NCBI RefSeq assembly: GCF_000445105.1
Contig: NZ_ATDP01000074.1
Span: 1-64,000 of the forward strand
DNA length: 64,000 bases
Direction of reading: 5' to 3'
DNA from: Sphingobium lactosutens DS20
GTDB taxonomy: Bacteria; Pseudomonadota; Alphaproteobacteria; Sphingomonadales; Sphingomonadaceae
Shown here: piece after piece, positions 1 through 64,000 of the stretch
Layout: the number at the start of each line of letters is the position of its first letter
Numbering within the stretch: position 1 is the stretch's first letter
Made by a program: the position numbers and the translations under genes
The notes under the pieces: model-generated
Database searches by the model: none
The model's input: only the letters and a program-made list of their open reading frames with translations
Told to the model about the DNA's origin: nothing

Positions 1-50
1 TGTCAACGGCGGAGCAAAAGTCGGCCATTCGGCGGCGTAAAACCAGGCCA
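1..50. repeat. IS21 left terminal repeats
   Basis: The outer terminal repeat is at 1-17. Two related internal repeats, GCAAAAGTCGGCCA (14-27) and GTAAAACCAGGCCA (37-50), follow. The same motif recurs inverted near the right end at about 2430-2447. Confidence 0.7.
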
Positions 51-55
51 TCGTG

Positions 56-120
56 TTACATGCCGGGGGGAGTGGCGTGAGGGCGTAGCCCGAGGGCCAC
101 TCCCCCCGGCATTGGTGTAA
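56..120 (-). terminator. Stem-loop just downstream of istB
   Basis: A perfect 15-bp inverted repeat (61-75 with 97-111) has a 21-base loop and a further 5-bp match outside it (56-60 with 116-120). It lies immediately after the istB stop on the minus strand. It probably terminates the transposase transcript and may also block read-through across the IS end. No long T tract follows, so factor-independent termination is inferred from stem strength only. Confidence 0.6.
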
Positions 121-123
121 TTT

Positions 124-891
124 TCAGGGTCTGGTTTTGGCCTTGCGGGCCCGGCTGTGCGCGAGGCGATAGCTTTCGCCGTTCATCTCGAGGATGCTGA
201 CGTGATGGGTCAGGCGATCGAGGAGCGCGCCTGTGAGACGCTCAGATCCGAAGGTTTCGGTCCATTCGTCGAAGGGCAGGTTGCTGGTGATGAAGGTGGA
301 GCCGCGTTCGTAACGCTGGGAGATCAGCTCGAACAACAGTTCGGCGCCGGTCTTGGAGAGCGGCACAAAGCCCAGTTCGTCGATGATGAGCAGCTTGTAT
401 CCGGCCATCTGCTTCTGGAAGCGCAGAAGACGGCGCTCGTCGCGGGCCTCCATCATTTCGCTGACCAGCGCTGCCGCGGTGGTGAAGCCCACCGACAGTC
501 CTTTCTGGCATGCTGCCAGTCCGAGCCCCAACGCTACGTGCGTCTTTCCGGTGCCTGATGGCCCCAGAGCGATGGCGTTCTCACGCCGCTCGATCCACTC
601 GCAGCGCGCCATCTCGAGCACCTGCATCTTGTTGAGCCTGGGGATGGCGGCGAAGTCGAAGCTGTCGAGGCTTTTGACGGCGGGGAAGCGCGCGGCCTTG
701 ATGCGCCGCTCGACCATGCGACGCTCCCTGTCGATCATTTCCATCTCGACGAGGCGGGCGAGGAAGCGGATATGATCGACGCCTTCAGCGGCACATTGCC
801 GCGCGAGCTTGTGATGCTCACGCAGGCACGTAGGCAGCTTGAGCGCCTTGAGATGGTGAGCGAGAAGGATCTCCGGGGCCTGATCGCTCAT
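124..891 (-). CDS. istB: IS21 transposition helper ATPase IstB
   Basis: This is a 255-residue AAA+ helper of the IstB/DnaC type that assists the IstA transposase in target selection. The Walker A is GPSGTGKTH, followed by a Walker B-like LLIIDELGF. The start is the ATG at 891, whose bases overlap the istA stop (ATGA), implying translational coupling as usual in IS21 elements. A longer open frame runs upstream to 1308, but that part is the shadow of istA. Length and motifs are normal for the family and I see no defect. Confidence 0.93.
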   Translation of the reverse strand: MSDQAPEILLAHHLKALKLPTCLREHHKLARQCAAEGVDHIRFLARLVEMEMIDRERRMVERRIKAARFPAVKSLDSFDFAAIPRLNKMQVLEMARCEWIERRENAIALGPSGTGKTHVALGLGLAACQKGLSVGFTTAAALVSEMMEARDERRLLRFQKQMAGYKLLIIDELGFVPLSKTGAELLFELISQRYERGSTFITSNLPFDEWTETFGSERLTGALLDRLTHHVSILEMNGESYRLAHSRARKAKTRP

Positions 892-2396
892 GCGGCCTCC
901 TGCCGGTCGGAGAGCAGGCTCAGATAGGCTCTGGCAAAGGTCTTCTCGACCGTGGTGCGTGGCAGGAAGGGATAGACGTCCAGGTCCAGCCTGGGCGGTA
1001 CGCGTTCGATCCGGCACAGGACGAGGTGCTTGACGGCATCGAAGCCGATGGCGCCAAGATCGATGGCCTGTTCGACCGCCGCCTGGAGATCGGCGAGGGT
1101 GAACGTTTCCAGCAGGCGCAGTACCTGCACATATTCGCGCCTGCCATGTTTGTGCATGCGCCCTTCCATCAACCGCTGCAGTGTCGTGAACGCTTCGGGC
1201 AGGTCCCAGCCCTGCAAAGGCGCAGCCTGGTCGAATGCGTTGATCTTCTGCTCGATCAGCGGGAGATAATGGAGCGGGTCGAAGACAACCTCCTCGCGGG
1301 CATAGCAACGAGGATGACGGGCGATGACTTCGCTGCGGCAGCCGATCACCACCTCATCGACATAGGCCCTGATCCAGACCTCCTGATGGCCCCAGGCCAC
1401 CGGAACCGAATAATCGTTGGTCCTGTAGCGCACCAGGGATTGCGAGGAGACCCTCCCGCCTTTCTGATCGCAGGCCTCGAAGGGTGTAGCGGGCAGAGGC
1501 TGCATGGCCGCGAGATCGCGCTGCAGCCGCTCACCGATCGTCTCGCTCTGCCCGCGCACCTTGTCCTGCTGGCGCTTGCGGCATTGCTCCTCCAGCCACA
1601 GGTTGAACGCCTCCCAGGTCGGGAACTTCGGGATCGGCACCATGAAGTTGCGCCGGCAATAGCCTACCAGCCCCTCCACATTGCCTTTCTCGTTCCCCTT
1701 GCCCGGGCGAGCATAGCGGTCGCGGATCACGTAATGTGACAGGAAAGCGCTGAACAGCGTGGCACGCTGCCGCGTGCCGTCGGGCAGGATCTTCGTCACA
1801 AGGCAGCGATCGTTGTCATAGACGATCGAGCGCGGTACCGCGCCGAAAAACGCGAAGGCATGCACGTGTCCGTCCACCCAGGCCTCCGCCACCGCCGCCG
1901 GATAGGCCCGCACATAGCAGGCATCACTGTGCGGCAGATCGAGCGCGAAGAAGTAGGCCTTCTGCTCCACCCCGCCGATCTCCACCAGCGCTTCCCCGAA
2001 ATCGGCCTGCGCATCTCCCGCAGGGTGCGCCAGCGGCACGAACATCTCCCGGCTGCGCTGTTCGCGCTCCCGGATGTAATCCTTGATGATCGTATAGCCG
2101 CCGGTGAAACCATGCTCGGTGCGCAAACGGTCGAATACCCGCTTCGCCGTATGGCGTTGCTTGCGCGGGACACTGCGGTCACCCTCAAGCCATCCATCAA
2201 TGATCGCCACAAACCCGTCCAGCTTCGGGCGCTGCGGTACGGACTGGCGCCGGTAACCCGGCGGCGATGAAAACGACAGCATCTTGCGTACCGTTTCGCG
2301 CGACACATTGAAACGCTTCGCCGCCGCCCGTTGGCTCATGCCATCCGCGCAAGCCAGACGGACCTGAAGATAAAGTTCCACGCTGTAGATCCCCAC
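888..2396 (-). CDS. istA: IS21 transposase IstA
   Basis: A 502-residue DDE transposase that catalyses cut and strand transfer of the element. The N-terminus has a helix-turn-helix (SQRAAAKRFNVSRETVRK). The catalytic core shows the expected acidic residues: D in AQADFGEA, D in SIVYDND, and E in KGNVEGLVGY. The C-terminal part is the usual IstA beta region. It overlaps istB by ATGA. The frame is uninterrupted, so a functional transposase is likely. Confidence 0.94.
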   Translation of the reverse strand: MGIYSVELYLQVRLACADGMSQRAAAKRFNVSRETVRKMLSFSSPPGYRRQSVPQRPKLDGFVAIIDGWLEGDRSVPRKQRHTAKRVFDRLRTEHGFTGGYTIIKDYIREREQRSREMFVPLAHPAGDAQADFGEALVEIGGVEQKAYFFALDLPHSDACYVRAYPAAVAEAWVDGHVHAFAFFGAVPRSIVYDNDRCLVTKILPDGTRQRATLFSAFLSHYVIRDRYARPGKGNEKGNVEGLVGYCRRNFMVPIPKFPTWEAFNLWLEEQCRKRQQDKVRGQSETIGERLQRDLAAMQPLPATPFEACDQKGGRVSSQSLVRYRTNDYSVPVAWGHQEVWIRAYVDEVVIGCRSEVIARHPRCYAREEVVFDPLHYLPLIEQKINAFDQAAPLQGWDLPEAFTTLQRLMEGRMHKHGRREYVQVLRLLETFTLADLQAAVEQAIDLGAIGFDAVKHLVLCRIERVPPRLDLDVYPFLPRTTVEKTFARAYLSLLSDRQEAA

Positions 2397-2429
2397 ACCT
2401 CCCTGACTCGGCAGAAAGGCTTCAAGGTG

Positions 2430-2501
2430 GACGACTTTTACGCCGCCCGCAGCAGGACTATCCCGCCGCTACCGTGGTCGAATATTGCTCCGCCGTTCTC
2501 A
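2430..2501. repeat. IS21 right terminal repeats
   Basis: The complement of 2501-2485 matches the left tip in 15 of 17 positions. The internal repeat at 2430-2447, inverted, reads GGCGGCGTAAAAGTCGTC and matches the left internal repeats. The outermost base is placed at 2501 by this match. Confidence 0.7.
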
Positions 2502-3180
2502 GAGATATTCTTGAAACAAAGCAAGAACGAACGGCAATGTCGCCGTAGCATTTGAAGACGCGCTCCAATGTCCGTTTGTCGCCCATGAAACGCCCCACGT
2601 TTCTAACCGTACCGAGCTATCGGGACGCTGGCGGCAGCGGTCTCGGCGTGATGTTGGTTGCATGACTGACCCGGCAGATACGCGCAATCCCGCCTGATGG
2701 AGCGGAATGCAGGTACATTCTGCGCCGCGTGGAAGCGGTCTCCTAAAGCTATATGCTCATTGCCTCGCTGTTGCGCGTGGTCATGATGATGCTCGCAGCA
2801 TATCTCGGCTCCCCATCGCGAACCGCCTTTGCCAGTTCTGTCATCGTTCGCGGTTATTTACTCCTCGTCCAACTTGCATTTGTGGCATCTTGCGCTTGGA
2901 ATCCGGTAGGCTGCTGACTATCTGTCTCGCTGCATAGCGAGAGCCCAGATGTGCCGGCTGCTGGAGCTGCCGCTGCCCGCACCCAGCCAGGATGCCGTCG
3001 CGGTCATGCGGAACGGAGACGCTTCGCCTGTGGCGATGGTGGTTTGTTCCTTCATCCTGGGTGTTACAGGGCATCGTTTCGCGCCCCTTGCGGCAAGTTA
3101 GAACCTGGCGGCTTCCATTCCGGCCGTGTCCGACTTTCAGCGCAGTGTCACCTTCAAACGCATGTGGAAGCATGAGATTG
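2502..3180. other. Intergenic stretch, no convincing gene
   Basis: About 680 bases lie between the IS right end and the MarR gene. Open frames here (up to about 76 codons in 2707-2937) have no recognisable domain and no good ribosome-binding site. I see no tRNA, repeat or strong terminator. It probably contains the marR promoter and debris next to the IS insertion. Confidence 0.5.
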
Positions 3181-3660
3181 ATGAGCAAATCATTTGAAGA
3201 CGAATTCGATGTGCGCAGTTTTACTGCAGACCTCGCCTGGGACCTGATGCCGGTGGCGCGGCTGTGGCACAGGTCGATGGACAGGGTCCTTGGGTCCACC
3301 GGGCTCACCCTCTCGGAGGCCATGCCCATTATCGCAGTGGCGCGCTTGGGTTGCAGGGTGCGGCAGAAGTCGGTGGCCGAGCGAATCGGGATCGAACAGC
3401 CCTCGCTGGTGCATGCGCTGGACAAGCTGGAAGCCCTCGGTCTGATGGAGCGGCGCGTGGACCCCCGCGACGGTCGTGCCCGCATCCTGTCGCTTACCCG
3501 CGACGGTCAAGCTTTGGCTCGCAAGCTGGAGACGGAGCTGACCATGCACCTGCAATCTGTGTTCGCGCAGGTGAGTGATGCCGACGGTGAAGCGGCATTG
3601 CGCGTGCTGCGGGTGATTGAGGCGGTCTCACGGCACACGCTGGCTAGCGGTAGCAGTTGA
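3181..3660 (+). CDS. MarR-family transcriptional regulator
   Basis: A 159-residue winged-helix regulator. The DNA-binding core is visible around residues 60-100 (KSVAERIGIEQPSLVHALDK as recognition helix, then the wing VDPRDGRARILSLT with the DxR signature of MarR proteins). The start at 3181 is preferred because GGAAG (3166-3170) is 10 bases upstream; the ATG at 3172 lies only 1 base after that motif. No neighbouring target gene is obvious: the next operon converges from the other strand, and upstream is an IS element. The ligand is unknown. Confidence 0.85.
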   Translation: MSKSFEDEFDVRSFTADLAWDLMPVARLWHRSMDRVLGSTGLTLSEAMPIIAVARLGCRVRQKSVAERIGIEQPSLVHALDKLEALGLMERRVDPRDGRARILSLTRDGQALARKLETELTMHLQSVFAQVSDADGEAALRVLRVIEAVSRHTLASGSS

Positions 3661-4033
3661 TCACAACTGCTACCGCCGTAGCATCGCGGTCATTGATCAC
3701 GAGGTCAAGCAAAGCGCTCTTGGGCCGGCGGCGATCAATGAGAGTGCCGTGCAGTGTCCGTCAGGCCAAGGGCGTTTCGACCGGATAAGATCGCCGATCA
3801 ATCGCAGCCTCATCTCGGACAGGCTGATCCTGCTTTTGTTGAGATGGTAGATTTCGGATCGAGCTTCTGAAGCCGGAAGAGGCGCTTAAGTGTGCCGCAG
3901 CACGTTTGATGCCGCTCAGCGCATTGACCGAGGGCCGTTCAGCCAGTCGCGAACGCATTGAAACATGTTAACGCTTCTAACGATGTGGGAAACCATGCTG
4001 CATCGCTGAAAGCCGATCTCAAAGCCAGGTTGT
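3661..4033. other. Intergenic region between convergent genes
   Basis: About 370 bases between the marR stop and the end of the lipid kinase gene. The genes converge here, so terminators are expected, but I could not find a clear stem with a T tract. Short open frames have no recognisable content. Confidence 0.45.
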
Positions 4034-4939
4034 CTAGCCAATCATTGCGCCGTGAACCGGCAGCGCCTGGGGAACGCATTCTATGCGGAAGCTGCTTTTG
4101 CGCAAAGGCTCGCCATCAAGATTGATGTCGAGTGCGACCTCGGCTTGGTAGACGACCCAGGGCGCCCGCATTCGGACAATGTGCGTCTCGATGGACCGCG
4201 CGCCATGCTGGAGAAGACTTGCAAGAACGTCCAGCCTTTGTGCGGCCTCCAGTTCCGGAAGGATCATCAAATCGAGCAGACCGTCATCGAGCAGGGCATC
4301 GGGACAGATCGGCAGTCCTCCGCCTGCCTGACGGCCATTGCCGATTGCCATCGCCACGAACGGACCTTCCCAGCAAAAGCCGGGCGCAACGAAGCGTCCC
4401 CGGCTCGCCGTCATCTCATGGAAACGCCGGACCCCTGTGAATATATAGGCAAGGCCACCGAGCCGCTGCTTGAGGACTGGATCGGTCTCGGCGGTGACGC
4501 GCGATCCGAAGCCTCCGGAAACCATGTTGATGAACGGCCGGCCATCGACGATGCCGATATCGATCCGGGACGGCGCTCCCGATGTGACCAGCGCGAGCGC
4601 CGCGCCAACGTCGTCCGACGGCAGGCCTATGCTGCGAGCAAAGTCGTTGGCCGTACCGAGAGGGAATATCCCCAGCGAACAGCCTTCGGGAAGCCCTTTC
4701 TGAAAAGCGGTGGAGAAGACTTCGTTCACGGTGCCGTCGCCGCCGCCTGCGACGATGCGGTCGATCCGGCCGGTTCTGGCCTCCATGATGCCTTCGCGGG
4801 TCAATCGCTGCGCATCGCCTGCCTCCCATGTCACACGGACCTGAACCTCATGGCGCCGCGCGCGCAGGTCCGCGATGGCTGATCTCACGTCCGGGCGCGC
4901 TGCAGCCTTGCCGTGCAAAATGATCCAGAGCTTCGCCAT
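4034..4939 (-). CDS. YegS/diacylglycerol kinase-type lipid kinase
   Basis: A 301-residue protein of the diacylglycerol kinase catalytic family, which phosphorylates diacylglycerol-like or phosphatidylglycerol lipids using ATP. The nucleotide-binding signature GGGDGTVNEV lies near residues 65-75, followed by LGIFPLGTANDFARS. The length matches YegS (about 300). It is the last gene of the minus-strand run starting with phaC, 86 bases after the antiporter. A lipid kinase fits the membrane-lipid theme of that run. The exact substrate cannot be read from sequence. Confidence 0.88.
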   Translation of the reverse strand: MAKLWIILHGKAAARPDVRSAIADLRARRHEVQVRVTWEAGDAQRLTREGIMEARTGRIDRIVAGGGDGTVNEVFSTAFQKGLPEGCSLGIFPLGTANDFARSIGLPSDDVGAALALVTSGAPSRIDIGIVDGRPFINMVSGGFGSRVTAETDPVLKQRLGGLAYIFTGVRRFHEMTASRGRFVAPGFCWEGPFVAMAIGNGRQAGGGLPICPDALLDDGLLDLMILPELEAAQRLDVLASLLQHGARSIETHIVRMRAPWVVYQAEVALDINLDGEPLRKSSFRIECVPQALPVHGAMIG

Positions 4940-5025
4940 GATTTCCTATCTCGCCGTTCCGTTCTCTTCAGGCTTGTGAACTCGTCGCGCGGGAGGCGGC
5001 AGACGATCCGGTCGATGGATCAGCC

Positions 5026-6660
5026 TCAAGCCGGAACCGCGTAGCGAGCTTCGATGAGGTCGATCTCCCGAACCAGTTTGCGCGCCGCCTCGCTCCCGAG
5101 CTGGCCATGCCTTGTCCGCCTGTATATTTCGTCGCGTTCGGCCTTGAGCGCGGCAAGACGCAGCTCCGCATCGATCTGCTCGAAATGCCGCAGCGACGTG
5201 CGTTCTTCAGGATTGCCCTCGCGCGCTTCGATCCGCTGGCGATAGGCATCCATGATCCGCGCCGCCACCGAGATATAGGCGTCCGGATCCGGTCGCCCTC
5301 GCGCCATGTCATGCTGTGCGCGCTCGACTGCGGCGATCGCCGCTTGCGCCGCCGCGACGCGGGCGGCGTCGACTTCCGCCTCATGGGACGGCTCGGGCGG
5401 CATCTCCAGGCCGCGTAGCAGCATTGGCAGGCCAAGGCTCGCGACGACAAGGGAGACAATGATAACGCCCATAGCGAGAAATATCGCAACGTCGCGGGCA
5501 GGGAAGGCCGTGCCGTCGGACATCGCCAGCGGCAGGGTCATGATGCCCGCCAGCGTTATGGCGCCGCGCACCCCCGCAAAGGACATCGCTGCGACAATCC
5601 GCCAGTTTGGCGTCTGCGTTTCGCTGCCGGCACGAAAAAGCGTCAGTCGGAACGACAGCCACACCCATAGAAAGCGCAGGGCGGCGAGGCCAAGGTTGAT
5701 CGCAATCACATAGACGATGAGCCACCAGGGCTCGTGATGGCCGGTCGTGCTCACCGTTTCCGCGGCGCCCGAGACGATCATCGGCAGCTGCTCGCCCAGG
5801 AGGATGAAGATGATCCCGTTCGCCGTGAACTGGATCGTATCCCAGACCGAATTGCGCCGGATACGTGTCGTGGCGGCGAGGTCGCCGGACGCCTCGACGA
5901 AGCCCATGGTGAGGCCAGCGGCGACGGCGGCCAGAATACCCGAGCAATGAAAATGCTCGGCGGCGAGATAAGCCGCAAACGGCATCAACAGGCTTATCAG
6001 GATCTGCGATCCGTCCTCGGCGCCGAACCGGCGCGAGATCCAGCTCTTGGCTTTGCCGATCGCCCAGGTCATGCCGGCGCCGATCGCGACACCGCCGATC
6101 GCGACCCACAGGAAGTTGAGGAACGCCGCCTGGATCGAGAAGGCGCCGGTCAGCGCGGCGGCGATGGCGAAGCGCAGGCACACAAGGCCGGACGCGTCAT
6201 TGAGGAGGGATTCGCCCTCGAGGATATGCATCATGCGTTTGGGGATGGGCGAGCGCTGAGCGATCGCGGACACCGCGATGGGATCGGTCGGGGAAAGAAC
6301 GGCGGCCAGCGCAAAGGCCACGGGTAGCGGCATGGATGGGATCATCCAGTTGATAAAGAGACCCATGCCCGCGACCGTGAAGATCACGAGACCGAGGGCC
6401 AGTTCGAGCACGGTCTTGCCGTCCTTGAACAACTCCTCGCGCGGAATGCGCCATCCGTCGAGGAAGAGAAGCGGCGGCAGGAAAAGCGCGAAGAACAGTT
6501 CCGGATCCAGCGTCACCCGCCAGTCGGCGATCATGCCGATCGCCGCGCCGATCGCGATCTGGAACAGCGGCCGCGGCAAGGGCAGCGGCAGAATCCGCGA
6601 GACGATACCGCTCACGATCACCGCGAACACCAGAAGAAGGATGATCGAGATTATTTCCAC
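5026..6660 (-). CDS. Na+/H+ antiporter, CPA1/NhaP type
   Basis: A 544-residue inner-membrane cation/proton antiporter. The first 400 residues contain about 11-12 hydrophobic helices, with the CPA1 signatures LSPTDPIAVSAI and the catalytic pair in GESLLNDASGLV. The last 120 residues form a charged cytoplasmic tail rich in Ala, Arg and Glu, as in bacterial NhaP/YjcE homologs. It lies 87 bases downstream of the DUF2059 gene and 86 bases upstream of the lipid kinase, all on the minus strand, so co-transcription is possible. It likely protects against sodium or alkaline stress. Confidence 0.9.
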   Translation of the reverse strand: MEIISIILLLVFAVIVSGIVSRILPLPLPRPLFQIAIGAAIGMIADWRVTLDPELFFALFLPPLLFLDGWRIPREELFKDGKTVLELALGLVIFTVAGMGLFINWMIPSMPLPVAFALAAVLSPTDPIAVSAIAQRSPIPKRMMHILEGESLLNDASGLVCLRFAIAAALTGAFSIQAAFLNFLWVAIGGVAIGAGMTWAIGKAKSWISRRFGAEDGSQILISLLMPFAAYLAAEHFHCSGILAAVAAGLTMGFVEASGDLAATTRIRRNSVWDTIQFTANGIIFILLGEQLPMIVSGAAETVSTTGHHEPWWLIVYVIAINLGLAALRFLWVWLSFRLTLFRAGSETQTPNWRIVAAMSFAGVRGAITLAGIMTLPLAMSDGTAFPARDVAIFLAMGVIIVSLVVASLGLPMLLRGLEMPPEPSHEAEVDAARVAAAQAAIAAVERAQHDMARGRPDPDAYISVAARIMDAYRQRIEAREGNPEERTSLRHFEQIDAELRLAALKAERDEIYRRTRHGQLGSEAARKLVREIDLIEARYAVPA

Positions 6661-6747
6661 GCTTTAGTTCCCGGTCCCATTAGGCACTATGCTGTTCGGT
6701 GTTCACTTTGCAGGACGTGGCTGTTCCGAAAAGAGGGGCAGCGATGT

Positions 6748-7314
6748 CTAGAGTGTATTGGTCTTGGGGGCCGGCGTAACCGGCTTGTTCCTGCATCCGC
6801 CCATCCGCTCACAGAAGCGGCTTTGCGCATCGGCAACCACTTTGGGCATGGTGTCGCGGACCGCATCCTCGAGTGCCGGCCACATGAGCGTGCGTCCCTT
6901 CTCCAGCCACGCGCGTCCTGGACTGCTCTCGAAAAAGGCGTTGATGCCCTCGAGTTCATCCGAGGTGAAGGCGGCCGCGCAGCTTTGCCTGACATGCTCC
7001 AGCACCGGCGCCTTGGCGGCGGTCAGGGCCTCTGTCAGCGAGTCGCGATAGGCCGTGGCCGTCTGCTTGTCATCGGGGAAGGCGGCTCGCAGCGTCGTGA
7101 AGGAATCCTCGGCCATCTGCCGGATGGTGACGTCCATCTCGGCTTCGAAGCCAGATAGGACGATCGCTCTCGAGCATAGCGCGATCCGCTGCGGCGACGC
7201 ATTGGTGGGCGGCGTGACGGGGGTTTGCGCGCCCGCGCTCGTCATGCCGGCGACGGCCAGGAGGACGAGCGCGGTTCGCGTCGTGGGCTTCAGAATCCGG
7301 AACAGGCTGGGCAC
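6748..7314 (-). CDS. Secreted DUF2059-type protein
   Basis: A 188-residue exported protein of unknown function. A signal peptide (about residues 10-29, hydrophobic LVLLAVAGMTSAGAQ) precedes a mature region. Its segment around residues 115-145 (TSDELEGINAFFESSPGRAW) is the typical DUF2059 motif, in which the phrase resembling AFYxSPxG is conserved. It is therefore periplasmic. It begins 71 bases after the auxiliary lipoprotein gene and may be part of the same transcript. Function unknown. Confidence 0.75.
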   Translation of the reverse strand: MPSLFRILKPTTRTALVLLAVAGMTSAGAQTPVTPPTNASPQRIALCSRAIVLSGFEAEMDVTIRQMAEDSFTTLRAAFPDDKQTATAYRDSLTEALTAAKAPVLEHVRQSCAAAFTSDELEGINAFFESSPGRAWLEKGRTLMWPALEDAVRDTMPKVVADAQSRFCERMGGCRNKPVTPAPKTNTL

Positions 7315-7385
7315 AGGTTTTTCCTTCGAATGCTATTGAGAGAAGCGAAGAGAGCGGCGAAACGCTAGGCCGGAAGCGAGCATGG

Positions 7386-8048
7386 TCATTGCCCGCCCTC
7401 CGGGTTTTCGAATTCGGCTACGGCCTTGAGCGACCAGTCGACCAGGTCGCCCGTCTGCCGCGCGACGGCCCTGTCGAACGCCTCCACAATCGCGGCCTTG
7501 CCATTTGCGGTTGCCGGCTCCTGTGCGGAGAAGCGCTGTGAGACGATTTCCTCGACGCGCGCCGGGTTCGTCAGGGTCGCTACGCCTGAGACGAGGACGA
7601 TGGGCGCGGATCCTTTGCCGGCTTGCCCGCCATAGCGCGCCTCGAAGCGGTCGATTTCCAGTCGTAATACCGACCCGGTGCGTTGTCCCGGACGCTCCCT
7701 GGGAGGCGCCAGATACAGATCCGGCGCGCGCGACCTGTACTGGCGCAGAAGGGCCTGGGTGTAGAGATCGGGCGCGGGCGCGGCCCAGCGCGCGTCCTTG
7801 ACATAAAGGACCGTGTCGCCGTGCGCCGTCATTATCCGGTCGCCCTCGATTTCGGGAGCGAAGCGGATGCGCGCGAGCGCCAGCGTCCTCGCCCCTGTTC
7901 CGGCCACGCCCTGGAGCTTTTCCGCATCGGGCACGCCGAATCGGAACAGATTGTCGGGCTTTCCGCTGTCGAGCAAGGATCCGCATGCAGTGAGGCAGGG
8001 CAGGATCAGCAGGCAGATCAGCGCCGCCTTTCGATAGGGTTTTCTCAT
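7386..8048 (-). CDS. ABC-type transport auxiliary lipoprotein (PqiC/MlaB-associated family)
   Basis: A 220-residue lipoprotein with signal peptide and lipobox LTAC, Cys22 being the lipidated residue. The body resembles the ABC-transport auxiliary component family (PF03886 type) that partners MCE systems at the outer membrane. Its start overlaps the stop of the MCE-protein gene by 4 bases (ATGA at 8048-8045), so translation is coupled. Probable role: outer-membrane partner of the Mla-like phospholipid transporter encoded just upstream. Confidence 0.85.
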   Translation of the reverse strand: MRKPYRKAALICLLILPCLTACGSLLDSGKPDNLFRFGVPDAEKLQGVAGTGARTLALARIRFAPEIEGDRIMTAHGDTVLYVKDARWAAPAPDLYTQALLRQYRSRAPDLYLAPPRERPGQRTGSVLRLEIDRFEARYGGQAGKGSAPIVLVSGVATLTNPARVEEIVSQRFSAQEPATANGKAAIVEAFDRAVARQTGDLVDWSLKAVAEFENPEGGQ

Positions 8049-8980
8049 AAGGGGAGCTCCAGTTCCTTCCCGCTGTCCTTTCCGATCGCCCGGCGCGGAC
8101 TGCGTCGTATTTCCCGCACAAGGCTGTCCAGCGAGTCGGCTGCCGCCTGAAGGCTCTGCATCGTCTCGGTGATCGCGGGCAGGGTGGTCGTCCCGATCGT
8201 GCCGCTTTGCCGGTTGACGTTCGCAATCGTCGCGCGCGCATCGCCAACCGCGGCTTTGAGCTCGCGCGCAGTCGCCGAAATATCGGCCATGGCCGTGCGC
8301 CCGTCGCCGTCAAGGAGAGACCGCGCTGACGCGGCGGCGGCCTGGATATCGTCAGCAGAGCGGTCGAGCTTGGCGAGCGTCGAGGCTGCATCGGCGAACA
8401 TCGCGCGGTTTGCGGCAAGCTCGTGCGCCGTCGCCTTAAGGTCCTGCACCGATTGGCCTATCGCATCGATATTGCGATCGGACAGGAGCCTGTTCACGCG
8501 CCGAAGAGCTTCGCCTGCGGTCTCGACGACCTGACCGCCGCCCTGCAGGAGCGAGGACAGGGCGTTGGGCTTGCTCTGGATGATGGGGCGCTTCCCATGG
8601 CGCGTCTCGCGCAACAACGGTTTTCCGACTGTGCCCGCGCTGATCTGGACGATGGAAACGCCCGAAATGCCCTGGGTTTCGGTGGACGCGAGCGAGTCGA
8701 CCCGTACCGGCGTCCCTCGCGAGAGGATGATGTCCGTCACCACCCGGTTGGGATCCTTCTCATCGAGCCGGATCCGCTCGATTTGTCCGACCTTGATGCC
8801 GTTGAACTGCACCTCGGCGCCGACGCTCAGGCCGCGCACCGGGCCATGGAAGATGATGCGATAGGGATCATCGGAGCCGCCGAACCGGCTACCGCCCAGC
8901 CACACGACGAAGACGATCGCGGCGATCAGCAGGGCCGTCGAAATGATGCCCACAAGGGCGTAGCTTGCGTGGCGTTCCAT
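8045..8980 (-). CDS. mlaD: MlaD-like MCE-domain phospholipid transport protein
   Basis: A 311-residue substrate-binding protein of an Mla-type transporter. One N-terminal transmembrane helix (about residues 7-29) anchors it in the inner membrane. The MCE domain follows (GPVRGLSVGAEVQFNGIKVG, about residues 45-65), then a long alpha-helical tail rich in Ala/Asp that could form a tunnel across the periplasm. The ATG at 8980 shares one base with the ATPase stop (TGATG); the longer frame upstream overlaps the ATPase gene and is rejected. Family members move phospholipids between inner and outer membranes. Confidence 0.9.
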   Translation of the reverse strand: MERHASYALVGIISTALLIAAIVFVVWLGGSRFGGSDDPYRIIFHGPVRGLSVGAEVQFNGIKVGQIERIRLDEKDPNRVVTDIILSRGTPVRVDSLASTETQGISGVSIVQISAGTVGKPLLRETRHGKRPIIQSKPNALSSLLQGGGQVVETAGEALRRVNRLLSDRNIDAIGQSVQDLKATAHELAANRAMFADAASTLAKLDRSADDIQAAAASARSLLDGDGRTAMADISATARELKAAVGDARATIANVNRQSGTIGTTTLPAITETMQSLQAAADSLDSLVREIRRSPRRAIGKDSGKELELPL

Positions 8981-9759
8981 CAGCGCTCTTTTCCGGCATG
9001 GGCCGCCCGTCCGCGCGGACCCAGGAAGTAGCTCCTGATCCAGGGATGGTCGGATCGTTCGAGTTCCTCGACCGGCGCCACCGCGACGACTTTCCGGTCG
9101 GCGAGGACGGCCACGCGGTCGCAAATGGCGTAGAGGGTGTCGAGATCGTGGGTGATGATGAATACGGTAAGGCCCAGCGCATCCCGCAACGTCCGCACCA
9201 GTTCGTCGAATTCGCTTGCTCCGATCGGGTCGAGACCGGCGGTGGGTTCGTCAAGGAACAGGATCTGCGGATCGAGCGCGAGGGCGCGCGCAACACCCGC
9301 GCGCTTGCGCATGCCACCTGACAGTTCGGAGGGCCTGAGCTTCCCTGCTGTCTCGGGGAGACCGGACAGCCGGATCTTGAGGCGGGCGATGTCGGCCGTG
9401 ACGGCAAGCGGCAGTCGGGCATGCTCGATCAGCGGCGCCTCGACATTTTCCTGCACCGTCAGGAAGGAAAACAGCGCGCCTTGCTGGAACATGACGCCGA
9501 CATGTCGGCCGACCCAGGCCTGCGCGTCGTCGCTCTCGATATCCCGCCCCAATATCTCGACGCGCCCCCCGTCAGGGTGTTTGAGACCGAGGACGGTGTT
9601 TAGGAGGACAGATTTTCCCGTGCCCGAACCGCCGACCACGCCCAGTATCTCGCCGCGCCTCACCTCGAGATCGAGATCTTCGTGGATGACCTTCTCGCCA
9701 AAAGCGGTGCGCAGGCCCTTGACGCGGATCGGCGGGATGTCCTCTTGCTCCCCATTCAC
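8980..9759 (-). CDS. mlaF: MlaF-like ABC transporter ATPase
   Basis: A 259-residue ABC ATPase energising phospholipid transport. The Walker A is GGSGTGKSVLL, the signature is ELSGGMRKRAGVARAL, and the Walker B is ILFLDEPTAGLDP, followed by the switch histidine in IITHDLDTL. The GMRKR form of the signature is characteristic of the MlaF/Ttg2A family. It overlaps the permease gene by 4 bases and mlaD by 1 base. Confidence 0.93.
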   Translation of the reverse strand: MNGEQEDIPPIRVKGLRTAFGEKVIHEDLDLEVRRGEILGVVGGSGTGKSVLLNTVLGLKHPDGGRVEILGRDIESDDAQAWVGRHVGVMFQQGALFSFLTVQENVEAPLIEHARLPLAVTADIARLKIRLSGLPETAGKLRPSELSGGMRKRAGVARALALDPQILFLDEPTAGLDPIGASEFDELVRTLRDALGLTVFIITHDLDTLYAICDRVAVLADRKVVAVAPVEELERSDHPWIRSYFLGPRGRAAHAGKER

Positions 9760-10865
9760 AGGTCGAGCACCATGAAGATCACCGCGAAGACCGCGTCGAA
9801 CATGATGATCATGAAGATCGACTGGACGACGGCGGAGGTGACGCGCCGGCCAAGGCTCTGCACGTCGCCCTCGACCAGCAGCCCCTGTCGACAGCCGCTG
9901 GCGGCGATGACGATTGCGAGGAAAGGCGCCTTGCTCATGCCGATCCAGAAATGAGTGACGCTGACCGTCTCGAGCGTGCGCTGCACGAAGAAGATCGGGT
10001 TGATGTCGATCGTGATCCAGCTGACGAGCATGCCGCCCAGGATACCGCCGATATCCGCGAAGAAGGTCAGGAGCGGCATCATCAGGATCGCGGCCAGTAC
10101 CCGGGGTATGACGAGCGCGTCGAACCGGTCGATGCTCATGACCTGCATCGCGTCAATCTCCTGGTTCATCCGCATCGAGCCGATCTGCGCGGCGAAAGCC
10201 GAAGCGGATCGACCCGCTAGCAGGATGGCGGTGATGACCACACCGAACTCGCGCAGGATCGCGACGCCCACCAGCTGGACGGTGAATACCTCGACCCCCA
10301 GGCTGGTGAGGAGGTTGGTGCCGACGAGGGCGATGACCGCACCGATGAAGAAGGTCATGATGAACACGATCGGCAGGGCATTGATGCCTGCGTCCTGCAT
10401 TACCGCCACCAATGCGGTCGGCCGCAGGCGGCGTGGATGGACGAGCGTCCTCGCTGCCGCCGTGAGGAGCTGGCCGGAAAAGACCTGCATGGCAAAGCCG
10501 TCCGAGGCCAAAGTCACGACCTGCCGTCCGAAGCGCTCGAAGAAATTGCGTAGAGGATTTGAGGGAACAAGTTTTCCCTCTTCCTCCTCCAGGGCATCGC
10601 CGACGAGCGCCACTAGGCTCCTGACGTCATCGCGATCAGCCCCCTTAAAATCCCGATGCCCGCCCGAGGCCCGCAGCAGGATGAGCATGCCGGCGGTGTC
10701 GATCCTACCTAGCTTCGCCAAATCCACCCGGCATTGCGTATGTCCCTTCACGGCGTGCCCGAGCCGGTCGGCGAGATCACCCATCTCCAGCACAGTCCAG
10801 TTACCTGTCGGCCGCAGCATCAGGCATTCACCCTGCTGTTCCATGTCGAAATCCGCGCCCGTCAT
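9756..10865 (-). CDS. mlaE: MlaE-like permease with N-terminal STAS (MlaB-like) domain
   Basis: A 369-residue fusion. Residues about 1-115 form a STAS-like domain (RPTGNWTVLEMGDLADRLG, DLAKLGRIDTAGMLILL) equivalent to free-standing MlaB. Residues about 150-369 form the MlaE permease with five or six hydrophobic helices and the family signature GRSASAFAAQIGSMRMNQEI. The fusion explains the absence of a separate mlaB gene in the operon. It overlaps the phospholipase gene upstream by 4 bases (ATGA). Confidence 0.92.
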   Translation of the reverse strand: MTGADFDMEQQGECLMLRPTGNWTVLEMGDLADRLGHAVKGHTQCRVDLAKLGRIDTAGMLILLRASGGHRDFKGADRDDVRSLVALVGDALEEEEGKLVPSNPLRNFFERFGRQVVTLASDGFAMQVFSGQLLTAAARTLVHPRRLRPTALVAVMQDAGINALPIVFIMTFFIGAVIALVGTNLLTSLGVEVFTVQLVGVAILREFGVVITAILLAGRSASAFAAQIGSMRMNQEIDAMQVMSIDRFDALVIPRVLAAILMMPLLTFFADIGGILGGMLVSWITIDINPIFFVQRTLETVSVTHFWIGMSKAPFLAIVIAASGCRQGLLVEGDVQSLGRRVTSAVVQSIFMIIMFDAVFAVIFMVLDL

Positions 10866-12088
10866 CGCACGAACGCGATGCCAACACGCAGGCGGGTCAT
10901 GCGCCGGTCATAGTCCAGAAGGTTCTCGCCATAGCCGGCAAAGCCTTGCGCGAAGAGATAGAGGTCTGGACCGCCGCCCAGCAGGCGGGGCAGGGGATAG
11001 GATAGGTCAGCGTTGACCGCGCCTTTGCCGCTGCCGAAGTTGAAACGGGTGGAGGTGGAGAGGCGCAGTCCTTCATCCTCCCCAACCTCCATAAACAGTC
11101 CGGTATTGCCGCGATAGCGCCGGATATCAGGATTGCCGGACTTGTCTCCGACGTAGAAGGAAAGTCGCGGAGCGATCGATAGCCTGTACCCGCCGCCCAG
11201 CGGGATCGCCGCCATCGGCGCGACATAGATGCTGTTGATGCTGCGCGACGCGTCCCCGTCGCGGCCATTGGACTCGTGGCGAATGCCGCCCTGCGCGCTA
11301 ACCGATATCCCGCTCGCGAATGTCGTCGAGGGCGTCAGATAGAAAAGTTCGGGCTGATAGTCGATGTTCCGGAAAGGCGAGGAATGGGCCGCCACATCCC
11401 AGAACATGCGCTGCGTATAGGCAAAATGAAGACCGTCGCGCCACGAGCGTGGCAGCCCTTCGTCGCGCCGCGTGCCGAAGAGCTGATATTTGAAGCTGAT
11501 CTGGATCCGCGTTTCGCTGTCGGTGCCCGGACCATAGACGGCATAGATAGGCTCATAAACCGACAGGTTGGATACGAAGCGGTTGCCGGCCGATCGGTCG
11601 GATACCGGTGCGGCTGCCTCCTTCGGCGGGCCGCCCTGATCGTTCGCGGGTGAGGGCGCCGTCGCCAGTTGGGCAGTGGCCGGAGGGGCCTGCCGCCCGA
11701 TCGCGATCCGCGGTATATTCCAGGCAGGTATCGATATCTCCGCGCCGACCACCTCTACGTCGGGCGGCGCATCGAAATGATATTGGGCCCGCAGAAAGCC
11801 GCCGGCTGATATCGACAAATGGCCGGGCAGATCCCTTGCCCGTTCGAGCCAGATCGTTCTCGTGTCGCCCGAAAGGTCGAGCCGCGCCTCGATCCGATCC
11901 GGCAATGAGATCGATTGCGTTTCCTCGCCCTCGTTGAGAAGGCGCAGATCGACCAGAATTGACCCGTCGCTGTCCCGATCGCCCACATGACGCACCAAAA
12001 TCTCTACGGGCGCGGAGGCGGCGTGGAGCGGACCGGCGGCAAGTCCGATGGCGCCCAGAAGCAGCGGGATGGAGATCGGCTGCCTCAT
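10862..12088 (-). CDS. pldA: Outer-membrane phospholipase A1 (PldA/OMPLA family)
   Basis: A 408-residue predicted outer-membrane beta-barrel enzyme that hydrolyses acyl chains from phospholipids. A signal peptide (residues 1-24, cleavage near LHAA) precedes an N-terminal extension of roughly 150 residues absent from E. coli PldA (289 residues). The catalytic motif RHESNG gives His271 and Ser273, and Asn285 lies in SRSINSIY. The 14-residue His-to-Asn spacing equals that of E. coli His142-Ser144-Asn156. It ends in an aromatic/Arg strand (RVGIAFVR). It is coupled by ATGA overlaps to the fabI-like gene and the permease gene, inside an Mla operon. Confidence 0.9.
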   Translation of the reverse strand: MRQPISIPLLLGAIGLAAGPLHAASAPVEILVRHVGDRDSDGSILVDLRLLNEGEETQSISLPDRIEARLDLSGDTRTIWLERARDLPGHLSISAGGFLRAQYHFDAPPDVEVVGAEISIPAWNIPRIAIGRQAPPATAQLATAPSPANDQGGPPKEAAAPVSDRSAGNRFVSNLSVYEPIYAVYGPGTDSETRIQISFKYQLFGTRRDEGLPRSWRDGLHFAYTQRMFWDVAAHSSPFRNIDYQPELFYLTPSTTFASGISVSAQGGIRHESNGRDGDASRSINSIYVAPMAAIPLGGGYRLSIAPRLSFYVGDKSGNPDIRRYRGNTGLFMEVGEDEGLRLSTSTRFNFGSGKGAVNADLSYPLPRLLGGGPDLYLFAQGFAGYGENLLDYDRRMTRLRVGIAFVR

Positions 12089-12858
12089 GCGAGCAGGTGC
12101 TGGCCGCTGTCGACCGGGATGACCGTGCCGGTGATCCGCTTGGCGGCGTCGCTTACAAGAAAGGCGGCCAATGCGCCGACATCCTCGACTTCGACCAGCT
12201 GGCCGCCCGGTATTTCCGAAGCGGCGCGGTCGAGCAGTTCGTCGAAGCGCTCGATGCCGCTCGCCGCGCGCGTCGCGATCGGCCCCGGCGAAATCGCATG
12301 GGCGCGAATGCCCTTTGGTCCGAGCTCGGCAGCTGCGTAGCGCGTGGCGCTCTCGAGCGCAGCCTTGACCGGACCCATCAGATTATAATGGGAAACGACC
12401 CGTTCGGAGCCGTAGAAAGTGACGCACAAAAGGCATCCGCCATCGCGCATCAGCGGCTCGGCGAGTTTCGCCATGCGCAGGAAACTGTGGCAGGACACGT
12501 CCATGGCGACGCCAAAACCTTCGGCTGAGGAATCGACGACCCGGCCGTGCAGATCCTCTCGCGGCGCGAAGGCGATCGAATGGAGCAGAAAATCGAGGCC
12601 GCCCCATTTGCGTCCGACCTCTTCGAACAATGCTTCGAGCTGGCCCGGCTCGCGCACATCGCAGGGAGCGAGCCACTCGACGCCGAGCCGGTCGGCGACG
12701 GGCTCGACCCATGTCCTGGCCTTTTCGTTCAGATAGGTGGCCGCCAGCCGCGCGCCGCAGCGGGAAAAGGCATCGGCGCATCCTGCCGCGATGCTCTTCT
12801 CGTTCGCGATGCCGAGCACCAGGCCGCGCTTGCCGGTAAGATCGACGAGGGGTTTCAT
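12085..12858 (-). CDS. fabI: Enoyl-ACP reductase FabI-type SDR
   Basis: A 257-residue short-chain dehydrogenase of the FabI class, which reduces trans-2-enoyl-ACP with NAD(P)H. The FabI-type nucleotide-binding segment is VLGIANEKSIAAG, the mid motif is LLHSIAFAP, and the active site has Tyr158-X6-Lys165 (YNLMGPVK). It overlaps neighbours by 4 bases at both ends. Its place next to pta, ackA and phaC rather than with fatty-acid synthesis genes suggests a specialised enoyl-thioester reductase. Which thioester it uses cannot be decided from sequence. Confidence 0.85.
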   Translation of the reverse strand: MKPLVDLTGKRGLVLGIANEKSIAAGCADAFSRCGARLAATYLNEKARTWVEPVADRLGVEWLAPCDVREPGQLEALFEEVGRKWGGLDFLLHSIAFAPREDLHGRVVDSSAEGFGVAMDVSCHSFLRMAKLAEPLMRDGGCLLCVTFYGSERVVSHYNLMGPVKAALESATRYAAAELGPKGIRAHAISPGPIATRAASGIERFDELLDRAASEIPGGQLVEVEDVGALAAFLVSDAAKRITGTVIPVDSGQHLLA

Positions 12859-14045
12859 AGAGTTCCTTCCAGAACATGAAGCGTGTGGAGCGCGATCATG
12901 CGCTCCTCATCGGTCGGAATGACGTGCACCGCGACCGGGCTGTCGGGCATGCCGATCCGCAGCGCATCGCCGGCATTGGCGATTTCGTCGATCGTGACGC
13001 CAAGCCAGTCCAGCCGCGCGCAGATACGGCTGCGAACCTCGGCGCTGTTTTCGCCTATGCCCGCGGTAAAGACGAGCGCATCGAGGCCGCCCAGCGACGC
13101 GGTCAATGCCGCCACCTCCCGCGCGGCGCGCCAGGTGAAGAGGTCGATTGCTTCGGCGGCTTGCGGCGCCGCGCTCGCCGTGAGCGTGCGCATATCGCTC
13201 GATATCCCCGACACACCCAGCAGGCCGGATTCCCTGTAAAAGAGCGTCTCGACCTCGGTCGCGCTCATGCCAAGCTGCGTCTGGAGGTGAAGCACCACAC
13301 CGGGGTCGATGCTGCCGCACCTTGTGCCCATCATCAGGCCATCGAGCGCGGTGAAGCCCATGGTGGTATCGACGCTCTTGCCCGCCCGCATCGCGCACAG
13401 GCTCGCGCCGTTGCCCAGATGCGCGGCGATGACCCGTCCGGCGGCAAGAGCAGGGTCGATTTCACCCAGGCGGCGGGCGATATATTCGTAGGAGAGCCCG
13501 TGGAAGCCGTAGCGCCGGATGCCCTGGTCGTGAAAGGCGCGGGGCAGCGCCAGGCGCGACGCCACAGCCGGCTTGTCATGGTGGAAGGCGGTGTCGAAGC
13601 AGGCGACCTGCAGCAGATCGGGCGCAAGCGCGGCTATCGCCCGGATGGCGGCCAGATTGTGCGGCTGATGCAGCGGCGCCAGCGGGCACAGCGCTTCGAG
13701 CTTGTCCAGAAGCGGCGCGTCGACCCGTCGCGGCGCGGCGTACTCGGTGCCGCCATGGACGACCCGATGCCCGATCGCGACGACCTCCTGGCCCTCCAGC
13801 GGATGATCGGTAGCCCAGGCAAAGAGATCCCTGAGGAGATCGGCATGGCTGAGCGCCGCGCCGCCCGGCCAGTCCCGTTCCAGGATGGTCTTGCCGTCGC
13901 TGGACCGCGCCCTGAGGCTTGGCGCAATGCCGATCCGCTCGATCTTGCCGCCGGCAGAAAGATGCAGAGTCCCTTCCGCATCCAGCGTGAAGAGCGAGAA
14001 TTTGATGCTCGAAGAGCCGGAATTGAGGCTGACGATGGCCTTCAT
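12855..14045 (-). CDS. ackA: Acetate/propionate kinase
   Basis: A 396-residue acetate kinase (ASKHA superfamily) interconverting acetyl phosphate plus ADP with acetate plus ATP. Family signatures include the N-terminal LNSGSSSIKFSLF, the central GHRVVHGG, FDTAFH, and the C-terminal FTAGIGENS. Length is standard (about 400). It overlaps pta by 4 bases upstream and fabI by 4 bases downstream. With the phosphate acyltransferase it can make ATP from acyl-CoA, possibly also longer acyl groups. Confidence 0.94.
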   Translation of the reverse strand: MKAIVSLNSGSSSIKFSLFTLDAEGTLHLSAGGKIERIGIAPSLRARSSDGKTILERDWPGGAALSHADLLRDLFAWATDHPLEGQEVVAIGHRVVHGGTEYAAPRRVDAPLLDKLEALCPLAPLHQPHNLAAIRAIAALAPDLLQVACFDTAFHHDKPAVASRLALPRAFHDQGIRRYGFHGLSYEYIARRLGEIDPALAAGRVIAAHLGNGASLCAMRAGKSVDTTMGFTALDGLMMGTRCGSIDPGVVLHLQTQLGMSATEVETLFYRESGLLGVSGISSDMRTLTASAAPQAAEAIDLFTWRAAREVAALTASLGGLDALVFTAGIGENSAEVRSRICARLDWLGVTIDEIANAGDALRIGMPDSPVAVHVIPTDEERMIALHTLHVLEGTL

Positions 14046-15469
14046 GGTGTGTTCCCCTGGACACCCGGCGCCGCCTTGGTGGCGGCGCGTGCCATCAACA
14101 CTGCGACCGCGCAGGAGGCGAGGCGGGTGCGCAGGCTGTCGGCACGGCTCGTGAGGATGATCGGCACCCGTGCGCCCAGCACGATCCCCGCCGCATCCGC
14201 CCCGCCAAGAAACGTCAGTTGCTTGGCCAGCATGTTGCCCGCCTCGAGATTGGGCACGACGAGGATATCGGCCTTGCCGGCCACCGGCGAGATGATGCCT
14301 TTCTCCCTGGCGGCCGCCTCGCTGATCGCATTGTCGAAGGCGAGCGGGCCGTCCAGCACGCCGCCGGCGATCTGGCCGCGGTCGGCCATTTTGCAGAGCG
14401 CGGCGGCATCCAGCGTCGATGGCATGTCGGGATTGACGGTCTCCACGGCGCAGAGGATCGCGACCCTGGGTTCTTCGATACCCATCACATGCGCGAGGTC
14501 GATCGCGTTGCGGATGATATCGGCCTTGTCCTGGAGCGACGGCGCGATATTGATGGCGGCATCGGTGATGATGAGCGGCGCCGGGTGGCCCGGCACGTCC
14601 ATGATATAGGCATGGCTGATCCGCCGCTCGGTCCTGAGCCCCGTGGCCGACGGGACGACTGCGCCCATCAGTTCGTCGGTATGCAGCGACCCCTTCATCA
14701 GCAGTTTCGCTTCGCCCGACCGCACCAGCGCCACGGCCCTGGCGGCGGCGTCGTGGCTATGGTCGGCCGCGATCAGGCGATAGGCGGAGATGTCCTTGCC
14801 GGCCTCTTGGGCCGCCTTCCTTATCCGCGCTTGCGGCCCCACAAGGACGGGCGCGATGAGGCCTGCTTCCGCGGCCTCGATCGCCGCGCCAAGCGCTGCG
14901 GCGCTGCACGGATGCGCAACGGCGGTCAGCGCCGGTTCGCCCGTCGAGGTCAGTTCTATCAGCCGACGATAGCCGTCATGATCGCTGAGACGCACATCGG
15001 GTAGCGCCATGCGCGGTCTGCGGACCTTTTCTGAAGGCGCCATCACCTCGGCCTGGCCGGAAATCACCTCCTCGCCGTCCTGGTTGACGCAGCGACAATC
15101 GAACAGGACGATCCGCCGCTCGGTCCGTTTTTCCAGAACCGTCACCGAAGCGGTGATCGTATCGCCGAGGCCTACGGGCCGGGTGAAGCGCAGCGATTGG
15201 CTGAGATAGATAGCGCCAGGCCCTGGCAGCTCCGTTCCCAGAACCGCGGAAATGAGACCGCCGCCCCACATGCCGTGCGCGATGACGCGCTGGAAGATGT
15301 CGGTTGCGGCATAGTCCGCGTCGAGATGGGCAGGGTTGACGTCGCCCGAGACCAGCGCGAATAGTTGGATATCCTGCTCCGTCAAGGTCCGCGTTAAGCT
15401 TGCCGTTGCGCCGATCACGATCTCGTCGAATGTGCGGTTCTCGATTATCGTCTCGTCGCTCACGCTCAA
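14042..15469 (-). CDS. Bifunctional MaoC-like enoyl-CoA hydratase / phosphate acetyltransferase
   Basis: A 475-residue two-domain enzyme. Residues about 10-140 form a hot-dog MaoC/(R)-hydratase domain with the catalytic D-H pair in SGDVNPAHLD and the helix IAHGMWGGGL. Residues about 165-470 form a phosphate acetyl/butyryltransferase domain (KLLMKGSLHTDELM, ITDAAINIAPSLQDK, FDNAISEAAAREKGI). The hydratase could supply (R)-3-hydroxyacyl-CoA to PhaC, while the transferase converts acyl-CoA to acyl phosphate for AckA. It overlaps phaC and ackA by 4 bases each. Confidence 0.93.
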   Translation of the reverse strand: MSVSDETIIENRTFDEIVIGATASLTRTLTEQDIQLFALVSGDVNPAHLDADYAATDIFQRVIAHGMWGGGLISAVLGTELPGPGAIYLSQSLRFTRPVGLGDTITASVTVLEKRTERRIVLFDCRCVNQDGEEVISGQAEVMAPSEKVRRPRMALPDVRLSDHDGYRRLIELTSTGEPALTAVAHPCSAAALGAAIEAAEAGLIAPVLVGPQARIRKAAQEAGKDISAYRLIAADHSHDAAARAVALVRSGEAKLLMKGSLHTDELMGAVVPSATGLRTERRISHAYIMDVPGHPAPLIITDAAINIAPSLQDKADIIRNAIDLAHVMGIEEPRVAILCAVETVNPDMPSTLDAAALCKMADRGQIAGGVLDGPLAFDNAISEAAAREKGIISPVAGKADILVVPNLEAGNMLAKQLTFLGGADAAGIVLGARVPIILTSRADSLRTRLASCAVAVLMARAATKAAPGVQGNTP

Positions 15470-17223
15470 TGCTCCAGCACATAATGACCGGGCGCGTCGG
15501 CAAGGGCAGGATAGCCCTTGTCGGGCGCGCCCATGGGCGGCGGCGGGCCAGCTTCACCGGAGTGCGCTGCAAGCCATTCACCCCATTCGATCCACCAGGA
15601 TCCCTGCTTCTGTTCGGCGTGCTGCTGCCATTCCTCGGGATCAAGCGACGGCCCGTCGACCTCCCGCGTCAGCACCCGATAGCGCCGGCCCTTATGGCCT
15701 GGCTCCGACACGATGCCAGCATTGTGCCCGCCGCTCGTCAGGACGAAGCGGATATCCGCGCTGGTGAGCAGGTGAATCTTGTGAACCGAGCGCCAGGGGG
15801 CGACATGGTCCCGCTCGGTGCCGACGACGAACAGAGGTTTTCGGAGCGCCGACAGCGTGATCGCCCGGCCGCCCACCTTATATTTGCCTTCGGCCAGATC
15901 ATCGTCGAGAAACAAGCGCCGCAAATACTGGCTGTGCATCGCATAGGGCATGCGCGTGCCGTCAGCGTTCCACGCCATCAGGGCGTTCATGGGCTCGCGT
16001 TCGCCCATGAGATAGGTGCCGAGCACTCGCGACCAGACCAGATCGTTGGAATTGAGAATCTGGAAGGCGCCGCCCATCTGCCCGCTGTCGAGATAGCCCC
16101 GGCTCCACATCATGTTCTCGAGCAGGTTGAGTTGCCCCTCGTCGATGAACAGGCCGAGTTCGCCGGGCTCGCTGAACTCGGTCTGCGCGGCGAACAGGGT
16201 GACGCTCGCCAGCCGCTCGTCACCGTCGCGCGCCATCGCGGCAGCTGCGATCGAGAGCAATGTGCCGCCCAGGCAATAGCCCACTCCATGGATGGCCGAT
16301 GCGCCGGTGATCGCGCTCACTGCGTCAAGAGCAGCCATGGGCCCCATAGTGCGATAGGCTTCCATGTCGAGGTCGCGATCCTGGCTTCCCGGATTGTGCC
16401 AGGAGATCATGAAGACGGTATGGCCCTGGTCCGTCAGCCATCGCACAAGCGAGTTCTCAGGCGACAGGTCGAGGATGTAGTATTTCATGATCCAGGCCGG
16501 CACGATCAGGATCGGCTCGGGCCTCACCTTGTCGGTCGTCGGCGCATATTGGATGAGTTCGATGAGGCGATTGCGGAAGACCACCTTGCCCTTCGTGGCA
16601 GCAACGGTCTCACCCACGCAGAACTGCTCTACGCCGACCGGCGGCAGTCCCCGGACGATATGCTGCCAATCTTCGAATAGATGCTGGAGGCCATCGACGA
16701 TGCACCGGCCGCCCGTCTCGATGATGCGTTTCTGAAGGACCGGATTGGTCGCGAGGAAATTCGTCGGGGCAAGCGTGTCGAGCATCTGTCGCGCGGCGAA
16801 CTCGATCATCTCCTCATGATGCTTCGTCACGCCGCCTATGCCGGTGGTGGCCGCATACCACCATTGCTGGGTCAGCAGGAACGCCTGAGAGAGCAGGTTG
16901 AAGGGAGGCTCCTTCCAGGCCGGATCAGCGAAGCGCCGATCCTGCGGCAGCGGCTCGATCGCGGGATCCGCACTGCTGTCGCCTGCGCTTCGGATTGCAT
17001 AGTCGAAAAGACGGACATATTTGCGGGCGAGCTTGGCGCCCAATTGCATCTGCTTGCCCGGTGAGAAGGCGAGATGCAGTCCCCAGTCGGTGAAGGCCTG
17101 GAGAACGGTAGCCGGCGACAGGCCCGCCGTCATCTGCGCGATCGCCGCTGACGACGCCCGGTCCAGCGTTTCGGCAATGCCGTCGAGCGGGTCTGCGGGC
17201 GAAGCTGCAACGGGACTGATCAT
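15466..17223 (-). CDS. phaC: Class I poly(3-hydroxyalkanoate) synthase PhaC
   Basis: A 585-residue PHA/PHB polymerase. The lipase-like box HGVGYCLGG places the catalytic cysteine at residue 317, close to Cys319 of the Cupriavidus enzyme; the partner Asp (ERDHVAPW) and His (SGGHNAGIV) are present near the C-terminus. The start at 17223 is chosen because AGGAG lies 8 bases upstream; a frame extension to 17304 lacks such a site. It is the first gene of a nine-gene block in which every junction overlaps. The promoter region carries a block shared with the phaB locus (17391-17417). Confidence 0.93.
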   Translation of the reverse strand: MISPVAASPADPLDGIAETLDRASSAAIAQMTAGLSPATVLQAFTDWGLHLAFSPGKQMQLGAKLARKYVRLFDYAIRSAGDSSADPAIEPLPQDRRFADPAWKEPPFNLLSQAFLLTQQWWYAATTGIGGVTKHHEEMIEFAARQMLDTLAPTNFLATNPVLQKRIIETGGRCIVDGLQHLFEDWQHIVRGLPPVGVEQFCVGETVAATKGKVVFRNRLIELIQYAPTTDKVRPEPILIVPAWIMKYYILDLSPENSLVRWLTDQGHTVFMISWHNPGSQDRDLDMEAYRTMGPMAALDAVSAITGASAIHGVGYCLGGTLLSIAAAAMARDGDERLASVTLFAAQTEFSEPGELGLFIDEGQLNLLENMMWSRGYLDSGQMGGAFQILNSNDLVWSRVLGTYLMGEREPMNALMAWNADGTRMPYAMHSQYLRRLFLDDDLAEGKYKVGGRAITLSALRKPLFVVGTERDHVAPWRSVHKIHLLTSADIRFVLTSGGHNAGIVSEPGHKGRRYRVLTREVDGPSLDPEEWQQHAEQKQGSWWIEWGEWLAAHSGEAGPPPPMGAPDKGYPALADAPGHYVLEH

Positions 17224-18089
17224 GATAGTCGCTCCTGACTTTGAACATCCCGCCGCGGCTACGCACGGATCATGCGACACGATCGGATTCGACCGTGTCG
17301 CCATAACGGTACTGCCCGGGATAGATATTGCGCAAGTGGTGTTTTCAGTGAAGAAGGGTGGCGATGATCGCTATCGCCCGTTTTATCCCTCTGGCTGACA
17401 CGAAGCCGATAAGTATAGTCCCGGATGGCTGCCCGGAAACATGGGCTGGCGGCAAGGCCTCGGCGAACGTGGCGCATGATCGGAAGCAAGTCCGGCGAAA
17501 AGCGTTCATCGCTGCAATGCGACCGCATCCGGCTGGCGCAGGTCCGTCATACCGTGTTTCGTCGATCGGAAGCCGAAATGGCGAGGATGGATCGCTTTCT
17601 GACGGAAGGCGGGAAAACGGGATATCTCATGCCGCCAAGTGGCCGGTGTTATATCCGTTGAGCTTCGTCGTAACTGCGGATCAGATCGGCGGTCCCGGGG
17701 TGTCGCAAGCCCGTTGCGTAGCTTGCAATGCCGCAATGACCAGCTGCCAACGGGGCCAAAGACGTCGACCGCTTCGGGCAACGAAGGAAGGGTATCGAGC
17801 GCCGTCTCGCACAGCGCGCAGATCGCGCTGCAATTTCGTCAAATGCTACAAAGACGTCGTAGCCATCGGCCGCATCGGTATCATGCCCGATCGCCTCGAG
17901 GACTGAGGCCGTGTCGCCACATAGTGCGGGAGATGCGCGACAGGCTTTCCCTTCACTTTCGCATTGGCACCTGGTGCTGATCCAGCCGCCTGACCAAAGT
18001 CGCCAACACAATACATGTTATGTCATTTATTGACAAAGCAACGAATCAAGTTCAATGGCGCTGCTGCGTGGCAGCGCCTGACCCAGAAC
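17224..18089. other. Long phaC upstream region, no convincing gene
   Basis: About 865 bases between phaC and the second IS21. It holds the presumed phaC promoter (near 17391-17440). Open frames of 78-182 codons (e.g. 17358-17906 plus, 17649-18011 minus) have no recognisable domain. The C-terminal part of the TonB receptor truncated by the IS is not found here, so sequence was deleted next to the IS. The remainder looks like non-coding or decayed DNA. Confidence 0.5.
17391..17417 (-). promoter_or_regulatory. Candidate shared regulatory site upstream of phaC
   Basis: This 27-base block matches 25274-25300 (tetR/phaB intergenic) at 20 of 27 positions, including the unbroken 12-mer CCGATAAGTATA (17406-17417). 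On the minus strand it reads TATACTTATCGG, so the first six bases could be a -10 element. It ends about 170-195 bases before the phaC start. I infer a TetR operator and/or promoter; no protein binding is shown. Confidence 0.4.
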
Positions 18090-18139
18090 TGTTGATTTCC
18101 ACTGAGAGCTGACCCGGGATTTCCATCGAGAATTGACCC
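18090..18139. repeat. IS21 left terminal repeats (second element)
   Basis: The outer tip TGTTGATTTCC is followed by two tandem 20-base repeats at 18096-18115 and 18120-18139, both starting TTTCCA and ending TGACCC. The same pair exists inverted at the right end. These are probably IstA-binding sites. Confidence 0.75.
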
Positions 18140-18174
18140 TGGTGGATACTATGTCCCGCTGTGCGGGCGGTGGG

Positions 18175-18954
18175 TCAAGCGGGTGATTTTTCCTTTCTGG
18201 ATTTGGGCGCTGCCGAACTGGCGCGGAAGCGGAAGCTGTCGTTTCCGGTCTCGAGGATGTGGCAGTGATGGGTGAGCCGATCGAGCAGCGCTGTGGTCAT
18301 CTTGGCGTCGCCGAACACACCGGCCCACTCGCTGAAGCTGAGGTTGGTGGTGATGATGACGCTGGTGCGCTCATAAAGTTTGCTGAGCAGGTGGAAGAGG
18401 AGAGCGCCGCCGGACGGGCTGAACGGCAGATAGCCCAGTTCGTCGAGGATGAGCAGATCGAGGCGAAGAAGCCGGTCAGCCAACTGCCCGGCCTTGTTCA
18501 TGGCCTTTTCCTGTTCCAGCGCGTTGACCAGATCGACGGTGGCGAAGAAGCGGACCTTCTTGCGGTGATGCTCGACCGCCTGCACGCCGAGGGCAGTGGC
18601 GATGTGGGTTTTGCCAGTGCCGGGGCCACCGATCAGCACGACATTGTGAGCCCCATCGATGAACTCGCCGCGATGGAGCTGGCGGACCATGGCCTCGTTC
18701 ACTTCGCTGGAAGTGAAGTCGAAGCCGGTCAAATCCTTGTAAGCCGGGAACTTGGCCGCCTTGATCTGATAGGCGATGGACCGGACCTCGCGTTCGGCGA
18801 CCTCCGCCTTGAGCAATTGGGAGAGGATGGGAACGGCCGCATCGAACGCAGGCGCGCCTTGCTCGACGAGGTCGCCGACAGCCTGGGCCATGCCATACAT
18901 CTTGAGCGAGCGCAGCATAACCACGACGGCGGCGCTGGCGGGGTCATGACGCAT
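18175..18954 (-). CDS. istB: IS21 helper ATPase IstB (second element)
   Basis: A 259-residue IstB/DnaC-type AAA+ protein with Walker [12 protein letters not shown] and Walker [14 protein letters not shown], ending in a basic tail (KSRKEKSPA). The start at 18954 overlaps the end of istA by 11 bases. It differs clearly from the IstB at 124-891 (different N-terminus and Walker A context), so the two elements are not copies of each other. Confidence 0.92.
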
Positions 18955-20482
18955 GGCGAAGGTCCTTGTTCCGCAGGGTGTCATAACGGGCGACATTGGC
19001 CTTGGGTTCGCGCCTCAGGACCAGAGCCTGCGGGGCATCGATCCTGGGGGGAGTACCGTCCTTGCCGTCGATCAGGCGGTGCAGGATATTGAGGATGTGG
19101 GTCTTGGTCGCAATGCCGGCCTCGAGAGCCAGCTCGACGGCACACAGCACGGCCTGTTCGTCATGGTGCAGGACCAGCGAGAGGATCTCCACCATCTCCC
19201 TATCGCCGCCGGGGCGCTTCAGAAGCTGGCCCTGCAGCTGCCGGAACGCCTCCGGCATCTCGGTGAAGGGCGCGCCATTGCGCAGGGCTCCGGGCTTGCG
19301 CTGGATCACCGCGAGATAGTGCCGCCAGTCATAGATCGTCCGTCCCGGCTGATCATGGGATCGTTCGATGATCCGCCCATGCTCGCACAGGATCTGCCCC
19401 TCGGCAGCAATGACGATCCGATCGGGATAGACCCGCAAGCTCACCGGCCGGTTGGCGAAGGACGCGGGGACGCTGTAGCGGTTGCGCTCGAAGGATATCA
19501 GACAGGTCGGCGACACCCGCTTGGTGTGTTCGACGAAGCCGTCGAAGGGCCGCCCCAGCGGCATCAGGCTGGCGAGTTCGGCGGCATGCACGTCGGCGAT
19601 GGTGCCGGGCAGCACACCGTGGGCAATCTGTTCCCACTGCGCGATGCATTGCGCCTCGAGCCAGGCGTTGAGTGCATCGATATCCGGGAAGGCGGGCCCA
19701 GAAGGACCATGGGCCTGCCATAGCCGCCGCCGCGCATCCTGGACATTCTTCTCGACCTGACCCTTCTCCCATCCTGCGGCGGGATTGCAGAACTCCGGTT
19801 CGAACAGATAGTGGCTCGCCATGGCGGCAAAACGGGCGTTGACCTGACGGGCTTTGCCACTGCCGATCTTGTCGACTGCGGTCTTCATATTGTCGAAGAT
19901 CCCGCGCTGCGGCACGCCCCCAAGCACCCGGAAGGCCTGGGTCATGGCATCGAACAGCATCTCGTGGGTCTGGAGCGGATAGGCGCGGACGATGAAAGCC
20001 CTGCTGTGCGACAGCTTCGTATGTGCGGCCTGCAGCTTGGTCTGCCTGCCGCCGATCATCGCCCAGTCCTCGCTCCAGTCGAACTGAAAGGCTTCGCCGG
20101 GCTGGAAGATCAACGGCACGAACGTCCCGCGCCCACTTGTCTGGGCGTCGCGCTGCCGGTCGGCCTTCCAGGCCCGCGCAAAGGCCGCAACGCGGTTGTA
20201 GGAACCGTCGTACCCCAAGGCCACGAGATCGGCGTGCATCTGCTTGGCTGTACGCCGCTGCTTGCGCGACTTGCTGCCCTCGATCCTCAACCAGGCTGAC
20301 AGCTTCTCGGCAAACGGGTCCAGCTTGCTCGGCCGCTCGGGAACCTTGAACTTCGGCTCCACCGTGTCCGCACGCAGGTACTTGCGGATCGTGTTGCGCG
20401 ACAATCCCGTGCGCCGTTCAATCTCACGGATCGGGATGTGCTGCCGGAAATGCCAGCGACGGATTACACTCAGTAACGCCAT
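18944..20482 (-). CDS. istA: IS21 transposase IstA (second element)
   Basis: A 512-residue DDE transposase. The N-terminal helix-turn-helix is [19 protein letters not shown]. Catalytic acidic residues appear in [16 protein letters not shown] and [12 protein letters not shown]. The start at 20482 ([10 protein letters not shown]) fits the family. The frame could extend 20 codons upstream towards the IS end, but that stretch lacks family similarity. Intact and potentially active. Confidence 0.93.
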
Positions 20483-20535
20483 GTCGATCACTCCAGGATC
20501 TCCCGACCTGCAAGCCAGGAGAACGATCAGAACAT

Positions 20536-20595
20536 GGGTCAATTCTCAGTGGAAATTTCTGCCCCTCCCGGGTCAGCTCTCAATGGAAATCAACA
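20536..20595. repeat. IS21 right terminal repeats (second element)
   Basis: Inverted copies of the left-end repeats are at 20536-20555 and 20570-20589, with the tip at 20595. The spacing between the two copies is larger here (14 bases) than at the left end (4 bases). Confidence 0.75.
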
Positions 20596-21018
20596 ATTCA
20601 CCAGGCCAAACAGGCCGTTGACGGCTACGTCGTCAGTTGACCTGCTCTGGAAGCCGCGAATTAAAAAGGTTGTCGTCCAGCTCGCGCCGCGACCGCCATA
20701 GACAGAATGGACGGAAGGGTCATTTTCGACCACCTCCGTGAGCGAGTTGGCTTGCTGATTAGCGATGAACTCGGAGGTGAGCGAGCTGGTGCTGAACGGC
20801 GTGTCGAGCACATCCTGATCGCCGAGGATGCCGATCCGGGCTGTCGTCGCAACCTGACCATCGCCTACAACCCGCTGACCATTGACAATGATCGTGTCCA
20901 CGTCGCTGCGGTCGGCCGAAGCGAGTTGCACGCGCCCTTCTGTCGTTTCCTGCGCCAATACCGGCGCACTCGCCATCGCCAGCGCCGCAAGCGACGCCCC
21001 CCTCAAAACCCAGCTCAT
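20596..21018 (-). pseudogene. TonB-dependent siderophore receptor, truncated by IS21
   Basis: The first roughly 140 codons of an outer-membrane TonB-dependent receptor: signal peptide (MSWVLRGASLAALAMASAPV), TonB-box region (VDTIIVNGQ) and the start of the plug domain (NDPSVHSVYGGRG, FLIRGFQSRSTDDVAVNG). The frame runs into the IS right end and stops within it after a few codons. The whole barrel is missing, and I do not find it beyond the left end of the IS. It is divergent from the AraC regulator gene at 21138, its likely regulator. No function is expected. Confidence 0.85.
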
Positions 21019-21079
21019 ATTCCCCCACAGCGCTAATGCGATTGATTTGCAACTTCAGGCCGATAGTGTGAAAGTCGCT

Positions 21080-21122
21080 CGTGCGCGACCCCAATCGTGC
21101 GGAATGCGAACCCAAACGTGCG
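21080..21122. promoter_or_regulatory. Direct repeats between receptor remnant and araC
   Basis: CGTGCG occurs at 21080-21085, 21096-21101 and 21117-21122. The last two lie in similar contexts (AATCGTGCGGAA and AAACGTGCGAAG) and are 21 bases apart, two helical turns, as AraC-family half-sites usually are. Likely operator of the divergent receptor and araC genes. Inferred only from pattern and location. Confidence 0.35.
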
Positions 21123-21137
21123 AAGAGGGGCCGGATT

Positions 21138-22037
21138 GTGCCTACCCGACTGGAAAACTTGAGAAACAAATTTCGCGATGGCCTCGACACGCCCGAGCAA
21201 CGCGCCCGCCATTGGCAGCGTGTCGGCGCGACTCACCGGCTCGGCGTTACATCACGGGATGGGAGCGTGACCTTAAACCTCACGGACTATTCGTCCTACC
21301 AAGGCGCCTTCGGCTATTCCGATCGCCTGAACATCTACATGGGCGTGAAGGGCAGCGGCCGCATCATTCGCCACAGTCCCGCCCAGGCGCTCGAAGCCAC
21401 GATCCATCCCGGCCGCGTCGGCTTGGGCGTTCCGGAAACTGCCGGCGAAGGCTTATGGGATAATCTATCGTTGCTCGCGCTTGGCGCCGACCTATCGAAG
21501 CTGCCGTTAGATGAAGGGAAGATCGTCAAGCCTGACGCTTTCGTCCCGATAGGATCGCGCCTTCATGACGATCCCCTTTTGACGGCCGTGCTGACCGCCA
21601 TGTGGCGCGAGGCCGAGGCGCATGGTCATGTCTCGGCCTTTTTCGAACATGGCCTGCTGATCGTCGCGAACCGGTTGCTGGAGCTTCCTACGGTCGAACC
21701 ATCGATCATCCGCCGTCTGTCGGATCCGCAGCTCAAGCGCGCGGTCGAGCGTATCGAAGACGCGCTGGCAGAGGATCTCACCATCGGCGAGCTGGCGGGT
21801 TTAGCGGGCATGAGCCGCCACCATTTCAGCCGTGCGTTCAAAGCGGCGACCGGCCTGCCGCCCTATGAATATCTCACCCGTAGGCGGGTCGAACGTGCCA
21901 AGAGCTTACTGGAAGCGAGCGACGCAAACGTTATGCAAATCGCCCTTCTTGTCGGTTTTACAAACCCCAGCCAGTTCGCCGCGGCCTTTCGGCGGGTCAC
22001 TGGCCACACCCCTACCACCTGGCGAAGATTGCACTGA
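21138..22037 (+). CDS. AraC-family transcriptional regulator
   Basis: About 299 residues. The C-terminal 100 residues carry two helix-turn-helix motifs (TIGELAGLAGMSRHHFSRAF and VMQIALLVGFTNPSQFAAAF) ending in the family signature RRVTGHTPTTWRR. The N-terminal domain, probably for ligand sensing, is not assigned. I choose the GTG at 21138 because AGAGGGG (21124-21130) lies 7 bases upstream. The frame also opens at an ATG at 21081, but that part overlaps the repeat block. It probably controlled the divergent siderophore receptor, now destroyed by the IS. Confidence 0.85.
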   Translation: MPTRLENLRNKFRDGLDTPEQRARHWQRVGATHRLGVTSRDGSVTLNLTDYSSYQGAFGYSDRLNIYMGVKGSGRIIRHSPAQALEATIHPGRVGLGVPETAGEGLWDNLSLLALGADLSKLPLDEGKIVKPDAFVPIGSRLHDDPLLTAVLTAMWREAEAHGHVSAFFEHGLLIVANRLLELPTVEPSIIRRLSDPQLKRAVERIEDALAEDLTIGELAGLAGMSRHHFSRAFKAATGLPPYEYLTRRRVERAKSLLEASDANVMQIALLVGFTNPSQFAAAFRRVTGHTPTTWRRLH

Positions 22038-22303
22038 TCGCCTTGATGCCTGTAATCTAATAATCAATTGTTTGCATCATGGCGAAATTTCTAGCCTTCA
22101 TGTCCGTTGCGTCAAGCTGACGTACCCACGCGACAAAAGACTGTAGTCTCGATAGCACTGGTTTTTTGACTAGAGAATGGCGGGCTTCGAACAAAACCGC
22201 CATTTAGGCCGCTCGTGGGAACGGTAGAATTGTCCCAATGTCGGTCGAAGCCGAGAACGGCATGCCTGAAAGGCACATCTAAGTTGACTGTCCACATAAC
22301 CGA

Positions 22304-22720
22304 GTGATCATCGCTAGCGAGGCCTGGGCTGACAGGCACGGCGTGGCGCCGGCCGCACGCCTGGTCGCGTTCGGCGTCGGCGCCGTAGAGCCCGGACTGT
22401 TTGGGCTGGGGCCAGTCCCGGCAGTGCGTCAGGCACTCGCCCGCGCCGGCTGGTCGGTATCGGATCTGGAGCGCGTGGAGATCAACGAGGCTTTTGCCGC
22501 GATCACGATCGCCGTGGCCGGTGAACTGGGCTTGCCCGAGGATATCGTCAATGTCGAGGGTGGTGCGATCGCACATGGCCATCCGATCGGCGCGACGGGC
22601 GCGGTCCTGACCACCCGTTTGCTCCATTCCATGCAGCGCGATGGTCTTCGGCGGGGTCTGGTCACGCTCTGCATCGGGGGCGGGCAGGGCGTCACGCTGC
22701 TCGTAGAGGTCGTTTCCTGA
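22304..22720 (+). pseudogene. C-terminal fragment of an acetyl-CoA acetyltransferase (thiolase)
   Basis: 138 codons matching only the C-terminal third of a thiolase. The catalytic segments NEAFAA, EGGAIAHGHPIGATGA (active-site His) and LCIGGGQG (active-site Cys) are present, while the N-terminal domain with the nucleophilic Cys is absent. A GTG at 22304 opens the frame but no family-like sequence precedes it. Non-functional remnant, perhaps once a phaA-type gene given the PHB genes around it. Confidence 0.8.
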
Positions 22721-22767
22721 TTTTGAGCGGGAGATGGGCACGGCAAATATCGGGAACACGCACATTC

Positions 22768-23157
22768 ATGACCGCCAATATGTACACTCTGCTTCTTGAC
22801 GCCCATCTCGGCCTCTCCTGGTTCTCGCTCGGCTTCACCCTCGCCTGGGTCGTGATCGTATGTCGGGCACCTCTCCGCCCGGTGCGGCTGGGGCCACTTG
22901 GCCGAACGATCCATGTCAGCGCCATGGCCTCGACAGGATTGGCGGGCTTGACCGGCCTCAGTCTTCTGGCAGCAGGGTCCGGGCTTTCTATGGCATTTTC
23001 ATGGGCGGGGCTGGCGGCGGTAGCTGGTCACGGCGTGGCCAGTGCTCGCAGCCGCAAGGCAGTGATGACAGGAAGCAAGGCACGGGCGGCAAGGGCTGCA
23101 TTTTTTTCTGCTCGTACTTGCTGTCGCTTTCGAGATCATGCGTTCCAGGCCGTTCTG
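22768..23157 (+). pseudogene. Small four-helix membrane protein gene with a frameshift at a T7 run
   Basis: From the ATG at 22768 the frame encodes hydrophobic helices (LGLSWFSLGFTLAWVVIV, then two more). After the T7 run at 23101-23107 it becomes polar and unconvincing. If one T is removed, translation continues AAFFLLVLAVAFEIMRSRPF and stops at 23155-23157, restoring a natural final helix and a length of about 129 residues. Either the gene is broken, or slippage at the T run corrects it, or the base call is wrong. Function unknown; it follows the thiolase remnant by 47 bases. Confidence 0.65.
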
Positions 23158-23165
23158 AACGCCTT

Positions 23166-23178
23166 GGGGGGGGGGGGG
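23166..23178. repeat. Homopolymer of 13 G
   Basis: A run of 13 G lies 8 bases after the restored stop of the frameshifted membrane protein gene. Such a tract is prone to length change in replication and to sequencing error. It appears to be outside coding sequence. Confidence 0.9.
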
Positions 23179-23322
23179 CAGAGTATTACGCCATTGGCTC
23201 CGGCGTCACAACATGGTCTATGGCAATGGTGAAAGCGCCGATCGTCCATACCCCAAACAATCGCGGTAGCTTGGCTCGCGCGCGGGGTTGCCGACTAACG
23301 ACGAACGCCTAGCTACGCTTGT

Positions 23323-23655
23323 TCATGCATGCCCGCTGCCCTCGCGGCGCGGTCGCCCGCCGCGGACATGCGCGCTCGCGTCAATGATCGTCTCGGCGCT
23401 AGGATTTAGATTCTCAACCGCACCGGCCATGCCGAAAATCTCGACCCGCCCGCCCTCGTTATAAATGCGTCCCGCTACAGTGCCGTGCAGGATTGCGCGC
23501 GCGCCAGCTTCGATGGTGAGGTCGCCCATGATCGTGCCATGGAGGATGAACCGCGCGCCGCTCTTGAGTGTCGCGGCACCGCTGATAGTGCCATAGAGCG
23601 CCATGTCCTCGCCAATCTCGAGCGGGCCTTCGATGCTGTCGTGAACCGCGCGCAT
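23323..23655 (-). CDS. Bactofilin-like polymer-forming protein
   Basis: A 110-residue protein made largely of short beta-helix turns (ALYGTISGAATLKSGARFIL, then HGTIMGDLTIEAGARAILHG), as in polymer-forming cytoskeletal (bactofilin-like) proteins. No signal peptide or membrane helix. Its ATG shares one base with the vapC stop at 23655, so it is translated with the toxin-antitoxin pair. Family members often act as scaffolds at the membrane; a third-gene role in a VapBC operon is unusual. The identity as a beta-helix protein is fairly clear, its job is not. Confidence 0.7.
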   Translation of the reverse strand: MRAVHDSIEGPLEIGEDMALYGTISGAATLKSGARFILHGTIMGDLTIEAGARAILHGTVAGRIYNEGGRVEIFGMAGAVENLNPSAETIIDASAHVRGGRPRREGSGHA

Positions 23656-24044
23656 TATGCAGCCGCCTCGAGATCTGTCAGGGCAAAGTCATTGCCCTTG
23701 AACAGCAAGGGCTCGCCGGTCGCCTTGGCGAGTGCAAATGAAAAGCAGTCGCCGAAATTCAAGCCGGCCTTGTGGCGGCCCTTGCCGAAATCCAGAAAGG
23801 CTTGCCGCGCCAACTCACCATGTTCGACCGTCACCGGTTCGATCGTAATTCCCGCGCGCCGGAAGAAGGCTTCTGCCTGGCGCATTCCTTCGGATCCGAG
23901 CTGGTTTTCAATGACGATCGACAATTCGACATAGGTTGCGCCGCTGATACGGCATGCGTCGGCATTGTGGATTGCCTGGGTAAACGATTCCGCTTCGGGT
24001 TCGCGATAAAGGATCGCAACCAGCGCCGATGTATCAAGGATCAT
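23655..24044 (-). CDS. vapC: VapC-type PIN-domain toxin
   Basis: A 129-residue PIN-domain ribonuclease, probably a type II toxin cutting tRNA or rRNA. Conserved acidic residues appear in MILDTSALVAIL (Asp4), YVELSIVIE (Glu) and LNFGDCFSFALAK (Asp), with the following ALAK helix typical of VapC. It starts within the end of vapB (4-base overlap, 24041-24044) and ends on the first base of the bactofilin-like gene. Confidence 0.9.
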   Translation of the reverse strand: MILDTSALVAILYREPEAESFTQAIHNADACRISGATYVELSIVIENQLGSEGMRQAEAFFRRAGITIEPVTVEHGELARQAFLDFGKGRHKAGLNFGDCFSFALAKATGEPLLFKGNDFALTDLEAAA

Positions 24045-24289
24045 TTCGGCAAGCCATTTTCATCGTAAAGCAGCTCGCCATGCTCGATATAGGATCGCTT
24101 CACATGGACGGCGGCGCGATCCGCGATTGCCAGCAGCTCCGCCACGCTTGCCTTGCGTTTGTTCCGCTCGATCCGGGCGTAGCACTCGCGCAGCGCCTCC
24201 GTCACCACGCGGGTCATGCTCTGGCCGGTCGCCTGGGCGATGGCACGGGCGAGTCTATGAGCCTCGGGATCTTTGACGTTAAGGCTCAC
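24041..24289 (-). CDS. vapB: VapB-type antitoxin (PSK/Rv0623 family)
   Basis: An 82-residue antitoxin. The N-terminus, MSLNVKDPEAHRLARAIAQA, is the typical form of the PSK-operon/Rv0623-like family that binds DNA and neutralises VapC. The C-terminal tail (DENGLPK) would wrap the toxin. It is first in the three-gene operon, so autoregulation is expected at the sequence upstream of 24289. Confidence 0.88.
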   Translation of the reverse strand: MSLNVKDPEAHRLARAIAQATGQSMTRVVTEALRECYARIERNKRKASVAELLAIADRAAVHVKRSYIEHGELLYDENGLPK

Positions 24290-24529
24290 GATTGCACCTT
24301 TCTAGAAATTCCGGCCTATTTCTACCATGGAGGCCTGCCGAATGTCGAGCGGGGATTAAGCTCGCTGGCAGTTTCAAAATCCGCTTGAACGGCGGGGCGC
24401 CAGTGCGCTGCTCTCAATCGCGAGCCGATATCCGTGCCCAGGGCAATCTACGGGCTTTCCATGCACATCAACGGCGTGTTTGCCTTAACCACATTGCCCG
24501 TCGCCTGGCGCGGTTTTTCCCGCGCCAGG

Positions 24530-25207
24530 TCAATCCCCGAGAAAAGGCGAGGCGCGTATGACGAGCGCTATCGTGCGCTCGAGATAGTCGGACTTCGCCT
24601 CCGGCGTATCGGGCATCTCGCGCCGGTCGAGGATCCTGGCGCGGGGAATGCTCACCAGTGCGTCGAAAATGAACGCGGCGAGAAAATGCAGGTCTTCGCG
24701 TAGGTCGCCATGCTCTGCTGCGGCGTCCTCCAGAATGGGCAGGATGACTTCCGTTCCCGCCGCCATTCCGATGAGTGGTCTCGGACCATCGGCGGCAAGG
24801 CCATGATCGGCGACCCAGTCGACCAAGGCCAGAATGCCGATCACCTCCTTCGTCAGCGACAGATCGAGCATCTCGCTCGCAAGATGCAGAAGCTGTTCGC
24901 ACGGGGCGCCGGCTGGAGTGGTCGAGGCTATCGGTTTGAGATGCCGGGCGGTGCCATGTTCCAGCGCGGCCACCAGGAGGCCGTTCTTCGAACCGAAGCG
25001 CGCATAAAGCGTTCGCTTCGACACGTCCGCGGCAGTGGCGATACTTTCCATGCTGGCGCCATCGGGACCATGCCGGACGAACTGTTCGAGCGCTGTCTCG
25101 AGGATATGGGTACCGAGTTTAGCCGCGATTTCCTGGGTGGGTCGGCCGCCCCGGGGGTCGCGCGGGGGCAATCGGTCAGAATTCTGAATCGGGGAACTGG
25201 CGGTCAT
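24530..25207 (-). CDS. TetR-family regulator divergent from phaB
   Basis: A 225-residue regulator. The N-terminal helix-turn-helix spans about residues 27-75 (ATAADVSKRTLYARFGSKNG), and the C-terminal half is an all-helical ligand domain of the AcrR/TetR C type. The start at 25207 is preferred; the longer frame upstream lies in the intergenic region. It is transcribed away from phaB across a 161-base gap that contains the block shared with the phaC promoter, so it is the best candidate regulator of both PHA loci and of the exporter genes downstream of phaB. Confidence 0.87.
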   Translation of the reverse strand: MTASSPIQNSDRLPPRDPRGGRPTQEIAAKLGTHILETALEQFVRHGPDGASMESIATAADVSKRTLYARFGSKNGLLVAALEHGTARHLKPIASTTPAGAPCEQLLHLASEMLDLSLTKEVIGILALVDWVADHGLAADGPRPLIGMAAGTEVILPILEDAAAEHGDLREDLHFLAAFIFDALVSIPRARILDRREMPDTPEAKSDYLERTIALVIRASPFLGD

Positions 25208-25273
25208 TGCACAGTCTCTAATCCATTCGGATGCGCTCTGCATCGATTTCCACCTTGATCGCCCTTTGCACGA

Positions 25274-25300
25274 CAGGCAATAACAAAACCGATAAGTATA
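25274..25300. promoter_or_regulatory. Candidate TetR operator/promoter in the tetR-phaB intergenic region
   Basis: This block matches 17391-17417 upstream of phaC in 20 of 27 bases, including CCGATAAGTATA (25289-25300). It is 69 bases before the phaB start and 67 bases before the tetR start, a normal place for an operator controlling both. The adjacent GTATAC (25296-25301) is a palindrome. Regulation is inferred. Confidence 0.45.
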
Positions 25301-25368
25301 CATACGCATTGCCGGAGCAGGAGTCGCGAAGGAATTCTCACGGCACATCGAAACAGCGACGGGACCGG

Positions 25369-26103
25369 ATGATCATGACGGATATTGCACTCGTAACGGG
25401 TGGCACGCGCGGCATAGGCGCCGCCATCGCCCGATCACTCAAGGCGGAAGGCTATGAGGTGGCGGCCGTCTACCACGGTAACGATGCCGCAGCCGCCCGC
25501 TTCAAGCAGGACACCGGCATACCGGTGTTCAAATGGGACGTTGCGGACGAGGCGGGCTGCCGCGAAGGCGTGGCCCAGGTCGAGGCGCAACTGGGTCCGG
25601 TGTCCGTGCTCGTCAACAATGCCGGTATCACCCGCGACGGGATGTTCCACCGCATGAGTTGGGACCATTGGCGGGCGGTGCTCGCGACCAACCTCGACTC
25701 CATGTTCACGATGACCCGGGCGCTGATCGAAGGAATGCGCGAACGTCGCTTCGGCCGGATCATCAACATCTCATCCATCAATGGCCAGAAGGGGCAGGTG
25801 GGGCAGGTCAATTACTCTGCCGCCAAGGCCGGAGTGATCGGCTTCACCAAGGCGCTCGCACAGGAAAATGCGTCGCGTGGTATCACGGTCAACGCGATTT
25901 GCCCCGGCTATGTCGACACCGAGATGGTGGCTGCCGTGCCGCCCGATGTCCGCGCCGCGATCATTTCCGGCATCCCGGTTGGCCGGTTGGGGGAACCGCA
26001 GGAGATCGCCGACGCCGTCGCCTTCCTTGCCTCGCACAAGGCAGCCTTCTGTACCGGTTCGGTGCTCACGGTGAACGGAGGACAATATATCGCGAACGGG
26101 TAG
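25369..26103 (+). CDS. phaB: Acetoacetyl-CoA reductase PhaB
   Basis: A 244-residue NADPH-dependent SDR that makes (R)-3-hydroxybutyryl-CoA for PHB synthesis. Cofactor motif TGGTRGIG (near residue 10), NNAG, and the catalytic Ser-Tyr-Lys in NISSINGQKGQVGQVNYSAAKAG. The QKGQ.GQ.NYSAAKAG form is characteristic of PhaB rather than FabG. Length equals known PhaB (246). The start may be 25369 or the ATG two codons later at 25375. It heads a plus-strand run continuing with a phasin-like gene and an exporter. Confidence 0.92.
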   Translation: MIMTDIALVTGGTRGIGAAIARSLKAEGYEVAAVYHGNDAAAARFKQDTGIPVFKWDVADEAGCREGVAQVEAQLGPVSVLVNNAGITRDGMFHRMSWDHWRAVLATNLDSMFTMTRALIEGMRERRFGRIINISSINGQKGQVGQVNYSAAKAGVIGFTKALAQENASRGITVNAICPGYVDTEMVAAVPPDVRAAIISGIPVGRLGEPQEIADAVAFLASHKAAFCTGSVLTVNGGQYIANG

Positions 26104-26203
26104 GTGAGCGGCCGGCCGCACCTCGGGAGAACCACGTATATCCCGCAATGCCACAGATCGGCGAAACTGCTCCTTCCGGTTCCGATAAGAAAGGTTTTGA
26201 TCA

Positions 26204-26647
26204 ATGACCTATCCCTTCGACCAGTTCAGTGCCCTTGGAAAGGCCCACGGGCAATTTGTCGCGGCGCTCGCGCAGATCGCGCGCGAAAGCGGCGAGCACT
26301 ATGCTCAGATCAGCGGCAAGGCAGCGGCCAGCCTGTTCGAGCAGTTCAAGGATTTGAAGCCGGGCGCCGTTCCGAATTTCGACAGCGAACCCCTCACGAG
26401 CCTTTTCGGCGAAGTCGAAAAAAGCCGGGAGGCTTCACTCGAGAAGATCAAGAGCGCCTATGACGACTGGCAGGGCGCCTGTCAGGACGTATTCTCCGAA
26501 ACGGCCCGTGGCCAGCAGGACCTTGTTGAGCAGGCCCAAGCCTGGCTGCAGCCGTTGATCAATCCGGGCGCGATCACACCTGGGCAGGCTGCGGCCAAGT
26601 CGGCGGCTGCAGCGCGTGCTTCCGCCAAAACCGCTGACACAGCCTGA
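26204..26647 (+). CDS. Phasin-like granule-associated protein
   Basis: A 147-residue helical protein (MTYPFDQFSALGKAHGQFVA start; amphipathic helices about residues 5-115; Ala/Lys-rich tail AAAKSAAAARASAKTAD). Phasins coat PHA granules, and this composition and length fit the family, although no strict motif exists. The position, 100 bases downstream of phaB, supports the assignment. The Ala/Lys tail resembles those of DNA- or granule-binding phasins. Confidence 0.7.
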   Translation: MTYPFDQFSALGKAHGQFVAALAQIARESGEHYAQISGKAAASLFEQFKDLKPGAVPNFDSEPLTSLFGEVEKSREASLEKIKSAYDDWQGACQDVFSETARGQQDLVEQAQAWLQPLINPGAITPGQAAAKSAAAARASAKTADTA

Positions 26648-26669
26648 GGGTCGCATCTCGAGCCGAGTG

Positions 26670-26689
26670 GCTCCCGTCCGAACGGGAGC
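26670..26689. other. Stem-loop between phasin-like and efflux genes
   Basis: An 8-bp perfect stem (GCTCCCGT/ACGGGAGC) with a 4-base loop lies 22 bases after the phasin stop. No T tract follows, so it may reduce read-through or stabilise the 3' end of the phaB-phasin message while letting some transcription reach the exporter genes. Confidence 0.45.
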
Positions 26690-26729
26690 AGTCAACGGCG
26701 CTTCTGAAACAGGGTTATCGCGAGGAGAT

Positions 26730-28199
26730 ATGGGGCTTGGACAATTGAGAGCGACAAAACGACGCCCATCCGCAGCAATAGCGGGCTTTGTCGCTTCGGG
26801 GTTAGTTGCCGCCTGCTCCTTCGCCCCAAATCATGTCCGGCCGCCTTCGCCAGTTCCCAATCAATTTCCCGGCGAGACGGACGCAAGCGAGTCCATCGCC
26901 ACCGTTGGATGGCGGGATCTGTTTCGGCAGCCGGAACTCGCGCGATTGATTGAGGAAGCGCTCGCGAACAATCGCGATGTCCGCATCGCCGCGACCCGCG
27001 TCGCCGAAGCGCGCGCGGCATGGCGGATCGAGGGCGCCTCTCTCTATCCGCAGCTTGACGCCGTGGGCACCGGCACGCGCGGCCGCACGCTGTTCAATCT
27101 TCCGGTCACAGGCGCCACGCCGGTCGATGTCCGCCAGATCAGCGCGCAGCTCAGCGCCAGTTGGGAGATCGATTTCTGGGGCAGGCTGCGCAACCTCCGC
27201 GACGCGGCGCGTTGGCAATATCTGGCGACCGAGGAAGCGCGCCGCGCTGTCGCCACCGGTCTCGTGGCCCAGGTCGCGAACGGCTATCTGCTCGAACGGG
27301 AATATGAGGAGCGCGCGGCGCTTGCGCGAAAGTCGATCGAGACGCGCGAGGGTTCGCTGCGCATCATGCGCCGCCGCTATGAGGTTGGATCGGGTTCGAA
27401 GCTCGACATGACGCAGGTGCAGACCCTGCTCGCACAGGCGCGCATGACATTGCAGGCGCTGGAGCAGGACCGCGATGTCAACCGCAACGCGCTGGCCTTG
27501 CTGGTCGGCCGCCCGGTAGACATCGCCCCCGGAACATTGTCGCTCACGCAGGTGCCGGAGGACCTCGCCGTGCCGACGGGGCTGCCGTCGGAGCTGCTCG
27601 CCAACCGCCCGGACATCGTCGCGGCCGAACATCGCCTGCGCGCCGCCGACGCCAATATCGGTGCCGCCCGCGCCGCCTTCTTCCCAAATATCAGCCTCAC
27701 CGGCGCCTATGGGACGATGAGCGACCAGCTCGACGGCCTTTTTTCGGGCGGAAGCGAAGCCTGGAGCTTCACGCCGACCATCAGCCTGCCGCTGTTCAAT
27801 GCGGGCCGGATGAAAGGCAATCTGGACGTCGCCCGGGCGCGGCAGGAGCGCGCCATCGCCGAATATGAGCAGGTTATCCAGGGCGCCTTCCGCGACGTGT
27901 CGGACGCGCTGGTGCGACGGCGGCAGCTCCGGCTCCAGATCGGGACCACCCGGGAATTGCTGGAAGCGCAACGGGAGCGAGCGCGGCTTGCGCAGCTGCG
28001 CTTCGACAATGGCCGCTCCGCCTATCTGGAGGTGCTCGACGCGCAGCGCGACCTGTTCGACGCCGAGCAGGCGCTGGTCCAGCTTCGCCGCGCCGAACTC
28101 GCCAGCCTCGTCGCGCTCTATGCGGCGCTGGGGGGAGGCTTCGTTGCCGACAGGGGCTTCGAGCGCGATGCATCGGCAACAGACAGGGGACAACCATGA
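26730..28199 (+). CDS. Outer-membrane efflux lipoprotein (OprM/NodT type)
   Basis: A 489-residue outer-membrane factor of the TolC superfamily. A lipobox-like segment (GLVAAC, Cys near residue 29) indicates a lipoprotein. Two outer-membrane-efflux repeats follow (signatures ATRVAEARAAW, SASWEIDFWGRLRNLRDAA and ANIGAARAAFFPNISLTGAY). The ATG at 26730 is only 2 bases after GAGGAG, so translation may really start a few codons later. It overlaps the HlyD gene by 4 bases. It forms the outer exit channel for the ABC exporter encoded next. Confidence 0.9.
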   Translation: MGLGQLRATKRRPSAAIAGFVASGLVAACSFAPNHVRPPSPVPNQFPGETDASESIATVGWRDLFRQPELARLIEEALANNRDVRIAATRVAEARAAWRIEGASLYPQLDAVGTGTRGRTLFNLPVTGATPVDVRQISAQLSASWEIDFWGRLRNLRDAARWQYLATEEARRAVATGLVAQVANGYLLEREYEERAALARKSIETREGSLRIMRRRYEVGSGSKLDMTQVQTLLAQARMTLQALEQDRDVNRNALALLVGRPVDIAPGTLSLTQVPEDLAVPTGLPSELLANRPDIVAAEHRLRAADANIGAARAAFFPNISLTGAYGTMSDQLDGLFSGGSEAWSFTPTISLPLFNAGRMKGNLDVARARQERAIAEYEQVIQGAFRDVSDALVRRRQLRLQIGTTRELLEAQRERARLAQLRFDNGRSAYLEVLDAQRDLFDAEQALVQLRRAELASLVALYAALGGGFVADRGFERDASATDRGQP

Positions 28200-29272
28200 A
28201 GACGCAGCCGATGAAGACCTGGCTCATCCGGGGCGGGATCGCCGCGGCGGTTGTTCTGGCCGCCGTGCTTCTCTGGTCTCTGCTCAAGCCTTCCGACCTT
28301 CCCGAGGGCATTGTCGGCGGCAACGGCCGGCTGGAGGCGGTCGAGATCGATATTGCCGCCAAGACGCCCGGCCGCATCCGCGATATAGTCGCCGACGAAG
28401 GCCAGCTCGTAAAGGCGGGTGAGGTGGTCGCCCATATGGACATCGAGACGCTGCAGGCGCAGCAGTCGGAAGCCAAAGCGCAACTCGCCCAGGCGCTTAA
28501 TTCCGTCCAGATCGCCGAGACCCAGGTAGGCCAGCGCCAGAGCGAGCGCGCGGCGGCGCTCGCCACGGTCCGCCAGCGCGAGGCCGAGCTCAATGCCGCG
28601 CGCAAGCGGCTGGCGCGCTCGGAGACGCTGGCGCGAGAAGGGGCGACCGCCGTGCAGGAGCGCGATGACAACCAGGCGGCCGTCGAAGGCGCGGCGGCCG
28701 CCGTGGAGGCGGCGCGGGCGCAGTTGTCGGCGGTCGACGCGGGGATCGCCGCCGCGCGCAGCCAGGTGATCGGCGCGCGCTCCAATGTCGACGCTGCGCG
28801 TGCGACGATCACGCGCATCGAGGCGGACATCCGGGATGGCGACCTGCGCGCGCCGCGCGGTGGCCGCATCCAGTACCGCGTGGCGCAGCCCGGCGAGGTG
28901 GTGGCCGGCGGCGGACGGGTCATGAACCTCGTCGACCTGTCCGATGTCTACATGACCTTCTTCCTGCCCGAAACCGTCGCCGGCCGTGTCGCGATCGGCA
29001 GCGAAGTGCGTCTCGTGCTCGATGCGGCGCCCCAATATGTCATCCCGGCCAGGATCAGCTTCGTCGCCGATGTCGCCCAGTTCACGCCCAAGACGGTCGA
29101 GACCGACAGCGAGCGGCAGAAACTGATGTTCCGCGTGCGGGCGCAGATCGATCCCGTGCTGCTCAGACGCCATATCACGCTGGTCAAGACCGGCCTGCCG
29201 GGCATGGCCTATGTGCGGATCGATCCCAATGCGGCATGGCCGCAGCAGCTTGCCGATGTCGTGAAGGAATAG
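28196..29272 (+). CDS. HlyD-family periplasmic adaptor (YhiI/YbhG-like)
   Basis: A 358-residue membrane-fusion protein. One N-terminal membrane helix (residues about 8-28), a biotinyl-lipoyl half-motif ([20 protein letters not shown]), a long coiled coil rich in Ala/Gln/Arg (residues about 80-215), the second lipoyl half ([20 protein letters not shown]), and a beta-barrel domain. It links the ABC permeases to the outer-membrane factor. It overlaps the preceding gene by ATGA, and the ABC gene starts 5 bases after its stop. Confidence 0.92.
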
Positions 29273-29276
29273 ACCG

Positions 29277-32024
29277 GTGGGCTCATCCCAGCCACCGAGC
29301 GGTCCGCCGGTCGTCCGCCTTGCCGGGGTACGATTGCGCTACGGCAAGGTGGAAGCACTGCGCGGCATCGATCTCGATATCGCGGCCGGGCGGATGATCG
29401 GCCTGATCGGTCCCGACGGCGTCGGAAAATCCAGCCTGCTCTCGCTGATCGCCGGCGCGCGGGCCGTGCAGGAGGGCAAGGTGCATGTGCTGGGCGGCGA
29501 CATCGCCGACAGCCGTCATCGCGAAGCGGTGTGCCCGCGCATCGCCTATATGCCGCAGGGTCTTGGCAAGAACCTCTATCCAACCCTGTCCGTCGAGGAG
29601 AATCTCCAATTCTTCGCACGCCTCTTCGGTCATGGCGCAGCAGAGCGTCGCCGCCGGATCGATGAACTGACGCGCTCGACCGGCCTCCATGGCTTTCTCG
29701 CGCGACCGGCCGGCAAGCTTTCGGGCGGCATGAAGCAGAAGCTGGGCCTGTGCTGCGCGCTGATCCATGACCCAGACCTCCTCATCCTCGACGAACCGAC
29801 GACCGGCGTCGATCCGCTCGCGCGGGCGCAGTTTTGGGAACTCATCGCCCGCATTCGCCGCCAGCGGCCGACCATGAGCGTCATCGTCGCCACCGCCTAT
29901 ATGGATGAGGCGCAGCGCTTTGACTGGCTGGTCGCGATCGACGACGGGGCGGTGCTCGCGACCGGCACGCCCGCCGAGCTGTTGGAGCGCACCGCGCGCG
30001 ATTCTCTGGAAGCGGCCTTCGTCGCTCTGCTGCCCGAGGAGAAGAAGCGCGGGCATGCGCCGGTGGAGATTCCGCCTCTCGACGCCGACGAGGACGACAT
30101 CGCGATCGAGGCGCGCGACCTCACCATGCGCTTCGGTGATTTCGTGGCGGTCGACCATGTGAGCTTCCGCATCCGGCGCGGCGAGATATTCGGGTTCCTG
30201 GGCTCCAACGGCTGCGGCAAGTCGACGACGATGAAGATGCTGACCGGCCTGCTCCCCGCCAGCGAAGGCCGGGCCTGGCTGTTCGGACGCGAGGTCGATT
30301 CCCGCGACATCGCGACGCGCAGGCGGGTGGGCTATATGAGCCAGGCCTTCTCGCTCTATGGCGAGCTGACGGTGCGGCAGAATCTGGAGCTTCACGCGCA
30401 TCTGTTCCATGTCCCCGACGACGAGATCGGCGGGCGGATCGACGAGATGGTCGAACGTTTCGGTCTCGAAGCGGCGCTCGATGACCTGCCCGAGAAGCTT
30501 CCGCTCGGCATCCGCCAGCGGCTCAGCCTTGCGGTCGCGATGGTGCACAAGCCCGAACTGCTGATCCTCGACGAGCCGACATCGGGTGTCGACCCGGTCG
30601 CCCGCGACAGCTTCTGGCGGCTCCTCGTCGAACTGTCGCGCCGCGACAGGGTGACGATCTTCATCTCGACCCATTTCATGAACGAGGCGGAACGCTGCGA
30701 CCGCATGTCGATGATGCATGCGGGCAAGGTGCTCGACAGCGATGCTCCCGCAAGGCTGGTCGAAAGGCGTGGGGCGGCGACGCTTGAGGAAGCGTTCATA
30801 GGCTATCTCCTCGAAGCGGGCGGCGAGGAAAAGGGCGAAGAGGTCGTGCCGGATGCGGTCGATGCGCCCACGCCCCCTGAGCCGCATTCCGTAAGACGCC
30901 GTTTTAGCCCGCAGCGGATGCTGAGCTATGTCTGGCGCGAAACGCTCGAGCTCCAGCGCGATCCGGTGCGCGGCACGCTGGCGCTAGCCGGTTCCGTGAT
31001 CCTGCTACTGGTCATGGGCTTCGGCATCAGCATGGACGTGAACGACCTTCGCTATGCCGTGCTCGACAGGGACCAGAGCAGCGTCAGCCAGCGCTACCAG
31101 CTCGACATTTCCGGGTCGCCCTATTTCATCGAGCAGGCGCCCCTCGCCGACTATGACGACATGGACCGCCGGATGAAGAGCGGCGAGCTCGCGCTCGCCA
31201 TCGAAATCCCGCCCAATTTCGGACGGGACCTGCTCAGGGGGAACCAGGTTGCGATCGCCGCCTGGTTCGACGGCGCGATGCCGCAGCGCGCCGAGACCGT
31301 GAAGGGCTACATTCAGGGTATGCACCAGCACTGGCTTGCCGATCAGGCGCGGATGAGCGGAGCCAGCACGGGAAGCTCCGCTGTGTCGATCGAGAACCGG
31401 TTCCGCTACAATCCCGATGTCAAGAGCCTGCCGGCCATGGTGCCGGCGGTCATCCCCATCCTGCTGCTCATGCTCCCGGCAATGCTCGCGGCGCTGGCCG
31501 TGGTGCGCGAGAAGGAGATCGGCTCGATCATCAATCTCTACGTGACGCCGGTGACGCGCACCGAGTTTCTCCTCGGCAAGCAGCTTCCCTATGTCGCGCT
31601 CGCCATGGTCAACTTCGCCGTCATGGTGGTGATGGGCGTGTTCCTTTTCGGCGTGCCGCTCACCGGCAGCCTGCCGGCTCTCACCCTCGGGGCCTTGCTC
31701 TTCAGCATGATCGCGACCGGCATGGGATTGCTCGCCTCGGCGATCACGAGAAGTCAGATCGCCGCCATGTTCCTTGCGATGGTGGGCACGCTGATCCCCA
31801 CCATGACTTATGGAGGCATGCTCGATCCCGTGTCCTCGATGAATGGCTTTGGCCGCGTGATCGGCGAGATTTATCCGGCGAGCCATATGTTCACCATCAG
31901 CCGCGGCGTATTCAACAAGGCGCTGGGGTTCGGTGATCTGATCGGCGCATTCTTGCCGCTCATCCTCGCGGTGCCGATCATCATCGGCCTCGCGATCATG
32001 CTGCTCGCCAGGCAGGAGCGCTGA
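29277..32024 (+). CDS. Fused double-ATPase/permease ABC exporter (RbbA/YhiH-like)
   Basis: A 915-residue fusion: ATPase 1 (Walker [12 protein letters not shown], about residues 42-52; signature [12 protein letters not shown]), ATPase 2 (Walker [13 protein letters not shown], about residues 312-323; signature [15 protein letters not shown]), then an ABC-2 permease with six membrane helices in the last 370 residues. The first Walker A has Asp in place of a common small residue, and the second signature is LGIRQ rather than LSGGQ, so the sites are not equivalent. GTG start at 29277. The architecture equals YhiH/RbbA of E. coli; a drug or lipid exporter role is more likely than ribosome binding. 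Confidence 0.92.
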
Positions 32025-32025
32025 C

Positions 32026-33153
32026 ATGCGGCAGAAGCTTTCGAACATCTATCGTCTGGGCGTCAAGGAGCTCTGGAGCCTGTGGCGCGATCCGATGATG
32101 CTGGTGCTGATCATCTTCACCTTCACCTTCGCGGTCTACAGTTCCGCCTCCTCCATGCCCGAGACCTTGCAGAACGCGTCGATCGCGATTGTCGACGAGG
32201 ACGCTTCGCCGCTTTCGCAGCGTATCGTATCTGCTTTCTATCCGCCGCAGTTCGTTCAGCCGGTGATGATCGCGCCCGCGCAGATCGATCCGGGCATGGA
32301 CGCGGGCATCTATACCTTCGTCCTCCACATCCCGTCCGGCTTCCAGCGTGACGTCCTCGCCGGGCGACCGGCCGAGATCCAGCTCAACACCGACGCGACC
32401 CGGATGAGCCAGGCGTTCACCGGCAGCGGCTACATCCAGCAGATCGTGATGGGCGAAGTCAGCGCTTTCGCCAGGCGCTATCGTGGCGCCGCGACATCGC
32501 CGGTGGACCTGGAAGTCCGCGCCCGTTTCAACCCGACGCTCAACAAGAGATGGTTTGGCGGTCTTGCGCAGATCATCAACCAGATCACCATGCTCTCGAT
32601 CATCCTGACCGGGGCCGCGCTCATCCGCGAGCGCGAGCACGGTACGATCGAGCATCTCCTCGTCATGCCGGTCACGCCCTTCGAGATCATGATGAGCAAG
32701 GTATGGGCGATGGCGCTGGTCGTCCTGCTCGCAGCCTTCCTCTCATTGAACCTTGTCGTGCGCGGCGCGCTGGGGGTGCCGGTGGCAGGTTCGCTGCCGC
32801 TCTTCTTTGCCGGCGCAGCGCTGGTCCTGTTTGCGACCACCTCGCTGGGCATTTTCATGGCGACGATCGCGCGCAACATGCCCCAGTTCGGCATGCTGGC
32901 GGTGCTGGTCCTTCTGCCCCTCCAGATGCTTTCCGGGGGCACAACGCCACGTGAAAGCATGCCGCAAATCGTCCAGACTGTCATGCTCGCCGCGCCGACA
33001 ACGCATTTTGTCGAACTGGGCCAGGCCATCCTGTTTCGCGGAGCGGGATTCTCGGTCGTCTGGCCGCAGTTCCTGGCAATCCTCGCCATCGGCGCCGTCT
33101 TCTTCGTGATCGCGCTCACCCGTTTTCGAAAGTCGATTGGAACGATGGCATGA
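32026..33153 (+). CDS. ABC-2 type permease (YhhJ-like)
   Basis: A 375-residue inner-membrane permease, partner of the fused ABC protein. One N-terminal helix (MMLVLIIFTFTFAVYSSASS), a large periplasmic domain, then five helices with the ABC-2 signature REREHGTIEHLLVMPVTPFE. It begins 1 base after the preceding stop and overlaps the L,D-transpeptidase gene by 4 bases. Confidence 0.92.
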   Translation: MRQKLSNIYRLGVKELWSLWRDPMMLVLIIFTFTFAVYSSASSMPETLQNASIAIVDEDASPLSQRIVSAFYPPQFVQPVMIAPAQIDPGMDAGIYTFVLHIPSGFQRDVLAGRPAEIQLNTDATRMSQAFTGSGYIQQIVMGEVSAFARRYRGAATSPVDLEVRARFNPTLNKRWFGGLAQIINQITMLSIILTGAALIREREHGTIEHLLVMPVTPFEIMMSKVWAMALVVLLAAFLSLNLVVRGALGVPVAGSLPLFFAGAALVLFATTSLGIFMATIARNMPQFGMLAVLVLLPLQMLSGGTTPRESMPQIVQTVMLAAPTTHFVELGQAILFRGAGFSVVWPQFLAILAIGAVFFVIALTRFRKSIGTMA

Positions 33154-34166
33154 CACGAAGTAATATGTGCAGCGATCTAGTAGGCACCCGGGTCTGCCGG
33201 AGGGGTCTGGTTCGTGACGCGGGCTTCCTCGTCGGGCTTGCGATCGTTCCAGCGGCAGCACGTTCGGCGACGCGGGATCTCCACCGGATGTCCGTGGCGG
33301 TGCGAAACCTCAAGCCCGGAGAATATCTGTGGTTTCCGGAGGTGGCGCCGGCCGGGCCGGTTCTTCTCGTCGTCGCCCTCAAAACGCAGCGGGCCTATGT
33401 CTATCGCAACGGAGTGCCGATCGGCGTCTCGACGATTTCCTCGGGCAAGGAAGGTTATGAGACGCCCACCGGCGTTTTCACCATTCTCCAGAAGCATGTC
33501 GACCACAAGTCCAATCTCTATGACGACGCGCCAATGCCGTTCATGCAGCGGCTAACCTGGGACGGTGTGGCGCTCCATGCCGGCAATCTGCCGGGTTATC
33601 CCGCCTCCCATGGCTGCATCCGCCTGCCGGAGGCCTTCGCGCGCCTGCTTTATGGGGTGACCCGCCTTGGCATGACCGTTCTGGTCGCGAACGATCAGAC
33701 CATTCCTCGCGTCGCACCGACACCGGCCTTCCTGCGCGAGAACGCGAAGATCGACGAGGCTGAAGAAGGCGAGGAATGGACGCCGGAAGCGGCGCCGGAA
33801 GGTCCTATCTCGATCCTCATAAGTGCGCCCGATCAGCGTATCCTTGTCCTGCGCAATGGTGTCCGGATCGGCGCCGCACGCGTGGCAATTGATGAGGCCG
33901 TGATCTCTGCCACTGCCTATATCCTGGCAAGCATCGACAGCGGCCGGTTCCGCTGGTTGCGTCTCGCATTGCCCGGTCGATCGGAAGATGCCGGAAAGGA
34001 AGTGACCGTCGAGGAGCGGGCGCGCCTGCGCCTGCCGTCAGCGTTCCAGAACAGACTTCGCGCGATTCTTGGCGCCGGTACCGTCGCGATCGTAACGCCT
34101 GACAGCCTCGCAAGCGGTAGCGCGGGCGAGCGGATCACCGTGATTTCCAGCGAGGAAGGGCCGTGA
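33150..34166 (+). CDS. L,D-transpeptidase (YkuD) with a degenerate second copy
   Basis: A 338-residue envelope protein. An N-terminal hydrophobic stretch (GFLVGLAIVPAAARSA) is probably a signal. The active YkuD domain (residues about 65-195) has the catalytic motif HAGNLPGYPASHGCIRL, so it can cross-link peptidoglycan or attach lipoproteins. Residues about 210-320 repeat the domain start (QRILVLRNGVRIGAA matches QRAYVYRNGVPIGVS) but lack the SHGC motif, so this copy is catalytically dead. It overlaps the permease gene by 4 bases, an unusual companion for an ABC exporter. Confidence 0.88.
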   Translation: MTRSNMCSDLVGTRVCRRGLVRDAGFLVGLAIVPAAARSATRDLHRMSVAVRNLKPGEYLWFPEVAPAGPVLLVVALKTQRAYVYRNGVPIGVSTISSGKEGYETPTGVFTILQKHVDHKSNLYDDAPMPFMQRLTWDGVALHAGNLPGYPASHGCIRLPEAFARLLYGVTRLGMTVLVANDQTIPRVAPTPAFLRENAKIDEAEEGEEWTPEAAPEGPISILISAPDQRILVLRNGVRIGAARVAIDEAVISATAYILASIDSGRFRWLRLALPGRSEDAGKEVTVEERARLRLPSAFQNRLRAILGAGTVAIVTPDSLASGSAGERITVISSEEGP

Positions 34167-34230
34167 TCGTCTTACACTGCGGGCATCGGACCCTCTGTCT
34201 CCGCTTCGGCAGCTGCCGGAAAGCCAGCTC

Positions 34231-35325
34231 ATGTCGATGAACCCGTCCCGCCCCGGACGTGGGACGCATGGCTTCGAGGACAACAGCTTTCATGTCGTCC
34301 TGGTGCTCGTTTCCCTGGCATTCGCCTGGATAATCGAGCCGATGTTCAGCGGCATATTGTGGGGAAGTGTCGCAGCCATCCTGTTCGCGCCACTCAACCG
34401 GCGTCTGCTGACGATCATCCCTCGTCATCCCAATCTCGCCGCATTTGGCACGGTTCTTCTCATTGTCCTTCTAGCGATCCTACCCGCTATCCTGCTTGCT
34501 GCCGCGGTGACTCAGGAATTGTCTGTGGTCTACGCGCAAATCCAATCGGGCCGGATCGATTTCGACCAGTATTTTCGCGAGTTCCAGCGCGTACTGCCCG
34601 GATCGGGCCGGCGGCTGCTTTCACGTTTCGGCCTCACGGATCTCTCGGCGGTCCGCGAGCGCCTGGGCGCCGGCTTCGTGGGAAGCTTCGAAGCGATCAG
34701 CCGGCATGCGCTCGGCATCGGCCAGAGCACTTTCTCCTTCGTGGTGGCCCTTGGCGTCATGCTCTATCTCACCTTTTTCCTGATGCGCGACGAACAGTCG
34801 CTCCTGCATAACGTCGGCCAAGCGATGCCCTTACACCCTCGCGAGCGGCGGGCGCTGGCCGAGAAGTTCGTGCTAGTAGTGCGCGCCACGATCAAGGGCG
34901 GCATCGTCGTTGGGATCGTGCAGGGGGCCATCGGAGGTTTCGTGTTCTGGCTGCTTGGCATACACGGAGCACTGCTCTGGGGTGTGCTGATGGCGGTACT
35001 GTCATTGCTGCCGACGGTCGGCACAGCTCTGGTCTGGGGCCCTGTCGCCATTTATCTGCTGCTCTCGGGCGCCGTCCTCGAAGGTCTTATCCTGATATTG
35101 TGCGGCCTGTTTGTGATCGGATTGGTGGACAACCTCCTGAGGCCGATCCTTGTCGGCCGCGACGCGCGAGTGCCCGACTATGTCGTTCTTGTAGCGACCT
35201 TGGGCGGGATCGAGATCTTCGGCTTCAACGGCTTCATCGTTGGCCCCATTATAGCGGCCATGTTCATCGCTGCGTGGAGCCTGTTCACCACCGAGCGGTT
35301 GGGTGAGACGCTAGGCAGATGTTAG
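34231..35325 (+). CDS. AI-2E family transporter (PerM/YdiK-like)
   Basis: A 364-residue inner-membrane protein with about eight helices, the typical pattern of two helices, a periplasmic amphipathic segment (residues about 95-160), and five C-terminal helices. Family signatures are visible: LGIHGALLWGVLMAVLSLLP and the final VDNLLRPILVG. It is 64 bases after the L,D-transpeptidase gene and probably the last gene of the phaB run. The transported substrate is unknown; the family name does not prove AI-2 export. Confidence 0.88.
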   Translation: MSMNPSRPGRGTHGFEDNSFHVVLVLVSLAFAWIIEPMFSGILWGSVAAILFAPLNRRLLTIIPRHPNLAAFGTVLLIVLLAILPAILLAAAVTQELSVVYAQIQSGRIDFDQYFREFQRVLPGSGRRLLSRFGLTDLSAVRERLGAGFVGSFEAISRHALGIGQSTFSFVVALGVMLYLTFFLMRDEQSLLHNVGQAMPLHPRERRALAEKFVLVVRATIKGGIVVGIVQGAIGGFVFWLLGIHGALLWGVLMAVLSLLPTVGTALVWGPVAIYLLLSGAVLEGLILILCGLFVIGLVDNLLRPILVGRDARVPDYVVLVATLGGIEIFGFNGFIVGPIIAAMFIAAWSLFTTERLGETLGRC

Positions 35326-35949
35326 CAATTCCATCGTGTGTCGATCAATATCCGCATGTGGAGGTTTGATGGGGTGGTCAACCTTTCATGAGCTAACGTC
35401 GATCGGTTTTGATTGAGGGGGGGGGCATCTTCGATCGACGATCGTTGGTCGGCGTTTGCGCCAATTCAAACAAGACTACCCCAGGAAAAACGGTGACGCG
35501 AAGTGTCAGAATTAGCAGAGGCGGCGCTTCCAACCAAACTCGTATCATCAATCGTCAGGACCCAGCATTACGTATGTGTCCGATCTAGTTTTGCAAACTG
35601 TGGTGTGACTTTGTGTATCGACCGATCTTATCCGTCGGCAGTCGGCACGGGATTTTGCCAGCCCCTGTTAACGGCGCTGGATGCGCTGTCGGGCCGGCTG
35701 TCGCTGGTTACGATCCGAGGACGAATCTTGCTGGCGAATGATTTTCTTGTCTGGGGCAAAGGGTTGCGGTCCCGCGGCCGGAAATATGGCGGCGCGAAGC
35801 CACGCTACCTTTCATGTACACTCGAGGGATATGCGGGGCCTCGGTTTATCCGCCCAAACGGTTTCGTTCAATGCCCAATGACCGGGGGAAACGGGTGATA
35901 GGTGTTTCACGTCGCGTCCAACATCTCAAACTGTTGCCGGACAACGTAG
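35326..35949. other. Intergenic region before the ECF sigma gene
   Basis: About 620 bases. A 131-codon plus-strand frame (35503-35898) has no recognisable domain and is not accepted as a gene. A 9-G run is at 35417-35425. No tRNA or clear terminator is seen. The sigma gene's promoter should lie near the right end. Confidence 0.45.
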
Positions 35950-36525
35950 ATGGATGATGGTTCCCGGCACAGGCAGGGAATTGATTCACCTGCGGAGGAA
36001 TCAAGGGATTCTCATCTCGACCAGAGCGTCGTCGCCAAGCTCCTGGCGACTTTCGAAGCAGATTATCCCATCTTGCTGCATCGCTTGTCACACCGTCTGC
36101 GTTCGCAGGAAGCGGCGCAAGACGCACTTCACGACGCCTATGTGAAACTGCGATCGCAACCGGATGTGAAAGAAGTGCGGAATCACCGGGCTTATCTTTA
36201 CCGGATGAGCCTGAATCTCGCGAAAAATAGCATCCGGCACCACGGGCGAACCTCGACCGTCGATGACTACATCCTGGCGCTGGTTCCCGACCTTGCCCCG
36301 GACCCCGAGCAGGTCGCGATCGCCCGGCTTGAGATGGAGCATATGTTTGCGGCGCTGCACAGGATGTCGCAGCGGCGTCGGCAGGTGTTTCTCGCTCGTT
36401 GGCGGGACGGAAAATCCCAGGCAGAGATCGCCCTCGAATTCGGGTTGCACAAGCGATCGGTGCAGAAGGAACTTATGCGAGCCGAAGTGCAGCTTCGCAA
36501 GGTTCTTCGCCGACCGAAATCATAG
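35950..36525 (+). CDS. ECF sigma factor, FecI-like
   Basis: A 191-residue sigma-70 family factor. Region 2 is visible as AAQDALHDAYVKLRS...YLYRMSLNLAKNSIR (residues about 55-100), region 4 as MSQRRRQVFLARWRDGKSQAEIALEFGLHKRSVQKEL (about 140-175 by segments). The SQ/RRRQVFL form is typical of FecI-like sigmas that control iron-receptor genes. No FecR anti-sigma or receptor gene is adjacent, so the partner is missing or elsewhere. Confidence 0.85.
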   Translation: MDDGSRHRQGIDSPAEESRDSHLDQSVVAKLLATFEADYPILLHRLSHRLRSQEAAQDALHDAYVKLRSQPDVKEVRNHRAYLYRMSLNLAKNSIRHHGRTSTVDDYILALVPDLAPDPEQVAIARLEMEHMFAALHRMSQRRRQVFLARWRDGKSQAEIALEFGLHKRSVQKELMRAEVQLRKVLRRPKS

Positions 36526-36764
36526 AAGGACGCCTCCGACAACCAGCCTCGCTTCGCATCTGCCGACGGCCGTTAAAAAATGGGGCGCCTTTCCTTACGC
36601 TCAGGTGTCGAGGCGCGGGAATGGACGGATTTCCTCCTCTGACGTCACGGATTGTGCCCGAGAACGTCCAGGGGTGGTGATCGAGGAAGCAGCGCGTTGA
36701 GGTTCCCAGCGCGAAAAGGGCTGCTTCGATACGCCCGAGGAGTCGCCATGGCGGCTTGGAACGT

Positions 36765-37211
36765 ATGACCGTGAAGGTCGCGCTATGTGCTCGACTGTCG
36801 GATCGCAGGCTTTCTTCCGCGTCGGCGCGGAGACGGACGTGCCTGGAGCGCGCGGATGCGAGACCTGACGCCAAGCCGATACTGGCGCCCTGGCAGGTCA
36901 GTCTCGCCACCGGGATCATGCAACGCGATTTCAGCCGGGCCGTTTCTGTTCCCGATCTTGCGTGCCAGTGCCGGCTGTCGCTCAGCTATTTCATCCGCGC
37001 ATTCTCGAACACGGTGGGCATCGCACCCTATGCCTGGTTCGTTCAGAAACGTGTTCAACATGCCGAAGCCCTGCTAACCGGAACGCAGCTCCCGATCGCC
37101 CAGATCGCGCTCGAATGCGGCTTCACGGATCAGCCCCATTTTACGAAGGCCTTTGCCAAGGCAAAGGGGACGACACCGGCACGATGGCGGCGTGGATTCC
37201 TGCTGGATTAG
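36765..37211 (+). CDS. Short AraC-type DNA-binding protein
   Basis: About 148 residues, mostly just the two helix-turn-helix motifs of AraC proteins (VPDLACQCRLSLSYFIRAFS and IAQIALECGFTDQPHFTKAF) with the signature KAKGTTPARWRR. No ligand domain. An ATG start at 36765 has GGA 6 bases upstream; TTG at 36756 is possible. Single-domain AraC regulators of the SoxS/MarA kind respond through changes in amount. It follows the sigma factor by 240 bases. Target genes unknown. Confidence 0.8.
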   Translation: MTVKVALCARLSDRRLSSASARRRTCLERADARPDAKPILAPWQVSLATGIMQRDFSRAVSVPDLACQCRLSLSYFIRAFSNTVGIAPYAWFVQKRVQHAEALLTGTQLPIAQIALECGFTDQPHFTKAFAKAKGTTPARWRRGFLLD

Positions 37212-37236
37212 CCTGCGAACAGCGCCAGGCGAACGC

Positions 37237-37620
37237 TCAACAGTCGTCGGCCCGTTCGCCGTTGCGGACTGCGGCGCGGCGAAGAGCCGTTTCCAGAAGC
37301 CTCGGATCATGAACGGGGCGATCCCAGCGCGCGGAATCCCTCAATGTGGTGAGATCCTCCATGTGGGTCAGGAAGGTATAGACCCGATTGACGATCTCGA
37401 TCATGAGCGACTTCATCTCGGCATCCGAAATGCGCGAGAGCTCAGACCAGGGGATCTCGCCGAAAGGCGTCACCACCTTTACGTCACTGAAGTCTCCCGA
37501 CAGGCTGTCCGGCGCCGTTCCCGCATGAAGCTCCTCAAGCCGGCTATTGCGTACACATTGCTCGACGAGGGCAAGGGCGATCCGACGTGCCGCCCGGTCC
37601 GGAATTGCGTCGTCTGGCAC
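37237..37620 (-). CDS. Conserved hypothetical protein
   Basis: A 127-residue soluble protein with no membrane segment or signal. It has a compact central part, FGEIPWSELSRISDAEMKSL, and then a helical segment ending in RVYTFLTHMEDL. I do not recognise a domain; it resembles small proteins common on sphingomonad accessory elements, but I cannot name one. It converges on the AraC-type gene. Confidence 0.55.
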   Translation of the reverse strand: MPDDAIPDRAARRIALALVEQCVRNSRLEELHAGTAPDSLSGDFSDVKVVTPFGEIPWSELSRISDAEMKSLMIEIVNRVYTFLTHMEDLTTLRDSARWDRPVHDPRLLETALRRAAVRNGERADDC

Positions 37621-37802
37621 GGGCTTATCCTCCCTTTCGACAAACGCGCCAGCACCTCGTATCGCGGTAGCATATCGTTGTTCCCGACCGCTGGAGCTTG
37701 CGTTCGACAGCCGCGTCTAGCGCAAAGCTGTGGGTCGCGGTGCAAATCTCCCAGGGAAACAGGGTGGCTGGCGTCGCTTGCCGCCCGAAGTCTTGCGCTC
37801 CT

Positions 37803-37834
37803 GACCGGCAGCGGGTGTAGAGACGCTGCCGGTC
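37803..37834 (-). terminator. Stem-loop terminator after the HU gene
   Basis: An 11-bp perfect inverted repeat (37803-37813 with 37824-37834; arms ACCGGCAGCG/CGCTGCCGGT) and a 10-base loop, beginning 8 bases after the HU stop. No T tract follows on the minus strand, so it may act as a weak or factor-assisted terminator or as mRNA protection. Confidence 0.55.
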
Positions 37835-37841
37835 CAGCTGT

Positions 37842-38117
37842 TCATGCGTTCAGCTTGTCCTTCACCGCCTTGGCGGGGGCGAAGGTCAGCTTCCTGGCTG
37901 CAGCAATCTGAATTGTTTCACCGGTTGCTGGGTTGCGGCCTTCGCGCGCAGCCGTTTCCTTGACCTTGAACTTGCCGAACCCGTTGAGCGAGATCTCCTC
38001 GCCGCTGGCCGCAGCCTGTGCGATGGCCGCGAATACGGCATCGACCGCTTTGCGCGCCTCGGCCTTGCTCACCCCCGACTCAGCGGCCAGCGCGTCGGCA
38101 AGATCACTGTTGTTCAT
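37842..38117 (-). CDS. HU-family DNA-binding protein
   Basis: A 91-residue nucleoid protein that bends DNA as a dimer. It has the HU core (LNGFGKFKVKETAAREGRNP, then TGETIQIAAARKLTFAPAKA) including the conserved GRNPATG arm tip. The ATG at 38117 is chosen because GGGAG lies about 7 bases upstream (complement strand). HU copies are frequent on plasmids and integrative elements. Confidence 0.92.
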   Translation of the reverse strand: MNNSDLADALAAESGVSKAEARKAVDAVFAAIAQAAASGEEISLNGFGKFKVKETAAREGRNPATGETIQIAAARKLTFAPAKAVKDKLNA

Positions 38118-38163
38118 GCACAAACTCCCATAGTGTTGATGTGGTTGGGTCCAGACTGGCCCT

Positions 38164-39078
38164 CTATATCCTTGCCTTCAATTCAGCCAGTTTTTCCTGG
38201 CATAGCTCGTTGACGACATTGCCGAGCAGTTCAATCCGCTCGGAGAGATATGTAAACTCTTCGTCGTTCATCTGAAACCAGTCAGAATGCCGCGCCTTCA
38301 CATAGGCGTCCTTGAGTTTGAGGAAGCGCGCCTCAAGTTTGCGCTTGTCGCGCGGCCAGACATCGATGAGCCTGGGCGACAGCTTCTCCGCCAACTGACG
38401 CAGGAATTTGATGTTGTGGCTGTATGGCGTATAGAAGGTGAAGACGAGCAGAATGCAATAATAGAGCCGCTCGCACGCCTGCTGCAGGTTGTAGGCAGCG
38501 TCCGGGTACAGCTTGGCCTGATAGAAAAATTGAAATCCCATACGCGATGATACGGCCAGCCCGAACCACTGGTCATAGTAGGTTTTGGCCATGTCGTACG
38601 CCTCCTGCGGCGTCTTTGGCTTTGGCTTGTGCAATTCGCTGTCATCGGCCTGGTAGAGCGCGATACCGTCGCGCGCCACGTCCATGAAGAAATAACGGCC
38701 ATGTGCCAGTCCATCGTTCACCTCCTGCAGCGTGTGAACGATGAAATTTACCGGCGTGCGCAGCCTGTTGAGGATCATGGTCTCCCGGTCTATCCGCTCA
38801 GCCGCCTTTTCCCAATATTCCAGACGGTCCGTCAGCTCCTTCTGGTTGACGATGATGAGCAGGTCAAAATCCGAGCGATAGCCTCTCTTGGTGTGCGGTT
38901 CATGAACCCAGCGCCCGGTCGCGTATGAACCGTACAGGATGATCTTGAGGATGCGGCCCAGCTTGCGCGGGCCGTTCGGTTGGCCATGCGCATCGTCGAA
39001 TTCCTCGAACAGGATCTGGATCACTCGATCGAGTTGGCGCCGCTTGTTGGCTGGCAGATGGTCGAGTTCTGTCCTCAC
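38164..39078 (-). CDS. Nucleotidyltransferase-HEPN fusion protein
   Basis: A 304-residue two-domain protein. Residues about 15-110 carry the minimal nucleotidyltransferase fold with ILYGSYATGRW and the acidic pair in RSDFDLLIIV. The C-terminal half is all-helical, of HEPN type (QQACERLYYCILLVF; KDAYVKARHSDWF). In TA pairs of this sort the nucleotidyltransferase usually modifies and silences the HEPN RNase; here both are in one chain. GTG start at 39078 overlaps the PIN gene stop (GTGA). Third gene in the phd-PIN cassette. Confidence 0.82.
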   Translation of the reverse strand: MRTELDHLPANKRRQLDRVIQILFEEFDDAHGQPNGPRKLGRILKIILYGSYATGRWVHEPHTKRGYRSDFDLLIIVNQKELTDRLEYWEKAAERIDRETMILNRLRTPVNFIVHTLQEVNDGLAHGRYFFMDVARDGIALYQADDSELHKPKPKTPQEAYDMAKTYYDQWFGLAVSSRMGFQFFYQAKLYPDAAYNLQQACERLYYCILLVFTFYTPYSHNIKFLRQLAEKLSPRLIDVWPRDKRKLEARFLKLKDAYVKARHSDWFQMNDEEFTYLSERIELLGNVVNELCQEKLAELKARI

Positions 39079-39536
39079 GGTACTTCCACTGCTCCATTTA
39101 ACAGAGCGTCCAGGAGGGGATGACGTGCCTCCGCGAACGGATTGGCGACGGTTACGCCGCCCCAGGTGAAGCCATCCCGCAAATCCTCGGAGAGCAGGAG
39201 GCGGCAGCCGGACTGGGACGCTGCCGCAAGAATGACGGCGTCCCAGGTCGGCAACAAATGGTCGGCTTCCAGATCGAAGGCTGAGAGCATCACGTCGGCC
39301 GAGATCTCGACGGTGGGAAAGGTATCGCGCCAAGCGAGAAGCGCTTCGCGCGCCTGGGCGGGTGGGCGCCCGGCCTTCCGTACCAGGACGGTGAACAACT
39401 CTCCCAAAACCTGCACGGGAATGACCGTACTTTGAATCGGAAGCAGGCGTACGAGCGCGATCGCCGTTGCCCGCTTGGCGGGATTATTCACGCCCTCGGC
39501 ATAGACAAGAATGTTGGTGTCCAGCGCGATCTTCAT
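39075..39536 (-). CDS. PIN-domain toxin (VapC-like)
   Basis: A 153-residue PIN-domain RNase. Acidic residues appear in MKIALDTNILVYAEG (Asp6), VLGELFTVL (Glu) and LPTWDAVILAAASQSGC (Asp), with SEDLRDG near the end. It starts inside the phd stop (4-base overlap, 39533-39536) and its stop overlaps the nucleotidyltransferase-HEPN start. Likely the toxin of a Phd/PIN TA pair, perhaps with a third component. Confidence 0.88.
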   Translation of the reverse strand: MKIALDTNILVYAEGVNNPAKRATAIALVRLLPIQSTVIPVQVLGELFTVLVRKAGRPPAQAREALLAWRDTFPTVEISADVMLSAFDLEADHLLPTWDAVILAAASQSGCRLLLSEDLRDGFTWGGVTVANPFAEARHPLLDALLNGAVEVP

Positions 39537-39775
39537 CGTTCGTCGTAAAGCTCGTCACGCGTCCAGCGCCCGATCTGCACGATGTCCTGACGCGCCAGGC
39601 GGGCAAGCAAGACAGCACGGGCTCCTGATGTCGCTTCCTCTTCCCGATCGGCGGGAATTATCCGCGCGACGGGGCGACCGTGACTCGTCACGACATAGCT
39701 GTTGCCGTCACGGACACCGCGCAGAATCATGGAAAACTTCCGATTTGCATCAGCCGCAGAGACTGCCTGTTCCAT
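39533..39775 (-). CDS. Phd/YefM-type antitoxin
   Basis: About 80 residues. The N-terminal fold AVSAADANRKFSMILRGV...VVTSHGRPVARIIP is the Phd/YefM DNA-binding domain; the C-terminal part would bind the PIN toxin. ATG at 39775 is taken as start; a TTG at 39787 is possible. First gene of the cassette, so autoregulation from upstream of 39775 is expected. Confidence 0.85.
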   Translation of the reverse strand: MEQAVSAADANRKFSMILRGVRDGNSYVVTSHGRPVARIIPADREEEATSGARAVLLARLARQDIVQIGRWTRDELYDER

Positions 39776-40331
39776 TGATCGGCCCAAAAATAGTTATATT
39801 ACCTACTCTACCGCGTGCGCGCCGACTTGCAAGAATTTTCGACGTGGCCGCTCGATCTTTTGCGTTCAGGCAGATCGCTCGCCTCAAAGTGGGCGTCAGT
39901 CGTTCTTGCACCTCACGAAGACGTGGCGCGGCTTCGCAAATCTCGATGTTCAAGCCGCGGACGGCATCGCTTATGGTCTTGCCATGATGAGGAACGATTC
40001 GCGCCAGGGCTCTCTGTTTCTTGATGGCGACCTGCCATCCGTTGAACGCGGCCGGGTGGCGGGACATGGCAGGGACATCCCTGACCCGCCGGCCGACGCG
40101 CCGGGCGATGATGTCCACATGCGCATCCAGCGCCATCCTGCGACGAAGGGGCTTTTCCGCAGCTGGTGGCGCCGGCTGGTCGGCGTTCGGTGACGTAGTC
40201 ATTTGCGCGCGGCAGCGAATCCGCCAAACTCCGACGAGCGATCGCACGAACTTCAGCGTCTCATCAGGGTTCGGCACAGGTCTCGGCGGTCGTTCGACGC
40301 TGGAAGACCGGATGACGACCAGTTCAGGGGT
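39776..40331. other. Stretch between two TA cassettes, doubtful ORF only
   Basis: About 555 bases between the phd antitoxin gene and the end of the abiEii-like gene. A minus-strand frame (about 40202 down to 39750) encodes a basic, repeat-free 150-residue peptide that overlaps the phd start and has no recognisable domain; I do not accept it as a gene. The phd promoter should lie near 39776-39850. Confidence 0.45.
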
Positions 40332-41192
40332 CTACTTTATGCCGTCTTTGGCAAGCTGACTGACCTTGGCGTGAAAGAACCGCTCGCTCCACAGCGAGAG
40401 GGATTTCGCTTCGGTCGGACGCAGGAAGCGAGCGACGTCGCCCGCCGCTGCCGTCCAGTCAATCAAACTTATCTTCTCGACCAGGGTATCGACGAGCCAC
40501 CCGCCATCGTAATCCGCATCGAGCCTACCCTGCCAGGGGCCAGCCTGCTGCAGCGCGGCGGCGAGCAGAGACAGGTTCAGGGGCACATGATGTGCAACAT
40601 ACCAGGAGAAGTCGAACCAGTCGCGGCCCTTGAGATAGGGCCGGCAGAGCAAGGCATGAATCTTGAGCGCGAAATTTGATGGCAGATCCTGGTGTCGTAC
40701 CTCGTAATCGGCGGGGAAGTCGAGAAAGGTCGTGGCTTCTCCCGAGCCCGCCGGAGGATTGGTGTCGATCTCGAGCTTGATCTTGATCGTCCTGGCGCGG
40801 TTCGAGCCTGCAAAACGCAGGTTGAGCTGGGTCGCAATCGAATCGTTCTTCAGGACAGCCTCGCGCACGGCCCTGTCCATCTTTCCCTTCGGCTGCGCTT
40901 CGAGCTTGAGCCCGAACTGGGCGAAGATGTCGATCAGCGCCATGAGATAAGGTGACCATCGGAACGTTGCGTCGGGCTCCCGCAAAAGGAAATCGAGATC
41001 CTCCGAGAACCGCGGGAGGCCATGCAGGATCCGCAGGCTCGTGCCGCCCTGGAAAAGAGCGACGTCGAAAAAGTCGGCCCGCCAAAGAGCATAGAGAGCG
41101 ATCTCCTGGATGATCTCCTTCATCGCATTCTCCTCCTCGACGGCGTTGGCGGCGCCGTAGTCACGGAGCTTCTTCTGGAGCATGTCAATCAT
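40332..41192 (-). CDS. AbiEii-type nucleotidyltransferase toxin
   Basis: About 286 residues of the AbiEii/AbiGii family. The nucleotidyltransferase signature is FQGGTSLRILHGLPRFSEDL followed by DFLL, giving the GG-S and D-x-D catalytic elements; a central KIHALLCRPYLKGRDWFD motif is typical of the family. Toxins of this type IV system transfer nucleotides to RNA or block growth during phage infection. The start at 41192 lies 4 bases after the AbiEi stop. Confidence 0.88.
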   Translation of the reverse strand: MIDMLQKKLRDYGAANAVEEENAMKEIIQEIALYALWRADFFDVALFQGGTSLRILHGLPRFSEDLDFLLREPDATFRWSPYLMALIDIFAQFGLKLEAQPKGKMDRAVREAVLKNDSIATQLNLRFAGSNRARTIKIKLEIDTNPPAGSGEATTFLDFPADYEVRHQDLPSNFALKIHALLCRPYLKGRDWFDFSWYVAHHVPLNLSLLAAALQQAGPWQGRLDADYDGGWLVDTLVEKISLIDWTAAAGDVARFLRPTEAKSLSLWSERFFHAKVSQLAKDGIK

Positions 41193-41196
41193 CGCG

Positions 41197-41871
41197 CTAT
41201 ACGCCGGGCGACGGAGAGCCGCCGGTCCCGACGGCATGCTCGACCGATCGGAGAAACTCGTTGACCGACTTGTGCTTGTAGACTCCCCAGAACATCGCAA
41301 ATTCCCTAGCCGTGAGCGACTTCAGATGGTCCTCATCGATACGCAGACCGCTTGTGAGCCAGCCAAGGTCCGTCCAGCTGATCTTGCGCAGGGCCACCAG
41401 ATCGAGGAGCGCGCGCAGGGGAGTGGCGACGAATGCGGTGAGGCTTCCCAATTTCAGTCGCTCCACGCCGACCAGAAACTGATACGTCTCGATGGCGAGC
41501 GGATGATAGGAAAAGCGCCCCATGACCGGTGTCTCAAATTCGAGCGTCTTGCGGCCAGGCGTCACGCTCGCAGTGATATACACCGCCTCGGGAATCCAGC
41601 CGTGATAGGCGAGGGCGGTCTCGAACGAAACATAGCTGCCGGGAAGGAGAGCCTGCGCCACTGCGAAAGGATGAGGTGTTTCGGCGCTGACGGATCGCGG
41701 CAAGAGGTAAGTGCCGCGTTTCAGGCGAATGAGTGTTCCGTCTTTGAGCGCGCGGTTTACGAGCGCATAACGGCGCGCATCGCTGCCACCGATCGCTTCG
41801 GCCAACTGCCTTTCATCAAAAATGCGGCCTGCAAGCTTCCCATCGGACAGGCTCGAGCTCAGCACACTCAT
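41197..41871 (-). CDS. AbiEi-type antitoxin/transcriptional repressor
   Basis: About 224 residues. An N-terminal winged-helix segment (LVNRALKDGTLIRLKRGTYL) is followed by the AbiEi antitoxin domain (SYVSFETALAYHGWIPEAVY, ATPLRALLDLVALR). The ATG at 41871 is preferred over a frame extension to 41985. In known AbiE systems this protein represses the operon and counters AbiEii without binding it (type IV). Confidence 0.87.
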   Translation of the reverse strand: MSVLSSSLSDGKLAGRIFDERQLAEAIGGSDARRYALVNRALKDGTLIRLKRGTYLLPRSVSAETPHPFAVAQALLPGSYVSFETALAYHGWIPEAVYITASVTPGRKTLEFETPVMGRFSYHPLAIETYQFLVGVERLKLGSLTAFVATPLRALLDLVALRKISWTDLGWLTSGLRIDEDHLKSLTAREFAMFWGVYKHKSVNEFLRSVEHAVGTGGSPSPGV

Positions 41872-41981
41872 AAAATTCCAGATACTTGCGAATTGTGAAA
41901 GTTTCAAGAATTTTATGATCGCAGGCCTTCTGGCAAGCTGGTGCCGAAGGGGCCGAGTTCGCCGAGCAGGGGCGTCGAAGA

Positions 41982-42932
41982 TCATCCTTCGACCGAACTA
42001 GGACGCGCCAGACTATCTCGCAGCGGATCGGACAGCCACTCGACACCCGCTCCGTTTGCCTCCTTCATATAGTCGACAAACGCCCGGACGACGGGGGAGA
42101 CCTCCCTACGGCTCGGGAAGACCATGCTGACCGGTAGCGGCGGTAGCGACCAATTCGGCAGCACGCGTTCGAGATGGCCGGCCAGAATGTCGTCTCCGCA
42201 AAGGTACGCTGTTACGGCGGCGATCCCGACGCCGCGCTTGACCAGCGCACAGATGGTCAGCACATCGTTGACCTCGACCCGCGCTGGCGGTTCGATGGTC
42301 TCGCTTTCATTGCCTCGCGTCAGACGCCAATTTCGCGATCGTCCGGTTCCAGTCGACAGATCGACAATTTGATGGGACAGCAGGTCGCCGGGTATCTCGG
42401 GTCGGCCATGTTGGTCGAGGTAGGACTTGGCCGCGCAGACATATTGCGAGAGTGTACCGAGCCGGGTGGCGACCAGCGTCGAATCCGCCAAGGGTCCCAT
42501 GCGTATCGCGATGTCCACCTGTTCGGAAACCAGTTCGGCATTGCGGCTGGTAAGATCGACCGAAACCCTGACATCCGGATAGCGCTCCAGAAAGCCCGGC
42601 AACTGGCGCGCGAGAATGTTGATGCCGAACCCGATACCAGCGCTGACCGTCAATCGGCCACGCGGCGCCTCGGCGAGGCCGGCTGCAAAGGAAGCGGCAT
42701 CTTCCAGACCTGCGAGGAGGTCACGCGACCTGTCGTGCAGCGACTGGCCGGCCTGCGTCAGGGCGACCTCACGCGTCGTGCGCTGGAACAATCGAATGCG
42801 CAGCGCCTGTTCCAGTCTGCTGATAGCGCGACTGACGCTCGACTTCGGCATCCCGAGCGCGATCCCTGCATCGGAGAAGCTTCTCAGAGCAGCAACCTTG
42901 TCGAAGACGCGCAGATCATTGAGGTCGATCAT
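41982..42932 (-). CDS. LysR-family regulator
   Basis: A 316-residue LysR-type regulator. Helix-turn-helix at residues about 18-40 (FSDAGIALGMPKSSVSRAIS), then a periplasmic-binding-like effector domain (LTVSAGIGFGINILARQLPG). It is divergent from the NmrA-SDR-OYE-hydrolase operon, and a strong palindrome lies 7 bases before its start, so it probably controls both itself and that operon. The subgroup resembles CrgA/DhcR-like repressors of redox genes. Confidence 0.9.
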   Translation of the reverse strand: MIDLNDLRVFDKVAALRSFSDAGIALGMPKSSVSRAISRLEQALRIRLFQRTTREVALTQAGQSLHDRSRDLLAGLEDAASFAAGLAEAPRGRLTVSAGIGFGINILARQLPGFLERYPDVRVSVDLTSRNAELVSEQVDIAIRMGPLADSTLVATRLGTLSQYVCAAKSYLDQHGRPEIPGDLLSHQIVDLSTGTGRSRNWRLTRGNESETIEPPARVEVNDVLTICALVKRGVGIAAVTAYLCGDDILAGHLERVLPNWSLPPLPVSMVFPSRREVSPVVRAFVDYMKEANGAGVEWLSDPLRDSLARPSSVEG

Positions 42933-42938
42933 GACCGC

Positions 42939-42960
42939 ATTGTTCCATTAGATGAACAAT
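42939..42960. promoter_or_regulatory. Palindromic LysR operator candidate
   Basis: ATTGTTC (42939-42945) and GAACAAT (42954-42960) form a perfect inverted repeat with an 8-base gap; allowing one bulged base the arms extend to ATTGTTCCAT/ATGAACAAT. It sits 7 bases before the lysR start and about 70 bases before the divergent NmrA gene, where a LysR protein would bind. Confidence 0.55.
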
Positions 42961-43028
42961 GAGTCCATTCAGCGGATCGATCCTTCGACCGAGTTTCATC
43001 GTTCTTCCTGCAGGCATTCTTGAAAGCG

Positions 43029-43883
43029 ATGATGATGAATACAACTCCAACGCTTGTTGTGGGCGCATCCGGCAAGTTTGCGGGCTACGTCGTTCCCGCC
43101 TTGGCTAAGCGGGCCGCGTATGTACGCGGCATGATCCGCAGCGAAGACGATGCCGCGCGAATCCGCGACCAAGGGGCCGCAGAAATTGTGGTCGCGGATC
43201 TAACCGATCCGCCAAGCCTGGCTCGCGCGCTCGATGGCGTTGAATGCGTCTTTTATACCGCACCGGCTTTTATGCCGCGCAAGGCTAAAGTCGGCCGTGA
43301 TTTTGTGGCCACGGCCCGCAACGCCGGCGTGCGGTGGATCGTCTTCTCATCGGCAGTCCACCCGGTCATCAACCGCCTGGTCAATCACGCCACCAAGGCG
43401 CCGGTCGAGGAGGCGATCCTCGACGCCAGGATGAAATACAGCTTCCTACATCCCGCGCTCTACTTCCAAAATTTTGCGGCCGGATGGGACAAGGTGGTCG
43501 ATATCGGCACGCTCGCTGAGCCATCGTCCGTGGAGACGCGCTTTAGTCGGGCCGATTATCGTGATGTCACCGAGGTCGCGGCGATTGCGCTGACCGAAGA
43601 TCGCCTGCTTTACGGAACGTTCGAACTGCCCTCGGGGCGCTGGTTCAATCGACGTGATGCCGCCCGACTGATCGAGGACGCGCTCGGCCGCCCGATCCGG
43701 GCCGAACGCGTCGATCCAGACCCGATCGATAACGTGGCCGCACCGATGCAGGCGATGTTCGCCCACTACGACGAGGCTGGTCTCCGCGGCAACACCCTGA
43801 CTCGCCGCGCGAACCTAGGCCGAGAGCCGCGGAGTTTCGCCGCCTTCTTCCACGAGCTTGCGGACAGGGAAACCACTGTATGA
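43029..43883 (+). CDS. NmrA-like NAD(P)-binding protein
   Basis: About 284 residues of the atypical SDR/NmrA class. N-terminal Rossmann motif VVGASGKFAGYVVPALA, then VADLTDPPSLARALDGVECV and VRWIVFSSAVHP. The catalytic Tyr-Lys pair is not obvious, so it may sense NADPH rather than catalyse. Three ATGs follow each other at 43029-43037; the exact start is uncertain. It overlaps the SDR gene by 4 bases. Confidence 0.85.
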   Translation: MMMNTTPTLVVGASGKFAGYVVPALAKRAAYVRGMIRSEDDAARIRDQGAAEIVVADLTDPPSLARALDGVECVFYTAPAFMPRKAKVGRDFVATARNAGVRWIVFSSAVHPVINRLVNHATKAPVEEAILDARMKYSFLHPALYFQNFAAGWDKVVDIGTLAEPSSVETRFSRADYRDVTEVAAIALTEDRLLYGTFELPSGRWFNRRDAARLIEDALGRPIRAERVDPDPIDNVAAPMQAMFAHYDEAGLRGNTLTRRANLGREPRSFAAFFHELADRETTV

Positions 43884-44617
43884 GGACCGATCGAACCGTC
43901 GTCGTGACGGGTGCGGCGGGCGGCATGGGCCGGCCGTTCGTCGAGCGCTTCATCGCCAATGGCGATACCGTGCTGGCCACCGACACCAGCGAAGACGCGC
44001 TCGCCGAACTATCCGAGGCGATCCCCGTAAACCGTCTGATCGTGAAGGCGAGTGACATAACCAGCGAGAACGACAATGCCGCGCTTGCGGAACTGGCGCG
44101 TGAGAAGACGGGGCGGGTCGATGTTCTCGTCAATATCGCCGGCGTCTACCCGGTTCAGGGTTTCCTAGAGATGAGCGTCGAGGACTGGCGCAAGATCGTC
44201 GACATCAACTTGACGGGCACGGCGCTGATGTGTCGCGCAATGCTTCCGCTGATGACCGGACGCGGCTGGGGCAGGATCGTCAACATCGGTTCGGCTTCGG
44301 TCAACGAAGGCGTCGCCGGCCAGGCGCATTACGTTTCCGCCAAGGCGGGCGTGCTCGGTCTTACCCGCAGTCTCGCGCGCGAGTTCGGCGCTGAAGGCAT
44401 CACAGTCAACCTGATCGCGCCCGGCGTCACCGTCACTCCCAACGCGGCCAAGGCGCTGCCGAAGGCGATCCAGGAAGCGCAAATCGAGAAGCGCGCGATC
44501 CGCAGGGAGGAAAAGCCCGAGGATTTGGTCGGCGCCGCCTTCTTCTTCGCCTCGCCCGATGCCAATTTCATCACTGGTCAGACGCTTGTCGTCGACGGTG
44601 GACTGAACATGAGCTGA
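43880..44617 (+). CDS. Short-chain dehydrogenase/reductase
   Basis: A 245-residue classical SDR. Cofactor motif TGAAGGMG, NIAG, and catalytic Ser-Tyr-Lys in GSASVNEGVAGQAHYVSAKAG (read in two segments). Likely an alcohol/ketone oxidoreductase. Overlaps the NmrA gene by ATGA, and the OYE gene starts 11 bases later. The substrate is unknown. Confidence 0.9.
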   Translation: MRTDRTVVVTGAAGGMGRPFVERFIANGDTVLATDTSEDALAELSEAIPVNRLIVKASDITSENDNAALAELAREKTGRVDVLVNIAGVYPVQGFLEMSVEDWRKIVDINLTGTALMCRAMLPLMTGRGWGRIVNIGSASVNEGVAGQAHYVSAKAGVLGLTRSLAREFGAEGITVNLIAPGVTVTPNAAKALPKAIQEAQIEKRAIRREEKPEDLVGAAFFFASPDANFITGQTLVVDGGLNMS

Positions 44618-44628
44618 AGGAAAGCGAT

Positions 44629-45723
44629 GTGACCGACCTCTTCTCCCCGATGGACCTTCACGGTATCTTTCTCCCCAACCGCATCTGGATGTCGGCTATG
44701 ACGCGCACGCGCGCGACGCCTGACAACGTACCGACCCCGCTGATGGGCGAGTATTTCGCCCAGCGCGCGGCAGCCGGACTCATCGTCACGGACTGCACGG
44801 CCGTGTCGGAACAGGGCAGGGGCGTCATCAACGGCCCCGGCATCTGGCGCGAGGACCAGATCGAAGGATGGCGGATCGTAACCGACGCGGTCCATGCCGC
44901 GGGCGGGCGCATCTACTGCCAGCTCTGGCACTGCGGCCGTGTCGCCCATCCCGACATGCGCGAGGGCGCTTTGCCGGTCGCGCCGTCGCCGCTGCCGGCC
45001 GATGGCAAATTCAAATTCCCCGATCGCGAGGTCGATTTCCCGATCCCGCGCGAGCTTGCGGCCGACGAAATCCCCGCGATCATCGCCGACTTCGCACGAG
45101 GCACGCGTAACGCGCGCGACGCGGGCTTCGATGGCGTCGAGTTGCACGCCGCCAATGGCTATCTCCATGACCAGTTCCTGCAGGACGTCAGCAACAAGCG
45201 CACCGACGACTGGGGCGGAAGCATCGAAAATCGAGCGCGGCTGATCCTCTATACCGTCGACGCGATGGCTGACGCCTGGGCGATCGAGCGCGTCGGTGTG
45301 CGGCTTGCGCCTTCTATCTCACTTTATGGCATGGGCGACAGCGATCCGCTCTCGACCTTCGGTCATGTCGTCCGCGAACTCGACGAGCGCCGGATCGGCT
45401 GCCTCACGATGTTGGAACCCAACGCCAAGGATCGCGAGAATGGCGTCGCGATCGCCGCCGTCGCAAAGACCTTCCGACCGATGACCAGCGTACCCTTCAT
45501 CGTCAACACCGGGTTCGATAAGGCCAAGGGCATGGCCGCCATCAAGACCGGCGACGCCGACGCGGTGGCTTATGGCGTCTCATTTCTCGCTAATCCCGAT
45601 CTCGTCGAACGCTTCGAGGTGGACGACGAAAAATTCAACAAACCCGATCCGTCGACGTTCTACGGTGTCGGCGCAGAGGGCTACACTGACTATCCAACTA
45701 TGGCCACCGGAGCGGCGCGATGA
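44629..45723 (+). CDS. Old yellow enzyme-type NADH:flavin oxidoreductase
   Basis: A 364-residue FMN-dependent ene-reductase of the NemA/xenobiotic reductase type. Signatures are MTRTRATPDNVP, CQLWHCGRVAHP, GFDGVELHAANGYLHDQFL, DDWGGSIENRARL and the C-terminal FIVNTGFDKAKGMAAI. GTG start at 44629 with GAAGGAAAG just upstream. It overlaps the hydrolase gene by 4 bases. Probably reduces alpha/beta-unsaturated carbonyl or nitro compounds. Confidence 0.93.
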   Translation: MTDLFSPMDLHGIFLPNRIWMSAMTRTRATPDNVPTPLMGEYFAQRAAAGLIVTDCTAVSEQGRGVINGPGIWREDQIEGWRIVTDAVHAAGGRIYCQLWHCGRVAHPDMREGALPVAPSPLPADGKFKFPDREVDFPIPRELAADEIPAIIADFARGTRNARDAGFDGVELHAANGYLHDQFLQDVSNKRTDDWGGSIENRARLILYTVDAMADAWAIERVGVRLAPSISLYGMGDSDPLSTFGHVVRELDERRIGCLTMLEPNAKDRENGVAIAAVAKTFRPMTSVPFIVNTGFDKAKGMAAIKTGDADAVAYGVSFLANPDLVERFEVDDEKFNKPDPSTFYGVGAEGYTDYPTMATGAAR

Positions 45724-46586
45724 CCTGGGACGAGTTCTCGACGGTCCGCGTCAACGTGGGCGATGCGGTGCTCGCGGTGCGGGTCGGCGGTGCCGGGCCG
45801 CCGGTAGTCCTTCTGCATGGCTTCCCACAGCATTCCCTGATGTGGCACGCGATCGCACCGCGCCTTGCCGATAACTTCACGGTCATCGCACCCGACCAGC
45901 GCGGGATGGGCGCTTCGTCGGTGACGGATGGCGGCTACAGCAAGGCTGCGCTCGCGGGCGACCTGGCAAGGGTGCTCGATGCACTTGGTTACAGGCAGGC
46001 GCACGTCGCCGGCTATGATCTCGGCGCCGGCGTCGCGGTCGCCTTCGCCCGCGATCATCCCGATAGGGTCGGGCGACTTGCGGTGATGGAGTTTGTCCTC
46101 GCGGGCTTTGGCCTGGAGCAGGCGATGACGCCGCGGCCGGGCTGGGGCGCGGACTCCAACTGGCACTTCGGTGTTTTCGCCGCGCCCGACGTTGCAGTAT
46201 GGCTATTCGCGGGGCGCGAGCGCGCGCTACTGGAATGGTTCTTCTGGCACGAGAGCCACACCGGATCGCTCGTCGTGAGTGAAGCGCATATGGCCGCCTA
46301 TGCGCGCAGCCTGTCGCGTCCGGGAGTGCTGCGTGCAGGCGCCGGATACTACGCCTCGATCTTCCAGGACGCGGACGACAACGCGGCGCTCAGAAAGATG
46401 CCACTGGCGATCCCGGTCCTGGCCGTCGGTGGCGCATCGCACGCCGGACCGATGCTGGAGCGGTTCTGGAGCGACGCCGCGTCCGACCTGTCGACCGCCG
46501 TCATCCCCGCCGCCGGCCACTGGCTCGGCGACGAGAACCCGCAGGCAACGGCGGTCGCGCTGGCAGAATTTTTCTCCCAAAATTAA
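45720..46586 (+). CDS. Alpha/beta hydrolase, epoxide hydrolase/dehalogenase class
   Basis: A 288-residue alpha/beta hydrolase. Oxyanion motif LLHGFPQHSLMWH, then the nucleophile elbow in VAGYDLGAGVAVAF: the nucleophile is Asp rather than Ser, as in epoxide hydrolases and haloacetate dehalogenases. A C-terminal His lies in PAAGHWLGDENP. Overlap ATGA with the OYE gene. Specificity cannot be read from sequence. Confidence 0.88.
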   Translation: MTWDEFSTVRVNVGDAVLAVRVGGAGPPVVLLHGFPQHSLMWHAIAPRLADNFTVIAPDQRGMGASSVTDGGYSKAALAGDLARVLDALGYRQAHVAGYDLGAGVAVAFARDHPDRVGRLAVMEFVLAGFGLEQAMTPRPGWGADSNWHFGVFAAPDVAVWLFAGRERALLEWFFWHESHTGSLVVSEAHMAAYARSLSRPGVLRAGAGYYASIFQDADDNAALRKMPLAIPVLAVGGASHAGPMLERFWSDAASDLSTAVIPAAGHWLGDENPQATAVALAEFFSQN

Positions 46587-46603
46587 TGCAGCAGGAGGCC
46601 GAC

Positions 46604-47005
46604 GTGGCTGAACCGAAAAATATCCTCATCGTTGGCGAGACGCCCGAGAATATGGATTTCTCTGACCCGGCGATCCCCGAGGGCTTGACCCCGGAGAAGA
46701 TCAAGGCGGGGCTGGAGCAGTCGCTCGATGACCTGCGCGGCAAGGGCTACACCGCCTGTCTCGTATATCTCGACACCAAGGACACGGCGCGCGATCAGAT
46801 CAGTGAGGCGCTCGGGCGGCGCGTGTTCGACATCATCGTCATCGGTGCGGGGCTCCGGATCGTGCCCAAGCAGACGGAGATGTTCGAGGTGGTCATGAAC
46901 GTCATCCACACCGCAGCGCCGCAGGCGAGGCTCGCGTTCAATCTGAGCCCTGACGACTCCGCGAACGCGGCCGAGCGGCAGCTTGAGTTCGACAAGCATG
47001 TCTAG
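46604..47005 (+). CDS. Small protein of unknown function ending the redox operon
   Basis: About 133 residues. A GTG start at 46604 has a perfect AGGAGG 5 bases upstream; the ATG at 46586 overlapping the hydrolase stop is less likely. The sequence has a Rossmann-like alternation (NILIVGETPENMDF, TACLVYLDTKD, FDIIVIGAGLRIVPKQ) but no catalytic motif that I recognise. No signal or membrane helix. Confidence 0.65.
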   Translation: MAEPKNILIVGETPENMDFSDPAIPEGLTPEKIKAGLEQSLDDLRGKGYTACLVYLDTKDTARDQISEALGRRVFDIIVIGAGLRIVPKQTEMFEVVMNVIHTAAPQARLAFNLSPDDSANAAERQLEFDKHV

Positions 47006-47123
47006 CCATGACTGCCCTTTCTGTCTGAAATATATCCATAGGGACAAAAAGGACAAGCGGACCGGCGATGGAGCGTGACGCTCCGCCGGCATGATGGTAA
47101 AAGGAAGTCGAAAGGATTTCCCG

Positions 47124-47600
47124 ATGGACGAAGCCGTCGACAGCCAGCAAAAAGATGACCATGCGGAGCGCTCGCAGCTGTCTGGGTGGCTATGGGAGCC
47201 ATGGTTCGCGAAGCTTTGGTGGACCGCGATCCCAGTCTGGTGGATTGGAATGGCTGCATCCACTCGCAGCGACACATTGGAAGCCTTCTATCGCGGAGGA
47301 ATCGCTGGCTATCTGAACGTCCTGTTCTTTCCGGGGACCGCGCTCATGGTTCTGGGCGTGGGTTATCTTCGTGAGCGCCTCGATAGATTTGTCTGGCAAG
47401 GTGAGGGTATGCCGCTGTCCGATGAGGAAGAGGAGGACCTGTTCCAAACGCGAATACGGCAAGAGCACAATCGCTTCTTGGATGGTATCGGGAAGGGAAC
47501 TGACATGTTCGATCCCCGGTCAGGTCCGCTCTGGATCGGCAACCCTTTGAACCCACTGAACGCAGGGTATATCGATCCTCATACCGGGAAGCACCGCTAG
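47124..47600 (+). CDS. Predicted membrane protein next to the conjugation operon
   Basis: About 158 residues with two hydrophobic helices (AKLWWTAIPVWWIGMAAS and YLNVLFFPGTALMVLGVGYL), followed by an acidic region (LSDEEEEDLFQTRIR) and a Pro/Gly-rich tail. The ATG at 47124 follows GAAAGGA by 8 bases. It converges with traG, sharing 4 bases at the ends. Similar small proteins accompany F-type conjugation clusters; its role is unknown. Confidence 0.65.
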   Translation: MDEAVDSQQKDDHAERSQLSGWLWEPWFAKLWWTAIPVWWIGMAASTRSDTLEAFYRGGIAGYLNVLFFPGTALMVLGVGYLRERLDRFVWQGEGMPLSDEEEEDLFQTRIRQEHNRFLDGIGKGTDMFDPRSGPLWIGNPLNPLNAGYIDPHTGKHR

Positions 47601-50600
47601 CGTTTCTTGAAGCTGCTATCGCCGTCCCCGGGGCTGCCCTGGATATCCGTCGAAAAGCTACCTTTTGAAAGAACGGAATTTTGCTCGAGGGAAGTGAGCG
47701 GACCGGTGATGTCAAAGGTGGCGCGCCCGTTGTCCGCATCCTGCAGATAGCGATTGCGCATCCCGTCGGTCCCGAGGATGCGGCTCGAGAGCTCGCGTGA
47801 GAACGCCGCCTCGGGCGTGCTCGATCGGGCCGCGGCTCGCTCGGAAGCTGCTATGGACTCGCGAACGTCGTAGTTCACAATGTCCATTGTAGCGTGGGCG
47901 TCTTCGGTGGTGCTTCCCGAATCGCGGCTTTCATATCCGACCTTGGCGCCAAAATTTCCGGTCGTGGAACGGTCGGTCCGGTTGACCGGCGCCGATTGGC
48001 GACCGCGGCTTGAACCGCCGCTGCGTCCCCCTGTCGTTTCGCTATCTGAGACGCCTACCGAACGTCCGATATCTATCCCGACGTTTGTGCCGATCGTGAT
48101 CTGATCCTGCGCCGAGCGTGAAAGCGTTCTTTGCCATCCCGTCTGCGTCATGATCGCCTGAACATCGCGCTGGAGCGTGTCCGCGACCTGAGGCTTGAGA
48201 CGCCACTCACCCTTGCGGTCCATCTCGAAGCCGCCGCGCAGCCAGTTGGCAAGCATGGCCTGCCCCTCAGCGCCGCCGCCCATGAAGTGCTCGATCGTAT
48301 CCGGGCCGGCCTGTTTTCCTGCCTCGAAGCGGGTGCTGGTGTCGCTGCGCGCTGAACGGCTGAATTCCGTTCCGCTGGAAACCAGCAGATCGTTATGTGC
48401 GAAGCTGAAGCGGGCGTGCCCGCCATCGGCGATCGCGCCCAGCTGGCTTTCATTAATCAGCCCTGCCTTCCACATGGCGGCAGCGGTCTCGGGGGTAAGG
48501 TTGAGACCCAGATCGCCATTCTGATCCATGGCGATCTGCCGTTTCGTGAGGTTGATGCCGTTCTCGGCAAGCAGGCCCTGCATACGCGTGAGACGCTCCC
48601 GATCAACAATCGAGGTGAGGCGCTCGTTGCGCGCACGATCGGCAATACCTTCGGCACCGCCTTCGGCCATATCGACCTGGTTTCCCGCCGTGCGACTCAG
48701 CGCCTGAATGAAGCTGTCGAGCCGTGCTGCCTCGCGCGTCGAGACGCCCGCCGCAGCTGCGCCCTCCGCGAACCCAAAATTTTCCGATTGGCGCCGCTGC
48801 TCGCCGATGCGCGCCGCGCTTCGCGTGCCCGCTGTTCCGACTTCACGCTGCGCGTCGAGCTTGCCGGACCGTTCGGCGAAATCGTAGCCCGCCGCCTCGC
48901 GCGTCCGACCATAGATGCTCGTGCCTTCGCGCCCGGCCTCCGCCGTCGCGCCGTCGGCGGTGCCCAGCTGGGTCGCCGCGCTGTAACGCTCGATCGCTGC
49001 GACCACCTGGGCTTCGTTTCTCCCGGTTGTGCGAGAGAGCTGGGTGATGGCCGTGCTGCGTGCCTCTCCGGACAGCGCGTTGATGAACCCGACCCGCCGC
49101 GCCGTCTCGTCGACCGACAGGCCGAGCATCGAGGCTGCCTCGCGCTGACCCTGATTGCTACCGGTCCGCCAACCTTGCTCGGTGGCGACATTGGCGCGCT
49201 CGACACCAGCGACATTGTCGCCAGCATAGTCGCGACGGCCCTCCATCGCGCCGACCTGAACTTGCGCTGAGGTGAGGTCGTTCCTCAGCATCTGTTCCTG
49301 ATCGAAGGTGTTGGCGATCAGCTTGGCGAAGGTCGGATCGGCCTGGGCCTCCCCGATCACACCCGACGCCTTTAGCTGGGCATCGGCGGGCGAGTAGCCA
49401 GCGCGCTCAAAGTGGCGCGCGGCTCCTTGCATCATCATCCCGTAGGCGCGCTGGTCACCGAAAGCGCGCCACTGGACGAGGTTCTGGCTGAAGGCAGCAA
49501 ATGCCTTCTCGCCGGCCTCGCCCTGGCCGAAATAGCCTGTTCCAAGATTCCGCAGCGCGTCCTTCTCAGCGAACTGATGAATAGCCGTTGTGGCGGCATT
49601 GGCCTGAACCGCCCGCGCGACTGCCGGATCGGCAAGGTCGCGGCCGCCCAGCGCGGGCGCGAGGCTTCCGAGCTGGCGCGATCCCTCGATGCCTCCGAGC
49701 GCAAAGGCGGTACCACCGGGCGTTCCGGGCCGTTCGCCAAGGATATGGCCCGCCTCCCCATAGGAGCGATTGGCATTGAAAGTGGAGCGATCGCCGAAAT
49801 CGCCGAAGCTCGAGGCCGCTCCCGCACGCGTGCGGGTGCCCATGGCCGAAGCTTGTGCTTCCAGCGCTGACGCCTGGCCTTCGGCGGTGCCCATGGGCGC
49901 GGCGGCGGCCGTACCCTGGCTTGCGATCCCGAGCGTCCCTGAGGTGAAGGACGTGAACACGTTGCCACTAAAGCGGAAGACCGTGAAGACGAAGGCACCG
50001 GCAAGCCCGGCAGCCGCTGTCCGGAAGCTCCCGAAAATTGCCAGCGCCTTCATCGCAGCGGAAGGCGCGAGCAGCCAGGCGTTGGCGGCCAGCGCGTTCG
50101 AGCGCAGTTCCGCGAGCGTCGCAGTCGCGCGGCCGAGGGTGAGCTGATAAATGCCCGCGTCGATAACGCCCCAGAGCGCTACGAACACAAACATGCCGAG
50201 CGCGAAACTCGCGACCCGCAGGTTGATCGGGGTCAGGATGAACAGGAGGGCGATCGGGATCATGAAAAGCATGATGCCGAAGACGACGGCGCGGATCGTC
50301 GGCATCCACTCGTTTGCCACCGACATGGTGGCGAGCCCGTTGGAGATCACGGCGCGATTGGCCATCACCCGCGCAGCGCTCGCAGGCGAATCTTCGAACA
50401 GGACGTCGCCGACCGTGTTGCCGAGCAGGATGTGTGTGAGGAATGCCTGCGCACTCAGCGGACGGCCGAGCATCATCTGCCCCATTTCGCCAAGCTGCTG
50501 GCGGCAGCGGGTCATCTGCTGGGCGTTGCCCGTATCATATCCCGTTCGTGCGCAGATCTGACCAGTGTAATTGTCGAACAGGACGGGATCGGACAGACGA

Positions 50601-51358
50601 TCCGAGATATGTGTCCAGGCATCGGCGCAGCTGCCCGTCGTGCCGCCCTTGTCGGCTTCGGTATATACGGTCGAAAAGGTGGCTGGCCCAGCCATGGCCG
50701 CAAACGATGCCGGCAAATCGGTCGCGGTCCGGAAGAGTTGATCATCGTCGACGCCATAGGCCGCCGATACGCGGGCGACCGGATAGCATTGGCGGACATA
50801 ATCCTTGATGGTGGCATCGAGGAACACATCGGTCATTGGGCCGCGCGGGCTTACCGCGTTAAGGAATAAATCGAAACTGTGGCCGCCCGCGCCAAACTCG
50901 ATCTTCGCATTGGGATCGAGCGTGTTGTCGTCGATCGTCTCGACCATCGCGCGCTCCATCATGTTTGTCGCGCCAGCAACCAGGACCAGCAGGTTCGGGA
51001 CGCCGCCGACTGCCTGATAAGCGTTACGGACCCGATCATAGACATGAACGGTGCCGGTCGTGGCGATCAGCCCGACGAAGAGACCCGCGCCGATCAGGAT
51101 CTGGAAACCGAAGGCGACCAACCCCATGCCCGTGCCCCGGACGCTGGCGATGATCGCGCCAAGGCCAATGCCGACCGTCGCGACGATCATTACCAGCGTT
51201 TCGTACCGGGGATCACCGAAGATCATCGAGACGAGGCGGAAAGCATCGACGGTCTCGGCAAAGCCGTCATAGGTATGGAAGCTCGTATCGACCGCCAGCG
51301 CGGGCGAGGCAAAGAGCAGGGCGGGAAGGGCTACAACTGGCCTTAGAAACCTGCGCAT
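47597..51358 (-). CDS. traG: TraG mating-pair stabilisation/entry protein (F-type)
   Basis: A 1253-residue inner-membrane protein of the TraG N-terminal family. Signal or first helix at residues 1-23, then several helices to about residue 480, including GIMLFMIPIALLFILTPINL and FALGMFVFVALWGVIDAGIY, then a very long soluble C-terminal domain rich in Ala, Gly and Arg. In F-type systems TraG helps pilus assembly and mating-pair stabilisation, and its C-terminal part contacts the recipient inner membrane. The start at 51358 follows AGGAT by 8 bases. Last gene of the tra operon. Confidence 0.9.
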   Translation of the reverse strand: MRRFLRPVVALPALLFASPALAVDTSFHTYDGFAETVDAFRLVSMIFGDPRYETLVMIVATVGIGLGAIIASVRGTGMGLVAFGFQILIGAGLFVGLIATTGTVHVYDRVRNAYQAVGGVPNLLVLVAGATNMMERAMVETIDDNTLDPNAKIEFGAGGHSFDLFLNAVSPRGPMTDVFLDATIKDYVRQCYPVARVSAAYGVDDDQLFRTATDLPASFAAMAGPATFSTVYTEADKGGTTGSCADAWTHISDRLSDPVLFDNYTGQICARTGYDTGNAQQMTRCRQQLGEMGQMMLGRPLSAQAFLTHILLGNTVGDVLFEDSPASAARVMANRAVISNGLATMSVANEWMPTIRAVVFGIMLFMIPIALLFILTPINLRVASFALGMFVFVALWGVIDAGIYQLTLGRATATLAELRSNALAANAWLLAPSAAMKALAIFGSFRTAAAGLAGAFVFTVFRFSGNVFTSFTSGTLGIASQGTAAAAPMGTAEGQASALEAQASAMGTRTRAGAASSFGDFGDRSTFNANRSYGEAGHILGERPGTPGGTAFALGGIEGSRQLGSLAPALGGRDLADPAVARAVQANAATTAIHQFAEKDALRNLGTGYFGQGEAGEKAFAAFSQNLVQWRAFGDQRAYGMMMQGAARHFERAGYSPADAQLKASGVIGEAQADPTFAKLIANTFDQEQMLRNDLTSAQVQVGAMEGRRDYAGDNVAGVERANVATEQGWRTGSNQGQREAASMLGLSVDETARRVGFINALSGEARSTAITQLSRTTGRNEAQVVAAIERYSAATQLGTADGATAEAGREGTSIYGRTREAAGYDFAERSGKLDAQREVGTAGTRSAARIGEQRRQSENFGFAEGAAAAGVSTREAARLDSFIQALSRTAGNQVDMAEGGAEGIADRARNERLTSIVDRERLTRMQGLLAENGINLTKRQIAMDQNGDLGLNLTPETAAAMWKAGLINESQLGAIADGGHARFSFAHNDLLVSSGTEFSRSARSDTSTRFEAGKQAGPDTIEHFMGGGAEGQAMLANWLRGGFEMDRKGEWRLKPQVADTLQRDVQAIMTQTGWQRTLSRSAQDQITIGTNVGIDIGRSVGVSDSETTGGRSGGSSRGRQSAPVNRTDRSTTGNFGAKVGYESRDSGSTTEDAHATMDIVNYDVRESIAASERAAARSSTPEAAFSRELSSRILGTDGMRNRYLQDADNGRATFDITGPLTSLEQNSVLSKGSFSTDIQGSPGDGDSSFKKR

Positions 51359-51374
51359 GGGTGTCGGATCCTGT

Positions 51375-52799
51375 TTACTGGTTGCGGGCGGCGGCACCGG
51401 CGGCGTCGCGGGCATCGCGATCACGCTCGCGCAGGAGCCCGGCATAATTTGCGGAGAGGTTCGCTTGATCGAGCGCGGCCATGTAGCTCTGGCGCATCTG
51501 CGCGCGCTGACGTAGCACTTCGTCTCTCAAGTCGCGCAACTGCTCGATGCCCTTCGACAGGATGCGGGTCTGGCAGACATTGGCGTTGTTGCTGTCTGCT
51601 GAGCCCGCGACCGTCGCCCCGCGTTCGGCATTGGTCACCGTGAAGTCGATCGTGCGGGTCAGATCATTGAGCATCTGGTAGGCAAGAGTGAGGGCCACCA
51701 ATTCGTCTGTATCGGCGATCACGGAGTCGACAACGCCTTGGCGCACGCCCCATTCGAGCATGCGATAGACCGGTAGTGTGCGGACATTGGCTACGAACTG
51801 CCGCTCCTCGGCCGTTAGCGCGGCGCGCGTGCGGATCTTGGTTGCGATCGACTGCATGCGTTCGCGGGCCAGGACGAGCGCGCCGCGTCCCGACCCATCC
51901 TGCGCGCAGTCGGCGCCGGTCGGCGGGAAATTGAGCGTTCGGCGCTGGACGCGCCCGGTCAGGAAATCCTGCGCGCTTTCCGTATCCTGCGCCGGGCACT
52001 GGGGGATGGCCGTGAACAGTGGAACGCGGTCGCCATCATCCCAGCGCATATAGACGTCGCCGACGCGGGCACGCATCACGCTCGCCCAGTCGCCCGCACC
52101 GACGCGAGAGGCGGCATGAGCGAGAAGGGAGCCGGAGCGAAAGATGTCGGTCACTTCCGCCGGGCAATTGGCGAGGGCGTCCTTCAGATCCTCGGTCGGG
52201 TTGTTATTGTTCGCCTCGATCTTCTCGCGGCTCTGCTGGTAACTCTTGGCGAAGCCCTGCTTGACCGAGCGATAGCCCGTCATCTCCTCGATGATCCCCG
52301 ACATATTGTCATCGCCCTTGGCGATCTGGACCATGCGATTGGCAAGCCGACAATCATTGACCTGGATCGAGTTCAGGAAGTTGGTGGCTGCCTCCATCTT
52401 CGAGATGATGTTTCCCATCTTCTCATCGAGCGTTTCGAGCAGATACTGGAAGGCGACTGCCGGCGCGGCCTGCAGAATGCTTTCAAGTTTTTGGACAAGA
52501 TAATCGGGGTCGAGGAACGACATGCCGCCCAGGAACATGTCGATGCCGCCGCAGCCGGCACGAACCTTGGGCAAGCTCACCGACATCAAATAGTCGTTAT
52601 GGACGTCGACCCGGCCTGACATCCCGCCTGCCGTCACATAGCCGCGGGTCTGATCCTCGAAGCTCCCGGGGGAAGTGTAGGTGACGTTGTCGAACCAGCT
52701 CTCCGCCCAGCTCTGGGCATGGGCAGGCGCTGCGGAGAAGACCGTCGCGATGCAGAGGGTGATCAGCGCGCGTGCGGTTGCACGAGGCCAGGGAAACAT
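51375..52799 (-). CDS. traH: TraH pilus assembly protein (F-type)
   Basis: A 474-residue exported protein with a signal peptide (about residues 1-28, ending APAHAQS). Typical TraH features are the Cys-containing N-terminal region (KVRAGCGGIDMFLGGMSFL) and the long coiled-coil C-terminus (EQLRDLRDEVLRQRAQMRQS). It acts in the periplasm/outer membrane in pilus assembly with TraF and TrbC. traG follows after 16 bases. Confidence 0.92.
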   Translation of the reverse strand: MFPWPRATARALITLCIATVFSAAPAHAQSWAESWFDNVTYTSPGSFEDQTRGYVTAGGMSGRVDVHNDYLMSVSLPKVRAGCGGIDMFLGGMSFLDPDYLVQKLESILQAAPAVAFQYLLETLDEKMGNIISKMEAATNFLNSIQVNDCRLANRMVQIAKGDDNMSGIIEEMTGYRSVKQGFAKSYQQSREKIEANNNNPTEDLKDALANCPAEVTDIFRSGSLLAHAASRVGAGDWASVMRARVGDVYMRWDDGDRVPLFTAIPQCPAQDTESAQDFLTGRVQRRTLNFPPTGADCAQDGSGRGALVLARERMQSIATKIRTRAALTAEERQFVANVRTLPVYRMLEWGVRQGVVDSVIADTDELVALTLAYQMLNDLTRTIDFTVTNAERGATVAGSADSNNANVCQTRILSKGIEQLRDLRDEVLRQRAQMRQSYMAALDQANLSANYAGLLRERDRDARDAAGAAARNQ

Positions 52800-52852
52800 G
52801 GCGCACTCCGGACTATCTGAGGTGAGGGAAGAAGGGCTGAGGCCGCCATCGC

Positions 52853-53428
52853 TCAGCGCCTTCCGGGTTGGGTCGCCGGCAGCCCCACGATGCCGGTGAA
52901 CTTGGACATCGCCCGGACACCGACGGCGGGTCTCACGCCCGTCAGCATCTTCGCGGCCAGATAGAGGTTGCGGGCCAGATTGGGCGCATGGTCGGTGCCG
53001 ATCGCCACCGGCACGACGCGAAGGTCGTCCGAGATTGGGCGCACCCAGGCCACGGGATGCCCAACCCAGGGCAGGCCGAGGCGTCCCGACCGGATCATCG
53101 CTTCCTGGGCGCCGATCGTGCGGACCTGCCAGCCGTAGCGCGTGCCGAGCGTCGTCAGCTTGGTCCAGAGATCCCCACAGGAAACACAACCGGGCGTCGT
53201 TGTCATTTCGATGACGAAGGCCGCGCCATGGCCCCGCAGCGTCGTCGTAAAATCATCGGGGAACTCCCGCGTAACCGGAACCCGCGAGAGCCACGCCTGC
53301 ATGGTCTTTGCGTCGCCGACCGGATGGATCGCGGCCCGCATCGCGTTCTCGTGGCTGACGGTCCGCGCGGACGCGGAACCCATGCCGATGACGAGGCCAG
53401 GGATGCCTAGGAGGATGAGCGCCCGCAT
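52853..53428 (-). CDS. Thioredoxin-like conjugation protein (TrbB/DsbC-like)
   Basis: A 191-residue exported protein with signal peptide (LILLGIPGLVIGMGSASA) and a thioredoxin-type CxxC (TTPGCVSCGDLW, near residue 76). In F-type operons such a protein (TrbB) folds disulfide-rich Tra proteins in the periplasm. Its ATG shares one base with the TraF stop (TAATG at 53430-53426). It ends 53 bases before traH starts. Confidence 0.82.
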   Translation of the reverse strand: MRALILLGIPGLVIGMGSASARTVSHENAMRAAIHPVGDAKTMQAWLSRVPVTREFPDDFTTTLRGHGAAFVIEMTTTPGCVSCGDLWTKLTTLGTRYGWQVRTIGAQEAMIRSGRLGLPWVGHPVAWVRPISDDLRVVPVAIGTDHAPNLARNLYLAAKMLTGVRPAVGVRAMSKFTGIVGLPATQPGRR

Positions 53429-54288
53429 TACGGTTTCGGCCCCGTGGAGACGTCGACGAGATCGCCGCCAAGGGCGCGGGGATCTGTGGCCGAGACGGGG
53501 CCGTTGCCCAGGGCATCGAAGAAGCCGGCGTCCTCGCCCGGGCCCGTCATGAATTGCTCGGACCGGATATCGCCTCGCAGCAGTCGCACCGCCTGGTAGG
53601 CCGTCTGCGCGAGATTGGGATAGGCCTCCACACCGGACGCGATGATCATCCGCTGCTGGCTCCCGCGCCGGATAATCATCGTCGTGGGGGTAATCTCGAC
53701 CCCGAACCGCGCGCTGAGATCGGATCGCTTGTCGAGATCCAGGAGCGTGACCTGCCAACCCATCTCTTCCTGGAACCGCTGGATGATGGGCCACTGGACC
53801 CGGCAATAGCCGCAGGTCGAACGAGAGAACATGACGAGCGCGAACTCGCCCGCGTGGCTGCGCAAGTAGGATTGCCGAATGGCATCCTTCTGGGCCGAGA
53901 GCTCGGAGCGGGCATCACCGACCATCGGATTGGCCGACTTCGAGTTGAGTTCGGGATATTGCAGCATCGCGATCTGCGTCACGCCGGCGAACGCACGCGC
54001 CTTGCGCCGCGCGAAGTCCTGAAGCCGCCAGAAGTCGGCGACGGCATCGACCGTCAGCACGGTCGCGGCATAGTCGCGCTGTTTCTCGATAAGCTTGCGG
54101 ATCTTCGGCGGGGTCCAGGTGGCAAGCTCCGCCATGGGCGGTATAATCGGCTTTGTCAGCGCGTCCGGTTCGGCCCTGTCTTCAGACTTCGGCTTGGGCG
54201 CTTCATACCACCAATAGCCTTGTCTGGCCGGATCGGCAGCCGGAGCGCCTTGCGCGCTTACCGCCGATGGAAGCACGATCAGTGCCAT
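53428..54288 (-). CDS. traF: TraF pilus assembly protein with active thioredoxin motif (F-type)
   Basis: About 286 residues from the ATG at 54288. Mature TraF sequence (GYWWYEAPKP near the N-terminus; SRSTCGYCRVQWPIIQRFQ with a CxxC; EITPTTMIIRR) shows a thioredoxin fold whose CGYC is retained, unlike E. coli F TraF. The first 14 residues are only part of a signal peptide, and the in-frame sequence upstream (LAAVSLGV) looks like its beginning, so a non-ATG start between 54288 and about 54360 is likely. Confidence 0.88.
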   Translation of the reverse strand: MALIVLPSAVSAQGAPAADPARQGYWWYEAPKPKSEDRAEPDALTKPIIPPMAELATWTPPKIRKLIEKQRDYAATVLTVDAVADFWRLQDFARRKARAFAGVTQIAMLQYPELNSKSANPMVGDARSELSAQKDAIRQSYLRSHAGEFALVMFSRSTCGYCRVQWPIIQRFQEEMGWQVTLLDLDKRSDLSARFGVEITPTTMIIRRGSQQRMIIASGVEAYPNLAQTAYQAVRLLRGDIRSEQFMTGPGEDAGFFDALGNGPVSATDPRALGGDLVDVSTGPKP

Positions 54289-54387
54289 GACGCCGAGGCT
54301 GACGGCAGCGAGCCGATGGCATAACCTGCCAGTTTGTATTGAAATTGTCGTGGCAAATGGCGAGATAGCCCCGAGGAGTTTAGCTGC

Positions 54388-54663
54388 ATGGCACAGCAGG
54401 CCCGTACCGATCGCGGTGGCTCGACGCGCAAGGATGATGTCATCCAGATCAGCGCTGCGGCCGAGCTCGAGGCGATGCTCAGTCGCGCCGATTCCCTGGA
54501 AGGACAGAAGCTTTCCGAACTCATGCTTGCGAGCGAGCGGCGGCAAGCCGAGGCCGCGATCCTCGATCAGCGAACCTTTTTCCTGGATGCCGACAGCCAT
54601 GAGCAGTTCCTGGCGATGCTCGATGCGCTGCCAATCGAAGCCGTTCGGGCGCTGCAGGGCTAG
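54388..54663 (+). CDS. Lone DUF1778-type antitoxin (TacA-like)
   Basis: A 91-residue protein of the DUF1778 family, the antitoxin partner of GNAT toxins. The N-terminal part (DDVIQISAAAELEAMLSRAD) is ribbon-helix-helix-like, while QRTFFLDADSHEQFLAMLDA is the conserved toxin-binding segment. No acetyltransferase gene follows: the next gene is the S26 peptidase on the opposite strand. It sits inside the conjugation operon on the plus strand. Confidence 0.78.
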   Translation: MAQQARTDRGGSTRKDDVIQISAAAELEAMLSRADSLEGQKLSELMLASERRQAEAAILDQRTFFLDADSHEQFLAMLDALPIEAVRALQG

Positions 54664-54764
54664 CCACATCCTGCACTGCGTGCAGCCTGGCGGGGCCTTT
54701 CGGGGATCGGAGACAGGCCGAAGTTCGTAGCGACGCCTGGTGCGCCTTGCCTGATCGCCCGCGC

Positions 54765-55370
54765 TCACAGGATGCGCTCCATCCGGACGAGGCTGGCGAT
54801 CGGCAGCAGTCCGAAATAGCGGCTGTCGAACCCGTGCGCGTGCGTCGAGCCGACATAGGCCATCCCGGCGGGAATGACGCCGCTCCACTTCAGATGATCA
54901 AGCTGCAGCCCGTTATGGGCCTGCGGCAGGCTGACGCCGAGCAACTGCCCGTTGCAGAAATAATGGCCGTCCCGGCTGCCGGGCACGAGCGGGGAAGGGG
55001 TCTCGAACATCGAAAGCCGATCACCAGGCAGGCAAAGGGCATGCTTGGTGACGGAAACCGGTTTCGGCCCGGCGATCGGGTGATGCAGCGTGAACATCAC
55101 ATAGTCGCCACGCACGATCGGTCCGGGGCTTTTGCGGACAGCAAAGGCCTCGATCGACGGGGTCATGACCAGGGGCACTTGCGGCATCACCAGCGCCGCG
55201 AACAAGGCGAGTGGCAAAACCACCAGCATGGCGCGCCAGAGCCGCTCCGGTCGGGCCGGCTGATCCGGGCCGGGCGCACCGAGCGCCACCGCGGCATCAC
55301 GGGGAAGACGCCTCAGGCGCGGCCAAAGCCCCGCGATCCACCTAGCGAGCAACCAGAAGAGCCTGAGCAT
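54765..55370 (-). CDS. S26 signal peptidase of the conjugation system (TraF-type peptidase)
   Basis: A 201-residue type I (S26) signal peptidase-like protein. One membrane helix (MLVVLPLALFAALVM, about residues 48-65), then MTPSIEAFAV with the catalytic Ser and VTKHALCLPGDRLSM with the Lys, then the C-terminal GFDSRYFGLLP motif. In related systems this peptidase processes pilin or other exported Tra proteins. Its start overlaps the end of trbC by 29 bases. Confidence 0.85.
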   Translation of the reverse strand: MLRLFWLLARWIAGLWPRLRRLPRDAAVALGAPGPDQPARPERLWRAMLVVLPLALFAALVMPQVPLVMTPSIEAFAVRKSPGPIVRGDYVMFTLHHPIAGPKPVSVTKHALCLPGDRLSMFETPSPLVPGSRDGHYFCNGQLLGVSLPQAHNGLQLDHLKWSGVIPAGMAYVGSTHAHGFDSRYFGLLPIASLVRMERIL

Positions 55371-56223
55371 GGCTAACCTCCTCTTTCCCGCCGAGGCGGG
55401 CATATTCGTCAAGCATTCCGGAAAGGGCGCTGTCGCCGAACACGATATGGGCCGCGCGCGGACTTTCATCGTCCCGCTCGCAATAGGCCTGCGTCGGATC
55501 ACCCGGGATCATCGCGAGCGCAGGGACCTGGGCGATCCGGTGCTGCCGGAACACGATCGGATCGACGATCAGCTGGACGTCGCGCATGACGCAGTTCGGG
55601 CCTTCGCAGCCCGGATCGACCCGCAGAATCTGCGCGGTGAGCTTTGCCATTGGTCCCATCTTCCGGAGGCCCCCGGGTACTCCGCGAAACGCCATCACGC
55701 CGTGCACCTTCTCGATCTGCATGGCGTAGTTGCGCAGCGTCGAGATCGGCATGGACGAGGACACGAACAGCACCGGCACCCAGCCCTTGGCGGTGACGGC
55801 AGGGGGCGCCTTGGCAAGCGCCTGTTCCTTCGTCGGCTCGAGACCAAGGGCCTGACGCAAGGCCCTGGCCTGGCGCTCGCGCTCGACCGCGAGGCTGGCT
55901 TCGCCCCGGGCTTGCGCGGCTCGGGCGCGCGCCTCCATGTCGGGCGCGGGTATTCGTTTGCGCAGGCCATCGAATGCGCGGCGACGATCGGCCGGATTGT
56001 CGGTTGCCGGCAGGACTGGCTCGGGCAACCGCACAGCATCCGTCTTGCCGCGCGAGACCGCGCCCTCAAGCCGGTCCATGGCGGCCTGGCCCTGATCGGA
56101 CGTGGATTGTCGGGCGCCCCCGCGAGGGGCGTCATTCGCGCTGTCCTGACCAGGCGCGGCCGTCGCCACGCCAATCAGCGTGAGGAGGGCGACGTTATGG
56201 ATTGACCGCTTTGAGATACGCAT
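55342..56223 (-). CDS. trbC: TrbC pilus assembly protein (F-type)
   Basis: A 293-residue periplasmic protein with signal peptide (LLTLIGVATAAPGQ), a charged region (ERERQARALRQALG), and the TrbC F-type domain (VLFVSSSMPISTLRNYAMQI, GVPGGLRKMG, VDPIVFRQHRIAQVPALAM). It works with TraW and TraF in pilus assembly. It overlaps the TraN C-terminal piece upstream by 29 bases and the S26 peptidase gene downstream by 29 bases. Confidence 0.9.
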   Translation of the reverse strand: MRISKRSIHNVALLTLIGVATAAPGQDSANDAPRGGARQSTSDQGQAAMDRLEGAVSRGKTDAVRLPEPVLPATDNPADRRRAFDGLRKRIPAPDMEARARAAQARGEASLAVERERQARALRQALGLEPTKEQALAKAPPAVTAKGWVPVLFVSSSMPISTLRNYAMQIEKVHGVMAFRGVPGGLRKMGPMAKLTAQILRVDPGCEGPNCVMRDVQLIVDPIVFRQHRIAQVPALAMIPGDPTQAYCERDDESPRAAHIVFGDSALSGMLDEYARLGGKEEVSHAQALLVAR

Positions 56224-57310
56224 TGACGCGCTCCCCCATGTCTATCTGGATGTCGGATTGGGCGCGGGCCTCGATGTCCGCATAATATTCGGAGAGATCG
56301 ATCTTGCTGAAGTCGAGCGCCTGGAATTCCTCGGGCGTGAAACCGCGGCACATCGGCTTCTTGGCCGTGCCCCAGAGATTTCCATTGAATGCCTTGAGCT
56401 GCGGCCGCCCCTGCTCCTGGATGATGCGACCAAGCTTGGTATTGAAGCAGCAATGACCGCGGGCTTTTTGCAGACACACGCCGAGAAAACTCGAGGTGCA
56501 ATAGCTTCCAATCTCGTGGCACATGCCGGACGAGCGCAGCATGGCGGTTTCCATATCCTGCTGATCGCAACCGGCGAACAGGAACTCCATCATGAAATTG
56601 ATCGCGAGACTGACCGCGATTGAGGTCGGGTCGATGCCGACGATCAGCGCATTGGCGCCGGCGCTCGCCGCCTGGCTCGCCGTCGCGCCCGCCTTGAAAG
56701 CCGTGTAGGCGGCCTTCATGCCAGTGAACACGCCCTTGGCCACCGCGATCTTCGTGCCGATCGACGATATGGACGAGCCCATTCCGTCCTTGACGATCTT
56801 GCCCTTGTCCTTGCAGCAATTCGCAAAAGTCGTGCTGAGACCAGCGGGACGGCAACGCACGCCGCGTCCCGAGAAGATCTCGATCTGCCCCAGGCAATTG
56901 CCGTCGGCATCGATGCCCCCATCGGAGGGCGTGCCCGCATCATCCATCGGTGGCTCTTCGACGATGGGGTTCGACGAGAGATCGGCGCATTGATTTGGAG
57001 AGCAGGCCGGAGGGCCGCCTTCGCTTTTCACCATGCAGGCATATTGCGGTCCGATCGGGCAGCTATATTGTCCGGCGGCGTCCGCGACGCAGTCGACCTG
57101 CTGGATCGGGCAAAGCCACGCGCCGCTGGTCGTGGCAAGGCAGCTTGCCTGTTCGCCTTCGTCGGCGGCATCACCATTGGCGTTGAGATCGGCCGCGCAG
57201 ATTTGCTGCGCACGCGCCGCGCTCGGGCAAGCAAGCGCGAGCCCAATGCCAAGCACCAGAGCGAGCGCGGTGCCGCGGATGCGCCGGTGCCGGTGGATTG
57301 AGCCGATCAT
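56195..57310 (-). CDS. traN: TraN C-terminal piece (mating-pair stabilisation)
   Basis: A 371-residue Cys-rich exported protein with its own signal peptide (ALALVLGIGLALACPSAARA). It carries the conserved C-terminal TraN features: SGRGVRCRPAG, FANCCKDKG, GHCCFNTKLGRIIQEQGRPQ and CRGFTPEEFQALDFSKIDLS. Outer-membrane TraN contacts recipient cells during mating. The start at 57310 is coupled by ATGA to the large preceding gene, which appears to carry the remaining TraN-like sequence. Confidence 0.88.
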   Translation of the reverse strand: MIGSIHRHRRIRGTALALVLGIGLALACPSAARAQQICAADLNANGDAADEGEQASCLATTSGAWLCPIQQVDCVADAAGQYSCPIGPQYACMVKSEGGPPACSPNQCADLSSNPIVEEPPMDDAGTPSDGGIDADGNCLGQIEIFSGRGVRCRPAGLSTTFANCCKDKGKIVKDGMGSSISSIGTKIAVAKGVFTGMKAAYTAFKAGATASQAASAGANALIVGIDPTSIAVSLAINFMMEFLFAGCDQQDMETAMLRSSGMCHEIGSYCTSSFLGVCLQKARGHCCFNTKLGRIIQEQGRPQLKAFNGNLWGTAKKPMCRGFTPEEFQALDFSKIDLSEYYADIEARAQSDIQIDMGERVNAYLKAVNP

Positions 57311-59418
57311 TGCACGCTCCCCGTGCAGACCAGGTCGGCGCCGGCGAGGCGGACTGTCTGCATCATCACCACCGCTTCGGGAAAATCGTCGAGGCACCCA
57401 CAGCCCGACACCACCTCTTCGCCGGGGCCGGCCGGGCACTGATTGCCGGCGGTGCAGGCGTGGAAGAACGTGTCGTATCCGGTCGGCACATTCTGTTTCG
57501 CACCGACCACGCCATCAGGCGCCGCCTCGCTGTTCACCTTGGGCGCGCGCGTCTTGCACACTGGTTCGCATGCCGGCACGGAGCCGCGATCCGGCAGGCT
57601 GAACGGCCGTGTGGAGGCGTTAAAGCTCCCGTCGCTCTGTCGTGCCCGATCGGCCAGGATCGTCTCCGTCGAGTGATCAATGATATAGGCGCCCCGGCTC
57701 GTGTCGGGCTTGGCGACGGTATCGACCGAACAGCGATAGGTGCGGTCCTTGAGGAAAAAGTCGCGGGTGAGATCGGTCGGGCAGGCCGGGCCGCCAAGGA
57801 TGCGGGTCTGGGGCAGGGGCTTCAGGCCGGTCGCAGCACCATTGATCCAGGTCTGGACGCCATCTACCCGTTCGCTGTCGAGCTTGCACTGAGGATCGGC
57901 GGCGATCGTCCCGCATCCATCGACCAGCTGCTCCAGCGTCTTGCAGCTATTGTCGACGTCGACATGGACCTGCGCGAAGCCCTCGCCTCCTGAAGCCACG
58001 GCCACGCGCAGCCAGATCTCGTGATCACCGGCGGTGAGCCAGGGCTTAAGATCAAGATTGGGGTAGGAGTAGAAGGTCTTCTTGAGTTCGCATTTGCTCG
58101 GCGGAAGGCCGAGCGTGGTCCAGGCTGACGGGCCGGAGCCGACGAGCTGCCCGTCGACCCGCACCTGTGCCCAATCATCGGCGAAGAATTGAGAGAGGCG
58201 CGCATCGACGATCCGGTCGGGGTCGCTCACATGCAATGTCATCCGGAAATCGACGAGCGTGCAACTGCCGCCCGCAAGGCTGTTGTCGGCCGGCGACCCC
58301 ATCAGAAAATCGAAGGACGATCCGTTCTGGATCGTGGAATAGCCGCCCGACGTCCGGCTGATGATGTCTTGGGCGCCGGGCTTGAGCACGGTCACGCGCC
58401 GCTCGATCGTGCAGTGTCGATATTGCAGGGAAGTGCCGGTTCCGATCGCCGAGCCCTTGAGCGCCTGAAACACGCTGTTGCCCGTCGAGGCCGCATAAGC
58501 GTCCGACGAGATGGCTGCGGGATTGGCGCGATAGGCCGTCTGAGGCAGGTTGGGGTTGGATGAGCAGGCGGTCGATTGTGCACCCACATATCGGATGGCC
58601 GGTCCGTCGATCACGGCCTCCGCCACCCCATAGCGCGGGTCAGCGGTCGTCAGCGCGCCGATCATGCCGCCGCCCAGGTCGCGCAACACTGAAGCCATGT
58701 TGCCCCAGGCGAGGTTGGCGCCGCAGCTATTGTTGATGCAGTAGCAGCCGGCGAGCTGGGGCATATCGACCGCGGTCAGTTTGAGTGCCCTGGCAGCATC
58801 GACATCCCAGCGGAAGAAACTGCAACCGTTCCAGCTGCCTGGCTGGCACGACACCACGCCGTTCGCGCAGATACCCGACACCGGCACCGGCAGGTTGAAG
58901 GTGCTGTCAACCGTTCCGTCGAGATCGGTGTCGCGCGCGATCGTGATCGTCCCGAGATCACCGGTCCCTGAGGGTTGCACCAGGACCTCGAGCATCGTCG
59001 CAGTTTTCTGGCACGCGATGTTGGGTGCGAATGTGCGGCTGTTGTCGACGGTCGCGATCGACTGGCCGGAGAGCCCTGGTGTCACATAATTCTGCTGGAG
59101 CGCGTCGCTGTCGCTTGTCTTGGCGCGCGACGCCTCGGCCGCGGTGCGCGCCCGTTCCTCCATCGTCTGCGCGGGAACGGGTTGGGAGATCGGGATGGCC
59201 AGCGCGACCGCCACGACGGAGGCGGCGGAGAGGATACGCCTTCCCCGTCGGGGGGGAATTGCGGCCGCGCTGGCCGGGGGTGGAGCGACGCCGCCAGGGG
59301 GGCTTGGCAGCGCCGCTCCGGTCCCACGCAGCAGCCATCGGCCGTAGGGGCCTTGGCGAACAGACCTCCGGAATGGACGGCTGTCTTGCGCGGGAACGGG
59401 GGGAAGCGATCGGCTCAT
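57307..59418 (-). CDS. Large Cys-rich exported protein, TraN-like N-terminal half
   Basis: A 703-residue protein with a long N-terminal leader (Arg/Pro-rich, then ILSAASVVAVALAIPISQPV as signal). The mature part has many paired cysteines (GVVSCQPGSWNGCSFFRWDV, CYCINNSCGANLAWGN, SGCGCLDD) and beta-rich regions, as in the variable part of TraN. It is coupled by ATGA to the TraN C-terminal piece downstream and to traU upstream. I assign it as TraN-like by context and composition; the exact family is not certain. Confidence 0.75.
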   Translation of the reverse strand: MSRSLPPVPAQDSRPFRRSVRQGPYGRWLLRGTGAALPSPPGGVAPPPASAAAIPPRRGRRILSAASVVAVALAIPISQPVPAQTMEERARTAAEASRAKTSDSDALQQNYVTPGLSGQSIATVDNSRTFAPNIACQKTATMLEVLVQPSGTGDLGTITIARDTDLDGTVDSTFNLPVPVSGICANGVVSCQPGSWNGCSFFRWDVDAARALKLTAVDMPQLAGCYCINNSCGANLAWGNMASVLRDLGGGMIGALTTADPRYGVAEAVIDGPAIRYVGAQSTACSSNPNLPQTAYRANPAAISSDAYAASTGNSVFQALKGSAIGTGTSLQYRHCTIERRVTVLKPGAQDIISRTSGGYSTIQNGSSFDFLMGSPADNSLAGGSCTLVDFRMTLHVSDPDRIVDARLSQFFADDWAQVRVDGQLVGSGPSAWTTLGLPPSKCELKKTFYSYPNLDLKPWLTAGDHEIWLRVAVASGGEGFAQVHVDVDNSCKTLEQLVDGCGTIAADPQCKLDSERVDGVQTWINGAATGLKPLPQTRILGGPACPTDLTRDFFLKDRTYRCSVDTVAKPDTSRGAYIIDHSTETILADRARQSDGSFNASTRPFSLPDRGSVPACEPVCKTRAPKVNSEAAPDGVVGAKQNVPTGYDTFFHACTAGNQCPAGPGEEVVSGCGCLDDFPEAVVMMQTVRLAGADLVCTGSVQ

Positions 59419-60434
59419 GGCACGGGTATCCCGGCGCAGCAGATCACCTTTTCGAAGAGCATGAACTGGGCATTGTCCTTGCCCGGCGCGTGCTTGGCCG
59501 ACGACCAGAGCGCGCCGGGCCGGCCGATATTGACGCACTTGCCGCCCTTCACGGGCTCCATGATCTGGAGCTTGTAACGGGACTTGGTCCAGACCGGTTG
59601 GGGAATGAACGAGCAGCCGTCGGCCGAGCTGATGGTGAGCGCGCCAAGCCGCCCCATCATGAAGACCCCGCGCGCGGCAAGCCCCGCCCAGGCCTCGACA
59701 CTATCGTCGAAATGAATGTCGCCGGCGATCGGATAGGTGGCGCCCCACGATCCCATGCACCAGAAGAGCGGATCGATGACCTTGCCGGCAGCCGCGGCCG
59801 CGCTGTCACCCATGCAGGCGAGGCCGGCGGCGGGATTGCCGAACAATATGCCCTCGGGCTGGATGATCGCGCCCAGCGTGCCCGACTGCCAGGTCGGCAG
59901 CACCTCGGTCATCATGGCGACGTCGAAGCCGTCATTCTCAAGGCACGGCAGGTCGGTGAACATGTCCAGCATCGCCCAGACCGGCGAGATGTAATAATGC
60001 ATCTGCGCGAACATCTTGCGCGTATTGGTGCCGTCCGAGATGGACGACTGGCTACCCTGCAGCTTGCCCCCGGTCGGCATCAGATCGGCGCCCAGCGCCA
60101 TCATGCAGCCGGGTTCGGTGACGACGTCGATCATCCGGTTGGGCGACCAGTAGGAGACCTTGACACCGAACCAGAACTGGACGCCCTTGCGACAGGCGCA
60201 GAGCGGCTTGGACGCGGACTGCGCATCGAGTGCCTTGTCGAGCTTGTCGAAGCTGCCGACCCGGATACCGCCCACCGTGATCGGGAAGATGCACGTCCAG
60301 CGCACCTTGGTGATCGGGTTGAACACGGTCCCCGCCTCGCATTTCGAGGCATGGGCCTCGCTCGGCCACGCAAGTGTCATTGCAAGCCCGATAAGGAGGC
60401 CGAGCAGGAAGATACCGAGGCGGGCGTTCATCAT
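59415..60434 (-). CDS. traU: TraU pilus assembly protein (F-type)
   Basis: A 339-residue exported protein with signal peptide (GIFLLGLLIGLAMTLAWPSE). TraU signatures are FPITVGGIRVGSFDK, CACRKGVQFWFGVKVSYWSP, EPGCMMALG, and DPLFWCMGSWGATYPIAGD, with about ten cysteines for disulfides. The ATG at 60434 has AGGAG 6 bases upstream. The upstream neighbour traW is separated by a plus-strand TA pair, so traU needs its own promoter or read-through. Confidence 0.93.
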   Translation of the reverse strand: MMNARLGIFLLGLLIGLAMTLAWPSEAHASKCEAGTVFNPITKVRWTCIFPITVGGIRVGSFDKLDKALDAQSASKPLCACRKGVQFWFGVKVSYWSPNRMIDVVTEPGCMMALGADLMPTGGKLQGSQSSISDGTNTRKMFAQMHYYISPVWAMLDMFTDLPCLENDGFDVAMMTEVLPTWQSGTLGAIIQPEGILFGNPAAGLACMGDSAAAAAGKVIDPLFWCMGSWGATYPIAGDIHFDDSVEAWAGLAARGVFMMGRLGALTISSADGCSFIPQPVWTKSRYKLQIMEPVKGGKCVNIGRPGALWSSAKHAPGKDNAQFMLFEKVICCAGIPVP

Positions 60435-60537
60435 TCTGGCTCCTGGCAAGAGGAGGCCGAGGTGCCGACCGACGCCGAGCGCACGCAACGAGGATCCTGA
60501 TGTCGCGTCTCCCGTGTCGCCCTCATTCTTGCTTTGT

Positions 60538-60554
60538 GCGTACTTTCGGCGTAC
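60538..60554 (+). promoter_or_regulatory. Direct GCGTAC repeat upstream of tacA-like gene
   Basis: GCGTAC occurs at 60538-60543 and 60549-60554, 11 bases apart (one helical turn), 36-52 bases before the antitoxin start. Ribbon-helix-helix antitoxins often bind such repeats, so this is probably the autoregulatory operator; it could also affect the divergent traU. Confidence 0.4.
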
Positions 60555-60589
60555 ACGATGCTCAAAGCGGTATGAGGAAGGAAGCGGCG

Positions 60590-60898
60590 ATGAATGCCGT
60601 TCAGGACATCAGCACGGAGATCGACGAACGCGCGAGCGAACGGATGAATTTCCGCATGAAACCACGCGTGAAGAAAGCCATCCAGCGAGCTGCTGCGCTG
60701 TCGGGCGTCGACGATTCCGTGTTTGCCGTGAACGCTCTCTACAACGCTGCGCTCACGACGATCTCTACGCACGAGCATACACGCGTCACCGCGCGAGACT
60801 TCGCGGCAATTCTCGATGCGCTCGACAATCCGCCCGAGCCCACCGAAGCGATGATAAAGGCTGTGGAGGGCTATAAGCGGCGCGTGACGAGCCGCTGA
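60590..60898 (+). CDS. DUF1778-type antitoxin (TacA-like)
   Basis: A 102-residue antitoxin: ribbon-helix-helix segment RMNFRMKPRVKKAIQRAAAL, then the DUF1778 toxin-binding tail FAAILDALDNPPEPTEAM. The ATG at 60590 has AGGAAGGA about 7 bases upstream. The GNAT toxin follows after 12 bases. Transcribed against the tra operon. Confidence 0.88.
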   Translation: MNAVQDISTEIDERASERMNFRMKPRVKKAIQRAAALSGVDDSVFAVNALYNAALTTISTHEHTRVTARDFAAILDALDNPPEPTEAMIKAVEGYKRRVTSR

Positions 60899-60910
60899 CC
60901 TCGCGTCGCC

Positions 60911-61444
60911 ATGGCAGAACCGACATTTATCATCGAGCCGCTCGACACCCAGCGGCATGACAGAAAGCGATTCTCGTCCGGTATCTCGCAGGTCGATAAC
61001 TATTTTCAGAAGACGGCGAACAAACTTGTCAAAGCCGACAACCTGCGCGTCTATGTGATGACCACGACTGGGGGCGACCTGGTCGGCTTCTATGGCCTCA
61101 ACGCCCACAAGATCGACCATATCGAATTGCCCGAGAGCTACGCGCGATCGCGGCCCGGCCATGGCGACATCCCGGCCGTCTATATTTCGATGATAGGTGT
61201 CGACACGCGATATCAGCGGCAGGGGCTGGGGGGCTTTCTCCTCGCCGATGCCCTGCACCGCATTCTCGCCATTTCCCAAATCGTCGGGGTTTCGATTGCC
61301 TTGCTCGATATCCTCGATTGCGGCGATCCCATCCGTGTGGCGCAGCGGCGCAATCTTTATCTCCGCTTCGGCTTCGAGGCATTGCCCGATGCGCAACTGC
61401 GGCTGTTCATGCCTGTCGCCGCCATCGCCAAACTGCCTTTCTAG
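60911..61444 (+). CDS. GNAT-family toxin (TacT-like)
   Basis: A 177-residue N-acetyltransferase. N-terminal form FIIEPLDTQRHDRKRFSSGI, then GFYGLNAHKI, and the acetyl-CoA-binding loop VDTRYQRQGLGGFLL (Q/RxxGxG motif), ending NLYLRFGFEALPD. TacT-type toxins acetylate charged tRNAs and stop translation. It follows the DUF1778 antitoxin and converges with traW. Confidence 0.88.
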   Translation: MAEPTFIIEPLDTQRHDRKRFSSGISQVDNYFQKTANKLVKADNLRVYVMTTTGGDLVGFYGLNAHKIDHIELPESYARSRPGHGDIPAVYISMIGVDTRYQRQGLGGFLLADALHRILAISQIVGVSIALLDILDCGDPIRVAQRRNLYLRFGFEALPDAQLRLFMPVAAIAKLPF

Positions 61445-61479
61445 GCGGACGCTGCCGCCGGGCTGTTCTAGGGTCACTA

Positions 61480-62127
61480 TCATCGTTCCACTCCGCCATT
61501 GCTGGCGCGGCTCTTCGGGCCGAACTCGATCAGGATGAGACGGGTGCCGGACTGCTCGACGATGACCGGTGCGACCTGGAGGCCCAGCCGCTGTTTCACC
61601 CGTTCCTCGAGAATGTAGATGGGCCGCCCGGTTCTCTCAGAGAGATCGATCGCGTCCCCACTCTGGCCTCCGAGCGCCGAAAGCAGGATGAAGTCGCTGG
61701 CCCGCGCGCTTCGCAACGCCCAGCTCAGGTCGCGCGGATGCACGACGACCAGCCGCTGCGGCAGCTTCACATAAGTCAGCGGATTGAAGGTGAAGCCCTT
61801 GGGGTAGAGCGTCTTCCCATCCGGCAGCGTGATGTCGAATTCGAGCGTATAGAAGGGCACGACGCTGCGCGCCCGGTCCTCGCTCGCCACGCCAAGCGAC
61901 GCGGCCTTGAGCGCAGTCCATTTATCACGCGGACCGAAGGCCTTGCTCATATCGCTCGGCAGCGTTGCGACCTTGGCTTCGATCTCGGCAAGCGCATCGG
62001 GCTCTGCAATCGGCCAGGTCCGCCCGATCTGGGCGGTCGACGCATAGGCTGCGCCGGCGACGCAGGCTATCAGCAGCACCGCGCCGGCCAGCGCGCGGAA
62101 CGGGCTGCGGCGGATGTCGTCAATCAT
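61480..62127 (-). CDS. traW: TraW pilus assembly protein (F-type)
   Basis: A 215-residue exported protein with signal or membrane helix (AGAVLLIACVAGAAYASTAQ). TraW features are GRTWPIAEPDALAEIEAK at the mature N-terminus, YPKGFTFNPLTYVKLPQRLV and VHPRDLSWALRS. It overlaps the methyltransferase gene upstream by 8 bases. It acts with TrbC in pilus assembly. Confidence 0.9.
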   Translation of the reverse strand: MIDDIRRSPFRALAGAVLLIACVAGAAYASTAQIGRTWPIAEPDALAEIEAKVATLPSDMSKAFGPRDKWTALKAASLGVASEDRARSVVPFYTLEFDITLPDGKTLYPKGFTFNPLTYVKLPQRLVVVHPRDLSWALRSARASDFILLSALGGQSGDAIDLSERTGRPIYILEERVKQRLGLQVAPVIVEQSGTRLILIEFGPKSRASNGGVER

Positions 62128-62920
62128 CGCCGTCCTCCGGATAGAAGGCAGCAAAACCCTGCAGACGCAGGCGCGCGCGCTCCGCCATCGCCGGATCGAT
62201 CTCGCAGCCGAGATAACGCCGGCCCGTCCTGATACAGGCCTCGCCGGCAGCCCCCGATCCGGCGAACCAGTCGCCGACAAGGCCCCCGCGCGGACAGGAT
62301 GTCTCGATCAGCGCGGCAAGCAGCTCGACGGGCTTCTGGGTCAGATGGATGCCGCCGCGAACGCTGTTCACGCCGATCACGGACTTCATGATCCGCGTCC
62401 CATCGTCATGATAGTCGCGGATTCCGATCCTGCCGGTGTGCCCGAACCGGTCAGCCCGCCTTATCCTGACGGATTTGTTCCGGTGGAGCGCCGAGACGCG
62501 GCGAACGTCATTATAGACCTGCGCCCATTTCCCGTCCGCGCGGTAGAATTGGGCGACCAGTTCGTGGACGCGCTTGAAGCGGTCAGCCGCCATGCCGGTG
62601 CCGTTCGACTTCTGCCAGACGATGTCCTGCGCCAGTCGCAGTCGGGCGGCGCGAAGCGCCGGCGCGATCCGCAGGAAGGAGCGCAGCGATCCGAAGACCC
62701 AGATCGATCCTGTCGGTCGCAGAGAATCATGCGCGAGCTTGAGCCAGCCTTCGACCTGCCGGTCCCAGCCGAGTGCCGTGTCGCCATAAGGAGGATCGGC
62801 GATGATAAGGTCATACGGCCCCCGCCCGAGCATCTGAGCGCGGCAGTCCCCCGTCAGCACGGTCGCTGATCGCACCGCCCTGGCGGCGCCATCGGACAAG
62901 ATGCGAAGATCAACGGCCAT
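62120..62920 (-). CDS. DNA adenine/cytosine methyltransferase inside the tra operon
   Basis: A 266-residue N6-adenine/N4-cytosine methyltransferase of the beta class: catalytic DPPYGDTALGW early, then the target-recognition region, then the SAM motif VGDWFAGSGAAGEACIRTGR. No restriction gene is adjacent, so it is solitary. It overlaps traW by 8 bases and the small membrane protein gene upstream by 11 bases, so it is part of the operon. Possible roles: protecting transferred DNA from host restriction, or regulation. Confidence 0.88.
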   Translation of the reverse strand: MAVDLRILSDGAARAVRSATVLTGDCRAQMLGRGPYDLIIADPPYGDTALGWDRQVEGWLKLAHDSLRPTGSIWVFGSLRSFLRIAPALRAARLRLAQDIVWQKSNGTGMAADRFKRVHELVAQFYRADGKWAQVYNDVRRVSALHRNKSVRIRRADRFGHTGRIGIRDYHDDGTRIMKSVIGVNSVRGGIHLTQKPVELLAALIETSCPRGGLVGDWFAGSGAAGEACIRTGRRYLGCEIDPAMAERARLRLQGFAAFYPEDGDD

Positions 62921-63143
62921 GACGCTGTCTCCAATGTCCCTCGGGCGGCTCGGGAACGCCGATGAGCGCGGTGAGGAACGCGAGGAAGGCGAGCGGCGTC
63001 AGCACCCAGATCAGCGTGCCCATGTCCTCTCCGGGTGCCGGCGACATGAGCAGCAGCACGCTCTGGATCAGCATCAGCAGGAATCCGCTGATGACGAGCC
63101 GGACTGCCGATTGCGACGGCGTGGAGGAGGTGAGGCCGTTCAT
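62910..63143 (-). CDS. Small two-helix membrane protein in the tra operon
   Basis: 77 residues with two hydrophobic helices (VISGFLLMLIQSVLLLMS and LIWVLTPLAFLAFLTALIGV). The ATG at 63143 overlaps the stop of the next upstream gene (ATGA), and its end overlaps the methyltransferase gene by 11 bases. Not recognised; occupies the position between traC and traW where F plasmids have small genes such as trbI. Confidence 0.65.
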   Translation of the reverse strand: MNGLTSSTPSQSAVRLVISGFLLMLIQSVLLLMSPAPGEDMGTLIWVLTPLAFLAFLTALIGVPEPPEGHWRQRHGR

Positions 63144-63475
63144 TTGCCCTGCCTCCGGCGCAAACGGGTCATGAGCTTCGCCGTGCCCGCGGACAGGCTG
63201 AGCAGGAGCAGGCCGGTCGCAAGGCATGAGGCTGCGACGATGACCGAGCCACGCAGCACCAGCATGGTCGGCTGCTTGAGGAAAAGCCCTGCGACGAGCA
63301 CGAGCAGCCCGATCATCACGGTCTCGATCAGCACCAGCCGGAAGCGCCACAGAAAGGATTCCGCCTCGAACCGCTCGGCCAGACGTTGCTCGACGATCAC
63401 TTCGATCGCCTCATTGTCGGACCAGTTGAGCGGCAGCTGATCGGGGTGGGGCGTATGGCGTGCCATGGCCCTCAC
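63140..63475 (-). CDS. Small membrane protein in the tra operon (TrbI position)
   Basis: 111 residues: a soluble N-terminus (MARHTPHPDQLPLNWSDNEA) followed by two helices (LIETVMIGLLVLVAGLFL and GSVIVAASCLATGLLLLSL) and a basic tail. A GTG start at 63475 overlaps the traC stop (GTGA); an ATG three codons inside (63466) is the alternative. Position corresponds to TrbI in F, but the two helices do not match the one-helix TrbI pattern, so I leave it unnamed. Confidence 0.65.
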   Translation of the reverse strand: MRAMARHTPHPDQLPLNWSDNEAIEVIVEQRLAERFEAESFLWRFRLVLIETVMIGLLVLVAGLFLKQPTMLVLRGSVIVAASCLATGLLLLSLSAGTAKLMTRLRRRQGK

Positions 63476-64000
63476 GCCCCCACGAGGCCAGGCGCGGCAG
63501 CCACGCCCAGTATTTCCGACGGCTCGACGCCGGCCAGCCGGCAGATCGCCTCGAGCGGCGATAGCCCCTGGCGCATCAGCGCTTCGAAGGCCGCGACCTC
63601 GTCGGGCGCCGAGGTGTTGATCCAGTAGGAGAAGGGATCGACCACGAGCCGGGCGATGCCCAGGCCCAGCGGGGAGTCGATGAACACTTCGGAATAGTTT
63701 GGCTTGGAATTCCTGACCGACTTCAGGAGGTCGAGGACGAAGCCCGAATAATCCAGGATCTTGTTGTCGACTGCCCGGTCATAGGTCGATCCCTGGAGCA
63801 GGAAGCGCGTCGCGGCATTCTCGAGAATGACCTGGCCCGTGCCGCCGAACAATGTGAGGTCGTTCATCGACTGCAGCACGATGCCGAACGAGCCGCGATA
63901 TTTACGCGCGCGCCGATAGCCCTGGCCGAAGGCTTCGGCGAGGCGCGAAAGATCCTGACCGTCGGTGCGGGTCATGAACTGCGCGGCCTCGTCGCAGAGC
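63472..64000 (-). CDS. traC: TraC conjugation ATPase, C-terminal part (runs off the window)
   Basis: Only the last about 175 codons are inside the window; the frame continues to base 64000, where it reads LCDEAAQFMTRTDG. This is the Walker B-like DEA..F segment of VirB4/TraC-type ATPases. Further typical sequence is FGIVLQSMNDLTLFG and DPFSYWINTSAPDEVAAFEA. TraC powers pilus assembly. The N-terminal ATPase portion lies outside the window. Confidence 0.88.
   Translation of the reverse strand, partial: LCDEAAQFMTRTDGQDLSRLAEAFGQGYRRARKYRGSFGIVLQSMNDLTLFGGTGQVILENAATRFLLQGSTYDRAVDNKILDYSGFVLDLLKSVRNSKPNYSEVFIDSPLGLGIARLVVDPFSYWINTSAPDEVAAFEALMRQGLSPLEAICRLAGVEPSEILGVAAAPGLVGA

Follow-up and report, generated by a model that had tools for sequence, protein, structure and literature searches.

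Gene content of the locus

The window (the whole stretch of 64,000 nucleotides analysed here) carries at positions 7386–17223, on the minus strand, nine genes in the order phaC, maoC-pta, ackA, fabI-like, pldA, mlaE, mlaF, mlaD and a lipoprotein gene, with no internal stops (Table 1). Each of the nine products matched its expected Pfam family in the profile search. The initial annotation described nine co-directional genes that overlap at every one of eight junctions, by 4 bases in seven cases and by a single base in the other, and the coordinates bear this out (4, 4, 4, 4, 4, 4, 1 and 4 bases, in order). Its further expectation that the overlaps fix the proportions of the products is not borne out; the overlaps suggest translational coupling instead. 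The operon may extend to a tenth gene of the DUF2059 family. A relative of this gene lies downstream in L032 and L074, two of the six other full operons, and the L075 contig stops before that point.

Table 1. Features of the operon and its flanks in the window, with supporting matches.
Feature	Position	Strand	Evidence
DUF2059 gene, possible tenth member	6748..7314	-	PF09832 1.5e-6
ABC-type transport auxiliary lipoprotein	7386..8048	-	PF03886 4e-18
mlaD, MCE-domain protein, 311 aa	8045..8980	-	PF02470 3e-14
mlaF, ATPase	8980..9759	-	PF00005 3e-31
mlaE, MCE-transporter permease	9756..10865	-	PF02405 1e-66
pldA, outer-membrane phospholipase A with extra N-terminal beta domain	10862..12088	-	PF02253 3e-40
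fabI-like enoyl reductase	12085..12858	-	NF005717 414 bits, cut-off 337
ackA, acetate/propionate kinase	12855..14045	-	PF00871 1e-110; 1g99 5e-85
maoC-pta fusion, (R)-enoyl-CoA hydratase and phosphotransacylase (acetyl or butyryl)	14042..15469	-	NF006045 763 bits, cut-off 282
phaC, class I-like PHA synthase, 585 aa	15466..17223	-	PF07167 1e-59
Conserved upstream element CTTGC-N4/5-ATCT-N8-CAGTACCGTT, putative promoter or operator	17305..17336	-	
IS21-type element between TetR and phaC	18175..20542	-	IstB_IS21 1.4e-76, Mu-transpos_C_2 1e-16
phaA remnant, C-terminal third of thiolase	22304..22717	+	Thiolase_C 2.5e-40
TetR regulator	24530..25348	-	TetR_N 5e-15
phaB, acetoacetyl-CoA reductase	25231..26103	+	TIGR01829 355 bits, cut-off 302
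Exporter	26616..33153	+	RbbA NF033858 1563 bits, cut-off 1050
Exporter, OMF	26616..28199	+	
Exporter, HlyD	28196..29272	+	
Exporter, RbbA	29277..32024	+	
Exporter, ABC-2 permease	32026..33153	+	

The phaC start was placed at the ATG at 17223, and an alternative upstream ATG at 17304 is possible. PhaC scores 546 bits with the class I model TIGR01838, under its cut-off of 622.65 but still the best among the PHA synthase classes, and its segments GYCLGGT, ERDHVA and SGGHNAG, which we take to be the regions of the catalytic Cys, Asp and His, align to PHA synthase 9knj. The nearest structures of the MaoC-Pta fusion are 5cpg (3.5e-42) and 7vg9 (7e-69); the latter, a phosphate butyryltransferase, is the nearest solved chain of the Pta half, for which the best PDB chain named phosphotransacetylase is 1r5j (3e-14). 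The top NCBIfam models of this half are both phosphate acetyltransferases above cut-off (NF006045, and NF008852 with 497 bits), and among the narrower models phosphate butyryltransferase reaches 312 bits compared to 76 for classical pta. The Pta half may thus far be called a putative acetyl or butyryl transferase.

PldA matches PF02253 (PLA1) with 139 bits (cut-off 27) and reaches just 107 of 369 bits with NF008031. It aligns to OMPLA (1qd6), whose fold it also matches, and it shares with OMPLA the barrel and the catalytic His-x-Ser...Asn pattern, with His271 and Ser273 invariant and Asn285 conserved in at least 90% of a 23-row alignment. Unlike OMPLA it carries an additional beta domain, some 110 residues long, at its N-terminus; the domain is predicted with a mean pLDDT of 88, and a PDB search at E ≤ 0.001 gave no match for it.

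The last four genes resemble the Mla/Ttg2 systems, with the genes for permease, ATPase and MCE subunit following one another in the same sequence. These subunits exceed the Pfam cut-offs (PF02405, PF00005, PF02470), whereas the Mla-named models of NCBIfam stay below theirs, including MlaF, the best NCBIfam name for the ATPase; the STAS part of MlaE is weak (STAS_2 23.2 bits, under the cut-off of 29.2). The differences from Mla/Ttg2 are that MlaC was not found (no PF05494 match in the operon or in the 110 contigs of the draft genome), that MlaA is encoded outside the operon (two PF04333 matches, on contigs C109 and C72), that a PF03886 lipoprotein closes the cassette, and that MlaE stands apart from the chromosomal type. 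In the MlaE tree nine plasmid/operon-type sequences group apart from the chromosomal ones (100/100), with an unsettled bootstrap and two long branches.

Distribution and evolution of the operon

By the initial annotation's own criterion its reading would fail if this gene order were confined to a single strain; the full order does recur in six further genomes (two near-identical; seven counting the window), so that the overlapping unit is present in six lineages. In sphingomonads such operons are frequently carried by mobile DNA. Among 60 pldA loci, 25 adjoin phaC, maoC-pta and ackA (nine of the 25 without fabI) and two more are interrupted by contig ends. pldA itself is rare in the class: of 289 genomes sampled, three have it at E ≤ 1e-12, two of them from Sphingomonadaceae. 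Purifying selection acts on each of the nine genes (dN/dS 0.04–0.37 in four comparisons), and the junction overlaps have been kept over long divergence (dS about 0.8–1.8). Scripted scans found 4-base overlaps at 23 of 24 fabI–pldA, 12 of 12 ackA–pldA and 6 of 7 pldA–mlaE junctions, counts that take in the window and near-copies and use the start codon nearest to the preceding stop; such overlaps at the pldA junctions appear to be more than chance. The phaC/maoC overlap rests on a TTG start, and 29 of 40 other operons have a 3-base gap there. Because the co-directional overlapping unit occurs in several genera with its catalytic motifs conserved, joint expression of the PHA and acyl-phosphate enzymes with PldA and the MCE transporter is likely.

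On a quick tree pldA joined the PHA operon once, while the mla state changes at least six times, four of them forced by well-supported branches. A single mla-bearing operon clade was rejected on the same tree, in which two outgroup rows are long branches (AU p 4.6e-5). The mla pattern could stem from repeated loss of an ancestral cassette or from repeated gain. Plasmids p2 and pF1 carry mla cassettes at a distance from their phaC operon. One variant has most of phaC through fabI deleted with the promoter and pldA kept, and therefore pldA does not need the PHA set of the operon; phaC is reduced to a stub, with the upstream element and pldA retained, in 3 of the 60 pldA loci. The MaoC-Pta fusion is widespread in genomes without pldA, and pldA-free phaC clusters are present in Sphingomonadaceae (L036, L040, L044–L046). 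Second copies of the main functions of the operon are found elsewhere in the genome, which suits the role of an accessory set.

We found no description of pldA or mlaE joined to phaC in the open-licence literature, so the statement of the initial annotation that no such system had been described stands, as far as searched, for the pldA/mla join; it fails for the front half. The phaC-phaJ/pta-ackA-fabI cluster is published as group D1 of Burkholderia s.l., and our order of phaC, fused hydratase-phosphotransacylase, ackA and fabI fits that definition, including the MaoC/PhaJ-Pta fusion; pldA, the MCE transporter and the TetR/exporter flank go unmentioned in the excerpted text (PMC8231600).

Upstream element and flanking genes

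The conserved upstream element of 31–32 bp marks six lineages and may be a promoter or operator; it matches none of the sigma-factor or operator consensus sites considered. In 1.95 Mb it has 17 exact matches (the window site counted twice) and three with one mismatch, all 5' of phaC or a phaC stub, while the reversed-element control gave 0 matches at up to three mismatches. Four of 11 whole genomes contain one match each. No element with at most one mismatch precedes phaC in L031, L032, L033, L035, L036, L038, L040, L045, L063, L066, L074–L076, L095, L097, L100 and its near-copies, L101 or L109. FNR or PhoB as a general regulator was rejected in a scan of 41 upstream regions, 25 of them distinct, three cut short and one (L043) wrongly extracted: against consensus sequences, a perfect FNR box was found only in L109 (1 of 41), and the best Pho box had 4 of 14 mismatches. 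In the window the best Pho-box match has 6 of 14 mismatches.

The TetR protein in the window is 47–51% identical over 217–251 residues to several TetR proteins flanking phaC operons and about 33% to others. Since its gene lies 7 kb from phaC, behind the IS21 element, TetR control may be broken here. The phaA remnant is 81–83% identical to thiolases adjoining phaC operons, and PhaB reaches 216 of 436 bits with the stricter equivalog model NF042966. Related operons often adjoin TetR, exporter or PhaA/PhaB genes. TetR or exporter genes occur in the available flanks of 14 of 20 representative phaC operons compared to 0 of 18 control loci, in a comparison where two controls are also among the 20, half of the controls are short (7–8 kb) and the queries were drawn largely from the phaC-operon loci themselves. 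The contig of the window also carries F-type transfer genes (TraG_N above cut-off; TraF, TraH, TrbC and TraW below) and is a candidate conjugative plasmid with the operon as cargo.

Functional interpretation

These results lead us to propose, tentatively and at somewhat less than even confidence, that the locus is a horizontally moved sphingomonad envelope-stress island, in which outer-membrane lipid repair is coupled to an acyl-CoA overflow/PHB branch. Membrane-disturbing chemicals, or other stress sensed through TetR, would lift repression, and the exporter would expel the disturbing agent. PldA would degrade phospholipid that has flipped out to the surface of the cell, the Mla-type transporter would carry phospholipid between the membranes, and PhaA, PhaB and PhaC with MaoC-Pta, AckA and FabI could serve as a sink for acyl-CoA and reducing power and as a source of ATP at growth arrest. 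As a side stream, some membrane acyl chains could enter this sink via chromosomal acyl-CoA synthetases and beta-oxidation. The island reading is favoured by near-identical operons across genera, by the identical exporter gene order and same layout on plasmid pF1, by relatives of PhaA, PhaB, OMF and HlyD kept at all four phaC-stub pldA loci, and by two lineages in which an HlyD-RbbA-permease-OMF set follows pldA in the place where others have mla. Against it, 6 of the 20 representative operons have neither TetR nor exporter, RbbA occurs in only 6 of 20, and the majority of pldA loci without phaC have no such flank (TetR or exporter at 7 of 28 and at 3 of 18 loci). Pseudomonas solvent tolerance involves Ttg2 and regulated efflux at separate loci. 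As proposed here, lipid transport by an MCE system and efflux work against a single stress; the difference lies in the RbbA-type ABC exporter and PHA genes placed here in one island.

A further point against the island reading is that the inducing signal may be oxygen or phosphate, because a PAS kinase and response regulators follow pldA on pSA2 and because related clusters respond to phosphate starvation: ORF-pta-ack-fabI of Sinorhizobium meliloti is co-transcribed and controlled by PhoB (PMC8231600). These observations, a P-type ATPase likewise downstream of pldA on pSA2, the published phaC-phaJ/pta-ackA-fabI clusters, a universal stress protein near the operon copy on pDC02 and the FNR box of L109 would also fit an operon of the rhizobial kind, mainly for carbon overflow at low oxygen or low phosphate, with pldA and mla carried along for membrane remodelling. 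The poor Pho boxes and the single perfect FNR box in the upstream scan speak against this explanation, which we consider rather unlikely.

The initial annotation had inferred a system that salvages membrane acyl chains, with PldA and Mla delivering them and MaoC, Pta/AckA and PhaC making polyester or ATP. Its structural part has held, as the co-directional overlapping unit recurs across genera. In favour of the salvage reading, pldA is tightly linked to phaC-pta-ackA, a link that arose once on the quick tree, the pldA junctions overlap by 4 bases, and the (R)-hydratase half could take its substrate from beta-oxidation. The flow of acyl chains into polyester is nevertheless not supported. Phosphotransacylases and kinases of the Pta and AckA families have been described mainly for short acyl chains, the contig of the window has no acyl-CoA synthetase (all eight AMP-binding matches are on other contigs), pldA persists where phaC is a stub or most of phaC through fabI is lost, MaoC-Pta and phaC clusters are common or present without pldA, and the neighbours are often TetR and an exporter. 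Salvage into polyester is possible and, in our judgement, unlikely; if true, it would constitute a plasmid-spread repair-and-bank module under outer-membrane damage. Plasmid aggregation of useful genes stacked behind one promoter without shared function agrees with the repeated changes of mla state and the separate mla cassettes on p2 and pF1, but the pldA link made once and then kept and the overlaps conserved over long divergence make it improbable.

The locus brings together, in one inherited mobile unit, the seldom connected fields of storage polyesters and of lipid asymmetry in the outer membrane. A PHA operon apparently captured pldA just once, which makes this capture a clear event in evolution. 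Wastewater is given as the source in the records of pDC02 and pF1, both with a pldA-bearing operon, and the island may aid wastewater bacteria against toxic hydrophobic compounds.

Nine-gene operon and its proteins

The initial annotation had described nine genes, from phaC to a lipoprotein gene, as a single overlapping unit, and re-reading confirmed it: all nine are intact, with successive overlaps of 4, 4, 4, 4, 4, 4, 1 and 4 bases. All nine products match the expected Pfam family. PhaC falls below the NCBIfam cut-off for class I PHA synthase (546 vs. 622.65 bits), PldA below that for PRK10763 phospholipase A (107 vs. 369 bits) and the MlaE permease below that for TIGR00056 (205.5 vs. 212.2 bits); with these curated cut-offs missed, the three proteins are divergent family members. 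The catalytic motifs of PhaC and PldA can be aligned to solved structures. PldA residues about 25–135, in the window protein and in sphingomonad relatives, form an N-terminal beta-sandwich-like domain outside the OMPLA alignments, for which a PDB search gave nothing at E 0.001 or better. The nearest relative of the MaoC-Pta hydratase half is an (R)-specific enoyl-CoA hydratase; the transacylase half is nearest to phosphate butyryltransferase, yet its NCBIfam name is phosphate acetyltransferase, and AckA is nearest to acetate kinase. Because these signals are mixed, the substrates of MaoC-Pta and AckA could be of either kind.

Coordinates of the operon, its surroundings and related features in other loci
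Feature	Sequence	Position	Strand	Remark
lipoprotein	window	7386–8048	minus	
mlaD	window	8045–8980	minus	
mlaF	window	8980–9759	minus	
mlaE	window	9756–10865	minus	
pldA	window	10862–12088	minus	
fabI	window	12085–12858	minus	
ackA	window	12855–14045	minus	
maoC-pta	window	14042–15469	minus	
phaC	window	15466–17223	minus	
Upstream element	window	17305–17336		81 bases before phaC ATG at 17223
IS21-type elements	window	124–2396, 18175–20542		two different elements flanking the operon
Thiolase remnant	window	22304–22717		81–83% to phaA of other loci
VapBC-like pair	window	23655–24289		PIN-domain protein, Rv0623-like antitoxin
TetR gene	window	24530–25348		related to TetRs beside other phaC operons
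F-type transfer genes	window's contig	47–62 kb		
phaC stub joined to pldA	L071	8200–9000		
mla cassette	L067 (p2)	5666–12519		
mla cassette	L068 (pF1)	5449–12361		
ABC ATPase gene adjoining phaC	L064	3307–4230		
pldA and regulators	L063 (pSA2)	10149–15981		
pldA and linD	L069 (pISP3)	3392–10122		

The front half resembles the cluster that the available part of PMC8231600 describes in Burkholderia sensu lato, both having phaC, a fused phaJ-pta, ackA and fabI; the same part refers to a co-transcribed, PhoB-controlled ORF-pta-ack-fabI set in S. meliloti. In a Bradyrhizobium phaR mutant, pta and two ackA genes are induced, according to the available part of PMC10888616. No report of a phaC-type cluster joined to pldA or mla was found in the open-licence literature.

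Second copies of MlaE (with adjoining MlaF and MlaD), PldA, PhaC and MaoC-Pta (with adjoining AckA and FabI) lie on contigs C94, C89, C106 and C106, respectively. The operon appears to be an accessory set. The DS20 genome (a draft of 110 contigs, listed contamination 7.77%) gave no match to MlaC, and both MlaA copies are off the window's contig.

Occurrence in other genomes

The PldA Pfam domain PLA1 is matched in 19 of 119 same-family genomes (24 copies); eight copies lie in a phaC cluster and one more (L034, genome G057) follows a phaC remnant. A pldA-alignment scan of a named genome collection, overlapping the family sample (G101 = L079, G039 = L087), gave 60 loci, some outside the sphingomonads. 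Relatives of PhaC, MaoC-Pta and AckA adjoin pldA in 25 of the 60 (16 with FabI, 9 without), contig ends interrupt two further loci, and 33 have none of the three above the identity limits used, three of these carrying a phaC stub.

The neighbourhood search suggested earlier found the phaC-pldA-mla order in seven genomes: the window, G057 (L032) and the five mla-bearing loci among the 60, from Sphingobium arseniciresistens (L074), Sphingomonas laterariae (L075), Sphingomonas sp. IC081 (L076), Sphingobium sp. TCM1 (L077; pldA and mlaE 385 bases apart) and a Sphingomonas MAG (L078). As L075 and L076 are 99.97% identical across 6,384 bases, these represent six lineages. Another G057 locus (L035) has phaC-maoC/pta-ackA-mla without fabI and pldA. 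Across 289 genomes of the class, MaoC-Pta or Pta is matched at E 1e-100 or better in 46, with nearly the whole fusion covered in 20 of them; PLA1 at E 1e-12 occurs in only three, namely DS20, one same-family genome and a third, where the 344-bit match differs from the rest and may be contamination.

History and mobility

A quick tree was built from the PhaC, MaoC-Pta and AckA sequences of 23 loci, two distant ones among them serving as outgroup. On it the presence of pldA requires one change and that of mla six, at least four of them forced by well-supported branches. A single mla-bearing clade was rejected on this tree (p = 4.6e-5). Comparisons of the window with L032, L074, L077 and L078 gave dN/dS of 0.04–0.37 across all nine genes, showing that they are under purifying selection.

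Near-identical operons are present in different genera. Copies in Novosphingobium, Sphingobium, Hephaestia and Rhizorhabdus are 98.5–99.98% identical to that of Sphingomonas sp. Y57 (L080) over 5,560 bases, with L087 lower at 95.7%; operons of the L100 group share 99.6–99.8% over about 6.3 kb, and plasmid pF1 (L066) and L095 share 100% across 6,341 bases. Among the F-type transfer genes of the window's contig, TraG_N scores above its cut-off and TraF, TraH, TrbC and TraW below theirs.

Upstream element

Aligned regions before phaC share CTTGC-N4/5-ATCT-N8-CAGTACCGTT, a putative promoter or operator. In 1.95 Mb of fetched sequence this motif had 17 exact matches (counting the window site twice and including near-copies) and three single-mismatch ones, each of them preceding phaC or a phaC stub; the reversed motif had none there at three or fewer mismatches. 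The shorter CAGTACCGTT alone precedes phaC or a stub in 19 of the 20 loci bearing it, L116 being the exception. Since the fetched sequence was operon-selected and the motif derived from it, whole genomes offer a fairer test: of 11 chosen genomes, G000, G039, G101 and G114 each had a single hit, located upstream of phaC in all four cases, and the other seven, including the operon carriers G057 and G102, had none.

In L071 about 85 phaC codons remain after the element and run straight into pldA, the two overlapping by 4 bases (ATGA); the remainder of phaC and everything up to and including fabI have been deleted. L072 and L091 match L071 in element and phaC, and L034 is a decayed version of the same type of deletion. 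Relatives of PhaA, PhaB, OMF and HlyD persist in all four flanks. This arrangement suggests that pldA was formerly expressed from the phaC promoter and that it was probably kept without this operon's PHA genes.

Neighbouring genes

The window TetR gene is divergent to phaB and an OMF-HlyD-RbbA-permease exporter set. Plasmid pF1 has the same flank layout minus the insertion; in the window an IS21-type element, an AraC-type gene, the thiolase remnant and the VapBC-like pair occupy the TetR-to-phaC interval. TetR or exporter genes occur in the available flanks of 14 of 20 representative phaC operons, 17 of which have pldA (OMF 10, TetR 8, HlyD 7, RbbA 6, permease 6), and were not found in those of L032, L033, L040, L045, L097 and L109. 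They were found in none of 18 control loci, nine of 17–19 kb and nine of only 7–8 kb, with L040 and L045 in both lists and the queries drawn largely from operon loci and the window. At pldA loci without phaC they occur in 7 of 28 named and 3 of 18 other loci, which ties the flank to phaC-type operons and not to pldA as such. Of 196 flank proteins, 92 were scanned against Pfam, drawn from 14 operon loci plus the pldA loci L027 and L034; the most frequent families were OEP (10), ABC_tran (9) and TetR_N (8). Where other operons have mla, L031/L101 and the L100 group carry HlyD-RbbA-permease-OMF directly after pldA.

Several further arrangements were seen. Plasmids p2 and pF1 carry mla cassettes apart from phaC, adjoining a MarR or TetR gene, an AarF/UbiB gene and a second MlaD gene. 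An ABC ATPase gene adjoins phaC in several operons (upstream in L031, L032 and L074, and also in L064); that of pDC02 lies on the opposite strand and carries an LPS-export ATPase annotation. The pldA gene of pSA2 overlaps a PAS kinase gene, after which come two response regulators and then a P-type ATPase. On the small plasmid pISP3 pldA lies about 4.5 kb from linD, with linE farther.

Possible function

Phosphotransacylase and kinase families of this kind are known mainly for acting on short chains. This argues against a strict salvage line from membrane acyl chains into polyester, as do the deletion loci that keep pldA and the absence of an acyl-CoA synthetase from the contig (eight AMP-binding matches lie on other contigs). 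In favour of such a line are the (R)-hydratase and the overlapping link between pldA and the PHA genes, a link that arose once on the quick tree; we nevertheless consider strict salvage unlikely. We tentatively prefer to read the operon and its flanks as a stress island, a mobile envelope-stress set. The operon would be transcribed jointly under TetR control in response to a stress signal, and its genes and their neighbours may divide the labour among them.
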